This document shows, one piece after another, positions 1-62,782 of a stretch of 62,782 bases of DNA. The position numbers and the translations under genes are program-made. How positions within the stretch are numbered: the first letter of the stretch is position 1; each line of letters begins with the position of its first letter. The notes beneath the pieces are model-generated. The model did not search any database. It saw only the letters and a program-made list of their open reading frames with translations, and was not told the origin of the DNA. The stretch is taken from positions 1 to 62,782 of the IMG/VR virus record IMGVR_UViG_3300025379_000009. One strand, given 5' to 3'. The DNA comes from a virus.

Positions 1-8169: not shown

Positions 8170-9182
8170 AGGTTCTGATAGATTTTTAACAAGAGCTTAG
8201 GATCGTAAAATTCACTTTCAATATTGGTCAACTGATCTGTAACAATCTGATCCACACTTTCAAACTTGACCTCGCCTGGCGCCATGTCAATATCAATGTC
8301 GGTGCGTTTGCTGGGTATCAATGCCATTTCTCTCAAGTTGTGATCTTTGATGAATGTTTCTTTGATAAAATTGGCTTCTTCGTAGCTGATATCAATATCC
8401 AATTCTACCCGCACATGCATGTTGGGCACCAGTATATTTTTACCATTGTCAATGACCTCGCTCAACTTCATAACACGATAAAGCGGTTGTCCTGGCCATG
8501 CCAGATATTTTTCAGGCTGTCCCCATTCTAAGATCATCATGCCACGGTCTGCATCACCGGCGTCGGCAAAGTTGTGCGGAAAGCAGTTACCAATATAGTT
8601 GATATTCTTTTTCTTTTGACGCAAGTGAAAGTGACCGGAATACACGCTTTCAACACCGCTAAAATTTTCTACTTTGACTTCGCCGTGATCTGGCATTTCT
8701 ACCATGGCATTCATCTTGAAGTGCGGCAGTTCAAAATGTCCAAACATGTACTTGGCTGACATTTTGGGCAGTTTCTTGTGGTCGTCCCCGACCAGCCAAG
8801 GCGCAATGATCACATCGTCCTGTTTAAACCAGTCATTGACCACTGTGATGTTGGGCAGGTGTTGTGCCCACTCGGCACCGTGTATGTCACGCTTGTCACG
8901 ATAGTATAGATCATGATTGCCTGGTATAAAATAAAATTGATCAAATGCGGCACTGAGTTTTTCCAGGCTACGCAGGCTAACGTGCAGAGTCTGTAGGTTG
9001 ATACTGGCACGATGGTGATGCCAGTCACCTAGGAACATGCCGGTTTCGCAACCTTCGGCCCGAGCAGTTGCTATAAACCAATCGATAAATGCTTCACAGT
9101 CTTGATTGTGTACCAGACTGTTTGATTTAAGTCCAAAATGGATGTCCGTACAAACAGCTGCCTTGCGGAATAGAGTTGTCAT
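8166..9182 (-). CDS. 47: gp47-like recombination endonuclease subunit (Mre11/SbcD family)
   Basis: 338 residues, the same size as T4 gp47. The metallophosphoesterase motifs are in order: D13-x-H15 (CTDIHFG), GDWHHHR near 52, PGNHD near 97, a His in MFGHFELP near 147 and SGHFHLRQ near 173, which together build the two-metal nuclease site. It pairs with gp46 to resect double-strand ends. It is the first recombination gene downstream of gp55 (45 bp gap). No good Shine-Dalgarno precedes the ATG at 9182. Confidence 0.97.
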   Translation of the reverse strand: MTTLFRKAAVCTDIHFGLKSNSLVHNQDCEAFIDWFIATARAEGCETGMFLGDWHHHRASINLQTLHVSLRSLEKLSAAFDQFYFIPGNHDLYYRDKRDIHGAEWAQHLPNITVVNDWFKQDDVIIAPWLVGDDHKKLPKMSAKYMFGHFELPHFKMNAMVEMPDHGEVKVENFSGVESVYSGHFHLRQKKKNINYIGNCFPHNFADAGDADRGMMILEWGQPEKYLAWPGQPLYRVMKLSEVIDNGKNILVPNMHVRVELDIDISYEEANFIKETFIKDHNLREMALIPSKRTDIDIDMAPGEVKFESVDQIVTDQLTNIESEFYDPKLLLKIYQNL

Positions 9183-9227
9183 AGATTACAGTTTACAGTC
9201 ACAATCGGTTGATTGCAACCAGTCTGG

Positions 9228-10148
9228 TTAAGTTTCGTCGTTGTATTCTGCAATATCAATGTTGGTAACCACAGCTCCTGAGTTGGGGTTCTTCTTGCCG
9301 GCATTTTGTCTAGTCCAAGAAGGATTGAGTCCAGCCTGTTCCAACATGTCGTCACGAATGTTTTGATTTTTCTTTTCTAGATTCAAAATACGTGTGAAAC
9401 TGTTGGTGATCGCGGCTGTGTAGTAGGCAAACGGATTTTGACTTTTGGACTCGTCAAATTGTAGACCAATCTGACTCAGTTGCAACAGGGCCTGGCCACG
9501 CATTTCTTCGTTGTAGGTGTAGCCGCGCCAGTTGCTACGAGTGGCATAGCGTTCACATAATTTCATGTACATGGTAGCAAGTGTTCTTGTGGCCTGTCCG
9601 TGATCTTTTGAGAATTCGCCGTGCGTCAAGTCGCCTTTCCAGTGACTCTTGCCCACCAACACAGGTTCTTTGGCCTCGTTCAAGCGATAGTGATAGAATG
9701 GCGGAAAGTTCAGGCGTATGTGCTTGGCATCCAGTATGGGTTCGTCGACTAGATCAGCCAGTGGATCTTCTTCTTCAAAAAGATCCAGTTCCAGCATGTC
9801 CTCAATCTTGCGTTTTTTGCCTGTGACCTTGGGCGCTTTTTTTGGCGCCATGGGTATGTGATCCCAACAGGTAACACGAAACACCAGATCGGTATTGGGG
9901 ATCTTTTTAGGGTCTACGACCACACCGGTTTCGCGCTTGATACGGTCAGCTCTGTTTCTGCGTGCTTCGGCTATGGTTCTCTGATTGATTTTGAGTACGG
10001 TGGGCAAGATGATATCGTACTGATGATCCGTGACCGGATCTAGATAGCTACAGTAGGTGTTCTTGCTTAGGTGAATCTGTTTTAATATGTCTCGGTTGTT
10101 GAGGTAATTCTTGGGTGTTATGATCTTGGGGGCAAATTGTGTGGCCAC
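9228..10148 (-). CDS. 55: gp55-like late-transcription sigma factor
   Basis: 306 residues with a GTG start at 10148 (TAGGAG 8 nt upstream). The C-terminal half has the conserved gp55 core: NWRGYTYNEEMRGQAL, GLQFDESKSQNPFAYYTAA, then FTRILNLEKKNQNIRDD, corresponding to sigma region 2-like helices. The N-terminal NYLNNRDILKQIHLSK is also typical. An acidic insertion (LDLFEEEDPLADL) lies mid-protein. gp55 directs host RNA polymerase to TATAAATA-like late promoters together with the sliding clamp. A sigma70-type promoter immediately upstream suggests early/middle expression. Confidence 0.95.
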   Translation of the reverse strand: MATQFAPKIITPKNYLNNRDILKQIHLSKNTYCSYLDPVTDHQYDIILPTVLKINQRTIAEARRNRADRIKRETGVVVDPKKIPNTDLVFRVTCWDHIPMAPKKAPKVTGKKRKIEDMLELDLFEEEDPLADLVDEPILDAKHIRLNFPPFYHYRLNEAKEPVLVGKSHWKGDLTHGEFSKDHGQATRTLATMYMKLCERYATRSNWRGYTYNEEMRGQALLQLSQIGLQFDESKSQNPFAYYTAAITNSFTRILNLEKKNQNIRDDMLEQAGLNPSWTRQNAGKKNPNSGAVVTNIDIAEYNDET

Positions 10149-10173
10149 TGAGGAGTCTCCTAATAGTGTAGTT

Positions 10174-10201
10174 ATTGTAGCACAAAAACCACACGTGTCA
10201 A
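10174..10201 (-). promoter_or_regulatory. Sigma70-type promoter for gp55 operon
   Basis: On the minus strand TTGACA (10201-10196), a 16-bp spacer and TACAAT (10179-10174) give a near-consensus promoter. The predicted start lies near 10167, about 19 nt before the GTG of gp55, leaving room for its AGGAG. Host RNA polymerase could thus read gp55 and possibly gp47-gp46 before late transcription. Confidence 0.75.
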
Positions 10202-10232
10202 CCTATTTATCATTATATGGCCAGATTATTTT

Positions 10233-10243
10233 TGCGGTAAATA
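10233..10243 (+). promoter_or_regulatory. Candidate gp55-dependent late promoter before baseplate genes
   Basis: TGCGGTAAATA lies 17 nt upstream of ATG 10261 and ahead of AGGAAA (10250-10255). The identical 11-mer occurs at 37717-37727 before another structural gene. The TAAATA core matches the T4 late consensus TATAAATA and the CTAAATA form I recall from cyanophages. Confidence 0.65.
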
Positions 10244-10260
10244 TTCGATAGGAAACCAAC

Positions 10261-11556
10261 ATGGCTGACGATACAAACGTAGACCCAGGTACAGACCCCG
10301 AAGTACCTCAACCGGTAGATACACAACCACCTGCGGATCAAATAGCAACTGAACCTCAGCCGGTAGATCCTGCAGCCAACAGCGAAGTTACTTCGGCCGA
10401 CGAATACACCACTGACAGCAACGGCAATGTTTTCAAGAACGGTACTTTCTATCGTGCAGCCAATTCTGACAGCGAAGTAGATCCTACAGTGGACCCTGAA
10501 ACTGGAAAACCAACCGATACCTACACCACTGACAGCAAAGGCAATATTTTTAAAAATGGTACATTCTATCGAGCTGCTGCATCTGACAGCGAAGTCAGTC
10601 CCACAGTCAATCCTGAAGCCAAGGCCATCACCGATGCTACTGGAGCGGTCAACGGTGGTTCATTCGCAGGCGCCCTGTTTAATCTTGGATCAACATCCGG
10701 GGCCATAGCATCAGCTATACAAGGGCTCACCGGGTCAGCACAAAAACAACAGACCTTTTCAGATCAGAATCGACAGATCAATCAAAATGACTGGCGAGTC
10801 AAACTGAGTCTAGCACCGCAGAGCAAGTATCTTTATAATTCTCAGCCAACCGGCTCGGCTGGCATCCTGGAACCCTTGCGCGGTACCAATGGAGTAATAT
10901 TTCCTTACACGCCGGCCATCACCACGGCCTATCGTGCCAGCTATAGTCCTTACGACCTTACGCATTCAAACTATCGTGGCTACTGGTATCAAAACAGCTT
11001 TGTGGACATTATCAATATCACTGCGCCCTTTACCGCACAAAATACTACCGAAGCCAATTACATGTTGGCCGTGATACAATTTTTCAAATCTGTGACCAAG
11101 ATGTTCTATGGACAAGATGCCGAGCGCGGTTCGCCGCCACCGGTGGTTTACCTTTCGGGTCTAGGTGAATATCAGTTCAACAATCATGCCTGTCTGGTGA
11201 GTAACTTTAACTATGTTTTGCCAGCTGATGTAGATTACATCCGTGCTGGTAGTACCAACAATCTACAACTGAATCAGGACTTGGCCAGACCCAAGACCGG
11301 TGTCAGCATCAACAGCAACTTTGGCAGTTTACAACGGCTGGCCACGGCCATACTCAGCAACGGCAATCCAGTATCACAAGGTGCCAAGCCCACAGCACCA
11401 CCACCAGCTAATACTCTTAACAGTCCAACCTATGTGCCAACCAAGATTGAAATACAACTAGCCTTGATGCCGGTACAGAGTCGTCAACAGGTCAGCACAC
11501 AGTTTAGCCTCAAAGGATTTGCCAGTGGTGATCTACTAAGAAAAGGATTCTGGTAA
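10261..11556 (+). CDS. 48: gp48-like baseplate tail-tube cap protein with N-terminal repeats
   Basis: 431 residues. The region from about 175 onward (WRVKLSLAPQSKYLY, GVIFPYTPAITTAYRASY, LTHSNYRGYWYQNS, then FFKSVTKMFYGQD, PPVVYLSGLGEYQFNNH and LPADVDYIRAG) matches the tail-tube-like fold of gp48/gp54-type caps in marine T4-like phages. The first 130 residues are Pro/Asp/Thr-rich and contain two copies of a 19-residue module (Y49-A67 and Y88-A106, 39 residues apart) that recurs in the protein at 13029. A helical segment (about 140-165) is Gly/Ala-rich. It caps the tail tube at the baseplate hub. It starts the late baseplate operon; the stop overlaps the next start (TAATG). Confidence 0.75.
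   Translation: MADDTNVDPGTDPEVPQPVDTQPPADQIATEPQPVDPAANSEVTSADEYTTDSNGNVFKNGTFYRAANSDSEVDPTVDPETGKPTDTYTTDSKGNIFKNGTFYRAAASDSEVSPTVNPEAKAITDATGAVNGGSFAGALFNLGSTSGAIASAIQGLTGSAQKQQTFSDQNRQINQNDWRVKLSLAPQSKYLYNSQPTGSAGILEPLRGTNGVIFPYTPAITTAYRASYSPYDLTHSNYRGYWYQNSFVDIINITAPFTAQNTTEANYMLAVIQFFKSVTKMFYGQDAERGSPPPVVYLSGLGEYQFNNHACLVSNFNYVLPADVDYIRAGSTNNLQLNQDLARPKTGVSINSNFGSLQRLATAILSNGNPVSQGAKPTAPPPANTLNSPTYVPTKIEIQLALMPVQSRQQVSTQFSLKGFASGDLLRKGFW
10405..10578 (+). repeat. Two copies of a 19-residue YTTDS...FYRAA module
   Basis: Codons for Y49-A67 (10405-10461) and Y88-A106 (10522-10578) encode near-identical YTTDSxGNxFKNGTFYRAA units. A third copy lies in another gene at 14556-14612. The DNA copies have drifted at third positions, so the duplication is not recent or is selected at protein level. 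Confidence 0.9.
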
Positions 11557-11855
11557 TGGCCACTTACGATTCGACCAGTCCTTACTATCTCACTGGATAT
11601 AGCCAGTTCTTCTTGGATGTCATGGTCAATAGACCCATTCCTAAACGCCCTGATGATCAACTCTTGGTTCTAAATCAGACCTATCAATACAGACCCGATC
11701 TCCTGGCCTATGACCTCTATGGCAATCCTGGACTCTGGTGGGTTTTCTATCAACGCAATTCCAACACCCTGACCAAACCACCGCTTGATTTTGCCGCTGG
11801 TGTACAGATTTACCTACCCAATATCAATACCTTAAAAACAGTGTTGGGATTCTAG
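11556..11855 (+). CDS. 53: gp53-like baseplate wedge subunit
   Basis: 99 residues, all of it the conserved gp53/LysM-like fold: SPYYLTGYSQFFLDVMVNRPIP, then a YQYRPDLLAYDLYGNPGLWWVF segment in which D-x-x-A-xDLYGNP-LWW is diagnostic, and a C-terminal GVQIYLPN. T4 gp53 is 196 residues, so this is the core only, as in other marine T4-like phages. gp53 stitches adjacent baseplate wedges together. It is coupled to gp48 by TAATG. Confidence 0.9.
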   Translation: MATYDSTSPYYLTGYSQFFLDVMVNRPIPKRPDDQLLVLNQTYQYRPDLLAYDLYGNPGLWWVFYQRNSNTLTKPPLDFAAGVQIYLPNINTLKTVLGF

Positions 11856-11856
11856 C

Positions 11857-13026
11857 ATGCCGGCCAACCGACAAAACAATCCCAACTTTTTTGGTCCTTT
11901 GCCTACCAGCTTTGGAGTAAGTCAACGAACCGTGGCTGCGAGCAGAGACGACGTTGGTACCAACGACCCGGTCAAAACTTTGACCACCACCCAGGCTACC
12001 CCGCCGGCTGATCCTAACAACAACGCAGGATTTTACAACGATTCAGAATACAGCGCACAAACCCCGGCACAAAATCCCGGTGTAGGTGCCGCCACCGAAG
12101 ACGGTACAGCGCCAAACAACACAGTCACACAAACAGTAGTCAACGCATCGGCCAATCAACAGATCAACCCCGAACCCAATGTGCTGGATCAGTATACCAG
12201 TTATACCTATGCTATATCCTGGTACATGCTGACACCGACCCAGTTCAATGCTCTGGGGCAAAGCGGTCAAAAAAATATCAATACCTGGAGCCTGTTGATG
12301 CAGGACGGTGGTGCTCAACTCACTCCCGGCAACAATGCAGGTAGCCGCAACAGCTATTTCAATCTGGATTACTATATGGACAATCTAGAAATTGAAACTC
12401 AGATCTTGGGCAAAGGATCCGGCGGTCCCAACAACAACACGGCCATGAGTTTTACTGTGACCGAACCCAATGGATTTACCTTGATCGATAATCTATACCG
12501 GTCAGCAGTGGATCTTTTCAAACAAAACAATCTACCACCCTTGAGTTCTTGGCAACAGGTGCAGTACTGCCTGGTCATACAGTTCTATGGCTACGACAGC
12601 GCTGGCAATCTAGTGGCACCGGCCACCGGCAGCATAACCAACAATGCGACCTTTGCTGGCGGTGCTCCGGCTGTGGTACAGAAATATTTTCCTTTTTCCA
12701 TAGCCAACTTGACCACCCGCATAGTCAACAAGCAGGTTGAATACAAAATCAGCTGTGTGCCGTTACCATACTCAACTGGCCTGGGATCAGCTCGCGGCTC
12801 TATACCGTTCAACTATGAATTTTCTGGCAAGACCTTGGCTGAAGTACTGAATGGCAAGCCCGGCAGTGGCATAGCCGCTACCAATCAGGTCCAGGATGGG
12901 CGCCTCAGCACACCTACAGTGCAACAAGCACCAACCAACGTGCCCAACGATCAAGCCATACTTGACAGTAGTGGTCAAGTCACAGCGGCCAGCGCAGCTG
13001 ATCCCAACAGATACGGTGGAGGTTAA
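11857..13026 (+). CDS. Baseplate hub-associated structural protein (first of a pair)
   Basis: 389 residues, no enzymatic motif. N-terminal MPANRQNNPNFFGPLPTSFG followed by SQRTVAASRDD is nearly repeated at the start of the next gene. A Pro/Thr/Asn-rich linker (35-105) precedes a folded region from about 110 (YTSYTYAISWYMLTPTQFNA, NSYFNLDYYMDNLEIET, SFTVTEPNGFTLIDNL, SWQQVQYCLVIQFYGYD) of the kind seen in hub or tube-initiator proteins of marine myoviruses. The position between gp53 and gp5 suggests a role like T4 gp27 or its partners. It ends 2 nt before the next ATG. Confidence 0.7.
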   Translation: MPANRQNNPNFFGPLPTSFGVSQRTVAASRDDVGTNDPVKTLTTTQATPPADPNNNAGFYNDSEYSAQTPAQNPGVGAATEDGTAPNNTVTQTVVNASANQQINPEPNVLDQYTSYTYAISWYMLTPTQFNALGQSGQKNINTWSLLMQDGGAQLTPGNNAGSRNSYFNLDYYMDNLEIETQILGKGSGGPNNNTAMSFTVTEPNGFTLIDNLYRSAVDLFKQNNLPPLSSWQQVQYCLVIQFYGYDSAGNLVAPATGSITNNATFAGGAPAVVQKYFPFSIANLTTRIVNKQVEYKISCVPLPYSTGLGSARGSIPFNYEFSGKTLAEVLNGKPGSGIAATNQVQDGRLSTPTVQQAPTNVPNDQAILDSSGQVTAASAADPNRYGGG

Positions 13027-13028
13027 TC

Positions 13029-14822
13029 ATGCCAGCCAATGGACAGAAGAACGCACTTGGTACTACTTTTCTTGGTAGCTTCCCTCAGAGCTTTAGTGCC
13101 AGTCAGCGTACCACAGCCGCAGTACGCGATGCCACGTCGGCTCCGGCTGTACAAGCAGCCGCACCTACCGATCCCAACACAGCGCCGCCCAATGCCACAG
13201 CCGCACCCACCGGATCCAACCCAGCACAACAGTTTACTGGTCTGTGTGAAGCACTCAATGCCTGGCAACAGGATCTGGCCAAGAAAAAACAATACAAGAT
13301 AGCCGACCAGTATGAAATAGTTTTTGCTCCAGCCACCATGGGCAATGCCACAGTGAAAAAACAAGGCGAGACCAACAAGGATCGCACGCCCATGCAACAG
13401 CCAACCAATGCCAAAACAGCCTTGGATACCAATACCAATAGTACCGACACAACCGGTCGCCTTATCAGTGTCACAGCCGGGACACAGATCGTGCAGTTTA
13501 TAGATCAGACCATACGTGCCAGCAGTTATATCAGTGATCAACAGACCTGGGTCATTGATGAGGAAACACAAAAGGCTGTGAAAAACACCACCACAAGCGG
13601 AAAAAATGTGGCCTGGTACAAGATCAGTGTGATCGTGACCAGTCTGGGTGCCGATCCTGCCCGCAATGATCAAGCCTACAAGATGACCTACTTGATTACT
13701 CCCTATGCCATCAACGAAACCCAGAGCCAATACTTTCCCAAGACATCGTTCCGCGGAGTACACAAGAGTTATCCTTACTGGTTCACAGGACAAAATACTG
13801 CGGTCCTAAGCTACGAGCAAGACATCAACAGCACGTTCCTGTTGACGGTTAGCGGTGACTTGCCTAATGTACAACAGGACTATACTACCAACAGTAGTGT
13901 GTTATACAAGCGCAGTTTCCAGACTCGTAGTGATCAAAGCGATCAAGGAGCCACAGGCAAAACTCTGGAACCAGCGGCCAATCTGGCCGACTTCCTGTAT
14001 AATCCCGCAGACTTTGCCAAGGTCACCCTGAAGATCATAGGTGATCCGGCCTGGTTACAGCAGGGCGAGTGTTCCAGTACCATTGATGCTGCCAACTTTA
14101 GTTTTGCGCCATTCAACGCCGACGGAGGTATTAACTTTGATGCCAGCGAAGTGTGTTTTGACATAATCTGGAACCAGCCCGAAGACTACGATTTCAGTAC
14201 CGGCATAACATCGGTCAACAACAATCAAAAAAATTCAAACGGCACCTATAGCCACAATCACCCACAGCAGAATCAAACCTATCGATGCATGACGGTAAAC
14301 AGCTCATTCAGCAAGGGCAGTTTTACCCAGGTCCTGCACGGCACCTTGTTGACCGATGTGTCTGGAAACGGTCCAGCCAGTGCTAGTACACAGGCTTCTG
14401 CCGGTACTGGAAGACCACAGACCGCACCCAGTGTCACCGGAGCAGTGACCAACAGCAACAATACCGCAGGTGGTGCCACTGGTGGAGCAGGAACCAACGC
14501 CACTGGTGCTGGAGTGCGTGCTCCTGCTGCTGGTTATGATACCGAACTAGATACCTACACCACCGACAGCAAGGGTAATACATACAAGGATGGGGTTCTG
14601 TATCGAGCCGCCGAAGTACCAGATTCAGATCCCCTGTCGCAGACCACTGTGGGTCCTGATGCAGCCAGTGCTCCAGCACCGCAACCAGCCGCACCTCCAG
14701 GTGATCCTACCAGCAATGGTGATGTAGCCGTGGCCAACAGTTTGACTCCGGGAGAACAAGTGGTAGAAAATAATCCAGCACCAGCACAACTGGTTGCTGA
14801 TGATGATTCATCAGATCGATAA
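13029..14822 (+). CDS. Baseplate hub-associated structural protein (second of a pair)
   Basis: 597 residues. It shares the N-terminal pattern MPAN..N..FLGSFPQSFSASQRT with the preceding protein. The central part (70-455) alternates strands and loops: KKKQYKIADQYEIVFAPATM, SYISDQQTWVIDEETQ, WYKISVIVTSLGADPARND, YPYWFTGQNTAVLSYEQDIN and CFDIIWNQPEDYDF, consistent with a hub domain that completes the one begun in the neighbour. The C-terminal 140 residues are low-complexity Gly/Ala/Pro/Thr and contain Y510-A528, a third copy of the module found twice in the gp48-like protein. Function inferred from position only. Confidence 0.7.
   Translation: MPANGQKNALGTTFLGSFPQSFSASQRTTAAVRDATSAPAVQAAAPTDPNTAPPNATAAPTGSNPAQQFTGLCEALNAWQQDLAKKKQYKIADQYEIVFAPATMGNATVKKQGETNKDRTPMQQPTNAKTALDTNTNSTDTTGRLISVTAGTQIVQFIDQTIRASSYISDQQTWVIDEETQKAVKNTTTSGKNVAWYKISVIVTSLGADPARNDQAYKMTYLITPYAINETQSQYFPKTSFRGVHKSYPYWFTGQNTAVLSYEQDINSTFLLTVSGDLPNVQQDYTTNSSVLYKRSFQTRSDQSDQGATGKTLEPAANLADFLYNPADFAKVTLKIIGDPAWLQQGECSSTIDAANFSFAPFNADGGINFDASEVCFDIIWNQPEDYDFSTGITSVNNNQKNSNGTYSHNHPQQNQTYRCMTVNSSFSKGSFTQVLHGTLLTDVSGNGPASASTQASAGTGRPQTAPSVTGAVTNSNNTAGGATGGAGTNATGAGVRAPAAGYDTELDTYTTDSKGNTYKDGVLYRAAEVPDSDPLSQTTVGPDAASAPAPQPAAPPGDPTSNGDVAVANSLTPGEQVVENNPAPAQLVADDDSSDR
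14556..14612 (+). repeat. Third copy of the YTTDS...LYRAA module
   Basis: Encodes YTTDSKGNTYKDGVLYRAA, matching the two modules in the gp48-like protein (10405-10578) in 14 or more of 19 positions, preceded like them by an acidic/Thr linker. It lies in the disordered C-terminal tail. Confidence 0.85.
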
Positions 14823-14835
14823 CAGGAAAGTATAA

Positions 14836-16341
14836 ATGGAAAATATATCACGCAACAAAGGACAACCGCAAGGCTACAAGTTTGATCGTGCCGGTGCTTC
14901 GGCTGAATTTGGTCCTTTTGTTGGCGAAGTCATGAACAATGTTGATCCCACCAGAGGTGGTCGCCTGCAGGTCTATATCGAACAGTTTGCTGGACCCAAC
15001 AAGACTGACAAGAGCCTGTGGCGCACAGTAAACTATGTGCCGCCTTTTTACGGAGTAACTCCGCAACAGGGATCAACTGGCACTGGTACATTCCTACAAG
15101 GCAATCAACAGAGCTACGGCATGTGGTTCACTCCTCCAGACATAGGCACCACGGTGTTGTGTTTCTTTGTAGCCGGTGATCCCAATCAAGGCTACTACTT
15201 GGGCTGTGTACCGGTGCAGGGCATCAATCACATGATACCGGCCATTGGAGCCGCACCCACAGCTCAAGCTGTAACACAAAATCAAAATCAGTCAACCTAT
15301 TTTGCCGGCGCCAAACAGCTACCGGTCACAGAAATCAATGCGGCCAATACCAAGATCAATGAGAATCCCAAGTTTTTTGATCAGCCCAAACCGGTGCACA
15401 GCTATGTGGCTGGTATCCTGTTCCAGCAGGGTCTCAACAATGACACAGTACGTGGACCAATTCTCAGCTCCAGCCAACGCGAAAGCCCCAGCAACTGCTA
15501 CGGTATATCCACACCGGGTCGTGCAATCTATCAAGGTGGCCTAGATGACAGTAATGGTACAGCAAGCTCACAGGTAGCCGGTGAAAAACTGGCCGACGTC
15601 AAGGTGATTGGTCGCAGAGGTGGACACAGTTTTGTTATGGACGATGGTGATCTAGATGGACACGACAATCTCATACGCATACGCACAGCCAAAGGACATC
15701 AGATCACCATGAGTGATGATGGCAACTGTTTTTATATATGTCATGCCAATGGTCAAACCTGGGTTGAACTGGGCCAGGAAGGTACCTTGGATGTGTTCAG
15801 CACCAACAGTATAAATCTTCGTACTCAGGGCACTATTAATCTGCATGCTGATCAGGATGTCAATATCTATGCGGGTAACAAAATGAACTTGAAGAGCAAG
15901 GCCGGAACCAGTTTACAAAGTGATGCCGATCTCAATGTGGCTACCAAGGCGGCCCTGACTCTGTTTGGCAGCACGGTGGGAGTCAAGAGCAAGAGTAGCA
16001 TAGCCATGAAAGGCCAAACCATTGCTATTGCCAGCCAAGGTCCGCTGAGTCTCAAAGGACTACCCATCAGCTTGAACGGCCAAGCACCAGCAGCATCGGT
16101 GTCAACTCCTGCAGGAATAACCAAATATCTAAATCCCGATGTGGAATTCAACAGCAGTGTGGGTTGGACGGTAAATGCCACCGGAACTGAAAGTATCTGT
16201 ACTCGCGTGCCCACACATGAACCTTATCCTTATCATAATCAAGGCGTACAAGACAGCACCAGTCTGGAATCAGGACAACCTAGTTCCCCGCCTGGAGCAC
16301 CCATAGTGCCCGACGATGTGAGCATAACCAAGACATCATGA
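14836..16341 (+). CDS. 5: gp5-like central spike protein lacking the lysozyme domain
   Basis: 501 residues. The N-terminal OB-fold region (25-145) has GPFVGEVMNNVDPTRGGRLQ, WRTVNYVPPFYGVTPQQG and WFTPPDIGTTVLCFF, as in gp5/VgrG. The C-terminal third (from GGHSFVMDDGD near 260) runs through IRIRTAKGHQITMSDDG and repeating N-L-T/I-N units (INLRTQGTINLHADQDVNIY, MNLKSKAGTSLQSDADLN) typical of the triple-stranded beta-helix spike. There is no T4-lysozyme-like insert (no E-x8-D-x5-T motif). It forms the membrane-puncturing tip. AGGAAA lies before ATG 14836; the stop overlaps the next ATG. Confidence 0.88.
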   Translation: MENISRNKGQPQGYKFDRAGASAEFGPFVGEVMNNVDPTRGGRLQVYIEQFAGPNKTDKSLWRTVNYVPPFYGVTPQQGSTGTGTFLQGNQQSYGMWFTPPDIGTTVLCFFVAGDPNQGYYLGCVPVQGINHMIPAIGAAPTAQAVTQNQNQSTYFAGAKQLPVTEINAANTKINENPKFFDQPKPVHSYVAGILFQQGLNNDTVRGPILSSSQRESPSNCYGISTPGRAIYQGGLDDSNGTASSQVAGEKLADVKVIGRRGGHSFVMDDGDLDGHDNLIRIRTAKGHQITMSDDGNCFYICHANGQTWVELGQEGTLDVFSTNSINLRTQGTINLHADQDVNIYAGNKMNLKSKAGTSLQSDADLNVATKAALTLFGSTVGVKSKSSIAMKGQTIAIASQGPLSLKGLPISLNGQAPAASVSTPAGITKYLNPDVEFNSSVGWTVNATGTESICTRVPTHEPYPYHNQGVQDSTSLESGQPSSPPGAPIVPDDVSITKTS

Positions 16342-18176
16342 GCATATTCAAGTATACCCTTCCGTCGGGAGCTACATTTCAAATGAATGCACCCACAGGT
16401 ACCACGCAGGCCCAGGCTGATGTGATCTTTTATGGTCAGGTGGCCGCCGGAACCTTTGTGGGCTACAGTGCCGGACAAACTTTGACCAGCGCCACATCAA
16501 ATTTGACCAAGTTTGCCCTGAGCCGACTAGATCGCGGCACAGCTGGAGTAGATGAGCGAGCCGTGTTGGCCATAGTCAATAACATACCCACTATTTCAGG
16601 TATACCCGATCTAGTCGGTGTGCCTTTGACCAATGCCATCAGCCAGGCTGACATAGTGCAGGTCAACAGTGGAGCACAGGCCATTGGTCCCTTGAACGAA
16701 TCACAGGTACAAGGACTCATGGCTCAGGTGGTAAATCTTGTTGGACAGTCGGCCAACGTGGCCACCAATGATCGTGGTGCTGGCCAGTATGGCTTATTTT
16801 GCCAACAGCTGGAACAGGCCGGCTATGTCAAACCCGGGACCTACCAGCGTTTTATTTTTGGGCAAATGAATTTGATAGATGTGTTGAATGTAGCATCTAT
16901 CTGGACCGGCTTCAATGGTATCTATAGTCTTAACGATTTTCTCAACAGCACCGACGCACAAAACAGTGCCTTCCAGAGCTTGATGCAAAACAGCTACAAC
17001 AGCCTTTTAGCAGCAGGTGTAATCACGCCCACTCCAACTAGCGCAATCACAGCCAATCAAGGCACTGTGTATACCAACAGTGGACTTCAAACCATCAATG
17101 CGCTCAGTGTAGCCACTGGTGCCAGTATATCAGTGTCATCAGACGTGGCCGCATCGTTGGCCGGAACGCCCCTGGCTGATCTTTTGAGTACGTCAGTGGT
17201 CAACACCAGCACCATCAGTTCTGGAGCCACAGGAACCTTGGCCACAGCGGCAGCTGGCCTGTCCGGATCAACCAACACTGCTGTTAATGCAGCCATTGGA
17301 GCCTTGATCAACAACGGAGCTACCTTTGGCACAGCGGCCACCGCTGCCTGGTCAAGACTGGGTAATGTGTCCTTGGGATCCATTGGCAACACCGTGTCAA
17401 AAGGTCTTTCCTCCTTGGAAAATCTCAGTCTATCCAGTATCGAAGGCGGTATCAAAAATCTAGGAACCGGAGCAGAGAACTTGATAAAAAATGGCTACAG
17501 TGGCCTGTCAGGTGCCTTGAACAATCTACCTGGAAGTCTATCAGGTCTATCCAGCAGTCTCAATATCATGGGCAAATCCAGCAGTTTTGCCACCTTGTTT
17601 AGCAATCCTCTAGGTGGACTAAACAATCTAGGCGGTTTCAATGTTAGTAGCTTGGGTCTAAACAATCTAGGCGGATTAGGCACCAATCTGGGTAATCTAG
17701 GCAATCTGGGCACCATAAACAATTTAACTAGTATTACCAATCTGGGCAGTCTTACCAATCTCAGTGGCAGTTTAGGTGGACTTACAAAAAATCTTGGCAG
17801 CCTAACCAGTATACCTGGACTAGGTAGTATCGGTTCACTCACTGGCAGCCTGGGTAGTCTAGGCAGTATCGGCAATCTCGGCAGTCTGGGTAATCTAGGT
17901 AGTTTAGGCAGTGTTGGTGGCTTGTTTGGCGGTGGTGGTGATGAACTGGTGTCTGGAACCAAAGTCGCCGCCGGATTTACCAACACAGTGAATCGCGCCA
18001 CAGTAAATGCCGCTGTGCAACGTATCCTGGGCAGCACCAAGATACCTGTGCCTAAATTTGAATATGCCTCGACTTCAGCTCAAGCGCCAGCCAAAGATGT
18101 ATCGGCTGCACAAGGAATCTTGTCAGGCATATCCAGTTCCAGCAATCAAGGATTTGGTGCTACAGCCACAGGTTAA
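16338..18176 (+). CDS. Virion structural protein, possible peptidoglycan-active domain, Leu-Gly repeat tail
   Basis: 612 residues. The first 60 residues resemble a small baseplate domain (MSIFKYTLPSGATFQMNAP, then FYGQVAAGTFVGYSAGQ). Residues 125-225 (YGLFCQQLEQAGYVKPGTYQ, IWTGFNGIYSLNDFLNS, then a helix with Q-x-L-M-x-x-Y) look like a helical domain I recall from phage tail proteins thought to act on cell wall; no catalytic residue can be assigned. Residues 245-410 are Ala/Ser/Thr-rich. Residues 420-535 are almost entirely (L/I)-G-(S/N) triplets. Because gp5 here lacks lysozyme, this neighbour is the best candidate for cell-wall penetration. Confidence 0.65.
   Translation: MSIFKYTLPSGATFQMNAPTGTTQAQADVIFYGQVAAGTFVGYSAGQTLTSATSNLTKFALSRLDRGTAGVDERAVLAIVNNIPTISGIPDLVGVPLTNAISQADIVQVNSGAQAIGPLNESQVQGLMAQVVNLVGQSANVATNDRGAGQYGLFCQQLEQAGYVKPGTYQRFIFGQMNLIDVLNVASIWTGFNGIYSLNDFLNSTDAQNSAFQSLMQNSYNSLLAAGVITPTPTSAITANQGTVYTNSGLQTINALSVATGASISVSSDVAASLAGTPLADLLSTSVVNTSTISSGATGTLATAAAGLSGSTNTAVNAAIGALINNGATFGTAATAAWSRLGNVSLGSIGNTVSKGLSSLENLSLSSIEGGIKNLGTGAENLIKNGYSGLSGALNNLPGSLSGLSSSLNIMGKSSSFATLFSNPLGGLNNLGGFNVSSLGLNNLGGLGTNLGNLGNLGTINNLTSITNLGSLTNLSGSLGGLTKNLGSLTSIPGLGSIGSLTGSLGSLGSIGNLGSLGNLGSLGSVGGLFGGGGDELVSGTKVAAGFTNTVNRATVNAAVQRILGSTKIPVPKFEYASTSAQAPAKDVSAAQGILSGISSSSNQGFGATATG
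17598..17943 (+). repeat. Degenerate tandem 9-nt repeat encoding LGS/LGN triplets
   Basis: Roughly forty degenerate copies of a CTxGGxAGT / CTxGGxAAT unit encode a Gly-Leu-Ser/Asn tract in the structural protein. Copies differ mostly at third positions. Such a tract could form a glycine-rich stacked fold or a flexible tether, and is prone to length change by slippage. Confidence 0.85.
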
Positions 18177-18184
18177 ATACAATC

Positions 18185-18559
18185 ATGCCAACCTTTATCG
18201 GATTTAACACTATCAATCAGAACAAGCACTTCACAGTGGTGGATTTCAATTTGATCAAGATAGATCTTCTAAACGCATTCAACATACGACAAGGTCAACT
18301 GCCAGGTCGACCTGCTTATGGAACCACCTTGTGGGACAATTTGTTTGAGAATCAAACTCAAGAAACCATGCAGACCATCTATGCCGAAGTACAACGTGTG
18401 GTATCCGGTGATCCTCGTGTGTATCTGAAATCAACCAATATATTTCCGCAAGAAAATGGTGTTCTTATACAGCTAGAATTGACCACAGTCAACAGCACTG
18501 ATGCACAACTGCTGGCATTGTTTTTTGATCAATCGCAGGCCACAGCCAGCTACGTTTAA
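18185..18559 (+). CDS. 25: gp25-like baseplate wedge subunit
   Basis: 124 residues, close to T4 gp25 (132). The family core is visible as LIKIDLLNAFNIRQGQLPGR, TTLWDNLFENQT near 55 and the downstream VYLKSTNIFPQENG strand region. gp25 family proteins (also TssE in type VI secretion) link the wedge to the first sheath disc. It starts 8 nt after the preceding stop. TAAATA at 18174-18179 overlaps that stop but is too close to the ATG to be a convincing promoter. Confidence 0.93.
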   Translation: MPTFIGFNTINQNKHFTVVDFNLIKIDLLNAFNIRQGQLPGRPAYGTTLWDNLFENQTQETMQTIYAEVQRVVSGDPRVYLKSTNIFPQENGVLIQLELTTVNSTDAQLLALFFDQSQATASYV

Positions 18560-18578
18560 CTACCCAGTTTATTTTATC

Positions 18579-18586
18579 CATAAATA
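18579..18586 (+). promoter_or_regulatory. Candidate late promoter before gp6
   Basis: CATAAATA lies 19 nt before ATG 18606 in the only gap (46 bp) between gp25 and gp6; it matches 7 of 8 bases of the T4 late consensus TATAAATA. A weak TTGGAA acts as ribosome site. Confidence 0.6.
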
Positions 18587-18605
18587 ATACAAATTGGAAT
18601 AACAC

Positions 18606-21600
18606 ATGGCCACAACCACAAGACAAACCTACGTTTTTGGAGTCGAGGACTGGAAACGCATCTATCAGACCTATAGAGAAGCTGACTTCCAAAGCTACGA
18701 TTTTGAAACTCTACGCAAGACTTTTGTGGACTACTTGCGCCTATACTACCCTGAAACATTCAATGACTACATTGAAAGTTCTGAATTTATTGCACTCTTG
18801 GATGTCATGGCATTCATGGGTCAAAGCCTTGCGTTCCGTTCCGATCTCAACAACAGAGAAAACTATCTCAGCACAGCAGAACGCCGAGACAGTGTGGTCA
18901 AACTGGCCAACTTGGTCAGTTATACACCCTTGCGTAATACCGAAGCATCGGGTTATCTCAAGGTATTCAGCGTAACAACCACTGAGAATCTTACCGACTA
19001 CAACGGAATCAATCTAGCCAATATCACAGTGAACTGGGCAGACCCTACCAATCTAGACTGGCAGGAACAGTTCAATACTATCATCAACGCTACCTTGGTC
19101 AACACACAACGCTTTGGTCGTCCTGGAGCCGACAAAACAATCCTGGGTGTTGACACACAAGAATACACCATAAACTTGGTACCTGGCTACATTCCAGTGG
19201 TACCTTACACTTCCAACATCAACGGTGTCAACATGCCATTTGAAGCGGTCAGTGCCACAGCGGCCGGTGAGGATTATGTTTATGAACCTCCTCCTCTGCC
19301 CAACGGACAATTCAATATCTTGTTCCGTAATGATCAGCTGGGCTTTGCCAGTGCCAACACTGGATTTTTCTTCCTGTTCAAACAGGGCATTTTGCAAAAT
19401 CAAGATTTTAATTTGACCGAGCGAATTACCAATCGTGCGGTAGACATCAACATCGAAGGCATCAACAACACCGATGTGTGGCTGTATCAGTTGGACAATA
19501 CAGGCAACATTACCAGTTACTGGAAATCAGTACAAAATGTTTATGCAGCAGCCACCGAACAACTGGCCCCTGGCACACAAAATATCTACAGCATAGGTAG
19601 TCGAACCAATGATCAAATTACCTTGAACTTTGGCGACGGCATATTCAGTTCAATTCCGGTGGGCATCTTCCGTACCTATGTGCGGGCATCAAATGGCCTT
19701 ACCTACATAATCAATCCTGCTGAGATGCAGAGTGTGAGCATTCCCATCAGCTATGTCAGTAGAACAGGCAACATCGAAACCATCACCTTTGTTTGTGGAA
19801 TCACGCAACCTGTGACCAATGCCCAGGCCAGAGAAACCATTGCCGAAATCAAACAGCGTGCACCTGCTCAGTACTACACGCAAAATCGCATGGTCAACGG
19901 CGAAGACTATTCAAACTTTCCGTTTACTCAGTACAATAGCATTTTAAAAAGCACAGCGGTAAATCGCGCCAGTATTGGAACCAGCCGCTATCTTGATCTA
20001 GTGGACGGTACTGGCAAGTATTCCAGCACCAGTATTTTTGCTAGCGATGGTGCCCTATACGAAAGCAATACTCGCCCTACTTTCAAATTTAACTACACTA
20101 CCACCAACAACATTTCTGATGTGGTATACAATCAGATCAATCCCTTGTTGGCTCGTGCCGGACTGCAACAATTCTATTATGCTAACTTCAACAGACCCAA
20201 CCTGTCTGCACTGAGTTTGACCTGGCATCAGAGCACAGTCATAACCAATGAGACCACTGGCTATTTCCAAAATAGTCTAGGCAATCCTGTGGCCGTTGGA
20301 TCATTTGCCAGCAATAATGCTCGTTTTATTACACAAGGCAGTCTGGTACAGTTTGGAGCTCCACCCGGCTACTATTTTGACAAAGAAAACAAACTGCAGG
20401 TAGGAAGTCCCACCGGGGCCGACGAAAAGCTGACCATATGGGCCAGCCCAACAGCAGTGTATCTTAGCGGAACAGCCCAAGGCCTGGGTAACTTGCCTTC
20501 AGGCATTGGACCCGTGGTGTTGAATACCTTTGTGCCAACTGGTGCTATTCCTTTGTTGGTTATTCCGGTGTTTGAAACAGATCTAGGAAGCACACTGGAG
20601 CAAACCATTGTAAATCAGATCTATCTTAGTCAAAATTTTGGATTGGGCTACGATAACTTGACAGCCACCTGGTACTTGATTACCCAGCAGAATCTGGCAG
20701 TGGGAGCTGACTACAGCACACAATACGCCCAGAATACATCTGGACAAGGGCTGGATGCAAGCTGGTTGATACAGTGTACCACCAATGGCACCAACTATAC
20801 TGTGCAGAGCCGATCTCTCAATTACTACTTTGGCAGCGTGGCCGAAACCAGATTTTTCTTTTACACAGGCGACCCAATTTACGATAGCCGGACCGGAACA
20901 GTCATCAGAGACTATGTCAATGTCTTGAAGGTAAACAGTCAACCAGACAGCAATCTACCGCTCAATGGCGACAAGGTAATGAACATCATTGACCAACCTG
21001 TGCTGAGTGATGGACTAACAGATGACTTCCAGGTTGAAGTCAGTTTCAGCTACGGCTATGGTGATTCAATTCCATCTAATCCAGATTTTTTCAATGACAT
21101 TGTAGCACCCAATGTTGACTCCAATCACAAACTGGTGTTCTTCCAGGCCACAGTGGACTTTGATAATTTACAACGATATCTCATGCTGAATCCTGGCATA
21201 GTCAACAGCGACTATGCTACCATAGTGGCCATACAGTTGAATCTAAGTCAGTACACCACAGGCCAGGTATTTTATGCTTACCAGGACCAGGTGTTTTATA
21301 TCCTGACTCTAGACAGTTCAGGCAACTACACGTTGACTCCAACCGACACTTATTTGGCACTGACCGGTCGCCAAGGACTGTATTTCCAGTACCGCCACAA
21401 CAGCCCCTTGACCAGCAGAATTGATCCTGGATCTACCAATATCATCGACCTCTATGTTGTGACCAATGATTACTACACTGCCTATACCAACTGGATACAG
21501 GACACTACCGGTACAGTGGTCAACCCAACACCACCTACCATCAATGAGCTGACCACAGCCTATTCGGGTCTACAAAGCTACAAGATGATCAGCGACAACA

Positions 21601-22010
21601 TGATTCTCAACAGTGTGGATTTCCAACCATTGTTTGGTAGCAAGGCAGTGGATTCTCTCAGAGCCACAGTCAAGGTAATACAATCTGCGCAAAGCACTGC
21701 CAGTGTCAGCACAATTAAAAATTTAGTGGTGGCCAACATGAGTGCCTATTTTGATCTACAGAATTGGGACTTTGGTCAGACATTCTATTTTTCAGAACTG
21801 GCCGCCTACATACATCAAAACATTGGCGATGTGGTCAGCAGCGTGGTTCTGGTGCCATTGAATCCACAGAAGAGCTTTGGTGATCTGTATGAAATCCGTT
21901 GTGCGCCCAATCAGATATTTGTCAACGGAGCCACAGTCAACGATGTTGAAGTTATTACCGCTCTAACCAGTACCAATCTACAAACACAACCTGGTAGTGG
22001 AGTAATTTAA
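18606..22010 (+). CDS. 6: gp6-like baseplate wedge subunit
   Basis: 1134 residues (T4 gp6 is 660; marine homologues are larger). The N-terminal block YVFGVEDWKRIYQTYREADF then LLDVMAFMGQSLAFRSDLNN, RENYLSTAERRDSVVKLANL and the later AREtIAEIKQRAP motif are hallmarks of gp6/gpJ. gp6 dimers form the inner ring that ties wedges together and change shape on contraction. The remaining 600 residues are beta-rich insertions. The stop overlaps the giant gene's start (TAATG). Confidence 0.95.
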   Translation: MATTTRQTYVFGVEDWKRIYQTYREADFQSYDFETLRKTFVDYLRLYYPETFNDYIESSEFIALLDVMAFMGQSLAFRSDLNNRENYLSTAERRDSVVKLANLVSYTPLRNTEASGYLKVFSVTTTENLTDYNGINLANITVNWADPTNLDWQEQFNTIINATLVNTQRFGRPGADKTILGVDTQEYTINLVPGYIPVVPYTSNINGVNMPFEAVSATAAGEDYVYEPPPLPNGQFNILFRNDQLGFASANTGFFFLFKQGILQNQDFNLTERITNRAVDINIEGINNTDVWLYQLDNTGNITSYWKSVQNVYAAATEQLAPGTQNIYSIGSRTNDQITLNFGDGIFSSIPVGIFRTYVRASNGLTYIINPAEMQSVSIPISYVSRTGNIETITFVCGITQPVTNAQARETIAEIKQRAPAQYYTQNRMVNGEDYSNFPFTQYNSILKSTAVNRASIGTSRYLDLVDGTGKYSSTSIFASDGALYESNTRPTFKFNYTTTNNISDVVYNQINPLLARAGLQQFYYANFNRPNLSALSLTWHQSTVITNETTGYFQNSLGNPVAVGSFASNNARFITQGSLVQFGAPPGYYFDKENKLQVGSPTGADEKLTIWASPTAVYLSGTAQGLGNLPSGIGPVVLNTFVPTGAIPLLVIPVFETDLGSTLEQTIVNQIYLSQNFGLGYDNLTATWYLITQQNLAVGADYSTQYAQNTSGQGLDASWLIQCTTNGTNYTVQSRSLNYYFGSVAETRFFFYTGDPIYDSRTGTVIRDYVNVLKVNSQPDSNLPLNGDKVMNIIDQPVLSDGLTDDFQVEVSFSYGYGDSIPSNPDFFNDIVAPNVDSNHKLVFFQATVDFDNLQRYLMLNPGIVNSDYATIVAIQLNLSQYTTGQVFYAYQDQVFYILTLDSSGNYTLTPTDTYLALTGRQGLYFQYRHNSPLTSRIDPGSTNIIDLYVVTNDYYTAYTNWIQDTTGTVVNPTPPTINELTTAYSGLQSYKMISDNMILNSVDFQPLFGSKAVDSLRATVKVIQSAQSTASVSTIKNLVVANMSAYFDLQNWDFGQTFYFSELAAYIHQNIGDVVSSVVLVPLNPQKSFGDLYEIRCAPNQIFVNGATVNDVEVITALTSTNLQTQPGSGVI

Positions 22011-25000
22011 TGGCCGCCAATGTACGCTCGGTAGATTTTCTTCCTGAAATATTCCAAACGCCGGTCAATGAACAATTTTTGGCGGCCACACTTGATCAGC
22101 TGATACAAGAACCGGCATTCAAAAAGAGTCAAGGTTTCATCGGTCAACGTGTAGGACCCGGAGTCAATGCCAACGACGGTTATGTGACCGAACCTACAGC
22201 CACCCGTCGCAACTATCAGCTGGAACCGGGTGTGGTACAGGTCAATCCGGCCAACACACATCAGGTAGTTGATGCAATAACCTATCCTGGTATCAATGAT
22301 GCCTTGGCAGTCCAAGGAGCTGATGTGGCCAATCCCAGCAACCTATACAAGAGTGACTACTATGCCTGGGATCCCTTTGTTGATTTTGACAAGTACATAA
22401 ATTATGCCCAGTACTACTGGTTGCCATTTGGACCCTTACCGGTTTCGGTGACCAATGGGGGAGTTGCTACATTAGAAGATTTTACTGTAACACGCAACAA
22501 CGGCTATTACACATTTTCAGGCGTCGCCGGCAATAATCCCAACATAACCTTGGCCCGCGGCGGCAGTTATAACTTTGTGGTGGCTCAGAATGAGCAGGCT
22601 GCTGTACAATATCGTGTGACCAACAACGGAACTGCCAACTGGAATATTGACTATGAAGCCAATCCTAGTCTGACCCTGACACGTGGCAACACCTACACAT
22701 TTAATCTCACACAGTCGGCGCCACTGGCATTTTACATCAAGACCCAAGTGAGTCTTGGTACTGTAAATGTCTACAACTCAGGAGTCAACAATAACGGTGC
22801 TACCACTGGTCTTGTCACGTTTACGGTTCCGCAAGATGCCCCTGATACTCTGTACTATTGCAACGATGTAGAATTTAATCTACAAGGCACATTCAACATT
22901 ATTGATGCCACTCCTGGTACAGGTTCTCAATTTTGGATACAAACAGCTCCAGGAGTGAATGGACTCATTCCTGCCACTCCTAACATCAGCAGCAGAGATG
23001 TGCTGGGTGTAGTCAATAATGGCACCGACCTGGGCACGGTCACTTTTAATACACCAGCAAATACCGCACAGAATTTCTTTTATAACATGCCAGTCATTGG
23101 CCCTGTCGCTAACCAATCTCTGGGTACGGTTGATTTGGTCACTACCTTGCCCTTTGACTCTGTCAATGGACAGACTGTGGCTGATTTCATGTTGGCCAAC
23201 CCTGCAGGCATCGACGGCATTACCAATCTTGACACACGTACCTTGATATTCGCTGGTAGTAATAATGTGGACCCAGCTCTGTACAATGTCTGGCGAATCA
23301 ACTATGTAGATGGTGTTATTAATTTGACTCTGGCGTTCACTGTTGACAATCTTACAAAATGCACCATATTGTTTGGTACCCAGTACGCCAATACCAACTG
23401 GTATAAGAATGCCGACAGTGTATTTGAGCAAATGCCTTTGCTGACGGCCACACAGGATATCCTGTATTATCAGGACAGCACAGATCCTACCATATTTGGC
23501 ACAATAACTCTAGTAGACCAAAACACGTCGACACTGGATATTGATCGCATACTTGGTAGTAAATCTTATACCAGTCCCAACGGTGTGGCTTTTACCAACG
23601 GCATGATAGTCACTTTCAACAGTCCGACTTATCCTGCCAGTTACGAAGGCAACAGTTATTTTGTAGAAGGAGTTGGCACAGCAATCACCCTGTCGCTGAC
23701 AAGAGATTTTATAACTCCTGAGACCTATACCAAAAACGCCACCACCCCATTTTCTAGTTTGCTGTTTGATCAGTCACCATTTGATGGTACATTGAACGCA
23801 CCCTTGGTTCCTGACTATATCACTATCAATCGCTCGGCGATGAATCAGAATCCCTGGAGTCGTAGCAATCGTTGGTTCCACATTGATGTCATCAATGCAT
23901 CTGCCAAGTACAACAATACTGTTCCTGTTTACGACAACGAATTCATCGCACGTAGACCTATCCTGGAATTCCGTGGAGGGTTACGACTGTATGATTTTGG
24001 CACCGATGCTCTGCCACCAGTGAACATTATTAATTTTGATCAGACCGATGCTCTGCACACTGTGAATGGATCCATTGGCTTCAGCACCGACGGTTATACC
24101 CTGCTCAATGGCAGCACAATTATCTTTGCCGGTGATCTAGATCCACTTGTACGCAACAACATTTATCAAGTGCAGTTTATAACACCCGACACTGTGCCGC
24201 CCTTGATTGCCGAACCAGTTATCAATCTAACAGCCGTTGCTTCGGCCTTGCCCGATCAAAATACTGTATGTATAGATGGATCCACACTGCAGGGCATCAG
24301 TTTTAGATATGATGGAACTGAGTGGGTCAAGTGCCAACAAAAAACCAGTGTAAATCAGCCACCAAAGTTTGATGTGTACGACACCAATGGATACAGTTTT
24401 GGAAATCAAGACATTTATCCCAGCTCGACCTTTACCGGCAGTCCACTTTTCAGCTATGCCATCGGCAATGGTGCTACGGATGCTGTTTTAGGATTTCCAT
24501 TGGTCTATCTCAATCTGACCAACATAGGTGACATCAAGTTTGAGAACAATCTTTACAACGACACCTTCAACTACACCATTGACAATGTAGGATACACTAC
24601 CAACATCAGCACAGGATTTGTTTACGAATACTCAAATCGTGTGACCTTCAAAAAGGACATTGGTTGGCAACCAGCAGTGACACAGAGTCAGATACGCCAG
24701 CAGTTCCAGTTTACCTACGATGGTTCTCCTTTGCAGTTGGACATAGCAGTCAACACCAATACCGTGGTGCCGGCTGTGCAGATATTTGTCAATGCCACGT
24801 TCCAAGAAAGCTACAATTACACTGTAACTACAACTGCTACGACCACAACCATTACCTTGCTGACCACTTATGTGCCAGGTGACTTGATTGAAGTACAGGT
24901 CCTAAGTGATCAAACCAGTAGTGTAGGATTTTATCAGGTACCGGTTAATCTTGAAAACAATCCATTCAACGGCAATAGCCAATATTTTACATTGGGCACT

Positions 25001-28000
25001 GCACGCAATCACTACAGCACCATAGCTGAAAACTTGATCGGTCTTGAAGGACCTGTAATTGGACCCAACAACACTAGAGACCTAGGCAATATTATTCCGT
25101 ACGGTCTGCAGATCTTACAACAAAGTGCTCCGTTGACCTTGGCCGGTTATTTTTTACGCAATGAACAGTTCAATATTTTTGAAAGCCTTGATTACAACAG
25201 TCGCGAATATATCAAATTCAAATCACAGTTGCTCAATACCGTGATCACCAACGACTGGGGCAATCAAACTGTACCAGAAATTTTAGACAGTGCCATGCTG
25301 TTGATGAATGCTGGCGACACCAAACTGAGTCCATTCTATTGGTCAGACATGTTGCCATCCGGCAAAGTTTATGCTTCCAATACCTATACGGTCACAGCCA
25401 TCACAACCAACCAATTCAACACAGTACAAACTTATAATTTTACTGAATCAAATTATCTAGGACTCCTGGTCTATCTAAACGGTCGTTTGTTGACTCGTAA
25501 CTATGACTATGTGGTTGGTACAGATACACCAACCTTGACTGTGTTAATTCCTCTCAACGTGGGCGATACGGTCACGATCAATGAATACAACGACACAACC
25601 GGCAACTATGTCCCCAACACACCGACCAAGTTGGGTTTATATCCCAAGTTCCGTCCTGAGCTTTATCTAGATTCAGACTACATCAATCCAACTTTTGTTA
25701 TCCAAGGACACGATGGCAGCACCACCGTGGCCTTTGGTGACATTCGCGATCAGGTCTTGTTGGAATTTGAAACCAGAATTTATGATAATTTGAAAAATGA
25801 TGGCAATCCTGTGCCGCTTACAGCTGAGGATGTGATTCCTGGCTACTTCAGGACCACTGACTACAGCAACACCACCATCACCCAGATCTTGGGCGAAGAT
25901 TTCCTCAGCTGGGTTGGCTACAACAAGTTGGATTATACTGCCCAGGATTACTTGGCCAACAATCCATTTACCTACAACTATACCGGTGATGGTATTAGAC
26001 TTGTCAACGGTCAAATCAGCAACATCAATGAAACAGCTCTGACACAAGGTGCCTGGCGCGGAATTTATAGATATTTTTACGACACATTTACACCCAATCT
26101 CACACCATGGGAAATGCTGGGATTCAGTGAGCAACCAGTCTGGTGGACCGATCGCTATGGTCCTGTACCTTATACCAGTGACAACCTGGTGCTGTGGGGT
26201 GACCTCGAAGTCGGGTATGTGGCGGATCCTGTAGCTCCTTATGTAGATCCACGCTATGTACGGCCAGGCCTGACCAATGTTATTCCGGTTGATGAGCAAG
26301 GACAACTGCTACCGCCTTTGGAAAGCGTGGTCGGCGTGTATGATCCCAACAATTTCAAACGCAGCTGGAAAGTTGGCGACGGCGGCCCTGTAGAAGCTTC
26401 TTGGTGGATGAGCTCCAGCTATCCATTTGCTATCATGCGACTGCTGGCCCTGACACGCCCGGCAGAATTCTTCAGTCTGTTTGCCGATAGAGATCTCTAC
26501 AGATATAACACTGAACTAGAACAGTATCTTTACAATGGACGCTATAGACTAGATGGTAGTGGTCTACAAATCTACGGCAATGGTGTGAGCAAGGCCAGTT
26601 TTATCAACTGGATCGTAGACTTCAATCAACAGCGCGGACTCAACAGCACTAATATTTTGAGCACTGATCTGGCCAACCTGGATGTTCGCCTGTGCTATAG
26701 AATGGCAGCTTGGACAGCCGATAACTATCTCAAGATCGCCTTGGAAAAATCCAGTCCGGAGAGTCAGAATCAAAGTCTGTACATTCCGCCCGAAAGCTAT
26801 AATCTCCTGGTCTACAAAGATCAACCTTATGGACGTATAACCTACAGTTCAGTAATAGTTGAAACAGTTGCTGGTGGCTATGCTGTATACGGCTATAGTG
26901 GATATGATCCCTATTTCCCTATACAGGTCAGTTTGCCCAATGGCATACTACAAACTATATCAGCTGGCGGTGCTACTGTTTCAGTACCGGCACAGTATTC
27001 AAACTCAGTAGCCTACATACCGTATGGCTATGTGTTCTCTAATGCAACCATGGTAGTCGACTTCCTGCTCAGCTACGGCCAGTATCTTTCCAATCAAGGA
27101 TTTACATTCACCCAGATTGAAAATGGACTGATCATAAACTGGAACCAAATGGCTCAGGAATTCTTGTATTATGCAGAACAGGGCTGGAGCGAAGGCACTA
27201 TTATCAATCTAAATCCCAGCGCAACTAGACTGACTGTGTATCAAGTTGGATCGGTAGTAGACGACATCATAAGTTACAGTTTGGCCAATCAGCTGTTGGA
27301 TCAAAATCGTCAGACCTTTGCCACACGAGATCTAGTGATACAACGCTCGGGCGATACATTTACTATCCAACCTGCACCCAGCACATCACAAACCATTAGT
27401 TTCTTAGATTTAAAGTTTACTGATTATGAAAACATGATCGTATTTGATAATGTGGACATATTCAATGATCTTATCTATGATCCTATCACTGCAGCCCGCC
27501 AAAATCGCCTGTACCTGGAAGCATTTAACAGCACCCAATGGGACGGTACTCTCAATGCCAAAGGGTTCATACTGAACTACAATAACGTTGAGCCTTGGTC
27601 TAGCACACAACGCTATACCAAGGGTGAAATTGTACGTTACAAAAACAACTACTGGCAGGCTGCCGGCCTAGTACAGCCCAAGACACAGTTTGACTACAAT
27701 GACTGGTACAAGAGCAACTACGCCATGATTGATCAAGGCCTATTGCCCAACTTGGCCAACAAGGCCGATCAGTTGGCCAATACCTACAGCACACAAACAG
27801 CCAATCTCAACAGCGACAACGACCTCCTGGCCTATAACCTGATTGGCTTCCAGCCACGCCAGTACATGGTTGATCTTGAGCTGGATGACGTAAGCCAGAT
27901 CAATCTGTATCAGCAGTTCATCAAGACCAAGGGTAGCCTGCGTGCCGCCGAACTATTAACTCGCGTGAATCTTGGCAAGGAAACAGGACAGTACAACATC

Positions 28001-31000
28001 TACGAAGAGTGGGGCATACTGGTAGGAACCTATGGTGCCAACTACAATCGCAGCTATTTTGAAATCCTGTTGAATGAAGCAGATTTGACCAGCAACCCCA
28101 GCACAGTGCAGATCATCTATCCAGGTGAAACCAGCCAGGCAGATCAAACAGTACAGTTGGGTAATTTGTGGAGTTCCAGTTACAATATCAATAGCACAAA
28201 CATACTACCTACCATCACTTCTCCAGTATCAAATACAGCCTTGCCATCGGCTGGCTATGTCAATCTTGATGATGTAGATATCACTGTATTCAGTCTGGAC
28301 GATCCGTCCAACATAGCCAGCCAAATCAACACGATTGGAACTGGTACCAGTATCTGGGTGGCCAAAGACAACAGTTACAACTGGAATGTGTATCGTTGCA
28401 CACAGGTTGCAGGTCAGATCCTGCAGATTACAGACAATCTCAACGGCACCAGTCTGGTAACACTGAGCCAGACCACAGGTCTGGCTGTGGGTGATCTAAT
28501 TATCATGCGTTACTTTGCCACCGGAATTGATGGAGTGTATCGTGTCCTGTCTACGCCTTCGCTAAACACTGTGGTCATAGCATACAGCTTTACCAGCACC
28601 AGTCAAACTACCATTTACAGCAGTGGTAACGGACTGGTTTGGCGCTTGCAAACTCAGCGTGTAGCGCAGGCCAGTGATGTGGCCTCCTTGCCATATTCCA
28701 AAGAGCTGTTTTCAGGTGCCAGGGCCTGGGTTGACAACAACGGCAATGGACAATGGGAAGTGCTTGAAAAAACAGCTCCTTTCACGCAGAATAGCATATT
28801 GCAACCTAACAGTCTAGTTGAGCAGGCCAACTTTGGCACCAGCGTGACACAGTCATTCAACAGTGGTACCTTGATGATTGGAACACCTGGCATAGGCACT
28901 GGTCAAGTAGAAACCTTCTACCGAACCTCGGACGGCAACTACAGAACCGGCGTCAGCTTGACCATCAATGCCACAAACACTCTTGGTTTTGGTCAAAAGG
29001 TCACCTATGGCAACAATACCTGGGCAGCCGTTGGTGCACCGGCCAGTAACGGTAACAAGGGCTATGCAACTGTACTGTATCAAGATCCTGCAACCAACGA
29101 ATTTAGAATAAATCAGCTGATAACTTCACCTGAATACTACCTTAATAATTTGCAGTTTGGTACTGCGATCGCACTCAGCTATGACGAAAGATGGTTGTAC
29201 ATTGGTGGTCCTGGACACAACAGAGTATATGCCTACACGCGAGTGGATCAACAGGCACAGTCAGTTGAATATGTCACTGATGGGGTCACGGTATTTTACA
29301 ACTGGAGTGACTCAATACAGGTCAATTATCAGGCACCTGCACAACTGCTGGTCACGCTGAACAACCGGGCCTTGACATACCAGGTTGACTATCAGGTAAA
29401 TTCAAACTCAATACAACTGATAACACAACTGCCACCAAATCAAAAACTGAGAATCACTCGTCGGGTGGCTGTTAATTTGACCGGCAATGGTACAAGAGTT
29501 GGTTTTAATTTGACAGGATTTCTGTATACCATTACCGACATAGATTCATTTACAGTATATGTTGATGGAATTTTACAACGCCCATCTATTGACTACATTT
29601 ATAACACTGGCAATCTTGAAGATTTGGTCACTCTGGATGGTGAATACATAAACACCGACTCTATGGAGCAGGTGGTTGTAAATACTCCCGACACTGGGTT
29701 GGTATTTGCAGTAGCGCCTAGAGCAGGTGCAAGCATTGATGTCATAACATCAACCTACTGGGCCTTGGTCAACACCTTGGAAACTGGCAGCCTGGGTCTG
29801 GCTGATGATGCTGGATTTGGCAGCAGTCTGGTCACCAGCACCGACGGACAAACACTCATAGTGGGTGCTAAAAATGATCAGACTCTAGATAGCAACGGCA
29901 ACATAGTTACACATGCAGGGTCTAGCTATGTGTACGATCGTAGCGTGATACGCTACATTGTAAACGATGCCACTCAGCTGGTATATACTGTACCTGGTAT
30001 GGTCAGCACACCAGTTCAGGTCACACTAAACAAGACTGTCTTGACCAATACAGCTAATTTCTTAAATGGTCAATATACAGTTTCAGGCAACAACATTATA
30101 CTGTCCAGTTCAGTGTATCTAGTTCTAGGCGACGAATTAGAAATCAGCACCAACCAGTTCCAGCTGGTGCAAAAACTGTCGGCAAATAATCCCGCCAGTG
30201 ACTCCCAGTTTGGTTACAGCCTAGCCATGAGTTCCAACAACACCACGGTTTATGTTGGCGCACCGAATGCTAGCGACACAACCACCAACAGTGGTGAAGT
30301 ACAAAGCCTCGTAGACCAGAGTCGTAGGTATGGAGTGATTGTGAGCAACATAGCCAATCCAACTCTTACAGCCGGTGATACCATACGTATCAACAACATA
30401 GAGATAGCGGTGCCTGCTAGTCCCGACAACACTATTGCTGGACTGGCCCGTGCTATCAATCCAGGCCCATATCTCAGCACTGTGCAGTACCATACCGGTA
30501 ATCGAGTGATTTACCAAAACTTGTGCTACACAGCTCTGACCACCAGCACCAACAAGACGCCTTCGAACAATCCGTCGTTCTGGAAACTCAGTTTCAGCAT
30601 ACCCAATGTGTCGGCTAGCCTAACCAGCGATCTTACATTTGTGGCCGACGGGACAACCAAGATCTATGATGTGGGATCCATTTATTCTTCTACAGTGTTT
30701 GGCCCGGGCGGCCCAACTACTAAGGTCTATGTTGCAGGTGTATTGCAAACCTATAGTACCGACTATACCTACGACAATACCGCACAACAGATCTTATTTG
30801 TAACAGCTCCACTGGGTGGCAAAACCATCTTGGTTGTTTCGGGACGCCTGGTGTTGAATGTCATAAATCCTTCAGCAACCGCCTACAGTCAACTCACAGT
30901 GTTGCCCGGCAGCAATGGAACAGCATTCGCCAACCTTGGCTTTACCAGCTGGATCTATACGCAAACTATCTACAGTCCCAATCCGGTAAATTCTGGACGA

Positions 31001-34000
31001 TTTGGACATAGCCTGGGTGTCAATGCCCCGGCATCAAATCTAGTGGTAGGATCGCCCAACGGCAACGTGTACGAAATCATGCCGTTCGACGGCGGTAAGA
31101 CCATATTTGACAAAAATAGCACCAGCTTTAGCAATCTAGTGACCAACTCTGGCGTGGTCTACACATTTGATCTTTTAGAAAGTGCCAATCCTTCGGCTAC
31201 CAACCCAGGACAACTGGTATTTGGTCAACAGGTTTATAACACCACTTTGGCCCAGGGCGATGGCTTTGGAACTTCGGTATCTTTCACTGAAGGACAACTG
31301 ATAGCCGGTGCTCCAGGTGCCGATCTTGGATCAGCCAATCAAACCAACTATGGAACTGCCACTGTGCTTGACAATCTGTTGGGCTTGCCAGCCTGGCAAG
31401 TGATACATCAACAAGAACCAGTGGTCAATGTAGAATTGATTAATTCTGTTTATTCTTTTGACAAGCTGTTGAGCAGCACGCAGACCTATTACGATTTTAT
31501 TGATCCATTGCAGGGCAAGATACTTGGAGTGGCCCAGCAAAATATTGACTATATTGGAGCTGTAGACCCAGCCAGTTACAATCACGGAACTGTACACAAC
31601 AATGGAACTACCTGGGCTGCCAGCCATGTAGGTCAAATCTGGTGGGACACCAACCTGGTAAGATTTATCAATCCCAATCAGAATGATATAACCTATGCTA
31701 GTCGCCAATGGGGACAAACATTTCCGGGCAGTAGAGTAGACATCTATCAGTGGATAGAAAGCTCTGTACCACCAGCCAACTATAGTGGACCTGGAACACC
31801 GCTCAGCACCACTAGTTACAGTGTAGGATCTGCCCTGGGACTCAATGGGCTGTTCTCTACCACTTATTACTATTGGGTTAGGAATATACCTACTGTATAC
31901 ACAGGTAAGACTCTGAGCACAACAGCCATTGCCAGTTATATTCAATATCCTATCAACAGTGGAATTGCCTATATAGGTGCTTTGAATTCCAGTGCCATTG
32001 CACTGTACAATGCAGTTCCAAATCTGGTCAGTGCCAACAACACAGTGTTACATGTTGAATATGATCAACAGGCCGCTGGCTCACAAAATAATATTCATCA
32101 AGAGTATGCACTTGTAGCCGACGGACGTCCGCACAGTTTCTTGGACGACACCCTGTATAGAAAATTACAAGACAGTCTCTGCGGTGAGGATACTGTAGGA
32201 AATCCAGTACCTGATCCATTCCTAAGTCCTGGTCAGCGTTACGGAGTAAAGTTCCGGCCAAGACAAAGCATGTTCAGTGATCGATTTGCAGCACTGGAAA
32301 ATTATCTTACCAGAGCCAACTCTATACTGGCGCAGTACCCTATCAGTGAAATTAGGAGTTTCAATTTACTCAACAGTTCTGAAGCCTTGCCATCATCGGT
32401 CACAGCCACAGCTACAGTTTGTTCAATCTCGGGCAATATTCTCACTGTGGGTGGTGACTTGACAGGTGAGTTCGTGGTGGGAATGACCCTGACCGGAGAC
32501 GGAATACCACCTTTTGTCACCATCAATGGCTATGGTGACTCTGGAACTTATATTCTCAATGACAGTTTGTATTTGACCAATGTGGCAGTGACAGGCACCA
32601 ATGGTTACAACCAACAGGTAGACAGCTACGAAGTACTGACTTATCAAAATCTTTATATTGTTCCGTTAGGCTATCTATTTTTAGTTACATCGGATTCAAC
32701 ACAAAATGGTCGTTGGACTGTGTATGAAGTGGCACTAGATGCTACAGGGCTCAAGCGTGAAACAAATCTGATACGTATCCAAAATTACGATACTCCACTT
32801 TATTGGAACTACATTGACTGGTATCTGCCCGGATACAACAAGGCCACACAACCAGTGGCACAGGTACAAAATACCGGTGATCTGCTGAGCCTAAGCCTAT
32901 CACAGGCTCCTGTTGGCAGCAGTGTGCAAGTCACCAATTACAATGGTGGCATGTGGGAAATTTATCTACGTACCACTGCTGTCGGAGCCATATCAGACTG
33001 GACACGAGTAGGATTACAACAAGGTACCATTGCATTCAGTGAGACCTTGTGGAACTATCAGCTTGGAAAATACGGATATGACGCCCAGGTATTTGATGCT
33101 CAGTACTTTGATCAAGAACCAGTGATTGAGACTAGAAAAATCATCCAGGCCATCAATCAAGAATTATTCATTGATGATCTATTGATATTCCGTAATCAGT
33201 GCTTGATCTTGTTGTTCAACTTTGTCTACAGTGAATTTACTGCTCCTGACTGGTTGGTCAAGAGCAGTTTCATCGAAGTAGATCATAATTTGCGTGCTTT
33301 GTTACCTTATCAGCTGTATCAAAAGGACAATCAGATTTTTGTTCAAGATTATTTGAATGAAGTCAAACCTTATCATGTGCAGACTTCTGCCTTTAATTTG
33401 ATATATGACGGTCTTGATACCTATGGTGGAGAACTAAGTGACTTTGATCTGCCGGCTTACTGGAATACAGATCTGGTAATACCGCAGTTTACTAGCCCTG
33501 TGCTGACTCCATACACGCTATCCGGCAGCCTAGTTGAATCAACCATCAGCGACGAAGCATCAAATGCCGCTGTATGGAGCCAATGGCCCTGGTCCGACTG
33601 GTTCAACAACTATACTCTCAATATTGATTCGGTAGAAATAGTCAACGGCGGATCGGGCTATACCGTACCACCAGTGGTAGTGGTCACAGGCAACTGCACC
33701 CAGCAGGCCACCATGGCTGCTGTGATCAACAGTGCTGGCCAGGTTGTGGCCATAAATGTGCTCACACCCGGATCCGGTTACGTTACCACAGCTACTATTT
33801 CTCTCACCGGTGGCAACGGGTCGGGTGCGCAAGCGGTTGCTGTCATGAGCAACAGTCTAGTACGCAGTTTCAAAACTACTATCAAGTATGATCGTTACCA
33901 GTATGCGTCTACCATACACGAATGGCAAGCAGGCGTGACCTACAACGCAGGGGATCGAGTTCGTTATCTTGATGCGGTTTGGTCAGCCAACACTACCTTG

Positions 34001-36916
34001 AATGAAAGCTATTTTGATCCGGCATTTTGGTCTTTGGTACCAGCTAGTCAGCTCAGTGGTGTAGATCGCACCATGGGTTTCTATGTACCCGGTGTCAACA
34101 TGCCCGGACTCAGTCTGCCCTTGTTGATCAACGGAGTCAGCTATCCTGGAGTCCAGGTCACTGGACCCACTTACAACCAGAACACAGGTTTTGATGTGGG
34201 CAATTACAACATCAATCCATTTGATAACATCAGCTACGATGCCAGTGGACAACCCACATATGATCCTAGTATTCTAGATGCTAGATATTCTAGTTCGTAT
34301 CTGGATCTATATCTAGGAACAAGACCCACTGATATCAATGTGGACGGCGGTGGATACATTGATACCTTCAGCAGCTATGCTCCAGAAGAACTGGTACCTG
34401 GCAGCGAATTTGATACCTTGGACATGCGGGTATATACCACACCTGGCGCTGACTGGCAACAACGAGGACACGGGTTCCTTGAAGTTCTTGAAAAATTTGT
34501 ATACGATCCCTTGACTCCAACTGTGAGCTTTGCCGGTATGGCACCTTACCCAGCACAGGTACGTGTGTCCAATCAAACGCAGGAAACTGATCTGGTGTTA
34601 GGCACAGGATATACTGTAGACTGGCCCAATCAACAGATAACCATTACAGGCAATGCCACTGCTGGTGATACCATTGTGATTTCTGTGTTTGAAGTCGGTG
34701 GAGGCAATCAGCTTTACAGAAACAACTACAACGGTGCCAATTTGCCCACCCACACAGTTGACACTACTGTTTACAGTTATGCCATATTACCGGTAGAATA
34801 TTACCAACAGGGCAGTACGAATCCCAACATACAGGAACTGGTGGTGTTTATTAATGGTGTGTTATCTACCAATTATGTCTACTCAGCCTATGGAGTCAAT
34901 GAAACCGAAGTGGTGTTCCTTGAACAGTTGACAGCGGCTGATTTTGTCTGCCTATATGTTTTGGCACCTACCACTATCAACGGAGTAACAACCAACTACA
35001 GCTGGAGTACTCCACAGACTCAAATTATCACAGCCACAGGTGCTACATCATATGTGCTAGATAACAATTTGGACTACAGTAATCCCAGTAATTTGATTGT
35101 ATCCGTAAACGGGGCTAGAGCTCGCATGGCCAGTGGTGTCAATTATGTGGGCGATGGTGCCATTTCATCGTTCCTGTTGCCTACACGCTCGGGCGTGGAT
35201 CCTAGTACAATTTCAAGTTCTGCTGTGTCGGTTTATGTAAACAATTTACCTGTAGCAACCACACAATGGTCCCTGTCACCACTGGGTCCTATAGCGGTCA
35301 ACGGAGCCAATGGAAATGGTAGTGTAGCCAGATTGACATTTGCGGCCCAGGCAGTTCCTCCCTATCTACCCGGTGAACAAATTACTGTTACTGGCTTGAC
35401 CGGAACTGGCAGTGGCTATAATGGTACCTTTACAGTTATATCTTGTACTGTAACCAGTGTGTTTTTTGGCAACACCAGTACCGGGGCCTATGTGTCAGGT
35501 GGATCCATTGTGGGTGCCACAAAATACGTAACCTTTAACACTGTTCCTGCCGCCGGCACTGCCATACAGATCTACGCATCAGCCAATCCACAGGCCATAG
35601 TGAGCGATGGTGTCCTGACCTTTGTGGCCGGAGCTGGACTAGTTCCACCTGCTGGATCTACTATTGCTGTGACATCCTGGAATGACACACGGCAACAAGG
35701 ACTTCTTACTCAGTTGTTTTCAGGTCCAGTGGTAGCTGGTATCACTGTATCAGAAGGCCTTGATGAAACTCCATTTGATCCTAATTACATACAGTCCGTA
35801 CAGTATTCTTCTGACCCTGGTCCGTTTGAAGCAGGATCCCTGAAGGCCAACTATCTCTATCAGATCTACATCACCGGCAACACTGACTGGACCTTGTGTG
35901 GCGCCGCCAATAACAATCCTGGAACTATATTCCAAGCTCTTGGTCCAGGATCTGGCACTGGACTGGCCTATGCAGTTGATCTAGTGCGTAGCAATGATAC
36001 CGATGCCTACAACAACAGTTCTGGATCATACGACTTCACCACAGGCGAAACAGTGCAAGTCAATGACATAGATCTGGGTACCATAATCACTGACCCAGAC
36101 CGGTTGTGGGTCTACTTCAATGGTCGCCGCCTATTCAATGGTAGCGGATTTACTCTTGACGGAACCAAACTGAATCTCAACACCGGAGTCATGGGACCAA
36201 CTGATCAAGTGATAGTCACACAGTTTACAAACTTTGTTGTGCCCGAAGCCATGGAGTTCCGTATATTCCAAGACATGCGCGGAGTGCAGGCAACCTACAG
36301 AATGACACCAGATACCACCAGCACAACAACTCAGGCTGTGACTAAAACTGATGATGTGATTCATGTGGCCAATGCCGCGGCCTTGTCGGCTCCAGATTTG
36401 GCGGCTGACATATGGGGAGTCGTTACCATAGATGCCGAACGCATCATGTATCGCTACAGAGATACTACGGCCAACACCATCAGTGGTCTTTTACGTGGCA
36501 CAGCTGGTACAGCCAATGCTCCACATGTTGCTGGAGCCATAGTTTACAGCATGGGCCCAAGTCAGTTGCTGTATGCACAGTACCAGAACCACGTGGTCAG
36601 CAACACCATACTGTCCAATGGAACTCAAACTGTATTTGTAGCTGAAAATATCAACGTAAGTGACCTAACAACCACACAACAACCAGAAGCGGTGCAGGTC
36701 TATGTAGGAGGATTATATGTCCAGACTGGATATACCTTGACCAGCGCTGACCCGGCCACTGTGACATTTGATACAGCTCCTCCAGCAGGGGTTGATGTTA
36801 CTATCTTGGTACAGCGCGGATCAACCTGGTATGCACCCGGCGATGGCACCGCCAGCAACGGACAACCTTTACAGGATACCGAAACAGCACCTGCAAGGTT
36901 TTTACGGGGCTTATAA
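22010..36916 (+). CDS. Giant 4968-residue baseplate/tail structural protein with adhesin-like modules
   Basis: One uninterrupted frame of 14.9 kb follows gp6, the position of T4 gp7/gp8. Residues 1-145 (NVRSVDFLPEIFQTPVNEQF, then the DYYAWDPFVDFDKYINYAQY segment) are a conserved wedge-attachment head I recall in marine T4-like phages. The rest is a chain of small beta modules: several units with a GDG/ADGTT-x-F start, a VYVxGxxQ strand and an APPxG end; seven FG-GAP-like repeats (residues 2275-3122); three aromatic Y-x-x-G-x-x-V-x-Y...W modules resembling CBM5/12 (about 1861-1900, 2821-2862, 3969-4010); a GSGYT pair (about 3878-3945); and a C-terminal domain ending ETAPARFLRGL. It probably extends from the baseplate and binds the host surface. 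No transmembrane segment or protease motif was found. Confidence 0.85.
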   Translation: MAANVRSVDFLPEIFQTPVNEQFLAATLDQLIQEPAFKKSQGFIGQRVGPGVNANDGYVTEPTATRRNYQLEPGVVQVNPANTHQVVDAITYPGINDALAVQGADVANPSNLYKSDYYAWDPFVDFDKYINYAQYYWLPFGPLPVSVTNGGVATLEDFTVTRNNGYYTFSGVAGNNPNITLARGGSYNFVVAQNEQAAVQYRVTNNGTANWNIDYEANPSLTLTRGNTYTFNLTQSAPLAFYIKTQVSLGTVNVYNSGVNNNGATTGLVTFTVPQDAPDTLYYCNDVEFNLQGTFNIIDATPGTGSQFWIQTAPGVNGLIPATPNISSRDVLGVVNNGTDLGTVTFNTPANTAQNFFYNMPVIGPVANQSLGTVDLVTTLPFDSVNGQTVADFMLANPAGIDGITNLDTRTLIFAGSNNVDPALYNVWRINYVDGVINLTLAFTVDNLTKCTILFGTQYANTNWYKNADSVFEQMPLLTATQDILYYQDSTDPTIFGTITLVDQNTSTLDIDRILGSKSYTSPNGVAFTNGMIVTFNSPTYPASYEGNSYFVEGVGTAITLSLTRDFITPETYTKNATTPFSSLLFDQSPFDGTLNAPLVPDYITINRSAMNQNPWSRSNRWFHIDVINASAKYNNTVPVYDNEFIARRPILEFRGGLRLYDFGTDALPPVNIINFDQTDALHTVNGSIGFSTDGYTLLNGSTIIFAGDLDPLVRNNIYQVQFITPDTVPPLIAEPVINLTAVASALPDQNTVCIDGSTLQGISFRYDGTEWVKCQQKTSVNQPPKFDVYDTNGYSFGNQDIYPSSTFTGSPLFSYAIGNGATDAVLGFPLVYLNLTNIGDIKFENNLYNDTFNYTIDNVGYTTNISTGFVYEYSNRVTFKKDIGWQPAVTQSQIRQQFQFTYDGSPLQLDIAVNTNTVVPAVQIFVNATFQESYNYTVTTTATTTTITLLTTYVPGDLIEVQVLSDQTSSVGFYQVPVNLENNPFNGNSQYFTLGTARNHYSTIAENLIGLEGPVIGPNNTRDLGNIIPYGLQILQQSAPLTLAGYFLRNEQFNIFESLDYNSREYIKFKSQLLNTVITNDWGNQTVPEILDSAMLLMNAGDTKLSPFYWSDMLPSGKVYASNTYTVTAITTNQFNTVQTYNFTESNYLGLLVYLNGRLLTRNYDYVVGTDTPTLTVLIPLNVGDTVTINEYNDTTGNYVPNTPTKLGLYPKFRPELYLDSDYINPTFVIQGHDGSTTVAFGDIRDQVLLEFETRIYDNLKNDGNPVPLTAEDVIPGYFRTTDYSNTTITQILGEDFLSWVGYNKLDYTAQDYLANNPFTYNYTGDGIRLVNGQISNINETALTQGAWRGIYRYFYDTFTPNLTPWEMLGFSEQPVWWTDRYGPVPYTSDNLVLWGDLEVGYVADPVAPYVDPRYVRPGLTNVIPVDEQGQLLPPLESVVGVYDPNNFKRSWKVGDGGPVEASWWMSSSYPFAIMRLLALTRPAEFFSLFADRDLYRYNTELEQYLYNGRYRLDGSGLQIYGNGVSKASFINWIVDFNQQRGLNSTNILSTDLANLDVRLCYRMAAWTADNYLKIALEKSSPESQNQSLYIPPESYNLLVYKDQPYGRITYSSVIVETVAGGYAVYGYSGYDPYFPIQVSLPNGILQTISAGGATVSVPAQYSNSVAYIPYGYVFSNATMVVDFLLSYGQYLSNQGFTFTQIENGLIINWNQMAQEFLYYAEQGWSEGTIINLNPSATRLTVYQVGSVVDDIISYSLANQLLDQNRQTFATRDLVIQRSGDTFTIQPAPSTSQTISFLDLKFTDYENMIVFDNVDIFNDLIYDPITAARQNRLYLEAFNSTQWDGTLNAKGFILNYNNVEPWSSTQRYTKGEIVRYKNNYWQAAGLVQPKTQFDYNDWYKSNYAMIDQGLLPNLANKADQLANTYSTQTANLNSDNDLLAYNLIGFQPRQYMVDLELDDVSQINLYQQFIKTKGSLRAAELLTRVNLGKETGQYNIYEEWGILVGTYGANYNRSYFEILLNEADLTSNPSTVQIIYPGETSQADQTVQLGNLWSSSYNINSTNILPTITSPVSNTALPSAGYVNLDDVDITVFSLDDPSNIASQINTIGTGTSIWVAKDNSYNWNVYRCTQVAGQILQITDNLNGTSLVTLSQTTGLAVGDLIIMRYFATGIDGVYRVLSTPSLNTVVIAYSFTSTSQTTIYSSGNGLVWRLQTQRVAQASDVASLPYSKELFSGARAWVDNNGNGQWEVLEKTAPFTQNSILQPNSLVEQANFGTSVTQSFNSGTLMIGTPGIGTGQVETFYRTSDGNYRTGVSLTINATNTLGFGQKVTYGNNTWAAVGAPASNGNKGYATVLYQDPATNEFRINQLITSPEYYLNNLQFGTAIALSYDERWLYIGGPGHNRVYAYTRVDQQAQSVEYVTDGVTVFYNWSDSIQVNYQAPAQLLVTLNNRALTYQVDYQVNSNSIQLITQLPPNQKLRITRRVAVNLTGNGTRVGFNLTGFLYTITDIDSFTVYVDGILQRPSIDYIYNTGNLEDLVTLDGEYINTDSMEQVVVNTPDTGLVFAVAPRAGASIDVITSTYWALVNTLETGSLGLADDAGFGSSLVTSTDGQTLIVGAKNDQTLDSNGNIVTHAGSSYVYDRSVIRYIVNDATQLVYTVPGMVSTPVQVTLNKTVLTNTANFLNGQYTVSGNNIILSSSVYLVLGDELEISTNQFQLVQKLSANNPASDSQFGYSLAMSSNNTTVYVGAPNASDTTTNSGEVQSLVDQSRRYGVIVSNIANPTLTAGDTIRINNIEIAVPASPDNTIAGLARAINPGPYLSTVQYHTGNRVIYQNLCYTALTTSTNKTPSNNPSFWKLSFSIPNVSASLTSDLTFVADGTTKIYDVGSIYSSTVFGPGGPTTKVYVAGVLQTYSTDYTYDNTAQQILFVTAPLGGKTILVVSGRLVLNVINPSATAYSQLTVLPGSNGTAFANLGFTSWIYTQTIYSPNPVNSGRFGHSLGVNAPASNLVVGSPNGNVYEIMPFDGGKTIFDKNSTSFSNLVTNSGVVYTFDLLESANPSATNPGQLVFGQQVYNTTLAQGDGFGTSVSFTEGQLIAGAPGADLGSANQTNYGTATVLDNLLGLPAWQVIHQQEPVVNVELINSVYSFDKLLSSTQTYYDFIDPLQGKILGVAQQNIDYIGAVDPASYNHGTVHNNGTTWAASHVGQIWWDTNLVRFINPNQNDITYASRQWGQTFPGSRVDIYQWIESSVPPANYSGPGTPLSTTSYSVGSALGLNGLFSTTYYYWVRNIPTVYTGKTLSTTAIASYIQYPINSGIAYIGALNSSAIALYNAVPNLVSANNTVLHVEYDQQAAGSQNNIHQEYALVADGRPHSFLDDTLYRKLQDSLCGEDTVGNPVPDPFLSPGQRYGVKFRPRQSMFSDRFAALENYLTRANSILAQYPISEIRSFNLLNSSEALPSSVTATATVCSISGNILTVGGDLTGEFVVGMTLTGDGIPPFVTINGYGDSGTYILNDSLYLTNVAVTGTNGYNQQVDSYEVLTYQNLYIVPLGYLFLVTSDSTQNGRWTVYEVALDATGLKRETNLIRIQNYDTPLYWNYIDWYLPGYNKATQPVAQVQNTGDLLSLSLSQAPVGSSVQVTNYNGGMWEIYLRTTAVGAISDWTRVGLQQGTIAFSETLWNYQLGKYGYDAQVFDAQYFDQEPVIETRKIIQAINQELFIDDLLIFRNQCLILLFNFVYSEFTAPDWLVKSSFIEVDHNLRALLPYQLYQKDNQIFVQDYLNEVKPYHVQTSAFNLIYDGLDTYGGELSDFDLPAYWNTDLVIPQFTSPVLTPYTLSGSLVESTISDEASNAAVWSQWPWSDWFNNYTLNIDSVEIVNGGSGYTVPPVVVVTGNCTQQATMAAVINSAGQVVAINVLTPGSGYVTTATISLTGGNGSGAQAVAVMSNSLVRSFKTTIKYDRYQYASTIHEWQAGVTYNAGDRVRYLDAVWSANTTLNESYFDPAFWSLVPASQLSGVDRTMGFYVPGVNMPGLSLPLLINGVSYPGVQVTGPTYNQNTGFDVGNYNINPFDNISYDASGQPTYDPSILDARYSSSYLDLYLGTRPTDINVDGGGYIDTFSSYAPEELVPGSEFDTLDMRVYTTPGADWQQRGHGFLEVLEKFVYDPLTPTVSFAGMAPYPAQVRVSNQTQETDLVLGTGYTVDWPNQQITITGNATAGDTIVISVFEVGGGNQLYRNNYNGANLPTHTVDTTVYSYAILPVEYYQQGSTNPNIQELVVFINGVLSTNYVYSAYGVNETEVVFLEQLTAADFVCLYVLAPTTINGVTTNYSWSTPQTQIITATGATSYVLDNNLDYSNPSNLIVSVNGARARMASGVNYVGDGAISSFLLPTRSGVDPSTISSSAVSVYVNNLPVATTQWSLSPLGPIAVNGANGNGSVARLTFAAQAVPPYLPGEQITVTGLTGTGSGYNGTFTVISCTVTSVFFGNTSTGAYVSGGSIVGATKYVTFNTVPAAGTAIQIYASANPQAIVSDGVLTFVAGAGLVPPAGSTIAVTSWNDTRQQGLLTQLFSGPVVAGITVSEGLDETPFDPNYIQSVQYSSDPGPFEAGSLKANYLYQIYITGNTDWTLCGAANNNPGTIFQALGPGSGTGLAYAVDLVRSNDTDAYNNSSGSYDFTTGETVQVNDIDLGTIITDPDRLWVYFNGRRLFNGSGFTLDGTKLNLNTGVMGPTDQVIVTQFTNFVVPEAMEFRIFQDMRGVQATYRMTPDTTSTTTQAVTKTDDVIHVANAAALSAPDLAADIWGVVTIDAERIMYRYRDTTANTISGLLRGTAGTANAPHVAGAIVYSMGPSQLLYAQYQNHVVSNTILSNGTQTVFVAENINVSDLTTTQQPEAVQVYVGGLYVQTGYTLTSADPATVTFDTAPPAGVDVTILVQRGSTWYAPGDGTASNGQPLQDTETAPARFLRGL
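27594..27712 (+). other. CBM5/12-like module 1 in the giant protein
   Basis: Encodes PWSSTQRYTKGEIVRYKNNY followed by WQAAG and a distal W. The order Y-x-x-G-x-x-V-x-Y-x-x-x-x-Y/W-x-A...W is that of small chitin/cellulose-binding domains. This is a motif reading, not a profile hit. Confidence 0.45.
28832..31376 (+). other. Seven FG-GAP-like repeats (putative beta-propeller) in the giant protein
   Basis: Seven units begin with F-G and contain a strand ending in IG-P, VGAP, IGGP, VGAK, VGAP, VGSP or AGAP: at about 28832, 28990, 29156, 29818, 30208, 31000 and 31265. F-G-x-S/A-(V/L)...(L/V)-(Y/I)-(V/I)-G-A-P is the integrin-alpha FG-GAP signature. Seven is the number of blades in such propellers, although beta-sandwich and CBM-like modules are inserted between blades 3 to 6. 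Confidence 0.7.
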
Positions 36917-36921
36917 TCCAG

Positions 36922-36928
36922 CTAAATA
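36922..36928 (+). promoter_or_regulatory. Weak candidate late promoter element CTAAATA
   Basis: CTAAATA sits just after the giant gene's stop, in the 16-bp gap before ATG 36933. It matches the cyanophage-type late element but leaves almost no leader for the 49-residue gene; it could serve the gene at 37079 instead. Confidence 0.35.
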
Positions 36929-36932
36929 ACTC

Positions 36933-37082
36933 ATGACCCAGAATAACCAGCAAGAAACTGCGCCAAAATCAGCAAAAGCTCCTCAGGCACGTCCCAATGA
37001 AACCGGGACTGTGGTAGTACGGGGATTTGTAAAAATATTTGATCCAAACACACAAGAAAAATTTGTGGAGAAACCAGCATGA
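36933..37082 (+). CDS. Small structural-type protein (49 residues)
   Basis: ATG 36933 to TGA 37080-37082. The first 24 residues are Gln/Lys/Pro-rich, then VVVRGFVKIFDPNTQEKFVE. This C-terminal segment matches the start of the next protein (ARIEGFVKITDPNTGEVLV), so the two genes share a short domain and may compete for or occupy the same site. The stop overlaps the next start (ATGA). It is too short for usual ORF cut-offs. Confidence 0.75.
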   Translation: MTQNNQQETAPKSAKAPQARPNETGTVVVRGFVKIFDPNTQEKFVEKPA

Positions 37083-37699
37083 TGATCCAACCCGGACTGG
37101 CCAGAATTGAAGGCTTTGTAAAAATTACCGATCCTAACACCGGCGAAGTGTTAGTTGATAAAAAAAATGCCATACACTATGAAAATATCAGTATTGCTAT
37201 GGCACGCACTCTGAGCAATAGAACCAGTGCTCAGGGCGGCGGCTGGATCTATGCCATGGCCTTTGGCAATGGCGGTAGTGCAGTGGATCCAACCGGTGTC
37301 ATCACTTATTTGCCACCTAATACTACCGGCACAAATGCTACCTTGTACAACGAAACTTATGTCAAGGTGGTAGATGATAATTCGGTAGCCGATTTAGATC
37401 CAGCCAACAACTACATGACAGTCCTGCATACATCAGGTCAACCTTATACAGACATCGTGGTAACCTGTACCTTGGACTACGGCGAACCTGCTGGACAACA
37501 GGCCTACGATAACAGTACCAATTTTAACGGTGAATATGTGTTTGATGAGCTAGGGCTACAGTGCTACGGTACCAGCGCCACAGATCTGTTGCTGATCACC
37601 CATGTTATTTTTCACCCTGTACAAAAGAGTCTGAACCGCCAGATCCAGATTGATTATACCCTGCGTATCCAGACTTTGACAAATTTAAGTGCCGCATAA
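37079..37699 (+). CDS. Conserved virion structural protein
   Basis: 206 residues. ARIEGFVKITDPNTGEVLVD then NAIHYENISIAMARTLSNR, followed by a Gly-rich stretch (MAFGNGGSAVDPTGVITYLP), ATLYNETYVKVVDD and C-terminal strands (FDELGLQCYG..LLITHVIFHP) form a pattern I recall from structural proteins of marine T4-like phages downstream of the large baseplate proteins. The exact virion location is unknown. It is coupled to the 49-residue gene by ATGA. Confidence 0.75.
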   Translation: MMIQPGLARIEGFVKITDPNTGEVLVDKKNAIHYENISIAMARTLSNRTSAQGGGWIYAMAFGNGGSAVDPTGVITYLPPNTTGTNATLYNETYVKVVDDNSVADLDPANNYMTVLHTSGQPYTDIVVTCTLDYGEPAGQQAYDNSTNFNGEYVFDELGLQCYGTSATDLLLITHVIFHPVQKSLNRQIQIDYTLRIQTLTNLSAA

Positions 37700-37727
37700 A
37701 TATGAGTATATTAATGTGCGGTAAATA
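37695..37727 (+). promoter_or_regulatory. Late promoter region before fibre gene
   Basis: Two elements: CATAAATA at 37695-37702 and TGCGGTAAATA at 37717-37727. The second is identical over 11 bp to 10233-10243. It lies 22 nt before ATG 37750 with GACGGAGT as ribosome site (37733-37740). Confidence 0.65.
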
Positions 37728-37749
37728 CAACAAGACGGAGTAATAAAAC

Positions 37750-39030
37750 ATGTCATACACAATTAACCTAACTGATGGCGCTATATTTGCTGTCATTCCT
37801 GACGGTACAATAAACACCAGCAGTAGCATGACACTGGTGGGCAAAAACTATGCCGGTTACGGTCAATTCTTAGACACCAACTTTATACACCTTCTAGAAA
37901 ATTCATCCAACACTACTCCTCCTGGTGCTCCGCTAACAGGTCAACTGTGGTGGAATTCTGGTAGCAACTTGCTACAGGTTTATAACGGCTCTTCATGGAA
38001 AACCATCAGCAGCGCCACAGCGCAAGGAACAGCACCTACCAGTAACGTGACTGGCGACCTCTGGTACAACACTACCAATGCACAGTTGTTTGTCTGGACT
38101 GGCACTGCCTTCCTATTGATTGGACCAAACTATAGTTCAGCCACAGGTGTCACTGGTGCATTTGCCAATGTGATTACCGACAACAACTCAACTGTGCATC
38201 CTGTGATTGAGCTGGTAGTCAACAGCGACATAGTTGGCATTGTGAGTCAAGACGCTACATTCGTTCCGCAGTCGGCCATTCCTGGATTTGCCAATGTGAA
38301 TCCTGGCATACAGTTGGCCACCACAGTCAATGGACAGGCACCACAGTTCTGGGGCACAGTCAACAACGCATCATACCTGAACGGATTTACCAGCGACAGT
38401 TTCATGCGTACCGATTCCAATACCACAACCACTGGTACCATTGCTATCAACAACAATGCAGGCCTATCAGTGGGCGCCAGCCAAGATTTCAGAGTATCTG
38501 TGGCCAATACCAATGTGACCGTGGCCAATCAAGACAACGGTGGCAACATAGCATTTGTGGTCAACGTGGCTGGAGTTCCAACCACGGCCATGACCATTTT
38601 TGGTGCCAATGGCACTATCCAAGGCACACAGATCACGGCACAGTATGCTGACGTGGCTGAACGTTTTGAAGCCGACGCCGACTTGGCTCCAGGTACAGTA
38701 GTTGAGTTGGGCGGTTCTGCCGAAATCACTCAAAGTGCTACAGAATTAAGCGACAATGTGTTTGGTGTTATAAGTACCCAAGCAGCCTACCTAATGAACA
38801 GCTCAGCTGGATCAGATTTGACTCACCCAGCAGTGGCCATGACAGGACGAGTTCCGGTGCGAAGCATTGGTATCGTGCGCAAAGGAGATCGCTTGGTATC
38901 TGCTGGCAAGGGCCTAGCCCGTGCAGCACAGGCCGGAGAAGCCACAGCATTTAATGTGATTGGTCGTGCGTTGAAAGATAAATTAACAGCAGACGAGGGC
39001 ACCGTAGAAGCCATTGTCACAATCAAATAA
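37750..39030 (+). CDS. Tail fibre-like protein
   Basis: 426 residues. The N-terminal half contains paired GQLWWNSGSNLLQVYNGSSW and GDLWYNTTNAQLFVWTGTAF units (about 60-80 and 100-120), short W-Y-N...W motifs common in phage fibres. The middle is repetitive beta-type sequence. The C-terminal 120 residues (ITAQYADVAERFEADADLAP, GTVVELGG, VAMTGRVPVRSIG) form a domain recurrent at the ends of marine phage fibres, possibly for trimerisation or a chaperone-like function. It likely contributes to host attachment. Confidence 0.75.
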   Translation: MSYTINLTDGAIFAVIPDGTINTSSSMTLVGKNYAGYGQFLDTNFIHLLENSSNTTPPGAPLTGQLWWNSGSNLLQVYNGSSWKTISSATAQGTAPTSNVTGDLWYNTTNAQLFVWTGTAFLLIGPNYSSATGVTGAFANVITDNNSTVHPVIELVVNSDIVGIVSQDATFVPQSAIPGFANVNPGIQLATTVNGQAPQFWGTVNNASYLNGFTSDSFMRTDSNTTTTGTIAINNNAGLSVGASQDFRVSVANTNVTVANQDNGGNIAFVVNVAGVPTTAMTIFGANGTIQGTQITAQYADVAERFEADADLAPGTVVELGGSAEITQSATELSDNVFGVISTQAAYLMNSSAGSDLTHPAVAMTGRVPVRSIGIVRKGDRLVSAGKGLARAAQAGEATAFNVIGRALKDKLTADEGTVEAIVTIK

Positions 39031-39042
39031 CCGGAACAAAAA

Positions 39043-40071
39043 ATGACATACATCTCAACTGGAAACATACAGGCCACCGATTACAACGGTTTCGTAAGTA
39101 CAACATCTGGTGGCAACGTTAATGCCACTTGGGGTACAGCTGGCAACGGTGCAGGTTACGGTCAAGGAAATATTTCCACAGTTGCGACCGGTGGTACAGT
39201 ACAGGCTACTCAGTGGTCAAGTTTGTTCAGTATTATAGCCAACATGGCTTCACATCAGGGCTCATCAATTACCAGCCGTACACCATATCCGGTCACTGGC
39301 AACATAATCTATGCCAATGCCAACGTGGCCACCGACATTGCCACTTGTTATGCCAATCGTGCCAATGCGGCTTCAGTTGGCACCCTGTTTACCGGCTGGA
39401 CCGGCTCACCCAGCAAGACCACTGCCACAGGTGGTGGTACTGCCGCCTGGAGTATCAACTGGACGCACACCATCACGTTTGCCAACACAGCTGCTTATTA
39501 TTCTTTCTTTAATGCAGGTGGAACAATCAAATGGTACAACAGCAAAAACAGTACCGGTGCAGGTGGATCTACCCAGGGCGATGCTGAATGGAATGCTTTT
39601 ATTGGATTTGGCGGGGCCGGCGGCAAGTGCGCAGGCAACGTGGTACTGACCGGCAGTGGCACTAGCAAAACTATCAATGGTACTACCTATGTAGGAACCA
39701 ACAAGTACGGTGGAACATTAACTCCGGGCACCTTGGCTTCAGCCACAGGTGTATTCAACCTGGGTACAGCCAACACAACTGTTTTCCAACAGAATGATAC
39801 GGGTACTGCTTATACCAGCAACTATGTGCGTATCAATGCCTTGGTCAACAGCACCACAGCGCCAACCACCTTGACTCTGTATACCACCTGGTACGACGCA
39901 GGTGATGGCAACGCAGGTTCCAACACAGCAATTTCAGGCGGAACAGCGGCAACTACAGGTACTCTTAGCTTTGGTTCAGCTCCCACAGTATTGGTTACTC
40001 TTACACCTCCAGAGCAACTCTATATTGCCAATACATGGGGAAGCCCAACCATTTCGTCATCATTCGTATGA
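39043..40071 (+). CDS. Fibre-associated or virion protein
   Basis: 342 residues, Gly/Thr/Asn-rich with no charged clusters. The N-terminus IQATDYNGFVSTTSGGNVNA then WGTAGNGAGYGQ and VQATQWSSLFSIIANMASHQ is a module found in many short marine phage fibre proteins. The C-terminus is beta-rich. It starts 12 nt after the preceding stop and ends 26 nt before a strong terminator, so it is the last gene of the late structural block. Confidence 0.72.
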   Translation: MTYISTGNIQATDYNGFVSTTSGGNVNATWGTAGNGAGYGQGNISTVATGGTVQATQWSSLFSIIANMASHQGSSITSRTPYPVTGNIIYANANVATDIATCYANRANAASVGTLFTGWTGSPSKTTATGGGTAAWSINWTHTITFANTAAYYSFFNAGGTIKWYNSKNSTGAGGSTQGDAEWNAFIGFGGAGGKCAGNVVLTGSGTSKTINGTTYVGTNKYGGTLTPGTLASATGVFNLGTANTTVFQQNDTGTAYTSNYVRINALVNSTTAPTTLTLYTTWYDAGDGNAGSNTAISGGTAATTGTLSFGSAPTVLVTLTPPEQLYIANTWGSPTISSSFV

Positions 40072-40097
40072 CCGTAATACTCGACGATATATCACCA

Positions 40098-40117
40098 AAA
40101 GCCCCGAAAGGGGCTTT
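40098..40117 (+). terminator. Rho-independent-type terminator after the structural block
   Basis: AAAGCCCC-GAAA-GGGGCTTT is a perfect 8-bp stem with a stable GNRA tetraloop. The T-run is interrupted (TTTACCTTATG), so efficiency is uncertain. It separates the virion genes from the accessory region. Confidence 0.85.
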
Positions 40118-40143
40118 ACCTTATGTAGTTTTTGTAGTATAAT
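40115..40143 (+). promoter_or_regulatory. Sigma70-type promoter opening the accessory operon
   Basis: TTTACC (40115-40120), 17-bp spacer, TATAAT (40138-40143). The -10 box ends only 6 nt before ATG 40150, so the transcript would start at or next to the start codon. The -35 overlaps the terminator stem. Confidence 0.6.
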
Positions 40144-40149
40144 AAACCT

Positions 40150-40452
40150 ATGGATACTGAAAAACTTGTAGCACACGCCCGTGCCCGTTTTGAGCATGCT
40201 GCTTCTCGTCGCATGCTCAAAGAAAAATACCAAGGCAAATCTGTATTTGCTCATGCCGGAGGCATGTGGCAGGCCGGACCAGAGCTGTTGACTCTATTAA
40301 AATGCTGTAGTGGTGATGTTGTGATCCTAGATCTGTATGAAACACCGGTAAGAGTCAATGCTGAAGAATTTTACGAGCAGGTACTTGAACGTTGGCAAGA
40401 ACAACTCAATGCCTGGTTGGTTGAATATGAAACTTTGAACAGTAACCGATGA
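40150..40452 (+). CDS. Conserved hypothetical phage protein
   Basis: 100 residues: ARARFEHAASRRMLKEKYQG, then FAHAGGMWQAGPELLTLLKC and ERWQEQLNAWLVEYE. I recall close relatives in most marine T4-like phages, with the same FEHA...LREKY...GGM...GPELL pattern, but no known function. Alpha-helical ends with a beta core. It overlaps the next gene by 4 nt. Confidence 0.75.
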   Translation: MDTEKLVAHARARFEHAASRRMLKEKYQGKSVFAHAGGMWQAGPELLTLLKCCSGDVVILDLYETPVRVNAEEFYEQVLERWQEQLNAWLVEYETLNSNR

Positions 40453-41213
40453 CCACAGGTGCGTTAATCTTTGCTTTTAATAACGAACATGTTGACTACG
40501 AAGCCATGGCTCGCTGGTCAGCCAGCAACATTGAACGGCATCTTGGCATACCTACCAGAATCATAACCAATCAGGATGTAGAACCGATTGCTGGATCAAC
40601 TAGAACCTTCCAGGACCTACCGTCTCAGGTCACCTGGTACAATGTCAATCGTGTAGATGCCTATAATCTGTCACCATGGGATTGTACCTTGGTGCTGGAT
40701 GCCGACTATGTGGTGGCCAGCAACCAGCTACAGGCCTTGCTAGAAGCAGATATAGATTTTATTGCCCATCGTACCGCTTATGATGTCACAGCCAAAGAAA
40801 CTTTTAAAGACTTGGATACTTTTGGTGATCATCGCATGCCCATGTGGTGGGCCACAGTCATGATGTTCCGCCGCAGTGAACAGGCCCAATTGATATTTGA
40901 AAGCATGCAGATGGTACGCCAACACTGGGATCATTATCGTAGCTTGTACGGCATATCTCGTACCACGTATCGTAACGACTTTGCCCTGAGTATAGCACTA
41001 GGCATGGTCAACGGGCATGTGTTGAATCATGCTGATATTCCTTGGAAATTGGCCACAGTCACACACGAACACAAACTGACCAAGACAGGTCCAGATGAAT
41101 ATCGTGTGGACTGGACTGATCAAGAATCTCGTCCACGCTGGATGAAACTGACACATGATTTTCATGCCATGGGCAAAGGACACTTAGGAGCCATTGTTGA
41201 CCTTGCTAGCTGA
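40449..41213 (+). CDS. Glycosyltransferase-like protein (GT-A, GT8-like)
   Basis: 254 residues. The N-terminal ALIFAFNNEHVDYEAMARWS resembles the nucleotide-sugar binding strand/helix, and LVLDADYVVAS holds a D-x-D motif (D84-x-D86) for metal binding. A later HxxGKG-like stretch (HAMGKGHLG, near the C-terminus) matches the His-x2-Gly-x-Lys loop of GT8 enzymes. It may transfer a sugar onto a glycan or protein. The downstream gene starts within its last codons. Confidence 0.75.
   Translation: MTTGALIFAFNNEHVDYEAMARWSASNIERHLGIPTRIITNQDVEPIAGSTRTFQDLPSQVTWYNVNRVDAYNLSPWDCTLVLDADYVVASNQLQALLEADIDFIAHRTAYDVTAKETFKDLDTFGDHRMPMWWATVMMFRRSEQAQLIFESMQMVRQHWDHYRSLYGISRTTYRNDFALSIALGMVNGHVLNHADIPWKLATVTHEHKLTKTGPDEYRVDWTDQESRPRWMKLTHDFHAMGKGHLGAIVDLAS
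41186..41190 (+). promoter_or_regulatory. Shine-Dalgarno for a TTG start
   Basis: AGGAG lies 3 nt before TTG 41194 and 6 nt before TTG 41197, supporting a non-AUG start; the second has the better spacing. Confidence 0.55.
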
Positions 41214-41925
41214 ACGTGGATACTTGATACCGGCCATTGGCGATCAATATGTGACCTGCGCCAGGCGCCTGGCTGACTCGATACTACAGCATCATCCGCT
41301 GGCTGACATATCCATAGTGACTGTTGATCAATTACCACATGGAGATCTGGGCGGATTCGCTAACGATTGGCAAATGTTTGAGATTAGTCCCTACAGACAG
41401 ACTATCAAGTTAGAAGCGGACATGCTCTGCGCCAGCCCAATTGATCATTGGTGGACCTTGTTTGAACGCAGAGATCTAGTGATCAGTACCGGTTGCCGGA
41501 CTTATCATGACACGCCAGGCCAGTCTCGTTTATATCGCAAGATATTTGATCATAACAGTTTGCCAGACGTTTACAATGCCATTACCTATTGGCGCCGTAG
41601 TAAAACAGCACAGGATTTTTTTGATCTGGTGCGTACAATTTTTACCAATTGGCAACAGTACCGTGTGTTGTTGAAATTTCCAGATTTAGAAGCCACCACC
41701 GATGTGGTCTATGCCATGGCTGCAGTTATCATTGGCGAAGATCAAGTGACCTTGCCGCCAGGATTGGGTCCAACCATAGTACACATGAAGAAAAATATGA
41801 TAGGAACTGTCTCTGAAAATTGGACTGACGAACTGGTCTGGGAAAACGATCCTTTCAGGATCAACACTATCGCCCAATGGGGTCTGGTGCACTATCATGT
41901 CAAGGACTGGAACAATGAGCAATAG
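41194..41925 (+). CDS. Second glycosyltransferase-like protein, TTG start
   Basis: 243 residues beginning LTLLAERGYLIPAIGDQYVT. The N-terminal fold resembles the preceding gene: IKLEADMLCAS supplies an E-A-D acidic motif in place of D-x-D, and GPTIVHMKKN near the C-terminus parallels the GT8 His loop. No ATG is available; TTG at 41194 or 41197 follows AGGAG (41186-41190), so a TTG start inside the previous gene is most likely. Acceptor unknown. Confidence 0.7.
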   Translation: MLTLLAERGYLIPAIGDQYVTCARRLADSILQHHPLADISIVTVDQLPHGDLGGFANDWQMFEISPYRQTIKLEADMLCASPIDHWWTLFERRDLVISTGCRTYHDTPGQSRLYRKIFDHNSLPDVYNAITYWRRSKTAQDFFDLVRTIFTNWQQYRVLLKFPDLEATTDVVYAMAAVIIGEDQVTLPPGLGPTIVHMKKNMIGTVSENWTDELVWENDPFRINTIAQWGLVHYHVKDWNNEQ

Positions 41926-42250
41926 TACCAATGATAATTTTTGGCTGGCCTTGTCACAATATGTACCGCCAGATGTGCATGATCCTATCTATAGATTATA
42001 CTACAACGAACTGGGCGATGTGTTATTTTACAGTATGGAAGATTTACCCGGTAATTACATAGACGTTGATCCAGAAATATTTAGAGCTGGTCCAACCAAC
42101 TGTCGCGTGGTTGAAGGAAAATTGGTCTTTATCAAAACCAGTACAATACACAAACTTCGTCCCAATGGGAAAGGCACAGCTTGTCACCCACAAGACATCT
42201 GTGTCATGGTCAACGAGTCAGAACCGCATATCAAATGGAGTTTACAATGA
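41915..42250 (+). CDS. Conserved hypothetical protein
   Basis: 111 residues from ATG 41915 (MSNSTNDNFWLALSQYVPPD). DPIYRLYYNELGDVLFYSME, then DLPGNYIDVDPEIF and the CRVVEGKLVFI segment describe a small beta protein I recall beside glycosyltransferases in marine phages. No catalytic motif. It overlaps the upstream gene by 11 nt and the next start by 4 nt. Confidence 0.65.
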   Translation: MSNSTNDNFWLALSQYVPPDVHDPIYRLYYNELGDVLFYSMEDLPGNYIDVDPEIFRAGPTNCRVVEGKLVFIKTSTIHKLRPNGKGTACHPQDICVMVNESEPHIKWSLQ

Positions 42251-43182
42251 TTGAAGTAACAGGAATAGACGTAGCCGATTTGGATTGCATATACCTCAGC
42301 TATGATGAACCCAACAAGGAAGAAACTTGGGTGCGTATCAAAAATATGGTGCCCTGGGCACGACGTGTAGATGGCATCAAAGGATCAGACGCCGCACATA
42401 AGGCCGCAGCTGAAATGAGTACAACTGAGCGATTCATCTTGATCGACGGTGACAACATTCCTGACGAAGATTTTTTCAATCAACGTATCGTACTCAAAGG
42501 TGCCCATGAGCACCGTGCTGTATTTCGTTGGCGTGCTAGAAACATCATCAATGGACTCATGTACGGCAATGGCGGACTGTCATGCTGGACCCGAGAGTTC
42601 GTGGCCACCATGCGTACCCATGAAAACACAGACGGTTCTGCGGCCAATGATGTGGAGTTCTGTTTCTATCCAGATTATCATGCCATGTACAACTGTTATA
42701 GTACCACTTACCCTAACGGATCTGCTTTCCAGGCCTGGCGTGCTGGCTTCCGTGAAGGAGTGAAGATGTGCTTGAATCAAGGCGCACGCCCCACAGTAAC
42801 AGAATTCCAAGATCGTGTACATCATCGCAATCTTGATCACTTGACCATATGGCACAATGTAGGACGCGATGTAGACAATGGCATCTGGGCTATCGCAGGA
42901 TCACGTATGGGCACCTACATGACCATGCTGACCGATTGGGACTACAAACAGGTGCAGGACTTTGATACTCTGGCTCAATTATGGACAACGGTGGAAAATT
43001 CTAATCCAGAACTACTTGCTGGCCGTGTGGCCGAGGATCTTACCACACAACTGAGTCTGCCCATCAACATGATGTTGGAGAAAGAAAGCGCCTTCTTCAA
43101 ACATCATTATCGCAGTAACTGGCAAAACCGTCATTTTATGGACAAAGAAATTGATGTGATCAGGAGTCAAGAAGGATGGTAA
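42247..43182 (+). CDS. Phage glycosyltransferase-like protein (GT-A type)
   Basis: 311 residues from ATG 42247 (MIEVTGIDVADLDCIYLSYD). It has DEPNKEETWVRIKNMVPWAR, an ID-GDN metal-site-like motif (FILIDGDNIPDEDFF near 88) and RARNIINGLMYGNGGLSCW. The C-terminal half of the 533-residue protein at 57975 carries the same order of motifs (IDNGEPGADQNWAFL, then ARNPINGLTYGHQAMIAYNR), so the two are paralogues. A GT2-like sugar transfer role is plausible. Confidence 0.65.
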   Translation: MIEVTGIDVADLDCIYLSYDEPNKEETWVRIKNMVPWARRVDGIKGSDAAHKAAAEMSTTERFILIDGDNIPDEDFFNQRIVLKGAHEHRAVFRWRARNIINGLMYGNGGLSCWTREFVATMRTHENTDGSAANDVEFCFYPDYHAMYNCYSTTYPNGSAFQAWRAGFREGVKMCLNQGARPTVTEFQDRVHHRNLDHLTIWHNVGRDVDNGIWAIAGSRMGTYMTMLTDWDYKQVQDFDTLAQLWTTVENSNPELLAGRVAEDLTTQLSLPINMMLEKESAFFKHHYRSNWQNRHFMDKEIDVIRSQEGW

Positions 43183-44591
43183 ACAAGGGTGATGAAATCA
43201 CTTCAGATTTCAAATCTAAATTTCTGAGCAGTGCCGAGGACATGCAGGCTCTGTTGGGTCCGGCCATGTGCCTGGCCAAATGGAAACAGGTAAGCCTTCA
43301 TTTAACTACCGGACTCAACAACAGTTGCTACCATCCTCCCTTGCATGAAATACCCACTGAGTCGCTGGCCAACGATCCTAGTATTCTGCACAATACACCC
43401 TACAAAAAAATACAACGCAAGATCATGTTGCAACAAGAACGTCCTGCAGAATGTAGCTACTGCTGGAGCATGGAGGACAATGGCAAACTAAGTGATCGAC
43501 ACTACAGATCGGGCGAGCCATGGGCGGCCGTAAATTTTGAATCAATAATGAATTCCTCAGGAGATGAAAATGTTGTTCCTAGTTATGTTGAAGTTAATTT
43601 TAATCACGCCTGTAATTTGGCTTGTAGTTACTGTAGTCCGCAGTTTAGCTCAACTTGGCAAGCAGAAGTTGATAAGTGGGGAGGATATCCTACTGGCACT
43701 ATACACAATGATCCCAGTCACTTTACTGGTCGCAATCGCCCTATACCTAGTCGTGACGCCAATCCCTACGTTGATGCATTTTGGTCTTGGTGGCCTGAAC
43801 TGTATCCAGAACTAGAACATTTCCGCATGACTGGCGGCGAACCCATGCTGGATAAGAATACCTATCGTGTGTTTGACTATGTGTTGGCCAACCCTAAACC
43901 CAACTTACACTTGGATGTGACTAGTAATTTTAGTGTGGATGAAAAGTCGTGGCAAAAATACAAAGGCCATGTGAAAGAACTGTGTGAGGGTGAAAAGATC
44001 GAACATTTTATGCAGTATGTAAGTTTGGATTCGTGGGGGTCGCAGGCTGAATATATTCGTCACGGTTTAGATTTTAATCTCTTATGGGATCGCGTTAATC
44101 AATTTCTAACAGAGATTCCTGGTCGCAACAGCATTACTTTTATTGTGACCATGAACAATCTGAGTGTGACCAATCTCAGTAGCCTGTTTGCTGGTATTTT
44201 AGGCCTGCGCAAACTGTACAGCAAGACTTATCAACGTGTTTGGTTTGACACTCCTGTACTTCGTCAGCCTGCCTGGCAAAGTTTACAGCTACTGCCTGAA
44301 AGTTATGCAGAACAGTTGGAATATCTCTGGGCCTGGATGATACGTCAAATTGAACGCGAGGACGATCCTTTTCATGGATTCAAAGACTACGAGATAGCCA
44401 GACTGGATCGCGACATAGCCTGGATGCGTGATGGACAAAAGTTAGAGCCTGCATACTTACAACGCAACAAGGCCGACTTTTTTAGATTCTTTAGCGAAGC
44501 CGATCGCAGACATGGCACAGATTTTTTAAAGACCTTTCCAGAAATGACTGCCTGGTGGAAGGAGTGCGAATACTATGCTAGGCAATCGTAA
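43176..44591 (+). CDS. Radical SAM protein with N-terminal twitch domain, copy 1
   Basis: 471 residues. An auxiliary Fe-S domain precedes the barrel: C32, C51 (SCYHPP), C93-x2-C96. The SAM cluster motif is C146-x3-C150-x2-C153 (CNLACSYC), followed by FSSTW and the glycine-rich MTGGEPML near 222. This domain order fits the N_Twi_rSAM type (auxiliary cluster first), not classical SPASM. Substrate unknown. Host codons over 43563-43637 are unusually rich in T-ending codons (19 of 25), which coincides with a second ORF in the +1 frame. It overlaps both neighbours by a few bases. Confidence 0.9.
   Translation: MVNKGDEITSDFKSKFLSSAEDMQALLGPAMCLAKWKQVSLHLTTGLNNSCYHPPLHEIPTESLANDPSILHNTPYKKIQRKIMLQQERPAECSYCWSMEDNGKLSDRHYRSGEPWAAVNFESIMNSSGDENVVPSYVEVNFNHACNLACSYCSPQFSSTWQAEVDKWGGYPTGTIHNDPSHFTGRNRPIPSRDANPYVDAFWSWWPELYPELEHFRMTGGEPMLDKNTYRVFDYVLANPKPNLHLDVTSNFSVDEKSWQKYKGHVKELCEGEKIEHFMQYVSLDSWGSQAEYIRHGLDFNLLWDRVNQFLTEIPGRNSITFIVTMNNLSVTNLSSLFAGILGLRKLYSKTYQRVWFDTPVLRQPAWQSLQLLPESYAEQLEYLWAWMIRQIEREDDPFHGFKDYEIARLDRDIAWMRDGQKLEPAYLQRNKADFFRFFSEADRRHGTDFLKTFPEMTAWWKECEYYARQS
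43570..43815 (+). CDS. Candidate overprinted two-TM membrane protein inside radical SAM copy 1
   Basis: An out-of-frame ORF (+1 relative to its host) with AGGAG at 43559-43563, ideally spaced (6 nt) from ATG 43570; ATG 43564 is the alternative. 81 residues: TM1 at about 1-25 (MLFLVMLKLILITPVIWLVV), a short Lys-containing loop, TM2 at about 42-62 (LLALYTMIPVTLLVAIALYL). The Cys-rich radical SAM motif itself reads as Val-rich in this frame, so part of the hydrophobicity is a by-product. The strong ribosome site and the T-ending codon shift in the host argue for real coding. Unproven. Confidence 0.4.
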   Translation: MLFLVMLKLILITPVIWLVVTVVRSLAQLGKQKLISGEDILLALYTMIPVTLLVAIALYLVVTPIPTLMHFGLGGLNCIQN

Positions 44592-45648
44592 GCTGGTAGT
44601 AGACACCTTTAGTGAAATATCTGATCTAATACAACCTTGGATTGATGCAGAATTTTGGGATTTATCGCAACACGAAATTTTGCCAGGCGCAGTATATGTG
44701 ATTGGTCGACAGCAGTTCAATGCCAATCGCGATCTCATCGTAGATCTTGTGCGAAATAAAACTATAGATGTAGTTTTTAGCAATCCAGCCGAAGGGTCCG
44801 AAACTGTGATTACTCACTGTGAATTTGGATTGAAAGTGATGGATCTGCTTGAGCAAGGGCAGATTCCAGTTATCACCGGCGGTGATATCCCTGCACAGTA
44901 TCCGCATCTGTTGTATGAAAGTTTTTTGCCCAAGCTGTATGACTATGTGGAAAACATGGAAGCAGTGCAACAGTATCAGGATCAATATTCTACAGATCGT
45001 CCTTATAAGTTCCTGTTCCTGAATGGACGACAACGCGATCATAGACGCTACATGATAGACCTGTTGAGACCGGTACTGGATCAGGCCTTGTGGACCAATT
45101 TGGATAGTGGCAACGGCCCAATACAGCTTTTACCGGCCGGTTATGAACCTGACATGTTTGATTCGACTGTCGATACCACAGTCTCGGTGGGACTGATCAA
45201 AAATCAACTGTTCCGCGGAATCTGGGGAGAAATATATCTCAAGGCTCGTCCTTATCAGGACACATATTTCAGCGTGGTCACCGAAACAGTGCATAGATAT
45301 CCTTACAGTTTCCGGACAGAAAAAATATGGAAACCCATAGCCATTGGTCATCCATTTATTGCTGTGGCCAATTGTGGATTTTATAGAGATCTACACAAAC
45401 TGGGTTTCCGCACGTTTGGACATGTGATAGATGAATCTTTTGATAACATAGCCGACAATCATGTTCGTGTAGTGCGATGTGCCGAAGTGATACGAGATCT
45501 GTGTCAGCAAGATCTGGCCAGTTTCCTTACAGCCTGCGAGGATGTGTGTAAATACAACAAGCAACATCTCGCAGACATGCGGCTACAGGTCCGTGCCGAA
45601 TTTCCTCAACGCTTTGAAAAATTTATACGTGAACGATTTAGAGTTTAA
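44575..45648 (+). CDS. Exostosin/fucosyltransferase-like (GT-B) protein
   Basis: 357 residues. The C-terminal half shows a motif set shared with the proteins at 55834 and 56900: a Glu in VTETVHRYPYSFRTEKIWKP, GHPFIAVAN, then LGFRTFGHVIDESFDN. T-E-K-x-x-K-x-x-x-x-x-P-F is the donor-binding loop seen in fucosyltransferase- and exostosin-like GT-B enzymes. The N-terminus reads more like a phage-specific acceptor domain; FLFLNGRQRDHRRYM starts the second half. It overlaps the radical SAM gene by 17 nt. Confidence 0.65.
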   Translation: MLGNRKLVVDTFSEISDLIQPWIDAEFWDLSQHEILPGAVYVIGRQQFNANRDLIVDLVRNKTIDVVFSNPAEGSETVITHCEFGLKVMDLLEQGQIPVITGGDIPAQYPHLLYESFLPKLYDYVENMEAVQQYQDQYSTDRPYKFLFLNGRQRDHRRYMIDLLRPVLDQALWTNLDSGNGPIQLLPAGYEPDMFDSTVDTTVSVGLIKNQLFRGIWGEIYLKARPYQDTYFSVVTETVHRYPYSFRTEKIWKPIAIGHPFIAVANCGFYRDLHKLGFRTFGHVIDESFDNIADNHVRVVRCAEVIRDLCQQDLASFLTACEDVCKYNKQHLADMRLQVRAEFPQRFEKFIRERFRV

Positions 45649-46960
45649 ACAACAGGTCTTAGACCCAAAAAGTGCCAGCTTCTGCGCGGCCAAATGGTAC
45701 AATGCCACTATCTGGTTGGGATCTGGTCAGACCACAAGTTGTCATCATCCACCGGCACATGCCATTGACGTAGAGGAAATCAAAACCCGTCCCAGTGCCA
45801 TACACAACACAGTAGAGAAGAAAATAGATCGATTGAACATGCAGTTGGGTAACCGTCCCAAAGGTTGCGAATACTGTTGGAAAATCGAAGACATGGGTCG
45901 CGATGCTGTGAGTGACCGTGTGTACAAAAGTCGAATTTACCCTCTGGAGGCCTTAAATGAAGCATATCAAAAACCACACCAAGAAGATGTCAATCTTCGC
46001 ACGCTTGAAATCGCGTTCGATCGCACTTGCCAATTCGCTTGTAGCTATTGTAACCCTGCTTTCAGTAGCACATGGGTTCGTGACATACGATCCAACGGCG
46101 CCTATGACGGCCTGGTGTCTGATGGGCGTGGCCACTTTACTCATGCTCACGATACTAGTCAACTATACCGCTTTGGCGAAACAAATCCCTATGTTGAAGC
46201 GTTTTTCAAGTGGTGGGAAACAGACCTCCATCAAACACTCCAAGAACTAAGGATCACTGGTGGCGAGCCACTCATGAGTGGTGATACCTGGAAGCTGATT
46301 GACTGGTTTCAAAATAACCCTGGGCGTAGTTCTACACGACTAGCCATCAACTCAAATTTAGGTCCTGGCGTGGATCTAGATCGCTTGTTGACTGCCACCC
46401 AAGGGATAGAACTGGATCTATACACCAGCCAGGAAAGTGTTGGAGTCCAGGCTGAATACATCAGAGACGGGCTTGATTACAGTGCTTGGGTCATGAACAT
46501 GATCAAATTGATGGACAGTGATCGTCTGCGTGGCCTGCACGTCATGTGCACCATCAATGCCTTGTGCTTGGACACCTTGCCCGACCTACTGACAGTATTC
46601 ATGCGTTGGAAACATCAATATGGTCGAGACTTTCCCAGCTTCACTCTAAACATACTCAGATTCCCTAGCTTTCAAAGCGCCTTGGTCTTGCCCGATGTAA
46701 TACGCACCCGGCACAAGCAACAGCTAGAGGCCTGGCTGGATCAGTGGGGATCCGATGACATGATCCACGAACATGAACGCAATCATGTACAACGACTTAT
46801 TGATTATCTTGATGTGGTCAAGACGCCACATTCTGAAGCGTTTGAAATGCCCAAACTGCACAACGACTTCAAGCAGTTTTATAAGCAATATGATCAGCGT
46901 CGAGGAAAAAACTTTAGCAAAACATTCGCACAACTACAAGATTGGTACCATACACTGTGA
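45614..46960 (+). CDS. Radical SAM protein with N-terminal twitch domain, copy 2
   Basis: Taking TTG 45614 as start gives 448 residues; GTG 45629 or ATG 45542 are alternatives, and the long overlap makes 45542 unlikely. Auxiliary Cys: C24, C43 (SCHHPP), C85-x2-C88. SAM motif C139-x3-C143-x2-C146 (CQFACSYC), then ITGGEPLM. It is closely related to copy 1 in layout. The reading frame overlaps the preceding gene's end by 35 nt. Host codons over 45957-46250 carry an alternative-frame ORF. Confidence 0.88.
   Translation: MKNLYVNDLEFKQQVLDPKSASFCAAKWYNATIWLGSGQTTSCHHPPAHAIDVEEIKTRPSAIHNTVEKKIDRLNMQLGNRPKGCEYCWKIEDMGRDAVSDRVYKSRIYPLEALNEAYQKPHQEDVNLRTLEIAFDRTCQFACSYCNPAFSSTWVRDIRSNGAYDGLVSDGRGHFTHAHDTSQLYRFGETNPYVEAFFKWWETDLHQTLQELRITGGEPLMSGDTWKLIDWFQNNPGRSSTRLAINSNLGPGVDLDRLLTATQGIELDLYTSQESVGVQAEYIRDGLDYSAWVMNMIKLMDSDRLRGLHVMCTINALCLDTLPDLLTVFMRWKHQYGRDFPSFTLNILRFPSFQSALVLPDVIRTRHKQQLEAWLDQWGSDDMIHEHERNHVQRLIDYLDVVKTPHSEAFEMPKLHNDFKQFYKQYDQRRGKNFSKTFAQLQDWYHTL
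45957..46250 (+). CDS. Candidate overprinted two-TM membrane protein inside radical SAM copy 2
   Basis: 97 residues in the +1 frame. TGGAGG (45945-45950) is 6 nt from ATG 45957, an almost perfect ribosome site. The product has a Lys/Arg-rich N-terminus (MKHIKNHTKKMSIFARLKSR), TM1 (SLVAIVTLLSVAHGF), a short loop, TM2 (CLMGVATLLMLTILV) and a basic tail, so the ends would face the cytoplasm. Composition looks like a genuine membrane protein, without the Cys/His/Ser excess of most shadow frames here. It covers the same host region (SAM motif) as the ORF in copy 1, but the two products are not clearly similar. Confidence 0.45.
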   Translation: MKHIKNHTKKMSIFARLKSRSIALANSLVAIVTLLSVAHGFVTYDPTAPMTAWCLMGVATLLMLTILVNYTALAKQIPMLKRFSSGGKQTSIKHSKN

Positions 46961-48282
46961 GCAAGATTATAGGAAAATACAACTGGATGGATCGAGTGCC
47001 TAATTACATAGCACTGGATGAGCTAGACGACAAGCAGAAGCATCGCTTGATGGAGTCAGAGCATTTTTGTATACTACCTTGGATACATCTGCATGCCTGG
47101 CCCGACGGTCGCGCTTATCCTTGCTGTTTGGCAAATGGCAAATACCCAGTGGGTGATCTTAAACAACAGACCATGCGTGAAGTATGGAATGCCGAAGGCA
47201 TGCGTGAAATGCGCAGAAACATGTTGGAAGAAAAACCTTGTCGTGAATGCAGCGACTGTTATGAACAGGAAGCCGCTGGTTTTGCCAGCATGCGAAACAA
47301 TTCAAACAAAAACTTTGGACACTATATTGCTGAAGTAGACGAAACCCGTGCCGACGGCAGTTTACCTGACATGCGTCTGCACTATTGGGATGTGCGTTTT
47401 AGTAACATCTGCAATTTAAAATGTCGCAGCTGTGGCTCTATATTCAGCAGTCGTTGGTATGATGATGATGTCAAGCTGTGGGGTAAAGAACTACGACCAC
47501 GTGTATCATTTGCCGGACGGCACGATGAAGATATCTGGGAACAGATGCAGGAGCATATCCCACACTTAACACAGATATATTTCGCCGGCGGCGAACCCTT
47601 GATCATGGAAGAACACAATCGTATCCTAAAACTGCTGATTGAAAAAGGCAATACCGATCTTGGATTGATCTATAATACCAATCTAACTGAATTGAAATTT
47701 AAAAAGGAAAGTGTGTTGGATCTGTGGAAACAGTTTCCTAATGTATGCGTGGCAGCCAGCCTAGACGACATGGGTGATCGAGCCGGCATCATACGTTCGG
47801 GCACCGACTGGGCACAAGTTGAACAGAATATACGTGACTTGAAACGCGAATGTCCACATATTGATTTTATGATCAGTCCTACGCTCAGCATGATGAATAT
47901 CTGGAATTTTACCCGATTCCATCGCTACATGGTGGAATCCGGGTATATCCGGGCGCAGGATTTCAATTTAAACATACTGCAAGGTCCTGACAGTTATCGT
48001 ATAGACATGTTGCCCATGGAATTAAAACTTAAATTCAAAGCCGAATTTGAAGCACACATAGCATGGCTTGAACCCCTTGACACCATACAGCGTGCTGTAG
48101 GTGGATTCCGCGGCGCGATTGAATTCATGATGGCCCAAGACAATAGTCACTTGTTGAAGAATTTTTGGCAAGCAGTCAACGATTTGGATTGGAGCCGCAG
48201 TGAAAGTTTGTTGAGTGTGGTTCCGGAGCTGGAGGCCATTGTTCAATATCGTCCTGAAGATAAACGAGTTCCGCTCCGATGA
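46957..48282 (+). CDS. Radical SAM protein with N-terminal twitch domain, copy 3
   Basis: 441 residues from GTG 46957, which forms GTGA with the preceding TGA; ATG 46942 is an alternative. The auxiliary domain is of a second subtype: FCILPWIHLHAWPDGRAYPC with C38, C56-C57, then C95-x2-C98-x2-C101. The SAM motif is C152-x3-C156-x2-C159 (CNLKCRSC), followed by FAGGEPLI. The C38-xx-PW...PCC start is diagnostic of the SPASM/twitch fold. Substrate unknown. The stop overlaps the next ATG (ATGA). Confidence 0.9.
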   Translation: MSKIIGKYNWMDRVPNYIALDELDDKQKHRLMESEHFCILPWIHLHAWPDGRAYPCCLANGKYPVGDLKQQTMREVWNAEGMREMRRNMLEEKPCRECSDCYEQEAAGFASMRNNSNKNFGHYIAEVDETRADGSLPDMRLHYWDVRFSNICNLKCRSCGSIFSSRWYDDDVKLWGKELRPRVSFAGRHDEDIWEQMQEHIPHLTQIYFAGGEPLIMEEHNRILKLLIEKGNTDLGLIYNTNLTELKFKKESVLDLWKQFPNVCVAASLDDMGDRAGIIRSGTDWAQVEQNIRDLKRECPHIDFMISPTLSMMNIWNFTRFHRYMVESGYIRAQDFNLNILQGPDSYRIDMLPMELKLKFKAEFEAHIAWLEPLDTIQRAVGGFRGAIEFMMAQDNSHLLKNFWQAVNDLDWSRSESLLSVVPELEAIVQYRPEDKRVPLR

Positions 48283-49496
48283 AAATACCACACGATCGAT
48301 TCTGCGTACTGCCATGGATCAGCTTGGAAACCAGTCCTGTTGGCACGGTACGTCCTTGTTGCCTGGCCGAAGATGAACTGGTAGATGAGTCTGGACAAAA
48401 ATTCAATCTGGCCACCGCACAATTCAGTAGCATACAGGACAGCGCCAGTATGCGACATCTACGTGAACAGTTCCTAGCCGGTGAACAGCCACAGACCTGT
48501 AGAAAATGCTGGCGTGAAGAACGTAGTGGCCGTACATCGAAGCGTATGCATACCCTGGATCGACTCAAGCACATGATTGACGATTCAGAATGGACCGCAG
48601 ATGCCAAACCACTCATGTTCTTAGATCTCAAGCTGGGCAACATCTGCAATTTAAAATGTCGTATCTGTGGATCATGGAGCTCAAGTACATTTGCCATAGA
48701 AGAACTGGCCAATTTGGAACCCGGTGAAGATAAGAAAACCAGTTTTCATTATCAAATGTTACGCAACGGTGCATGGCCTAGAGAAAATGAAACATTCTGG
48801 ACTGAAATAGATCAAGTGTCAGATCAAATACGCTACATTGAATTCACCGGTGGCGAACCATTTATGATCCAAGAACACTTTGACATGTTGCAGGGCTTGA
48901 TCAATCGCGGCATAGCTCACAATATAGAAATACATTACAACACCAATGGCACACAATGGCCTGAGCAAGCTGAAGAAATTTGGCGCTATTTTAAAACAGT
49001 GGAAATAGCTTTCAGCATCGACGATGTGGGTGCTAGATTTGAATACCAACGTAGCAATGCTCAATGGACCGAAGTGTGTGCCAACATTGAACGTTTCCAA
49101 GACATGCGCAGACGTTGTGACAACATACAACTACAGGTATGTGCCACGGTGAATGTATTTAATGTATGCTATCTTGAAGAATTAAGTCACTGGATTGAGC
49201 AACAACAGTTTGATTTTGTCTACTGGAACATGATGCATGAAGCCTATTACTTTAGTATCAGCACCTTGCCAGAATCGGCCAAGTATACAATCGCACAACG
49301 TCTGCGCCTGGCTCGGGTCAATCCGCAGGACCGTAAGGAATTTGATCGCATCATTGATTTCATGCTGGGCGGTGTCAGTCTAGACGGTTTCAACATGCGT
49401 AGAGAAATGGCCAATCTGGATCGCCGACGTGGTCAAAATCTCTGTAAGGTGGAACCAGAATTCGCTCACATGATCAATTATATGGGACCAGATTAA
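48279..49496 (+). CDS. Radical SAM protein with N-terminal twitch domain, copy 4
   Basis: 405 residues. RFCVLPWISLETSPVGTVRP gives C9 and C27-C28, then C74-x2-C77. SAM motif C123-x3-C127-x2-C130 (CNLKCRIC), FTGGEPFM near 195 and FSIDDVGARFEYQR in the barrel. It is subtype 2, like copies 3 and 5. ATG 48279 overlaps the previous stop; the next gene begins 2 nt after its own stop. Confidence 0.9.
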   Translation: MKIPHDRFCVLPWISLETSPVGTVRPCCLAEDELVDESGQKFNLATAQFSSIQDSASMRHLREQFLAGEQPQTCRKCWREERSGRTSKRMHTLDRLKHMIDDSEWTADAKPLMFLDLKLGNICNLKCRICGSWSSSTFAIEELANLEPGEDKKTSFHYQMLRNGAWPRENETFWTEIDQVSDQIRYIEFTGGEPFMIQEHFDMLQGLINRGIAHNIEIHYNTNGTQWPEQAEEIWRYFKTVEIAFSIDDVGARFEYQRSNAQWTEVCANIERFQDMRRRCDNIQLQVCATVNVFNVCYLEELSHWIEQQQFDFVYWNMMHEAYYFSISTLPESAKYTIAQRLRLARVNPQDRKEFDRIIDFMLGGVSLDGFNMRREMANLDRRRGQNLCKVEPEFAHMINYMGPD

Positions 49497-49497
49497 C

Positions 49498-50010
49498 ATG
49501 CACATCAAACCTTTGTCCCCCAATGGGGCGAGACTGTGTGATGTATTTCCAGATGATCTCCTGCAGGAAATAATCGATCTAGTAGATACATTTACACCTA
49601 CCCGTATACAGACAGCTGATGATGCTCCGGAACTGCTGACACCGTTATCTGGATCTGATCGACATGTGTTGTTATTGGCCAACACCGAACTGCGTCAACG
49701 CATACTGGCCTGTTTTGATGTGCCAAAATCTTCTTCGATAGAACTATGGAGAGATTACCCTGGTTACAGAAATACTATCCATGTGGATTTTGAAAATGTA
49801 CATAATGTGATCATCGTATATCTTGACACCTGGGGCCATGGTGAAATGGGCACCAAATACTACGAAGATGACGCAGAATATTTTGTTGAATATCGCAAAA
49901 ATCATGGAATAATGTTACACAACAGCAACAAGATCTTGCATCATATGATTGGCGAAGTGGCCCATGTGTCCTACAGAAAAACCCTATATATCAATTGGAC
50001 CAACAAGTGA
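49498..50010 (+). CDS. 2-oxoglutarate/Fe(II) oxygenase-like protein
   Basis: 170 residues with the double-stranded beta-helix signature: H95-x-D97 (TIHVDFEN), a following strand VHNVIIVYLDTWGHGEMG, a distal His at H148/H149 (KILHHMIG) and R160 (SYRKTLYINW) for 2-oxoglutarate. Small phage oxygenases of this type hydroxylate peptides, sugars or nucleic acids. It sits between radical SAM copies 4 and 5 with 1-nt and GTGA junctions, so it very likely works on the same product. Confidence 0.75.
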   Translation: MHIKPLSPNGARLCDVFPDDLLQEIIDLVDTFTPTRIQTADDAPELLTPLSGSDRHVLLLANTELRQRILACFDVPKSSSIELWRDYPGYRNTIHVDFENVHNVIIVYLDTWGHGEMGTKYYEDDAEYFVEYRKNHGIMLHNSNKILHHMIGEVAHVSYRKTLYINWTNK

Positions 50011-51296
50011 AACCTGATACCTTGTGTATGGCACCTTGGACTCACACGTATCTAAGTCCACAAACCGAACGCAGAATGTGCTGTGCATCGCGTGAACCTG
50101 CGCAGAATTTTGCTCAGTACATAGATACAGCCGCAGGTACCGGGCAGTATATTCCTATCACATTAGACGAGCATTGGAACAGCGATCATATGCGCAGTGT
50201 TCGTCGTAGAATGATGGCCGGTGAAACTCTACCCGAGTGTGATGTATGCAACAATCAACTGTTGAATACTGATGTTTATCGTAGTTATTTTAACAGAATG
50301 TTTGGCGACCGTTATGAGTCCGCCATGCAGGCCACAGATGCTACAGGTTTTACCACAGTCAAGCCAATTTCCTGGGACTATAGATTCAGTAACCTGTGCA
50401 ATTTCAAATGCCGCATGTGTGGTGACATGCTGAGTTCTGCGTGGGAAACCGAACAGCGACAGCATGACATGATCAACTGGGACGATTCAAAAAACAACTG
50501 GATGCGCCCCGAGATCAGATCTGAGATAAGTACTTTTCAAGACGGTCAGATTGAACGTGAATTCGCTCAAGCAGTAGAAGAACATCGTGTAGAAGAAGTG
50601 TACTGGGTAGGTGGAGAGCCGCTCATGTATGAACAGCACTGGCGATACATGAAAAGAATTATTGAATTAGGCGACGGAGATCGCGTTTATGCTAGATACA
50701 ACACAAATCTTAGCCGGGTTAATTACAGGGGTTGTGACCTTTATAGTGACATTTTGGCTCATCTACGGGATTATCAAATCTGTGCCAGTCTCGACGGAAC
50801 CGGAGCCACAGGAGAATACATCAGAACCGGACTTGATTACAGTGCATGGCGAGATAATTTCGCCCGAGGCGTTGCCATGGCCAAGAACCGCCGCCAATGG
50901 CGAATCGATTTTACTCTTACGCTACCAGGACTCTTTGAAGTCGCCAACATTACGTCTCTTGCCGCCGACTTCGGCGTAGACATCCTGGCCAAGGTAGTAT
51001 TCAGTTTTACTCCAGACATAATCCTAAGTCCATTGGCCTTGCCACGTGAGTTATTAGACAAAACTGTAGACAGTCTAATAACCGAAACTTCAGGAGCTAT
51101 GCAAGATATATTGCTACAGCTCAAATGTCGTCCGACATTTGAGGAGCAATGGCCTGATACCTTTGCCGAATCTCTTGCACGAGGCAAGCGTCGTGTGTTA
51201 CAATTAGAATCTATCCGTGGAGATTCATTTACTCTTGCGGACATCCTAGGGCAAGACCCAGAAATTGGTGCATGGTATGAATCAATCGTTACTTGA
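50007..51296 (+). CDS. Radical SAM protein with N-terminal twitch domain, copy 5
   Basis: 429 residues from GTG 50007, overlapping the oxygenase stop (GTGA). Auxiliary Cys: C7 (LCMAPWTHTYLSP), C25-C26 (MCC), C78-x2-C81. SAM motif C131-x3-C135-x2-C138 (CNFKCRMC), then WVGGEPLM. Between the auxiliary and SAM motifs lies a 50-residue spacer. Codon use from about 50690 on is unlike the first half (CTT, CGG, AGG, ACG become common), matching a +1-frame ORF there. Confidence 0.88.
   Translation: MKPDTLCMAPWTHTYLSPQTERRMCCASREPAQNFAQYIDTAAGTGQYIPITLDEHWNSDHMRSVRRRMMAGETLPECDVCNNQLLNTDVYRSYFNRMFGDRYESAMQATDATGFTTVKPISWDYRFSNLCNFKCRMCGDMLSSAWETEQRQHDMINWDDSKNNWMRPEIRSEISTFQDGQIEREFAQAVEEHRVEEVYWVGGEPLMYEQHWRYMKRIIELGDGDRVYARYNTNLSRVNYRGCDLYSDILAHLRDYQICASLDGTGATGEYIRTGLDYSAWRDNFARGVAMAKNRRQWRIDFTLTLPGLFEVANITSLAADFGVDILAKVVFSFTPDIILSPLALPRELLDKTVDSLITETSGAMQDILLQLKCRPTFEEQWPDTFAESLARGKRRVLQLESIRGDSFTLADILGQDPEIGAWYESIVT
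50689..50979 (+). CDS. Candidate overprinted single-TM protein inside radical SAM copy 5
   Basis: 96 residues in the +1 frame, starting at ATG 50689 with ACGGAGA (GGAG 9 nt upstream). One strong TM near the N-terminus (ILAGLITGVVTFIVTFWLIY), then a soluble tail with Glu/Pro-rich linker (STEPEPQENTSEPDL) and a mixed C-terminal region. This is the layout of a bitopic membrane-anchored protein such as a spanin-like or regulatory peptide. It overlies a part of the host gene downstream of the SAM motif, so its hydrophobicity is not explained by Cys codons. Confidence 0.4.
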   Translation: MLDTTQILAGLITGVVTFIVTFWLIYGIIKSVPVSTEPEPQENTSEPDLITVHGEIISPEALPWPRTAANGESILLLRYQDSLKSPTLRLLPPTSA

Positions 51297-52308
51297 TGTT
51301 GTAGAAATAGATCTGGAAGATCTCACCATCTACATCAATGTATGGGATAGCAGTCTCAGTCGTAAATGGTTGGCAGCCTTGAATGATTTGATACGTGACC
51401 AATATCATTTAGAAAAAAACTACTGTTTCATGGGATTTCCTGATTCTGAAAGAAACGGTGATTATCTTTGTGGTCAAATCAACAATTCAATTGCCGAAAT
51501 AAATTCAGCCAATATAGGTTATACCATTGATGATGTGTTTACGTTGGATACTGTGATGGACCATGACATGAACATTGTACGCGAACGGTTCAATCATCTT
51601 CACAGATATTTTGAAGATCTTCAAGGTGTCAGCGGACGTATAAGTCATTTTTATCGTGATGCAGATGCATCGGTGCGCTGGCACATACGACAACTGAATC
51701 TCCTGTGTCATGAATTTGAAAGCTGGGCCTTGAGTTGGCGCAAGAAACACACCGCACCCGAATGGATGAGACCCAGTCAACTCATGTGTTGGCTAAATGC
51801 TCCACGTTTTGTATTGGACGAAGCCGATTATGAACTGTTTGGAATTGAAACAATCAATCGGAAAATGGGTGGAGTATATGTAGGAGTCAACAAGGCCGTA
51901 GGCAAGCATCACTGGGAAGTGTTCCAGGACGAAGGCCGCGACAGTAGGATCAACGAGTTGACAACAACTACCTTGAAAAATCAAACCGAAGCTGCTGGCG
52001 ATTTTGACATTGAATGGGCCAGAGATCCTGGAGCACATGATTGGCAAATCCGCCAACTGGCTGAATTTCGTGAATGGTTAGTAACCAATGGATTTGATCC
52101 TGAAGACAAAACCCTTACCATTGGTCATCCGCAGATAGGCCAGGTAAATTTGATACGCAGTTTTGGAACAGAAGATTATGTGCAAATATGGAACATGCTG
52201 GCTTCCAGATTGGATGTAACCGAGATACGCACTAGTAGTGCCCGAGCAGAATACACATATCACTGGAATGATCCCAGATATGCTCAACAACAAATGGATC
52301 TGTTATGA
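51277..52308 (+). CDS. Conserved hypothetical phage protein
   Basis: 343 residues from ATG 51277 (MNQSLLDVVEIDLEDLTIYI); the GTG at 51265 is a less likely start. Helix-rich, Trp/His-rich, no membrane segment. Segments such as HIRQLNLLCHEFESWALSWR, GVYVGVNKAVGKHHWEVFQD, and a C-terminal IGHPQIGQVNLIRSFGT look conserved and enzyme-like, but I cannot place the family. It overlaps radical SAM copy 5 by 20 nt and the next ORF by 4 nt, so it belongs to the same transcription unit. Confidence 0.65.
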   Translation: MNQSLLDVVEIDLEDLTIYINVWDSSLSRKWLAALNDLIRDQYHLEKNYCFMGFPDSERNGDYLCGQINNSIAEINSANIGYTIDDVFTLDTVMDHDMNIVRERFNHLHRYFEDLQGVSGRISHFYRDADASVRWHIRQLNLLCHEFESWALSWRKKHTAPEWMRPSQLMCWLNAPRFVLDEADYELFGIETINRKMGGVYVGVNKAVGKHHWEVFQDEGRDSRINELTTTTLKNQTEAAGDFDIEWARDPGAHDWQIRQLAEFREWLVTNGFDPEDKTLTIGHPQIGQVNLIRSFGTEDYVQIWNMLASRLDVTEIRTSSARAEYTYHWNDPRYAQQQMDLL

Positions 52309-52988
52309 ATGATATATATGTAAACGACTACTTGACCTGGGAGTACAGTACAGATCCTGCCATACAGTACTTGAACTGTCCGGCACCCACAGCCATGCAA
52401 AATCACATGCCAGACTGGTTCAAAGCACAAAAAGCACGCAAGGCCGAAATTGACATAGCTGATCAGCAAACCATACGCAACTGTCTGGGATTCAGAGGCC
52501 TGGCTAACTTGGGATTCACCATCCCCTTACCAGAAGAAGTCAATACCTACGATACATATTTCAATCGTGGTCGCTTGCACCCTGACATGCTGTACGGCAC
52601 ACGCTTTGCCAACCGTGGTGAACGTGGACAGTGGGCACCAGGTGATTTCAGTCCATACGAGTATGGTGTCAGACTTCTACATTGGCCCTGGCGTGCCCGC
52701 ATGGCACCAGGTTGGCGATTATTGATTTTGCCGTATCTCATGGATTGGCCTGTTGATTGGAATGAATTTGCTGGTACCGTTGAACCCAATTATGACATAG
52801 TAAATGGCACCGGTATTGGAACTGGACTCAAATGGACACAAGCAATTGATACAAGGTACAACTACTATAACTTGGAAACAGTTGTGGCTTTTCGTCGGGC
52901 CACAGTCATACCCAAAGACACAGTGACCTTTTGTGCTTTGCCTTTGTTTGATCCTATACTAGAGGAGAAGCAACGTGCAATGGTTTAA
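52305..52988 (+). CDS. Conserved hypothetical phage protein
   Basis: 227 residues. NCPAPTAMQNHMPDWFKAQK near 25 and TIRNCLGFRGLANLGFTIPL near 60, then a Trp-rich middle (LHWPWRARMAPGWRLLILPY) that resembles a DUF6065-like beta-sandwich family by memory only. No catalytic motif is certain. The stop lies within the 33-residue gene that follows. Confidence 0.65.
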   Translation: MNDIYVNDYLTWEYSTDPAIQYLNCPAPTAMQNHMPDWFKAQKARKAEIDIADQQTIRNCLGFRGLANLGFTIPLPEEVNTYDTYFNRGRLHPDMLYGTRFANRGERGQWAPGDFSPYEYGVRLLHWPWRARMAPGWRLLILPYLMDWPVDWNEFAGTVEPNYDIVNGTGIGTGLKWTQAIDTRYNYYNLETVVAFRRATVIPKDTVTFCALPLFDPILEEKQRAMV

Positions 52989-53076
52989 AAATATCTATAA
53001 CCGTGTGATGCTAGAAATACGTTATCGTCGCAAGTTAAAAGAACTACGTAAAAGAGATCCCTTTATCTACAAATGA
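52975..53076 (+). CDS. Very small conserved basic protein (33 residues)
   Basis: GTG 52975 to TGA 53074-53076, preceded by AGAGGAG (52961-52967). The product begins QWFKNIYNRVMLEIRYRRKL after the initiator and ends KRDPFIYK; it is a basic amphipathic helix. I recall near-identical peptides ending RDPFIY in many T4-like marine phages. It overlaps the upstream stop by 14 nt and the carbamoyltransferase start by 4 nt (ATGA). Confidence 0.75.
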   Translation: MQWFKNIYNRVMLEIRYRRKLKELRKRDPFIYK

Positions 53077-54524
53077 ATATCCTAGGGATCAGTGCCGGTT
53101 TTCATGACGCTGCTGCTACAGTAATTGATGCTGGCGGCAACATAGTGTATGCTGGTCATGCCGAACGCTATAGTAAAATCAAAAATGATGCCAATCTTAA
53201 TGTAGACATGTTGTTTGATCTAGCACAAGGGCGCCATATTGATCACATTGCTTATTATGAAACACCTTGGAAAAAACAGTTGCGTCAACTGTACTCAGGA
53301 CAAGGCATTGAGTGGAACAAGCTAACTACCCATCAAGTGCTAGATCAACAGCTGGATGGCTTTTTTGATAATGTTCCTGTGTCAACACACAGTCATCATT
53401 TGAGCCACGCGGCTGCTGGTTTCCAAACCAGTAGTTTTGATCGAGCCACGGTGGTCGTGATTGATGCCATTGGCGAATGGGATACCATAACCATTTGGGG
53501 CGCACACTATGTAGATGGCCAAGCTCAGTATGATATCCTATGGCGCCAGCGATATCCTTATAGCCTAGGATTATTCTATACCGCCATCACAGAACGTGTG
53601 GGATTGAGACCCATGGAAGATGAATACATACTGATGGGCATGAGTGCCTATGGCGAAGCTAGGCACACAGATACCATGCAGATCCTGTTGCAGGAAAATC
53701 TACATGTAGGAATCGATCACATGTTCCTGCCCACAGCTAGAGATGTGGATATAGCTGCTAGTGCGCAGGTTATTCTTGAAGAAGAGATATATAAGGTTAT
53801 GCAACGTGCCCGAGCCTTTGGCTGGAGTCGTAATCTTGTATATCAGGGCGGTGTTGCACTCAACTGTTTGGCCAATCGAAACTTAAATGAATATTTTGAA
53901 AATATCTGGATCATGCCTTGCCCTGGTGACGGTGGCAGCAGTCTTGGCGCTGCCGCATTGGCCTACGGAGGCAGGATCAACTGGCAAAATGCGTACCTTG
54001 GCACAAACATCCCAGGAACGTATCCTGTCAGCGCCTGCCTTGATCGTTTACTCAGTGATAGAATCGTCGGTGTCGCTAGCGGTCGGGCCGAGTTTGGACC
54101 CAGAGCCCTGGGAAATAGAAGTCTGCTCGCAGACCCCCGAGGATCAGATATAAAGGATCGTGTAAATGCCATCAAACGTAGACAACAATTTAGACCGTTC
54201 GCTCCCGTTGTTTTGGAGGAGTATGCTAATGAGTATTTTGATATCCCTAGTGGTTTCTGTGACACTAGGTATATGCAGGTCGTCGGTCGTTGCAGGCGTC
54301 CTGATCTATTTCCTGCTATTACCCATGTTGATGGTACCAGTAGGATACAAACTGTACCGCCGGATGATAGCGGAATTAGACAACTCTTAGAGGCCTGGCA
54401 TGCGAAAACCGGTTGTGCTATCCTGCTTAATACTAGCCTTAATATTCGAGGTGAGCCTATGGTTAACGATCGCAGCGACGCTGATAGATTCCAGGATCTT
54501 TACGGTATAACTGTATGCAGTTGA
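53073..54524 (+). CDS. Carbamoyltransferase (NodU/CmcH family)
   Basis: 483 residues. N-terminal MNILGISAGFHDAAATVIDA and HSHHLSHAAAGF supply the ATP/metal site of the Kae1-like domain; YQGGVALNCLANR (near 260) is the third conserved motif; the C-terminal domain has ASGRAEFGPRALGNRSLLAD (near 338) and LLNTSLNIRGEPMVN. Enzymes of this family move a carbamoyl group from carbamoyl phosphate to a sugar or antibiotic hydroxyl. It is shorter than most (about 560) but no motif is missing. Glu codons are 12 GAA:2 GAG up to about 53900 and 0:6 afterwards, which coincides with +1-frame ORFs. Confidence 0.93.
   Translation: MNILGISAGFHDAAATVIDAGGNIVYAGHAERYSKIKNDANLNVDMLFDLAQGRHIDHIAYYETPWKKQLRQLYSGQGIEWNKLTTHQVLDQQLDGFFDNVPVSTHSHHLSHAAAGFQTSSFDRATVVVIDAIGEWDTITIWGAHYVDGQAQYDILWRQRYPYSLGLFYTAITERVGLRPMEDEYILMGMSAYGEARHTDTMQILLQENLHVGIDHMFLPTARDVDIAASAQVILEEEIYKVMQRARAFGWSRNLVYQGGVALNCLANRNLNEYFENIWIMPCPGDGGSSLGAAALAYGGRINWQNAYLGTNIPGTYPVSACLDRLLSDRIVGVASGRAEFGPRALGNRSLLADPRGSDIKDRVNAIKRRQQFRPFAPVVLEEYANEYFDIPSGFCDTRYMQVVGRCRRPDLFPAITHVDGTSRIQTVPPDDSGIRQLLEAWHAKTGCAILLNTSLNIRGEPMVNDRSDADRFQDLYGITVCS
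53887..54153 (+). CDS. Possible overprinted exported peptide inside the carbamoyltransferase
   Basis: 88 residues, +1 frame, starting directly after an in-frame stop. The first 28 residues (MNILKISGSCLALVTVAAVL) look like a signal peptide. No clear Shine-Dalgarno precedes it and the C-terminal part is simply the shifted reading of the conserved catalytic motif, so it may be a shadow ORF. It is listed because it ends 12 nt before the next ORF in the same frame and host codon use is already shifted. Confidence 0.2.
   Translation: MNILKISGSCLALVTVAAVLALPHWPTEAGSTGKMRTLAQTSQERILSAPALIVYSVIESSVSLAVGPSLDPEPWEIEVCSQTPEDQI
54229..54390 (+). CDS. Candidate overprinted two-TM small membrane protein inside the carbamoyltransferase
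   Basis: 53 residues from ATG 54229, which lies 7 nt after GGAGGAG (54215-54221), the strongest ribosome site in the region. In-frame starts at 54166 (74 residues, AAAGGA 8 nt upstream) and 54223 are alternatives. Two TM segments (MSILISLVVSVTLGI and VAGVLIYFLLLPMLMVPVGY) are separated by a short basic turn and followed by KLYRRMIAELDNS. Size and layout suit a holin-like or other small phage membrane protein. Host Glu codons over the overlap are all GAG. Confidence 0.45.
   Translation: MSILISLVVSVTLGICRSSVVAGVLIYFLLLPMLMVPVGYKLYRRMIAELDNS
54400..54510 (+). CDS. Candidate overprinted small hydrophobic peptide (36 residues)
   Basis: ATG 54400 to TAA 54508-54510, in the same +1 frame and 9 nt after the previous ORF's stop. 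AGAGG (54389-54393) is 6 nt upstream. The product, MRKPVVLSCLILALIFEVSL plus 16 more residues, is one membrane span with a basic N-terminus. Tandem arrangement with the preceding two-TM ORF looks like a mini-cassette. Confidence 0.35.
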   Translation: MRKPVVLSCLILALIFEVSLWLTIAATLIDSRIFTV

Positions 54525-54525
54525 G

Positions 54526-54807
54526 CTAGATCCAACCAGCGGCCCTACTAAATCCAGCAATGTTCATCACGCAGAAATAACTGCACAAGACTACAGTCCA
54601 GGGGCTGTGTCGACGATAACCGGTATAGATGCTGATCAAACTGCCCAGGAAGTAGCCGGGATAGATATATTCCATGTGTGGTGCTCGGGCTGTGATAGCC
54701 AAGCTGAGACTGGCTATCATGGTCAGTATGGTACTGGCTAGATCCAGCCAGAACACATGCGGACTACGCTGATGACTTTCTTTGAAAAATCTTACTATGG
54801 CCCGCAC
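54526..54807 (-). CDS. Small integral membrane protein
   Basis: 93 residues with a basic N-terminus (MRAIVRFFKESHQRSPHVFW), then three hydrophobic segments (ASTILTMIASLSLAI, YFLGSLISIYTGY, WTVVLCSYFCVMNIAGF). I recall the same RFF-ESHQRSP start in T4-like marine phage membrane proteins. No function is known. It follows the amidinotransferase by 10 nt and is convergent with the carbamoyltransferase (1-nt gap). Confidence 0.75.
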   Translation of the reverse strand: MRAIVRFFKESHQRSPHVFWLDLASTILTMIASLSLAITARAPHMEYIYPGYFLGSLISIYTGYRRHSPWTVVLCSYFCVMNIAGFSRAAGWI

Positions 54808-54817
54808 TGTTTTGAGA

Positions 54818-55837
54818 TCAAAGATAAGTTTCTAATCCGCCGCTGCGGCGCAGATCCTGTGTACAACACGAAATGCCACCGTCCCAGAAATAGCTATGAC
54901 GCAGTTCGCTGATGATGGGATTGATTCTATGTCGTTTGCAAAAATCAAATACATTTTTATTGTAGGCGCTAAAAATCACATTTTCTTCGTCCAACACCAG
55001 GCAGTTGACATCAAATACTGTTTCGGCCACAAAGCCGGTCCATTTGTTCAGATAGGTATCCACAAAGGTGGTAAACTCAGGAGTAGGTGTTTGCCCCTGC
55101 ACATACCAGGCACCGGGACTTTCTTCATACTTGAACTTGCCCACTTCCATAGCAGCCCAGATACTGCTATCCCAGATCTTCAACACTTCCCAACCAGGAA
55201 AGTCTTCTGCTAGATGCAGATGCATGTCGTGTTTGCTTGAAAGAATTACTCCGGGTTTGAGTATGGCAAACACAGCATCCCCATGACCGTCGGTCACAGC
55301 TTCATGTATTCTGTACTCTGGACCCAAGCAGTTGTCTACGATCCAGCGTGTTTGATCAGGACGCAAAAAATCACTGTTGTCAAAAAACACATCGCGTCCT
55401 ACACGCACGATGCACGATGCACTTGCACCATTTAATATGCAGCCAGGATCCCAATCAGCACCGTGTGGATTGACCACTTGATCGGCATAGTCCTTGCAAA
55501 TATCGTCCAGTTCTTTCATGGGAAGTACCCGTAGGAGTTTTTGTCCTAAACTGATTTGCCAATCTCGAGGAGTAAGAGGAGGTAATGGAGCACCTTGTCC
55601 TGCTAACTGACTCTGTTGAAATTGATGTCGATCCATCAGATTAGGTCTACGCACCCGAGCACCATAGATTTCAATAGTACGCTGTAGATTATCTAGATCT
55701 TCGGCAGTTTCATTTAGGATCTGTTGCAGTTGATTGCGTACCTGCGCATTGTCAATAAAGTCAAAGTAGTCCGGTGTGTAGGCACGCCCCACTATGACTT
55801 CTTCAAGTGGTTGCCAGGATGTATAGCTGTTGATCAT
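54818..55837 (-). CDS. Amidinotransferase-like enzyme
   Basis: 339 residues of the guanidine-modifying (arginine deiminase/GATM) superfamily. Y-T-S-W-PLEEVIVGRA opens the fold; acid groups in VVNPHGADWDPG, the catalytic His in TDGHGDAVFAI near 183, and the C-terminal nucleophile in GGISCCTQDLRR (C325 before Thr) follow in the usual order. Such enzymes move an amidino group from arginine to an amine. In this cluster it could add an amidino group to an amino sugar made by the DegT enzyme, which is inference. It overlaps the next upstream gene by 4 nt. Confidence 0.85.
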   Translation of the reverse strand: MINSYTSWQPLEEVIVGRAYTPDYFDFIDNAQVRNQLQQILNETAEDLDNLQRTIEIYGARVRRPNLMDRHQFQQSQLAGQGAPLPPLTPRDWQISLGQKLLRVLPMKELDDICKDYADQVVNPHGADWDPGCILNGASASCIVRVGRDVFFDNSDFLRPDQTRWIVDNCLGPEYRIHEAVTDGHGDAVFAILKPGVILSSKHDMHLHLAEDFPGWEVLKIWDSSIWAAMEVGKFKYEESPGAWYVQGQTPTPEFTTFVDTYLNKWTGFVAETVFDVNCLVLDEENVIFSAYNKNVFDFCKRHRINPIISELRHSYFWDGGISCCTQDLRRSGGLETYL

Positions 55838-56910
55838 TGTAGTCTTTCAATAAGGGTATTTAATCTGTCAGCCTTGCTGTCACAGAATAACTGTTGGTTA
55901 TGTTCTAGATCTTCTCTGCACGATTCAAACCAGACCTGCATATCTTGGGCCTGTAATTTTTCAATAGTTTTGGCAATACTGAGCCAGCGCTCGGTAGGAT
56001 CCTTTATCAAGTCGTAAGAATTATCTATAGCATGATCAAAGGTACGATACCCCATGTCGCGCAGAAGTTGTAAGCTGCCCGGCGGTGCTATCAATACAAA
56101 TGGATGTCCGTGCTTGATACACTTGAAAGTTTTTTCGGTCAGGAAAGTGCCATTTGAATTTTCAATATCAATAAAAGTCTCCAACACTATGCTACAATAG
56201 GACTCAGTAAAATGTTTTGGAACCAGAATCGAATGGTTGTTATGACTATCGCTGTCCATGTCATCGCAAGTGTAAGGCCCGGCCGATATGAATTGATCCA
56301 GGTGATAGTTAAAAATTTTGCCTAGCTCAATGGGATTATCAACTTCCTTGTCCTGACCTAGATCCAACAGTGTATTGTAGCTCCATTGACTATGATCTAA
56401 CAGCCCGCGCAATTTTAAATCAGTCATGACTGTGGCTCTCCACCATTTGTGTGTACGACTCAGTGCTGTAAACTCAAATGGTCTGGGACGATTATGGATT
56501 TCCAATGGTTGGGTGGATCTATTGCCTAACCAGTACCGCATTTCGTGATCATTAAAATAGCAACAACGATCCAATTGATCGGCCAAGGTATTGGCACTGA
56601 CCAGTCTGTAACAATCTATATTTCGTGAATGTTGCCTACAACGATCGTCTAGACGCTGTCGGATGAAACCTGGATGATCACCCTCGTGATAGTAGAATAT
56701 AATTCTAAGATCGCGGTCGAATACCGCATCTGGTATGGCAGCGATGTAATCATATTTGTGGTCAAACGTATCAAAGGTAACAAAATATGGAGTACCGGGC
56801 ATGCTATTCTGTATGGACTGTATTTCGTAAGGTATAGAGTGAGCATCCATGGCATTCATCAACATACGTCTTGGCATCGATCCTGGATGAATAGCGAATT
56901 TAAAAGTCAT
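55834..56910 (-). CDS. Exostosin/fucosyltransferase-like protein, paralogue 2
   Basis: 358 residues from ATG 56910 (MTFKFAIHPGSM); the ORF can be extended to 56949 but AGGAA precedes the internal ATG and the overlap is smaller. The C-terminal motif set FLTEKTFKCIKHGHPFVLIA then LLRDMGYRTFDHAIDNSYD matches paralogues at 44575 and 56900. The N-terminal half is unrelated between them and probably sets specificity. Confidence 0.68.
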   Translation of the reverse strand: MTFKFAIHPGSMPRRMLMNAMDAHSIPYEIQSIQNSMPGTPYFVTFDTFDHKYDYIAAIPDAVFDRDLRIIFYYHEGDHPGFIRQRLDDRCRQHSRNIDCYRLVSANTLADQLDRCCYFNDHEMRYWLGNRSTQPLEIHNRPRPFEFTALSRTHKWWRATVMTDLKLRGLLDHSQWSYNTLLDLGQDKEVDNPIELGKIFNYHLDQFISAGPYTCDDMDSDSHNNHSILVPKHFTESYCSIVLETFIDIENSNGTFLTEKTFKCIKHGHPFVLIAPPGSLQLLRDMGYRTFDHAIDNSYDLIKDPTERWLSIAKTIEKLQAQDMQVWFESCREDLEHNQQLFCDSKADRLNTLIERLQ

Positions 56911-57976
56911 GCAACATTCCTGTGAGTTCTTTCCATAATACACGTTCAAAAGAGCCAGAATAAAAATGTACGTAATTGTGTTCGACTATGGGTACACAAA
57001 GATCGTGTATGTGTTGGCGGTCGTGTTGATTCAATGAATCCAACTCTTTTAGTAGTTGTGTGACCTTTTCTACACGGCGTACAGGATCTGTTTCGTTGTC
57101 GTAGCTTTCATCCCAGATTCCACCAAAGGTTTGGAATCCATAACTCTTTAAATATTCCAGACTACCGGCTGCAGCCACCAGAATAAATGGCATTTCTAAT
57201 GCCATGGCCTTGAATGTTTTTTCTGTCAGATGTTGCCTACGGCCATAGTATACTGTTTCTGTAGCTACATACACTAGACTATCACTGGCCTCCTGCCAGT
57301 TGCCGAGTTGATATGAACTCATCTCCTGCTGAGCTTCTCCCGCAAAATATCTTGGCAACTCAACCTGAGAAAACACATCCTTTATGTCCGGGTATGTGTT
57401 GGCATGACCTGCGGCGATTTCGAGAATGTTTTCGCCTGAGTATGGGCAAATCCTGGGTGCGCTGATATAATTGTGTTGTAGTTGCTGTTTAAATACATTG
57501 TAAAGAAACAGCACACGATGATCTCGCATGCCAGATACAATACGATTTGGACTCATAAAAGTCTTGCCAGGGGAACGGCGTTTGGCACGAGGAATCAGAA
57601 AGCTACGATCATATCCTCTGAACCAGTCTAAAGCTGCCCAGCCATGAAAGAAGTAGTAGTGGGCAGTAAATCCATAAGTATCACAGGCCTGCTCAACAAA
57701 TTCACTGTTCTGTTCGCTGGTTATTAGGTGACGTTGTCCCTTGGGGAAGTTGATAACAAACTGAGATAGTGTTGGATCTGTGGTATTTTTATGTAGCGGT
57801 TCCTGATCCCAAAACAGATACCTGACAGTATCATGCCCATGATCCACTGCCGGTTCCGCACACAAATCTTCAAAACTCACTGAGCCAAATGGATCAAACC
57901 AGTGCATGGCTCCACGAGGATTTGCTTGTATTTGAGGCAAGAATGTGTTATAATAAATTTCGTCGATTCTGATCAT
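56900..57976 (-). CDS. Exostosin/fucosyltransferase-like protein, paralogue 3
   Basis: 358 residues. HLTEKTFKAMALEMPFILVA then LKSYGFQTFGGIWDESYDNE carries the same motifs as the two paralogues. LFWDQEPLHKNT near 50 may bind the donor. The start codon CAT at 57974-57976 shares CATG with the start of the divergent gene at 57975, so the leader lies entirely inside the neighbouring coding sequence. Confidence 0.7.
   Translation of the reverse strand: MIRIDEIYYNTFLPQIQANPRGAMHWFDPFGSVSFEDLCAEPAVDHGHDTVRYLFWDQEPLHKNTTDPTLSQFVINFPKGQRHLITSEQNSEFVEQACDTYGFTAHYYFFHGWAALDWFRGYDRSFLIPRAKRRSPGKTFMSPNRIVSGMRDHRVLFLYNVFKQQLQHNYISAPRICPYSGENILEIAAGHANTYPDIKDVFSQVELPRYFAGEAQQEMSSYQLGNWQEASDSLVYVATETVYYGRRQHLTEKTFKAMALEMPFILVAAAGSLEYLKSYGFQTFGGIWDESYDNETDPVRRVEKVTQLLKELDSLNQHDRQHIHDLCVPIVEHNYVHFYSGSFERVLWKELTGMLHDF
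57926..57954 (+). promoter_or_regulatory. Sigma70-type promoter for the gene at 57975
   Basis: TTGTAT (57926-57931), 17-bp spacer, TATAAT (57949-57954), 20 nt before ATG 57975. It lies within the coding sequence of the divergent gene at 56900-57976. No equally good promoter was seen for the other direction. Confidence 0.65.
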
Positions 57977-59576
57977 GTTTGATATATTTTATTCCGGACC
58001 CAAACCCAACTTGTTTGCTCACGAGCGATGGGCTCGTGATCTGGATCAGGCTAAGGAATTGAGTCGTACTAGATACTTTTGGTGGGTCAACTATTTAACT
58101 GACTATCGGGGCTTTGATTTTTTATGGGAACCTGTGCCCTGGGAGAGTCATCAACGACATGTATGGCCCAGCCAACACCAGCAGAATGGTGGCACCGAAC
58201 TGGTTCCCACAGCTGGTTATACCGATACCAATTACAACCATCCAATACTGAAACGCAAGGAATCTGTCGCAGTACTAGGCATAGACCACGGCGAAGGTGT
58301 TGATGTGGCCTGTGAGCACACAGTACGCTATGTAAGCGACTATTTAGGAACTCTACGTCGCCTGTTGAGCAAGACTTCGTCAGAGTATGCCTGGGTAGTT
58401 AGTAGTGTATGCGACTATACCTATTTCAACTTTACTTGGCATCCCAGCGAATGGCAACAGAGCATGCTACATGTGTTTGCATCTGATCGACAAAGGTTTG
58501 GTGACACCTTTTATGTACATGTACCCACATTCTTAGAACGTAGCCAAGACATCAAGTTACTGGAATGGTATGATGGACTTAACTTCGTAGAGAATATCAT
58601 GGTACCACGTAAGCCCATGCCAGTGGTTGAACATGCACACGATACTCATGTGGCCGCTATACAGGAGCACGAGTTTGTCACACCATTGGTCATGTTCAGC
58701 ACCGGTGGTAGTACTGTGTTTGAACCCACAGTGAGCTTGTGGCAAGAACGTACTAAAACTGTGGTGCCACTCACACGTGGTGCTGGAGTTACAGTAGTAC
58801 CTAGAGAAGCCAAAACGCATCTACGTCGGCAGATTTACGATTATCCTTACATTGACAAGAGCTATGCACGTGGACAGGAACCACCACTAGACATTGTGTT
58901 TATTGACAACGGTGAACCAGGTGCTGATCAGAACTGGGCATTTCTAAATGTAACTACTCAAAACAGCAACAATCGTATACATCGTAGCTCAGGAGTCACA
59001 GGACGTGTGGCAGCCTATCAAGCAGCTGCCAGGCTCAGCACCACACCTTGGTTTTTTGCTGTATTTGCCAAGTTGCGTGTAGAAGGTACATTTGACTGGA
59101 CCTGGCAACCTGATAGATTGCAGGAACCCAAGCACTATATCTTCCATGCACGCAATCCCATCAACGGTCTAACCTATGGTCATCAGGCCATGATTGCTTA
59201 CAATCGTCGTTTGGTCTTGGCCAACCCCGGTGTGGGACTAGACTTTACTCTAGATGATGCACACGAAGTGGTGCCGATCCTGAGCGGAACAGCCTACTAC
59301 AATGACACACCCTGGATGACCTGGCGTACAGCATTCCGTGAAGTGTTGAAATTAAAAGCTAGTCTGCCCGATATAGAAAATGAATCGCGGTTACGTGAGT
59401 GGCTTACTGATTCTGGAGCGGTAAAAAACAGTGAATGGAGTGTGTGCGGTGCAGAAGATGCTGTGGAATACTACGATGCTGTTGGCGGTGATTTTGATGC
59501 CTTGAAAAAAAGTTATGACTGGGCTTGGTTGTCTAGCTACGCACTGATAAAGCGCAATCTAGTACCGAATCAATAA
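57975..59576 (+). CDS. Large phage glycosyltransferase-like protein, possibly two-domain
   Basis: 533 residues. The N-terminal half begins MFDIFYSGPKPNLFAHERWA and contains RYFWWVNYLTDYRGFDFLWE. The C-terminal half (from about 305: LDIVFIDNGEPGADQNWAFL, TTPWFFAVFAKLRV, FHARNPINGLTYGHQAMIAY) is a paralogue of the protein at 42247. The two halves look like a duplicated or composite GT-A-like fold. It stands alone on the plus strand and its last 44 nt overlap the aminotransferase gene tail to tail. Confidence 0.65.
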   Translation: MFDIFYSGPKPNLFAHERWARDLDQAKELSRTRYFWWVNYLTDYRGFDFLWEPVPWESHQRHVWPSQHQQNGGTELVPTAGYTDTNYNHPILKRKESVAVLGIDHGEGVDVACEHTVRYVSDYLGTLRRLLSKTSSEYAWVVSSVCDYTYFNFTWHPSEWQQSMLHVFASDRQRFGDTFYVHVPTFLERSQDIKLLEWYDGLNFVENIMVPRKPMPVVEHAHDTHVAAIQEHEFVTPLVMFSTGGSTVFEPTVSLWQERTKTVVPLTRGAGVTVVPREAKTHLRRQIYDYPYIDKSYARGQEPPLDIVFIDNGEPGADQNWAFLNVTTQNSNNRIHRSSGVTGRVAAYQAAARLSTTPWFFAVFAKLRVEGTFDWTWQPDRLQEPKHYIFHARNPINGLTYGHQAMIAYNRRLVLANPGVGLDFTLDDAHEVVPILSGTAYYNDTPWMTWRTAFREVLKLKASLPDIENESRLREWLTDSGAVKNSEWSVCGAEDAVEYYDAVGGDFDALKKSYDWAWLSSYALIKRNLVPNQ

Positions 59577-60618
59577 TATATTCTACTTCCAAGTCACTTA
59601 GTTCAGGATACAGTGGAAGGCTCAGTACACGTCGGCTTAGACTGCTTGCCACACTGAGAATATCAGGTCCGTGATAGTCTGCATAAGCAGTCAGCTCATG
59701 CAAGGGCTCGCGGTAGTGTACACGAGTTTCAATGCCTTTGATTTCTAAATTTCTTGCTAGGATATCACGCGAATCCACGTCAATCACAAACTTGTGGTAA
59801 GCGTGTGTTTCAAAATTCTGTGCGGTGATCAAGCTACGGATGCCGGTATTTTTCAAGCGTCCTAACCAGTACAGGCAGATGTTTCTGCGCCGTTCTTGCC
59901 AGGCATCAATGTGTTGGGTCTTGATCATCATCTGTGCGCAGTCTACTTCACTCATTCGACTGTTGGTGCCTATATTGGTATGACGAGGTTTGCCATTGTT
60001 GATCCATTCTCTAGCATATTCCAACAGATCTATGTCATCGGTTACTACAGCACCGCCATTGCCGTAGGCATTGAGATTCTTCATGGGATCAAAGCTGATA
60101 GCTGTGGCATTGCCTACTCTGTTGCACTTGTTACTGAGCCAGTGCTGTGCACCATCTTCAATCACAAGGTCAGTGCCCCAGAAGCGATCGGCATTGACCG
60201 CAGCACCGTATAGGCCAACCAACACAGTGGCCTGTATGCTAAGATCCTGTGGTACCTTGTCTTTGTTTAGTATGCCATTGGCATCGGTGTCGCAAATCCA
60301 TAGGTCCCAACCAGCACGCATGAATGCATTGGCTGTGGCCACATAGGTCATACTGGGTAAGACTACTCTAGGCGGACGTACACTGCTTTGTAAGCGATAG
60401 TATTCGGCAATGATTTCCAAGGCCTGACTACCCGAGTGACAGGTCACAGCATACTTTGAATGATTCTTACGGGCCAACCAGTTTTCAAACTCAGCGGTGT
60501 AGTTACCGCCCATGAGTTGACCCGAACGTAGCACTTCATCTGTGACATCCAAGATTTCGCTACGTAGATTGTTATACTGCTTTTTTAATCCCGTAAATGG
60601 AATTCTTAAGCCATTCAT
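59533..60618 (-). CDS. DegT/DnrJ/EryC1-type aminotransferase
   Basis: 361 residues from ATG 60618 (MNGLRIPFTGLKKQYNNLRS), with AAGGA upstream; an in-frame ATG at 60681 is inside the preceding gene. PLP fold motifs: CHSGSQALEIIAEYY (near 60), VLPSMTYVATANAFMRAG, VIEDGAQHW (Asp for PLP), and SFDPMKNLNAYGNGGAVV with the Schiff-base Lys near 200. The C-terminal YHKFVIDVDSRDIL and THVHYREPLHELTAY-like segments are typical. It makes an amino sugar from a keto sugar nucleotide. It overlaps the epimerase gene by 47 nt. Confidence 0.93.
   Translation of the reverse strand: MNGLRIPFTGLKKQYNNLRSEILDVTDEVLRSGQLMGGNYTAEFENWLARKNHSKYAVTCHSGSQALEIIAEYYRLQSSVRPPRVVLPSMTYVATANAFMRAGWDLWICDTDANGILNKDKVPQDLSIQATVLVGLYGAAVNADRFWGTDLVIEDGAQHWLSNKCNRVGNATAISFDPMKNLNAYGNGGAVVTDDIDLLEYAREWINNGKPRHTNIGTNSRMSEVDCAQMMIKTQHIDAWQERRRNICLYWLGRLKNTGIRSLITAQNFETHAYHKFVIDVDSRDILARNLEIKGIETRVHYREPLHELTAYADYHGPDILSVASSLSRRVLSLPLYPELSDLEVEYIIDSVLDCALSVRS

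Positions 60619-62782: not shown

Follow-up and report, generated by a model that had tools for sequence, protein, structure and literature searches.

Evidence that small predicted membrane proteins are probably overprinted in the +1 frame of four phage enzyme genes

Five open reading frames (ORFs) in the +1 frame of four accessory enzyme genes are very probably real, selected, overprinted genes, a judgement that leaves their function aside, and they most likely encode small inner-membrane proteins translated from internal starts on the enzyme transcripts of T4-like phages. All five lie in the window, by which we mean the whole stretch of 62,782 nucleotides analysed (positions 1 to 62,782 of IMG/VR virus record IMGVR_UViG_3300025379_000009). 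The first-pass annotation had reported four +1-phase ORFs, each with a ribosome site, and read them as overprinted small membrane genes; all four are present in the sequence with their ribosome sites, and the avoidance of stops at the ORFs across tests supports that reading. The number of ORFs is five rather than four, since the carbamoyltransferase carries a tandem pair (53896-54153 and 54166-54390). The hosts and their ORFs are as follows.

43176..44591, + strand: radical SAM gene 1, host of SAM1-ORF; ORF with a match to PHROG 14086 radical SAM (E 1.8e-07)
43570..43815, + strand: SAM1-ORF, 81 aa, +1 frame, two predicted membrane spans; AGGAG 6 nt before ATG
45629..46960, + strand: radical SAM gene 2, host of SAM2-ORF; GTG start, PHROG 1802 radical SAM (E 1.1e-06)
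45957..46250, + strand: SAM2-ORF, 97 aa, +1 frame, predicted helical hairpin; GGAGG 6 nt before ATG
49995..51296, + strand: radical SAM/SPASM gene 5, host of SAM5-ORF; Pfam Radical_SAM (E 3.2e-06) and SPASM (E 0.0013)
50689..50979, + strand: SAM5-ORF, 96 aa, +1 frame, one predicted N-terminal membrane span and a C-terminal part; GGAG 9 nt before ATG
53073..54524, + strand: carbamoyltransferase, host of CT-A and CT-B; Pfam Carbam_trans_C (E 1e-48) and Carbam_trans_N (E 6.2e-36)
53896..54153, + strand: CT-A, 85 aa from a conserved TTG, +1 frame, one predicted membrane span; missed in the first-pass annotation
54166..54390, + strand: CT-B, 74 aa, +1 frame, two predicted membrane spans; AAGGA 8 nt upstream

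The carbamoyltransferase also matched the PHROG Nol-like carbamoyltransferase (E 4.2e-94). Pfam Radical_SAM matched gene 1 at E 0.006, under its curated cut-off, and gene 2 at E 0.28 only, and both Pfam matches of gene 5 fell slightly under their respective cut-offs. Radical SAM gene 2 starts at GTG 45629 and not at 45542, the start given before, because the longer version contains a stop or unreadable codon in 37 of 80 relatives and the shorter version in none. Codon alignments held 66-77 distinct IMG/VR sequences for each host gene (79 relatives in the alignment for radical SAM gene 1), drawn from the best 80 of 156, 245, at least 600 and at least 598 candidates for the four host genes, so divergent relatives are under-sampled. 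A phage collection yielded two relatives of radical SAM gene 5, at 22.7% identity, none of radical SAM gene 2 and, for the carbamoyltransferase, 134 relatives that did not reach 60%; the single relative found among genome contigs searched with the carbamoyltransferase was an archaeal MAG contig.

Within the window, the four ORFs reported first took ranks 1, 2, 3 and 5 for best 19-residue hydrophobicity among 83 shadow ORFs (at least 40 aa, in 43 hand-picked window genes, bases after 59576 left out). The window contains six ATG-started +1 ORFs of at least 50 aa with KD of at least 2, where 500 synonymous shuffles gave 1.4 or 2.1 on average (P=0.004 and 0.010), so that the excess over chance from the window taken by itself is modest. 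One of these six, at 13039, is without further support.

Comparison among relatives revealed a second frame held open beyond codon-usage expectation in SAM2, SAM5, CT-A and CT-B. Outside the ORFs, the same host genes show a +1 stop ratio of about 1 relative to a codon-preserving null, and within them the ratio falls to 0.09-0.19 in SAM2-ORF (codons 120-199), 0.02-0.16 in CT-A (codons 280-339), 0.24-0.34 in CT-B (codons 380-419), and 0.09-0.17 over codons 240-279 and 0.53-0.56 over codons 280-319 in SAM5-ORF. Scanning 15 window genes in five frames (15 of the 20 genes from 40150 onward, those with at least 12 relatives) flagged the +1 frame in the SAM2, SAM5 and carbamoyltransferase genes only. 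The same scan flagged two antisense signals, one in the carbamoyltransferase (frame a0) and one in gene 54818 (a2).

One alternative is that no gene exists, and that T-rich third positions in the hosts simply give a +1 frame with few stops and a hydrophobic translation. Stop-capable codons in SAM2, SAM5 and CT-A occurred at 0.13-0.19 of expectation compared to 0.67-0.69 for control NT codons, making the depletion stop-specific in these three; in CT-B, codons 385-438 did not pass this site-class test (0.70 versus 0.98). Under a local-composition null the depletion persisted in SAM2, SAM5, CT-A and CT-B (0.32-0.40, z -8 to -10), with control segments at 0.85-1.01, which showed a mild depletion of their own (z down to -5.4). 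In a tree-aware simulation, 0 of 150 runs were as extreme as the data for each of the five ORFs, while nine control segments gave z of -1.1 to +2.9; this simulation is slightly too sharp because its synonymous identity lies slightly under that of the data (0.425 versus 0.463 for the carbamoyltransferase, within 0.015 for the others). Among representatives with synonymous identity below 0.60, the frame was open in 18 of 42 for SAM1, 29 of 41 for SAM2, 37 of 51 for SAM5, 18 of 30 for CT-A and 24 of 30 for CT-B, compared to expectations of 2.9, 2.9, 3.4, 1.1 and 4.5, respectively.

Free breakage of the +1 frame in homologues with intact hosts had been named in advance as evidence against overprinting; we found that stops are mostly avoided, but that some relatives do break the frame, including relatives with an intact host gene for CT-A (for example L158 and L153) and SAM5-ORF (for example L250, L266 and L277), and that these breaks mostly cluster by clade. 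The codon-bias explanation draws support from the hydrophobicity of the hosts' +1 frame in shuffles and in ORF-negative relatives, from the modest window-only excess, and from the pooled SAM1 set, in which depletion equals that of control codons. It is nevertheless very unlikely overall, and already contradicted for SAM2, SAM5, CT-A and CT-B, since the depletion outlasts both local-composition shuffles and the tree-aware simulation and falls where starts, ribosome sites and stops are conserved.

Start codons with ribosome sites were over-conserved for SAM2-ORF, CT-A, CT-B and one SAM1 clade, and not clearly so for SAM5-ORF. The SAM2-ORF ATG is accompanied by a ribosome site in 59% of relatives versus 10% under the null (n=66). 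For CT-B, which begins 12 nt downstream of the CT-A stop, ATG 54166 is present in 91% versus 69%, with a ribosome site in 70% versus 34%, and the end stop is present in 60% versus 40% (n=67). A later start at 54229 had been favored for the carbamoyltransferase ORF; its GGAGGAG does stand 7 nt before the ATG, but that ATG occurs at the null level (31% versus 29%), and we rejected it in favor of 54166 as the conserved start. CT-A has a start with a ribosome site in 88% versus 53% (n=67) and its stop codon in 69% versus 24%; the window copy lacks any ribosome-site 4-mer before both 53896 and 53887, which slightly lowered our confidence in the overprinted genes. Read from ATG 53887, a start specific to the window, CT-A is 88 aa long; as a general start this ATG was rejected, being present in 1% of 67. 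For SAM5-ORF, the start at 50689 was not over-conserved (ATG 57% versus 64%), an ATG with a ribosome site at codon 229 occurred in 42% versus 27%, and the start position differs among relatives. Conservation of start and ribosome site, proposed earlier as a check on all the ORFs, was seen for SAM2-ORF, CT-A, CT-B and SAM1 clade A and not clearly for SAM5-ORF.

These start regions also bear on programmed +1 ribosomal frameshifting, by which the +1 segment would extend the N-terminal part of the enzyme with no internal initiation. The +1 phase common to all cases and the lack of over-conservation at the SAM5 start speak for frameshifting, but +1 stops just ahead of three of the ORFs are over-conserved (67% versus 22% at codon 105 before SAM2-ORF, 54% versus 35% at codon 270 before CT-A, and 76% versus 42% at codon 363 before CT-B), as are start codons with ribosome sites. 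We regard frameshifting as highly improbable. Internal initiation is the preferred reading: ribosomes would initiate in the +1 frame of the enzyme mRNA at a ribosome site followed by ATG, or by TTG for CT-A, within the coding sequences of a paralogous pair of radical SAM genes, of another radical SAM gene and of the carbamoyltransferase.

Synonymous identity gave a divided answer to the constraint proposed earlier: SAM5, CT-B and clade A of SAM1 show an elevation, and SAM2-ORF (1.03, with other windows reaching 1.07) and CT-A (1.03, with other windows reaching 1.12) do not.

SAM1-ORF is limited to a clade and is the least supported of the five. In strict clade A of a midpoint-root split (n=38), +1 stops fell to 0.66 per sequence versus 2.26 under the null, the ribosome site was present in 95% versus 55%, and the ATG with ribosome site in 74% versus 38%, whereas the other tips (n=28) were at the null level; synonymous identity in clade B was 1.067 compared to a maximum of 1.059 elsewhere. 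Openness exceeded expectation in the open-frame counts, the tree simulation and clade A, but not under the pooled local-composition null (ratio 0.85, with the gene's own controls at 0.82-0.97) or in either of two blind scans, and depletion in the pooled site-class test equaled that of control codons (0.53 versus 0.56). In most relatives SAM1-ORF stops 14 codons sooner, at host codon 198 (65% versus 44% null), a stop absent from the window copy.

The putative products would be small inner-membrane proteins, with SAM1-ORF, SAM2-ORF and CT-B forming hairpins, SAM5-ORF a single span with a tail, and CT-A one clear span; we infer that they are translated and inserted in the membrane. An AF2 model of SAM2-ORF gave a hairpin at low confidence (mean pLDDT 64), and a model of SAM5-ORF, likewise of low confidence, gave a helix at residues 2-31 with the remainder mostly at pLDDT below 60; an i-spanin would have an N-terminal span followed by a coiled-coil part in the periplasm. 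Charges are depleted from the predicted spans. Class II holins have two spans, N-in C-in, with basic tails; K/R counts in N-tail, loop and C-tail were 3.5, 0.3 and 4.6 for SAM2-ORF, compared to 3.6, 0.4 and 3.9 from the null, and 3.6, 0.5 and 2.4 for CT-B, with 2.2 acids in its C-tail. The +1 frame of the host genes is hydrophobic even in shuffles and ORF-negative relatives, probably because the middle base of each +1 codon is the third base of a host codon, and in ORF-negative relatives the hydrophobic excess lies at the same places, with approximately equal strength for SAM2 and CT-A (the ORF-plus, ORF-minus and SAM5-minus sets in the hydrophobicity, charge and synonymous-identity comparisons were picked by ORF state). 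The counter-argument from host codon structure, raised in the first-pass annotation, holds in part: the default hydrophobicity of the frame leaves stop avoidance unexplained but may explain how the genes arose, probably by overprinting where the sequence was already hydrophobic.

Searches of Pfam and PHROGs with single small proteins returned no convincing family match (best Pfam match DUF6479, E 0.027; P21 holin, E 0.38; best PHROG, E 0.036). The T4 holin PF11031 was found in 0 of 21 records, an absence that is uninformative because every control genome lacked it as well, and phrog_739, in 2 of 21 records, is unspecific because it occurs in 9 of 14 controls. We consider it unlikely that these are lysis proteins, with the hairpins as holin or antiholin and SAM5-ORF as a spanin-like protein. 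In favor of lysis, the predicted hairpins of SAM2-ORF (97 aa) and CT-B (74 aa) carry K/R-rich tails, o-spanins embedded in the +1 frame have precedents (PMC6139136), and at most 3 of 50 SAM5-ORF members matched Rz-like spanin PHROGs at E 0.007-0.009 (two PHROG 214, best E 0.007; one PHROG 739, E 0.0086). These E-values are weak for a scan of 50 members, and single SAM5-ORF members match each of four function-unknown families equally well or better; in addition, a search by eye of window CT-A and CT-B for an o-spanin lipobox found none, and single members are missing from clades.

Similarly doubtful is a role as membrane partners or anchors of the enclosing enzymes, co-expressed from the same mRNA. 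Such a role is suggested by the fact that the genes enclosing the five ORFs all encode accessory enzymes and share one region, and by the distribution of SAM2-ORF and CT-B among close relatives, where 12 of 12 and 16 of 16 loci, respectively, lay inside the host gene and no free-standing copies were found. Related enzymes of other clades lack the ORF, and the search for free-standing copies covered close relatives and two of the five ORFs. A tentative and somewhat better candidate, though short of an even chance, is that the overprinted genes encode accessory proteins for the envelope of infected cells, acting, for example, in superinfection exclusion or membrane remodeling; an accessory role is favored over an essential lysis protein because single members are present or absent by clade. 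More speculatively, the nested genes of the three radical SAM genes and the embedded CT-A/CT-B two-gene operon could constitute a hidden +1 membrane-protein module, in which enzymes and membrane proteins co-expressed from one mRNA would act jointly on the infected-cell envelope.

Overprinting is often ascribed to genome compression in tiny viruses, as in phiX174, where the lysis gene E lies inside gene D of a tiny genome. The ORFs described here likewise place predicted hydrophobic proteins out of frame within genes unrelated to them, but genome compression is a poor explanation for them because their relatives occur in records as large as 374 kb. In T4, gene 30.3' is embedded in 30.3, shifted one base downstream, and shares with our ORFs the position one base downstream within another phage gene; 30.3' is a single case, whereas here a set of predicted membrane proteins recurs in unrelated accessory enzymes, always a predicted membrane protein and always in +1. 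These observations suggest that phage annotation misses selected genes, and stop avoidance measured against a codon-context null is a test open to phage gene families in general, provided that dozens of relatives are available.

Two-component Rz/Rz1 spanin genes can also be embedded in the +1 frame, placing a small membrane-associated phage protein wholly within a same-strand gene (PMC6139136); there, host and guest cooperate in lysis, whereas here the hosts are enzymes, five guests occupy four genes and a lipobox was not seen. The olg1/olg2 genes of Pseudomonas phage Fc02 are alternate-frame overlapping phage ORFs, one of them with superinfection exclusion activity (PMC9936078), but Fc02 is temperate, the overlap is in its repressor region and the activity was demonstrated, while any such activity of our ORFs is putative. 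Thymine-rich non-genic sequence is reported to give rise to de novo membrane proteins in budding yeast (PMC7005711), and the same idea, that T-rich sequence yields membrane spans, applies here to the alternate frame of phage genes, providing a testable case of de novo membrane-protein birth from a frame hydrophobic by default. Overprinted genes are thus a known kind, and what is new is the presence of several in unrelated enzymes of one phage.

The window, a 62,782-base IMG/VR virus record, reads as a T4-like phage from its PHROG matches (eight of the ten proteins scanned), which include SbcC/SbcD-like nuclease subunits, a late sigma factor, a baseplate hub and baseplate wedge proteins. A single ORF of 4968 codons (22010-36916, +) lies downstream of the baseplate wedge gene, and two ORFs (1777-2391, +, and 2791-3378, -) resemble GIY-YIG homing endonucleases in motif, as judged by eye. 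Among 21 records picked for size that carry host-gene relatives, 13 exceed 300 kb (maximum 374 kb). In the accessory region lie one carbamoyltransferase gene and five radical SAM genes, the latter counted from five matching places, with only the third above the Pfam cut-off. Four of these genes host +1-frame ORFs:

43176..44591 (+), radical SAM gene SAM1
43570..43815 (+), SAM1-ORF, nested in SAM1
45629..46960 (+), radical SAM gene SAM2
45957..46250 (+), SAM2-ORF, nested in SAM2
49995..51296 (+), radical SAM gene SAM5
50689..50979 (+), SAM5-ORF, nested in SAM5
53073..54524 (+), carbamoyltransferase gene CT
53896..54153 (+), CT-A, nested in CT
54166..54390 (+), CT-B, nested in CT

The first-pass annotation had named all but CT-A, with CT-B taken from a later ATG (54229), and its four ORFs are indeed present in phase +1 with the ribosome sites it described. 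Among the 83 shadow ORFs that reach 40 aa or more in a hand-picked set of 43 genes, their hydrophobicity ranks 1, 2, 3 and 5. The window alone holds a modest excess of hydrophobic +1 ORFs (6 versus 1.4 or 2.1 expected).

We codon-aligned each host gene with its best 80 IMG/VR viral loci (79 for SAM1 and 78 for CT after one and two were dropped, and all 80 for SAM2 and SAM5), leaving 66 (SAM1), 67 (CT), 66 (SAM2) and 77 (SAM5) distinct sequences with the window counted. Stops in the +1 frame were compared with a within-gene synonymous codon shuffle (null b) that leaves the encoded protein, codon usage and each codon-to-next-base junction unchanged. Over the four genes the 20-codon bins mostly gave ratios of 0.7-1.6, but at the ORFs they fell to 0.09-0.19 at SAM2 codons 120-199, 0.09-0.17 at SAM5 codons 240-279 (0.53-0.56 at 280-319), and 0.02-0.16 and 0.24-0.34 at CT codons 280-339 and 380-419. 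The lowest SAM1 ORF bin reached 0.45. Low bins off the ORFs were SAM1 260-279 (0.65), CT 140-159 (0.59) and SAM5 20-39 (0.00, with just 0.01 stops expected).

When 15 window genes were scanned in five frames, SAM2, SAM5 and CT alone were flagged in +1. Antisense signals appeared in CT, where in our reading they mirror the +1 signal through the TTA/CTA codons that both share, and weakly in gene 54818. In the latter (54818-55837, -; 26 sequences), antisense frame a2 is weakly depleted of stops at host codons 215-260 (0.12-0.15 versus 0.5-0.6 per sequence), which may reflect chance or another overlapping gene. A further scan covered 25 long-ORF families drawn from every locus; 18, including the SAM1 family, were blank, and the seven with hits were the three target genes, gene 54818 (antisense) and three small families. 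These small families (families 20, 21 and 23, from loci L006-L325, with 14, 14 and 13 members) have short stop-poor +1 or antisense stretches in too few sequences to judge; family 20 is related to the gene at 41194, and families 21 and 23 are absent from the window.

Composition or shared ancestry might also leave a frame open. Codons capable of forming +1 stops did so at 0.19 (SAM2), 0.13 (SAM5) and 0.14 (CT-A) of expectation; comparison codons there carried purines at 0.67-0.69 in same-middle-base controls and at 0.75-1.09 in the others. This contrast was weak in CT-B (codons 385-438, 0.70 versus 0.98) and absent in SAM1 (0.53 versus 0.56). With shuffling restricted to each ORF, preserving local codon use, ratios were 0.32 (SAM2), 0.40 (SAM5), 0.40 (CT-A) and 0.32 (CT-B), with z of -8 to -10, versus 0.85-1.01 in control segments of these genes, some mildly depleted (z down to -5.4). 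SAM1 gave no signal in the pooled set (0.85 versus 0.82-0.97 in its own controls). Among representatives no two of which reached 0.60 synonymous identity (means 0.435-0.469 versus 0.374-0.403 at random), the ORF was open in 18/42 for SAM1 (2.9 expected), 29/41 for SAM2 (2.9), 37/51 for SAM5 (3.4), 18/30 for CT-A (1.1) and 24/30 for CT-B (4.5). For every one of the five ORFs, 0/150 tree-based simulations of synonymous change were as extreme as the data; nine control segments gave z of -1.1 to +2.9.

ORF presence tracks the trees to a large extent. The 38-tip SAM1 clade containing the window (clade A) averages 0.66 stops versus 2.26 under the null, with 21 tips stop-free and the ribosome site in 95% versus 55%; the other 28 tips (clade B) show 2.29 versus 1.95, two stop-free tips and 14% versus 9%. 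For SAM5, 60/77 tips are stop-free, and a group including loci L302, L278, L282, L254, L250, L266, L277 and L263 lies at or near the null. Among 52 records with at least two sampled host genes, all sampled ORFs are open in 19, some in 28 and none in 5.

Conservation of starts with ribosome sites, a proposed check on the nested ORFs, held for SAM2-ORF (ATG plus site, 59% versus 10% null, n=66), CT-A (start codon 53896 plus site, 88% versus 53%; own stop, 69% versus 24%) and CT-B (ATG 54166, 91% versus 69%; with site, 70% versus 34%; end stop, 60% versus 40%; n=67), but not for the SAM5-ORF start at 50689 (57% versus 64%). SAM5-ORF starts are scattered across host codons 226, 229 and 231 (codon 229 plus site, 42% versus 27%). 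The window copy of CT-A has no ribosome-site 4-mer upstream of TTG 53896 or of its ATG 53887. These start and stop signals make CT-A and CT-B a tandem pair, 12 nt apart, within one gene. Frameshifting from far upstream would also yield +1 products, but conserved upstream +1 stops argue against it (four codons before the SAM2-ORF start, 67% versus 22% null; immediately before the CT-B ATG, 76% versus 42%).

In relatives chosen as ORF-positive, +1 hydrophobicity exceeds the null at the predicted spans. SAM1, SAM2 and CT-B each have two peaks and SAM5 has one; CT-A has a peak at its span and remains above null as far as roughly codon 340. The tails lie close to null or under it. Relatives chosen as ORF-negative share these peaks, weaker in SAM1 and SAM5 and about equal in SAM2 and CT-A, so the hydrophobicity is partly a host-gene property. 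Acidic residues are depleted in predicted spans (SAM2 second, 0.27 versus 0.82; CT-B first, 0.00 versus 0.64; SAM5, 0.52 versus 1.39), as is proline in SAM2 first, CT-B second and SAM1 second, though not in CT-A (1.44 versus 1.26). The K/R-rich tails of SAM2-ORF and CT-B would place both ends inside; their K/R level is near null and thus largely host-given. The SAM1-ORF loop is basic. AlphaFold2 models SAM2-ORF as a helical hairpin (mean pLDDT 64) and places a helix at residues 2-31 of SAM5-ORF (mean 61, with 80-95 in the first three blocks of ten residues). SAM1-ORF and SAM2-ORF overlie homologous parts of paralogous radical SAM enzymes, the first span falling on the Cys motif; a +1 stop by the shared Asn-Pro-Tyr-Val motif is frequent in SAM1 relatives (codon 198, 65% versus 44% null) and avoided in SAM2 relatives (codon 188, 5% versus 30%).

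Synonymous constraint, another proposed check, gave a mixed picture: the inside/outside ratio of synonymous identity was 1.17 in SAM5 (maximum of other windows, 1.03), 1.21 in CT-B (1.16), and 1.14 in SAM1 clade A (1.05) and 1.07 in clade B (1.06), but just 1.03 in both SAM2 and CT-A. These last two drift in sequence with the frame kept open.

No convincing family match to the small proteins was found in Pfam or PHROGs; Rz-like spanin PHROGs matched at most 3 of 50 SAM5-ORF members (E 0.007-0.009). Free-standing copies were not found among close relatives (SAM2-ORF at 12/12 loci and a CT-B at 16/16 lay within the host gene). Because single members are missing by clade, an accessory role would be the better fit, compared with an essential holin. 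We tentatively put superinfection exclusion or membrane remodelling first; lysis control is a rather unlikely role, and partnership with the host-gene enzymes equally so. Among the matches listed from the open-access literature (titles and abstract openings), no paper described phage genes nested in radical SAM or carbamoyltransferase genes. The nearest precedents among these matches are embedded +1 spanins (PMC6139136), overlapping exclusion genes (PMC9936078), membrane proteins arising de novo from thymine-rich sequence (PMC7005711) and a survey that puts 30% of viral gene overlaps as fully internal (PMC7017920).
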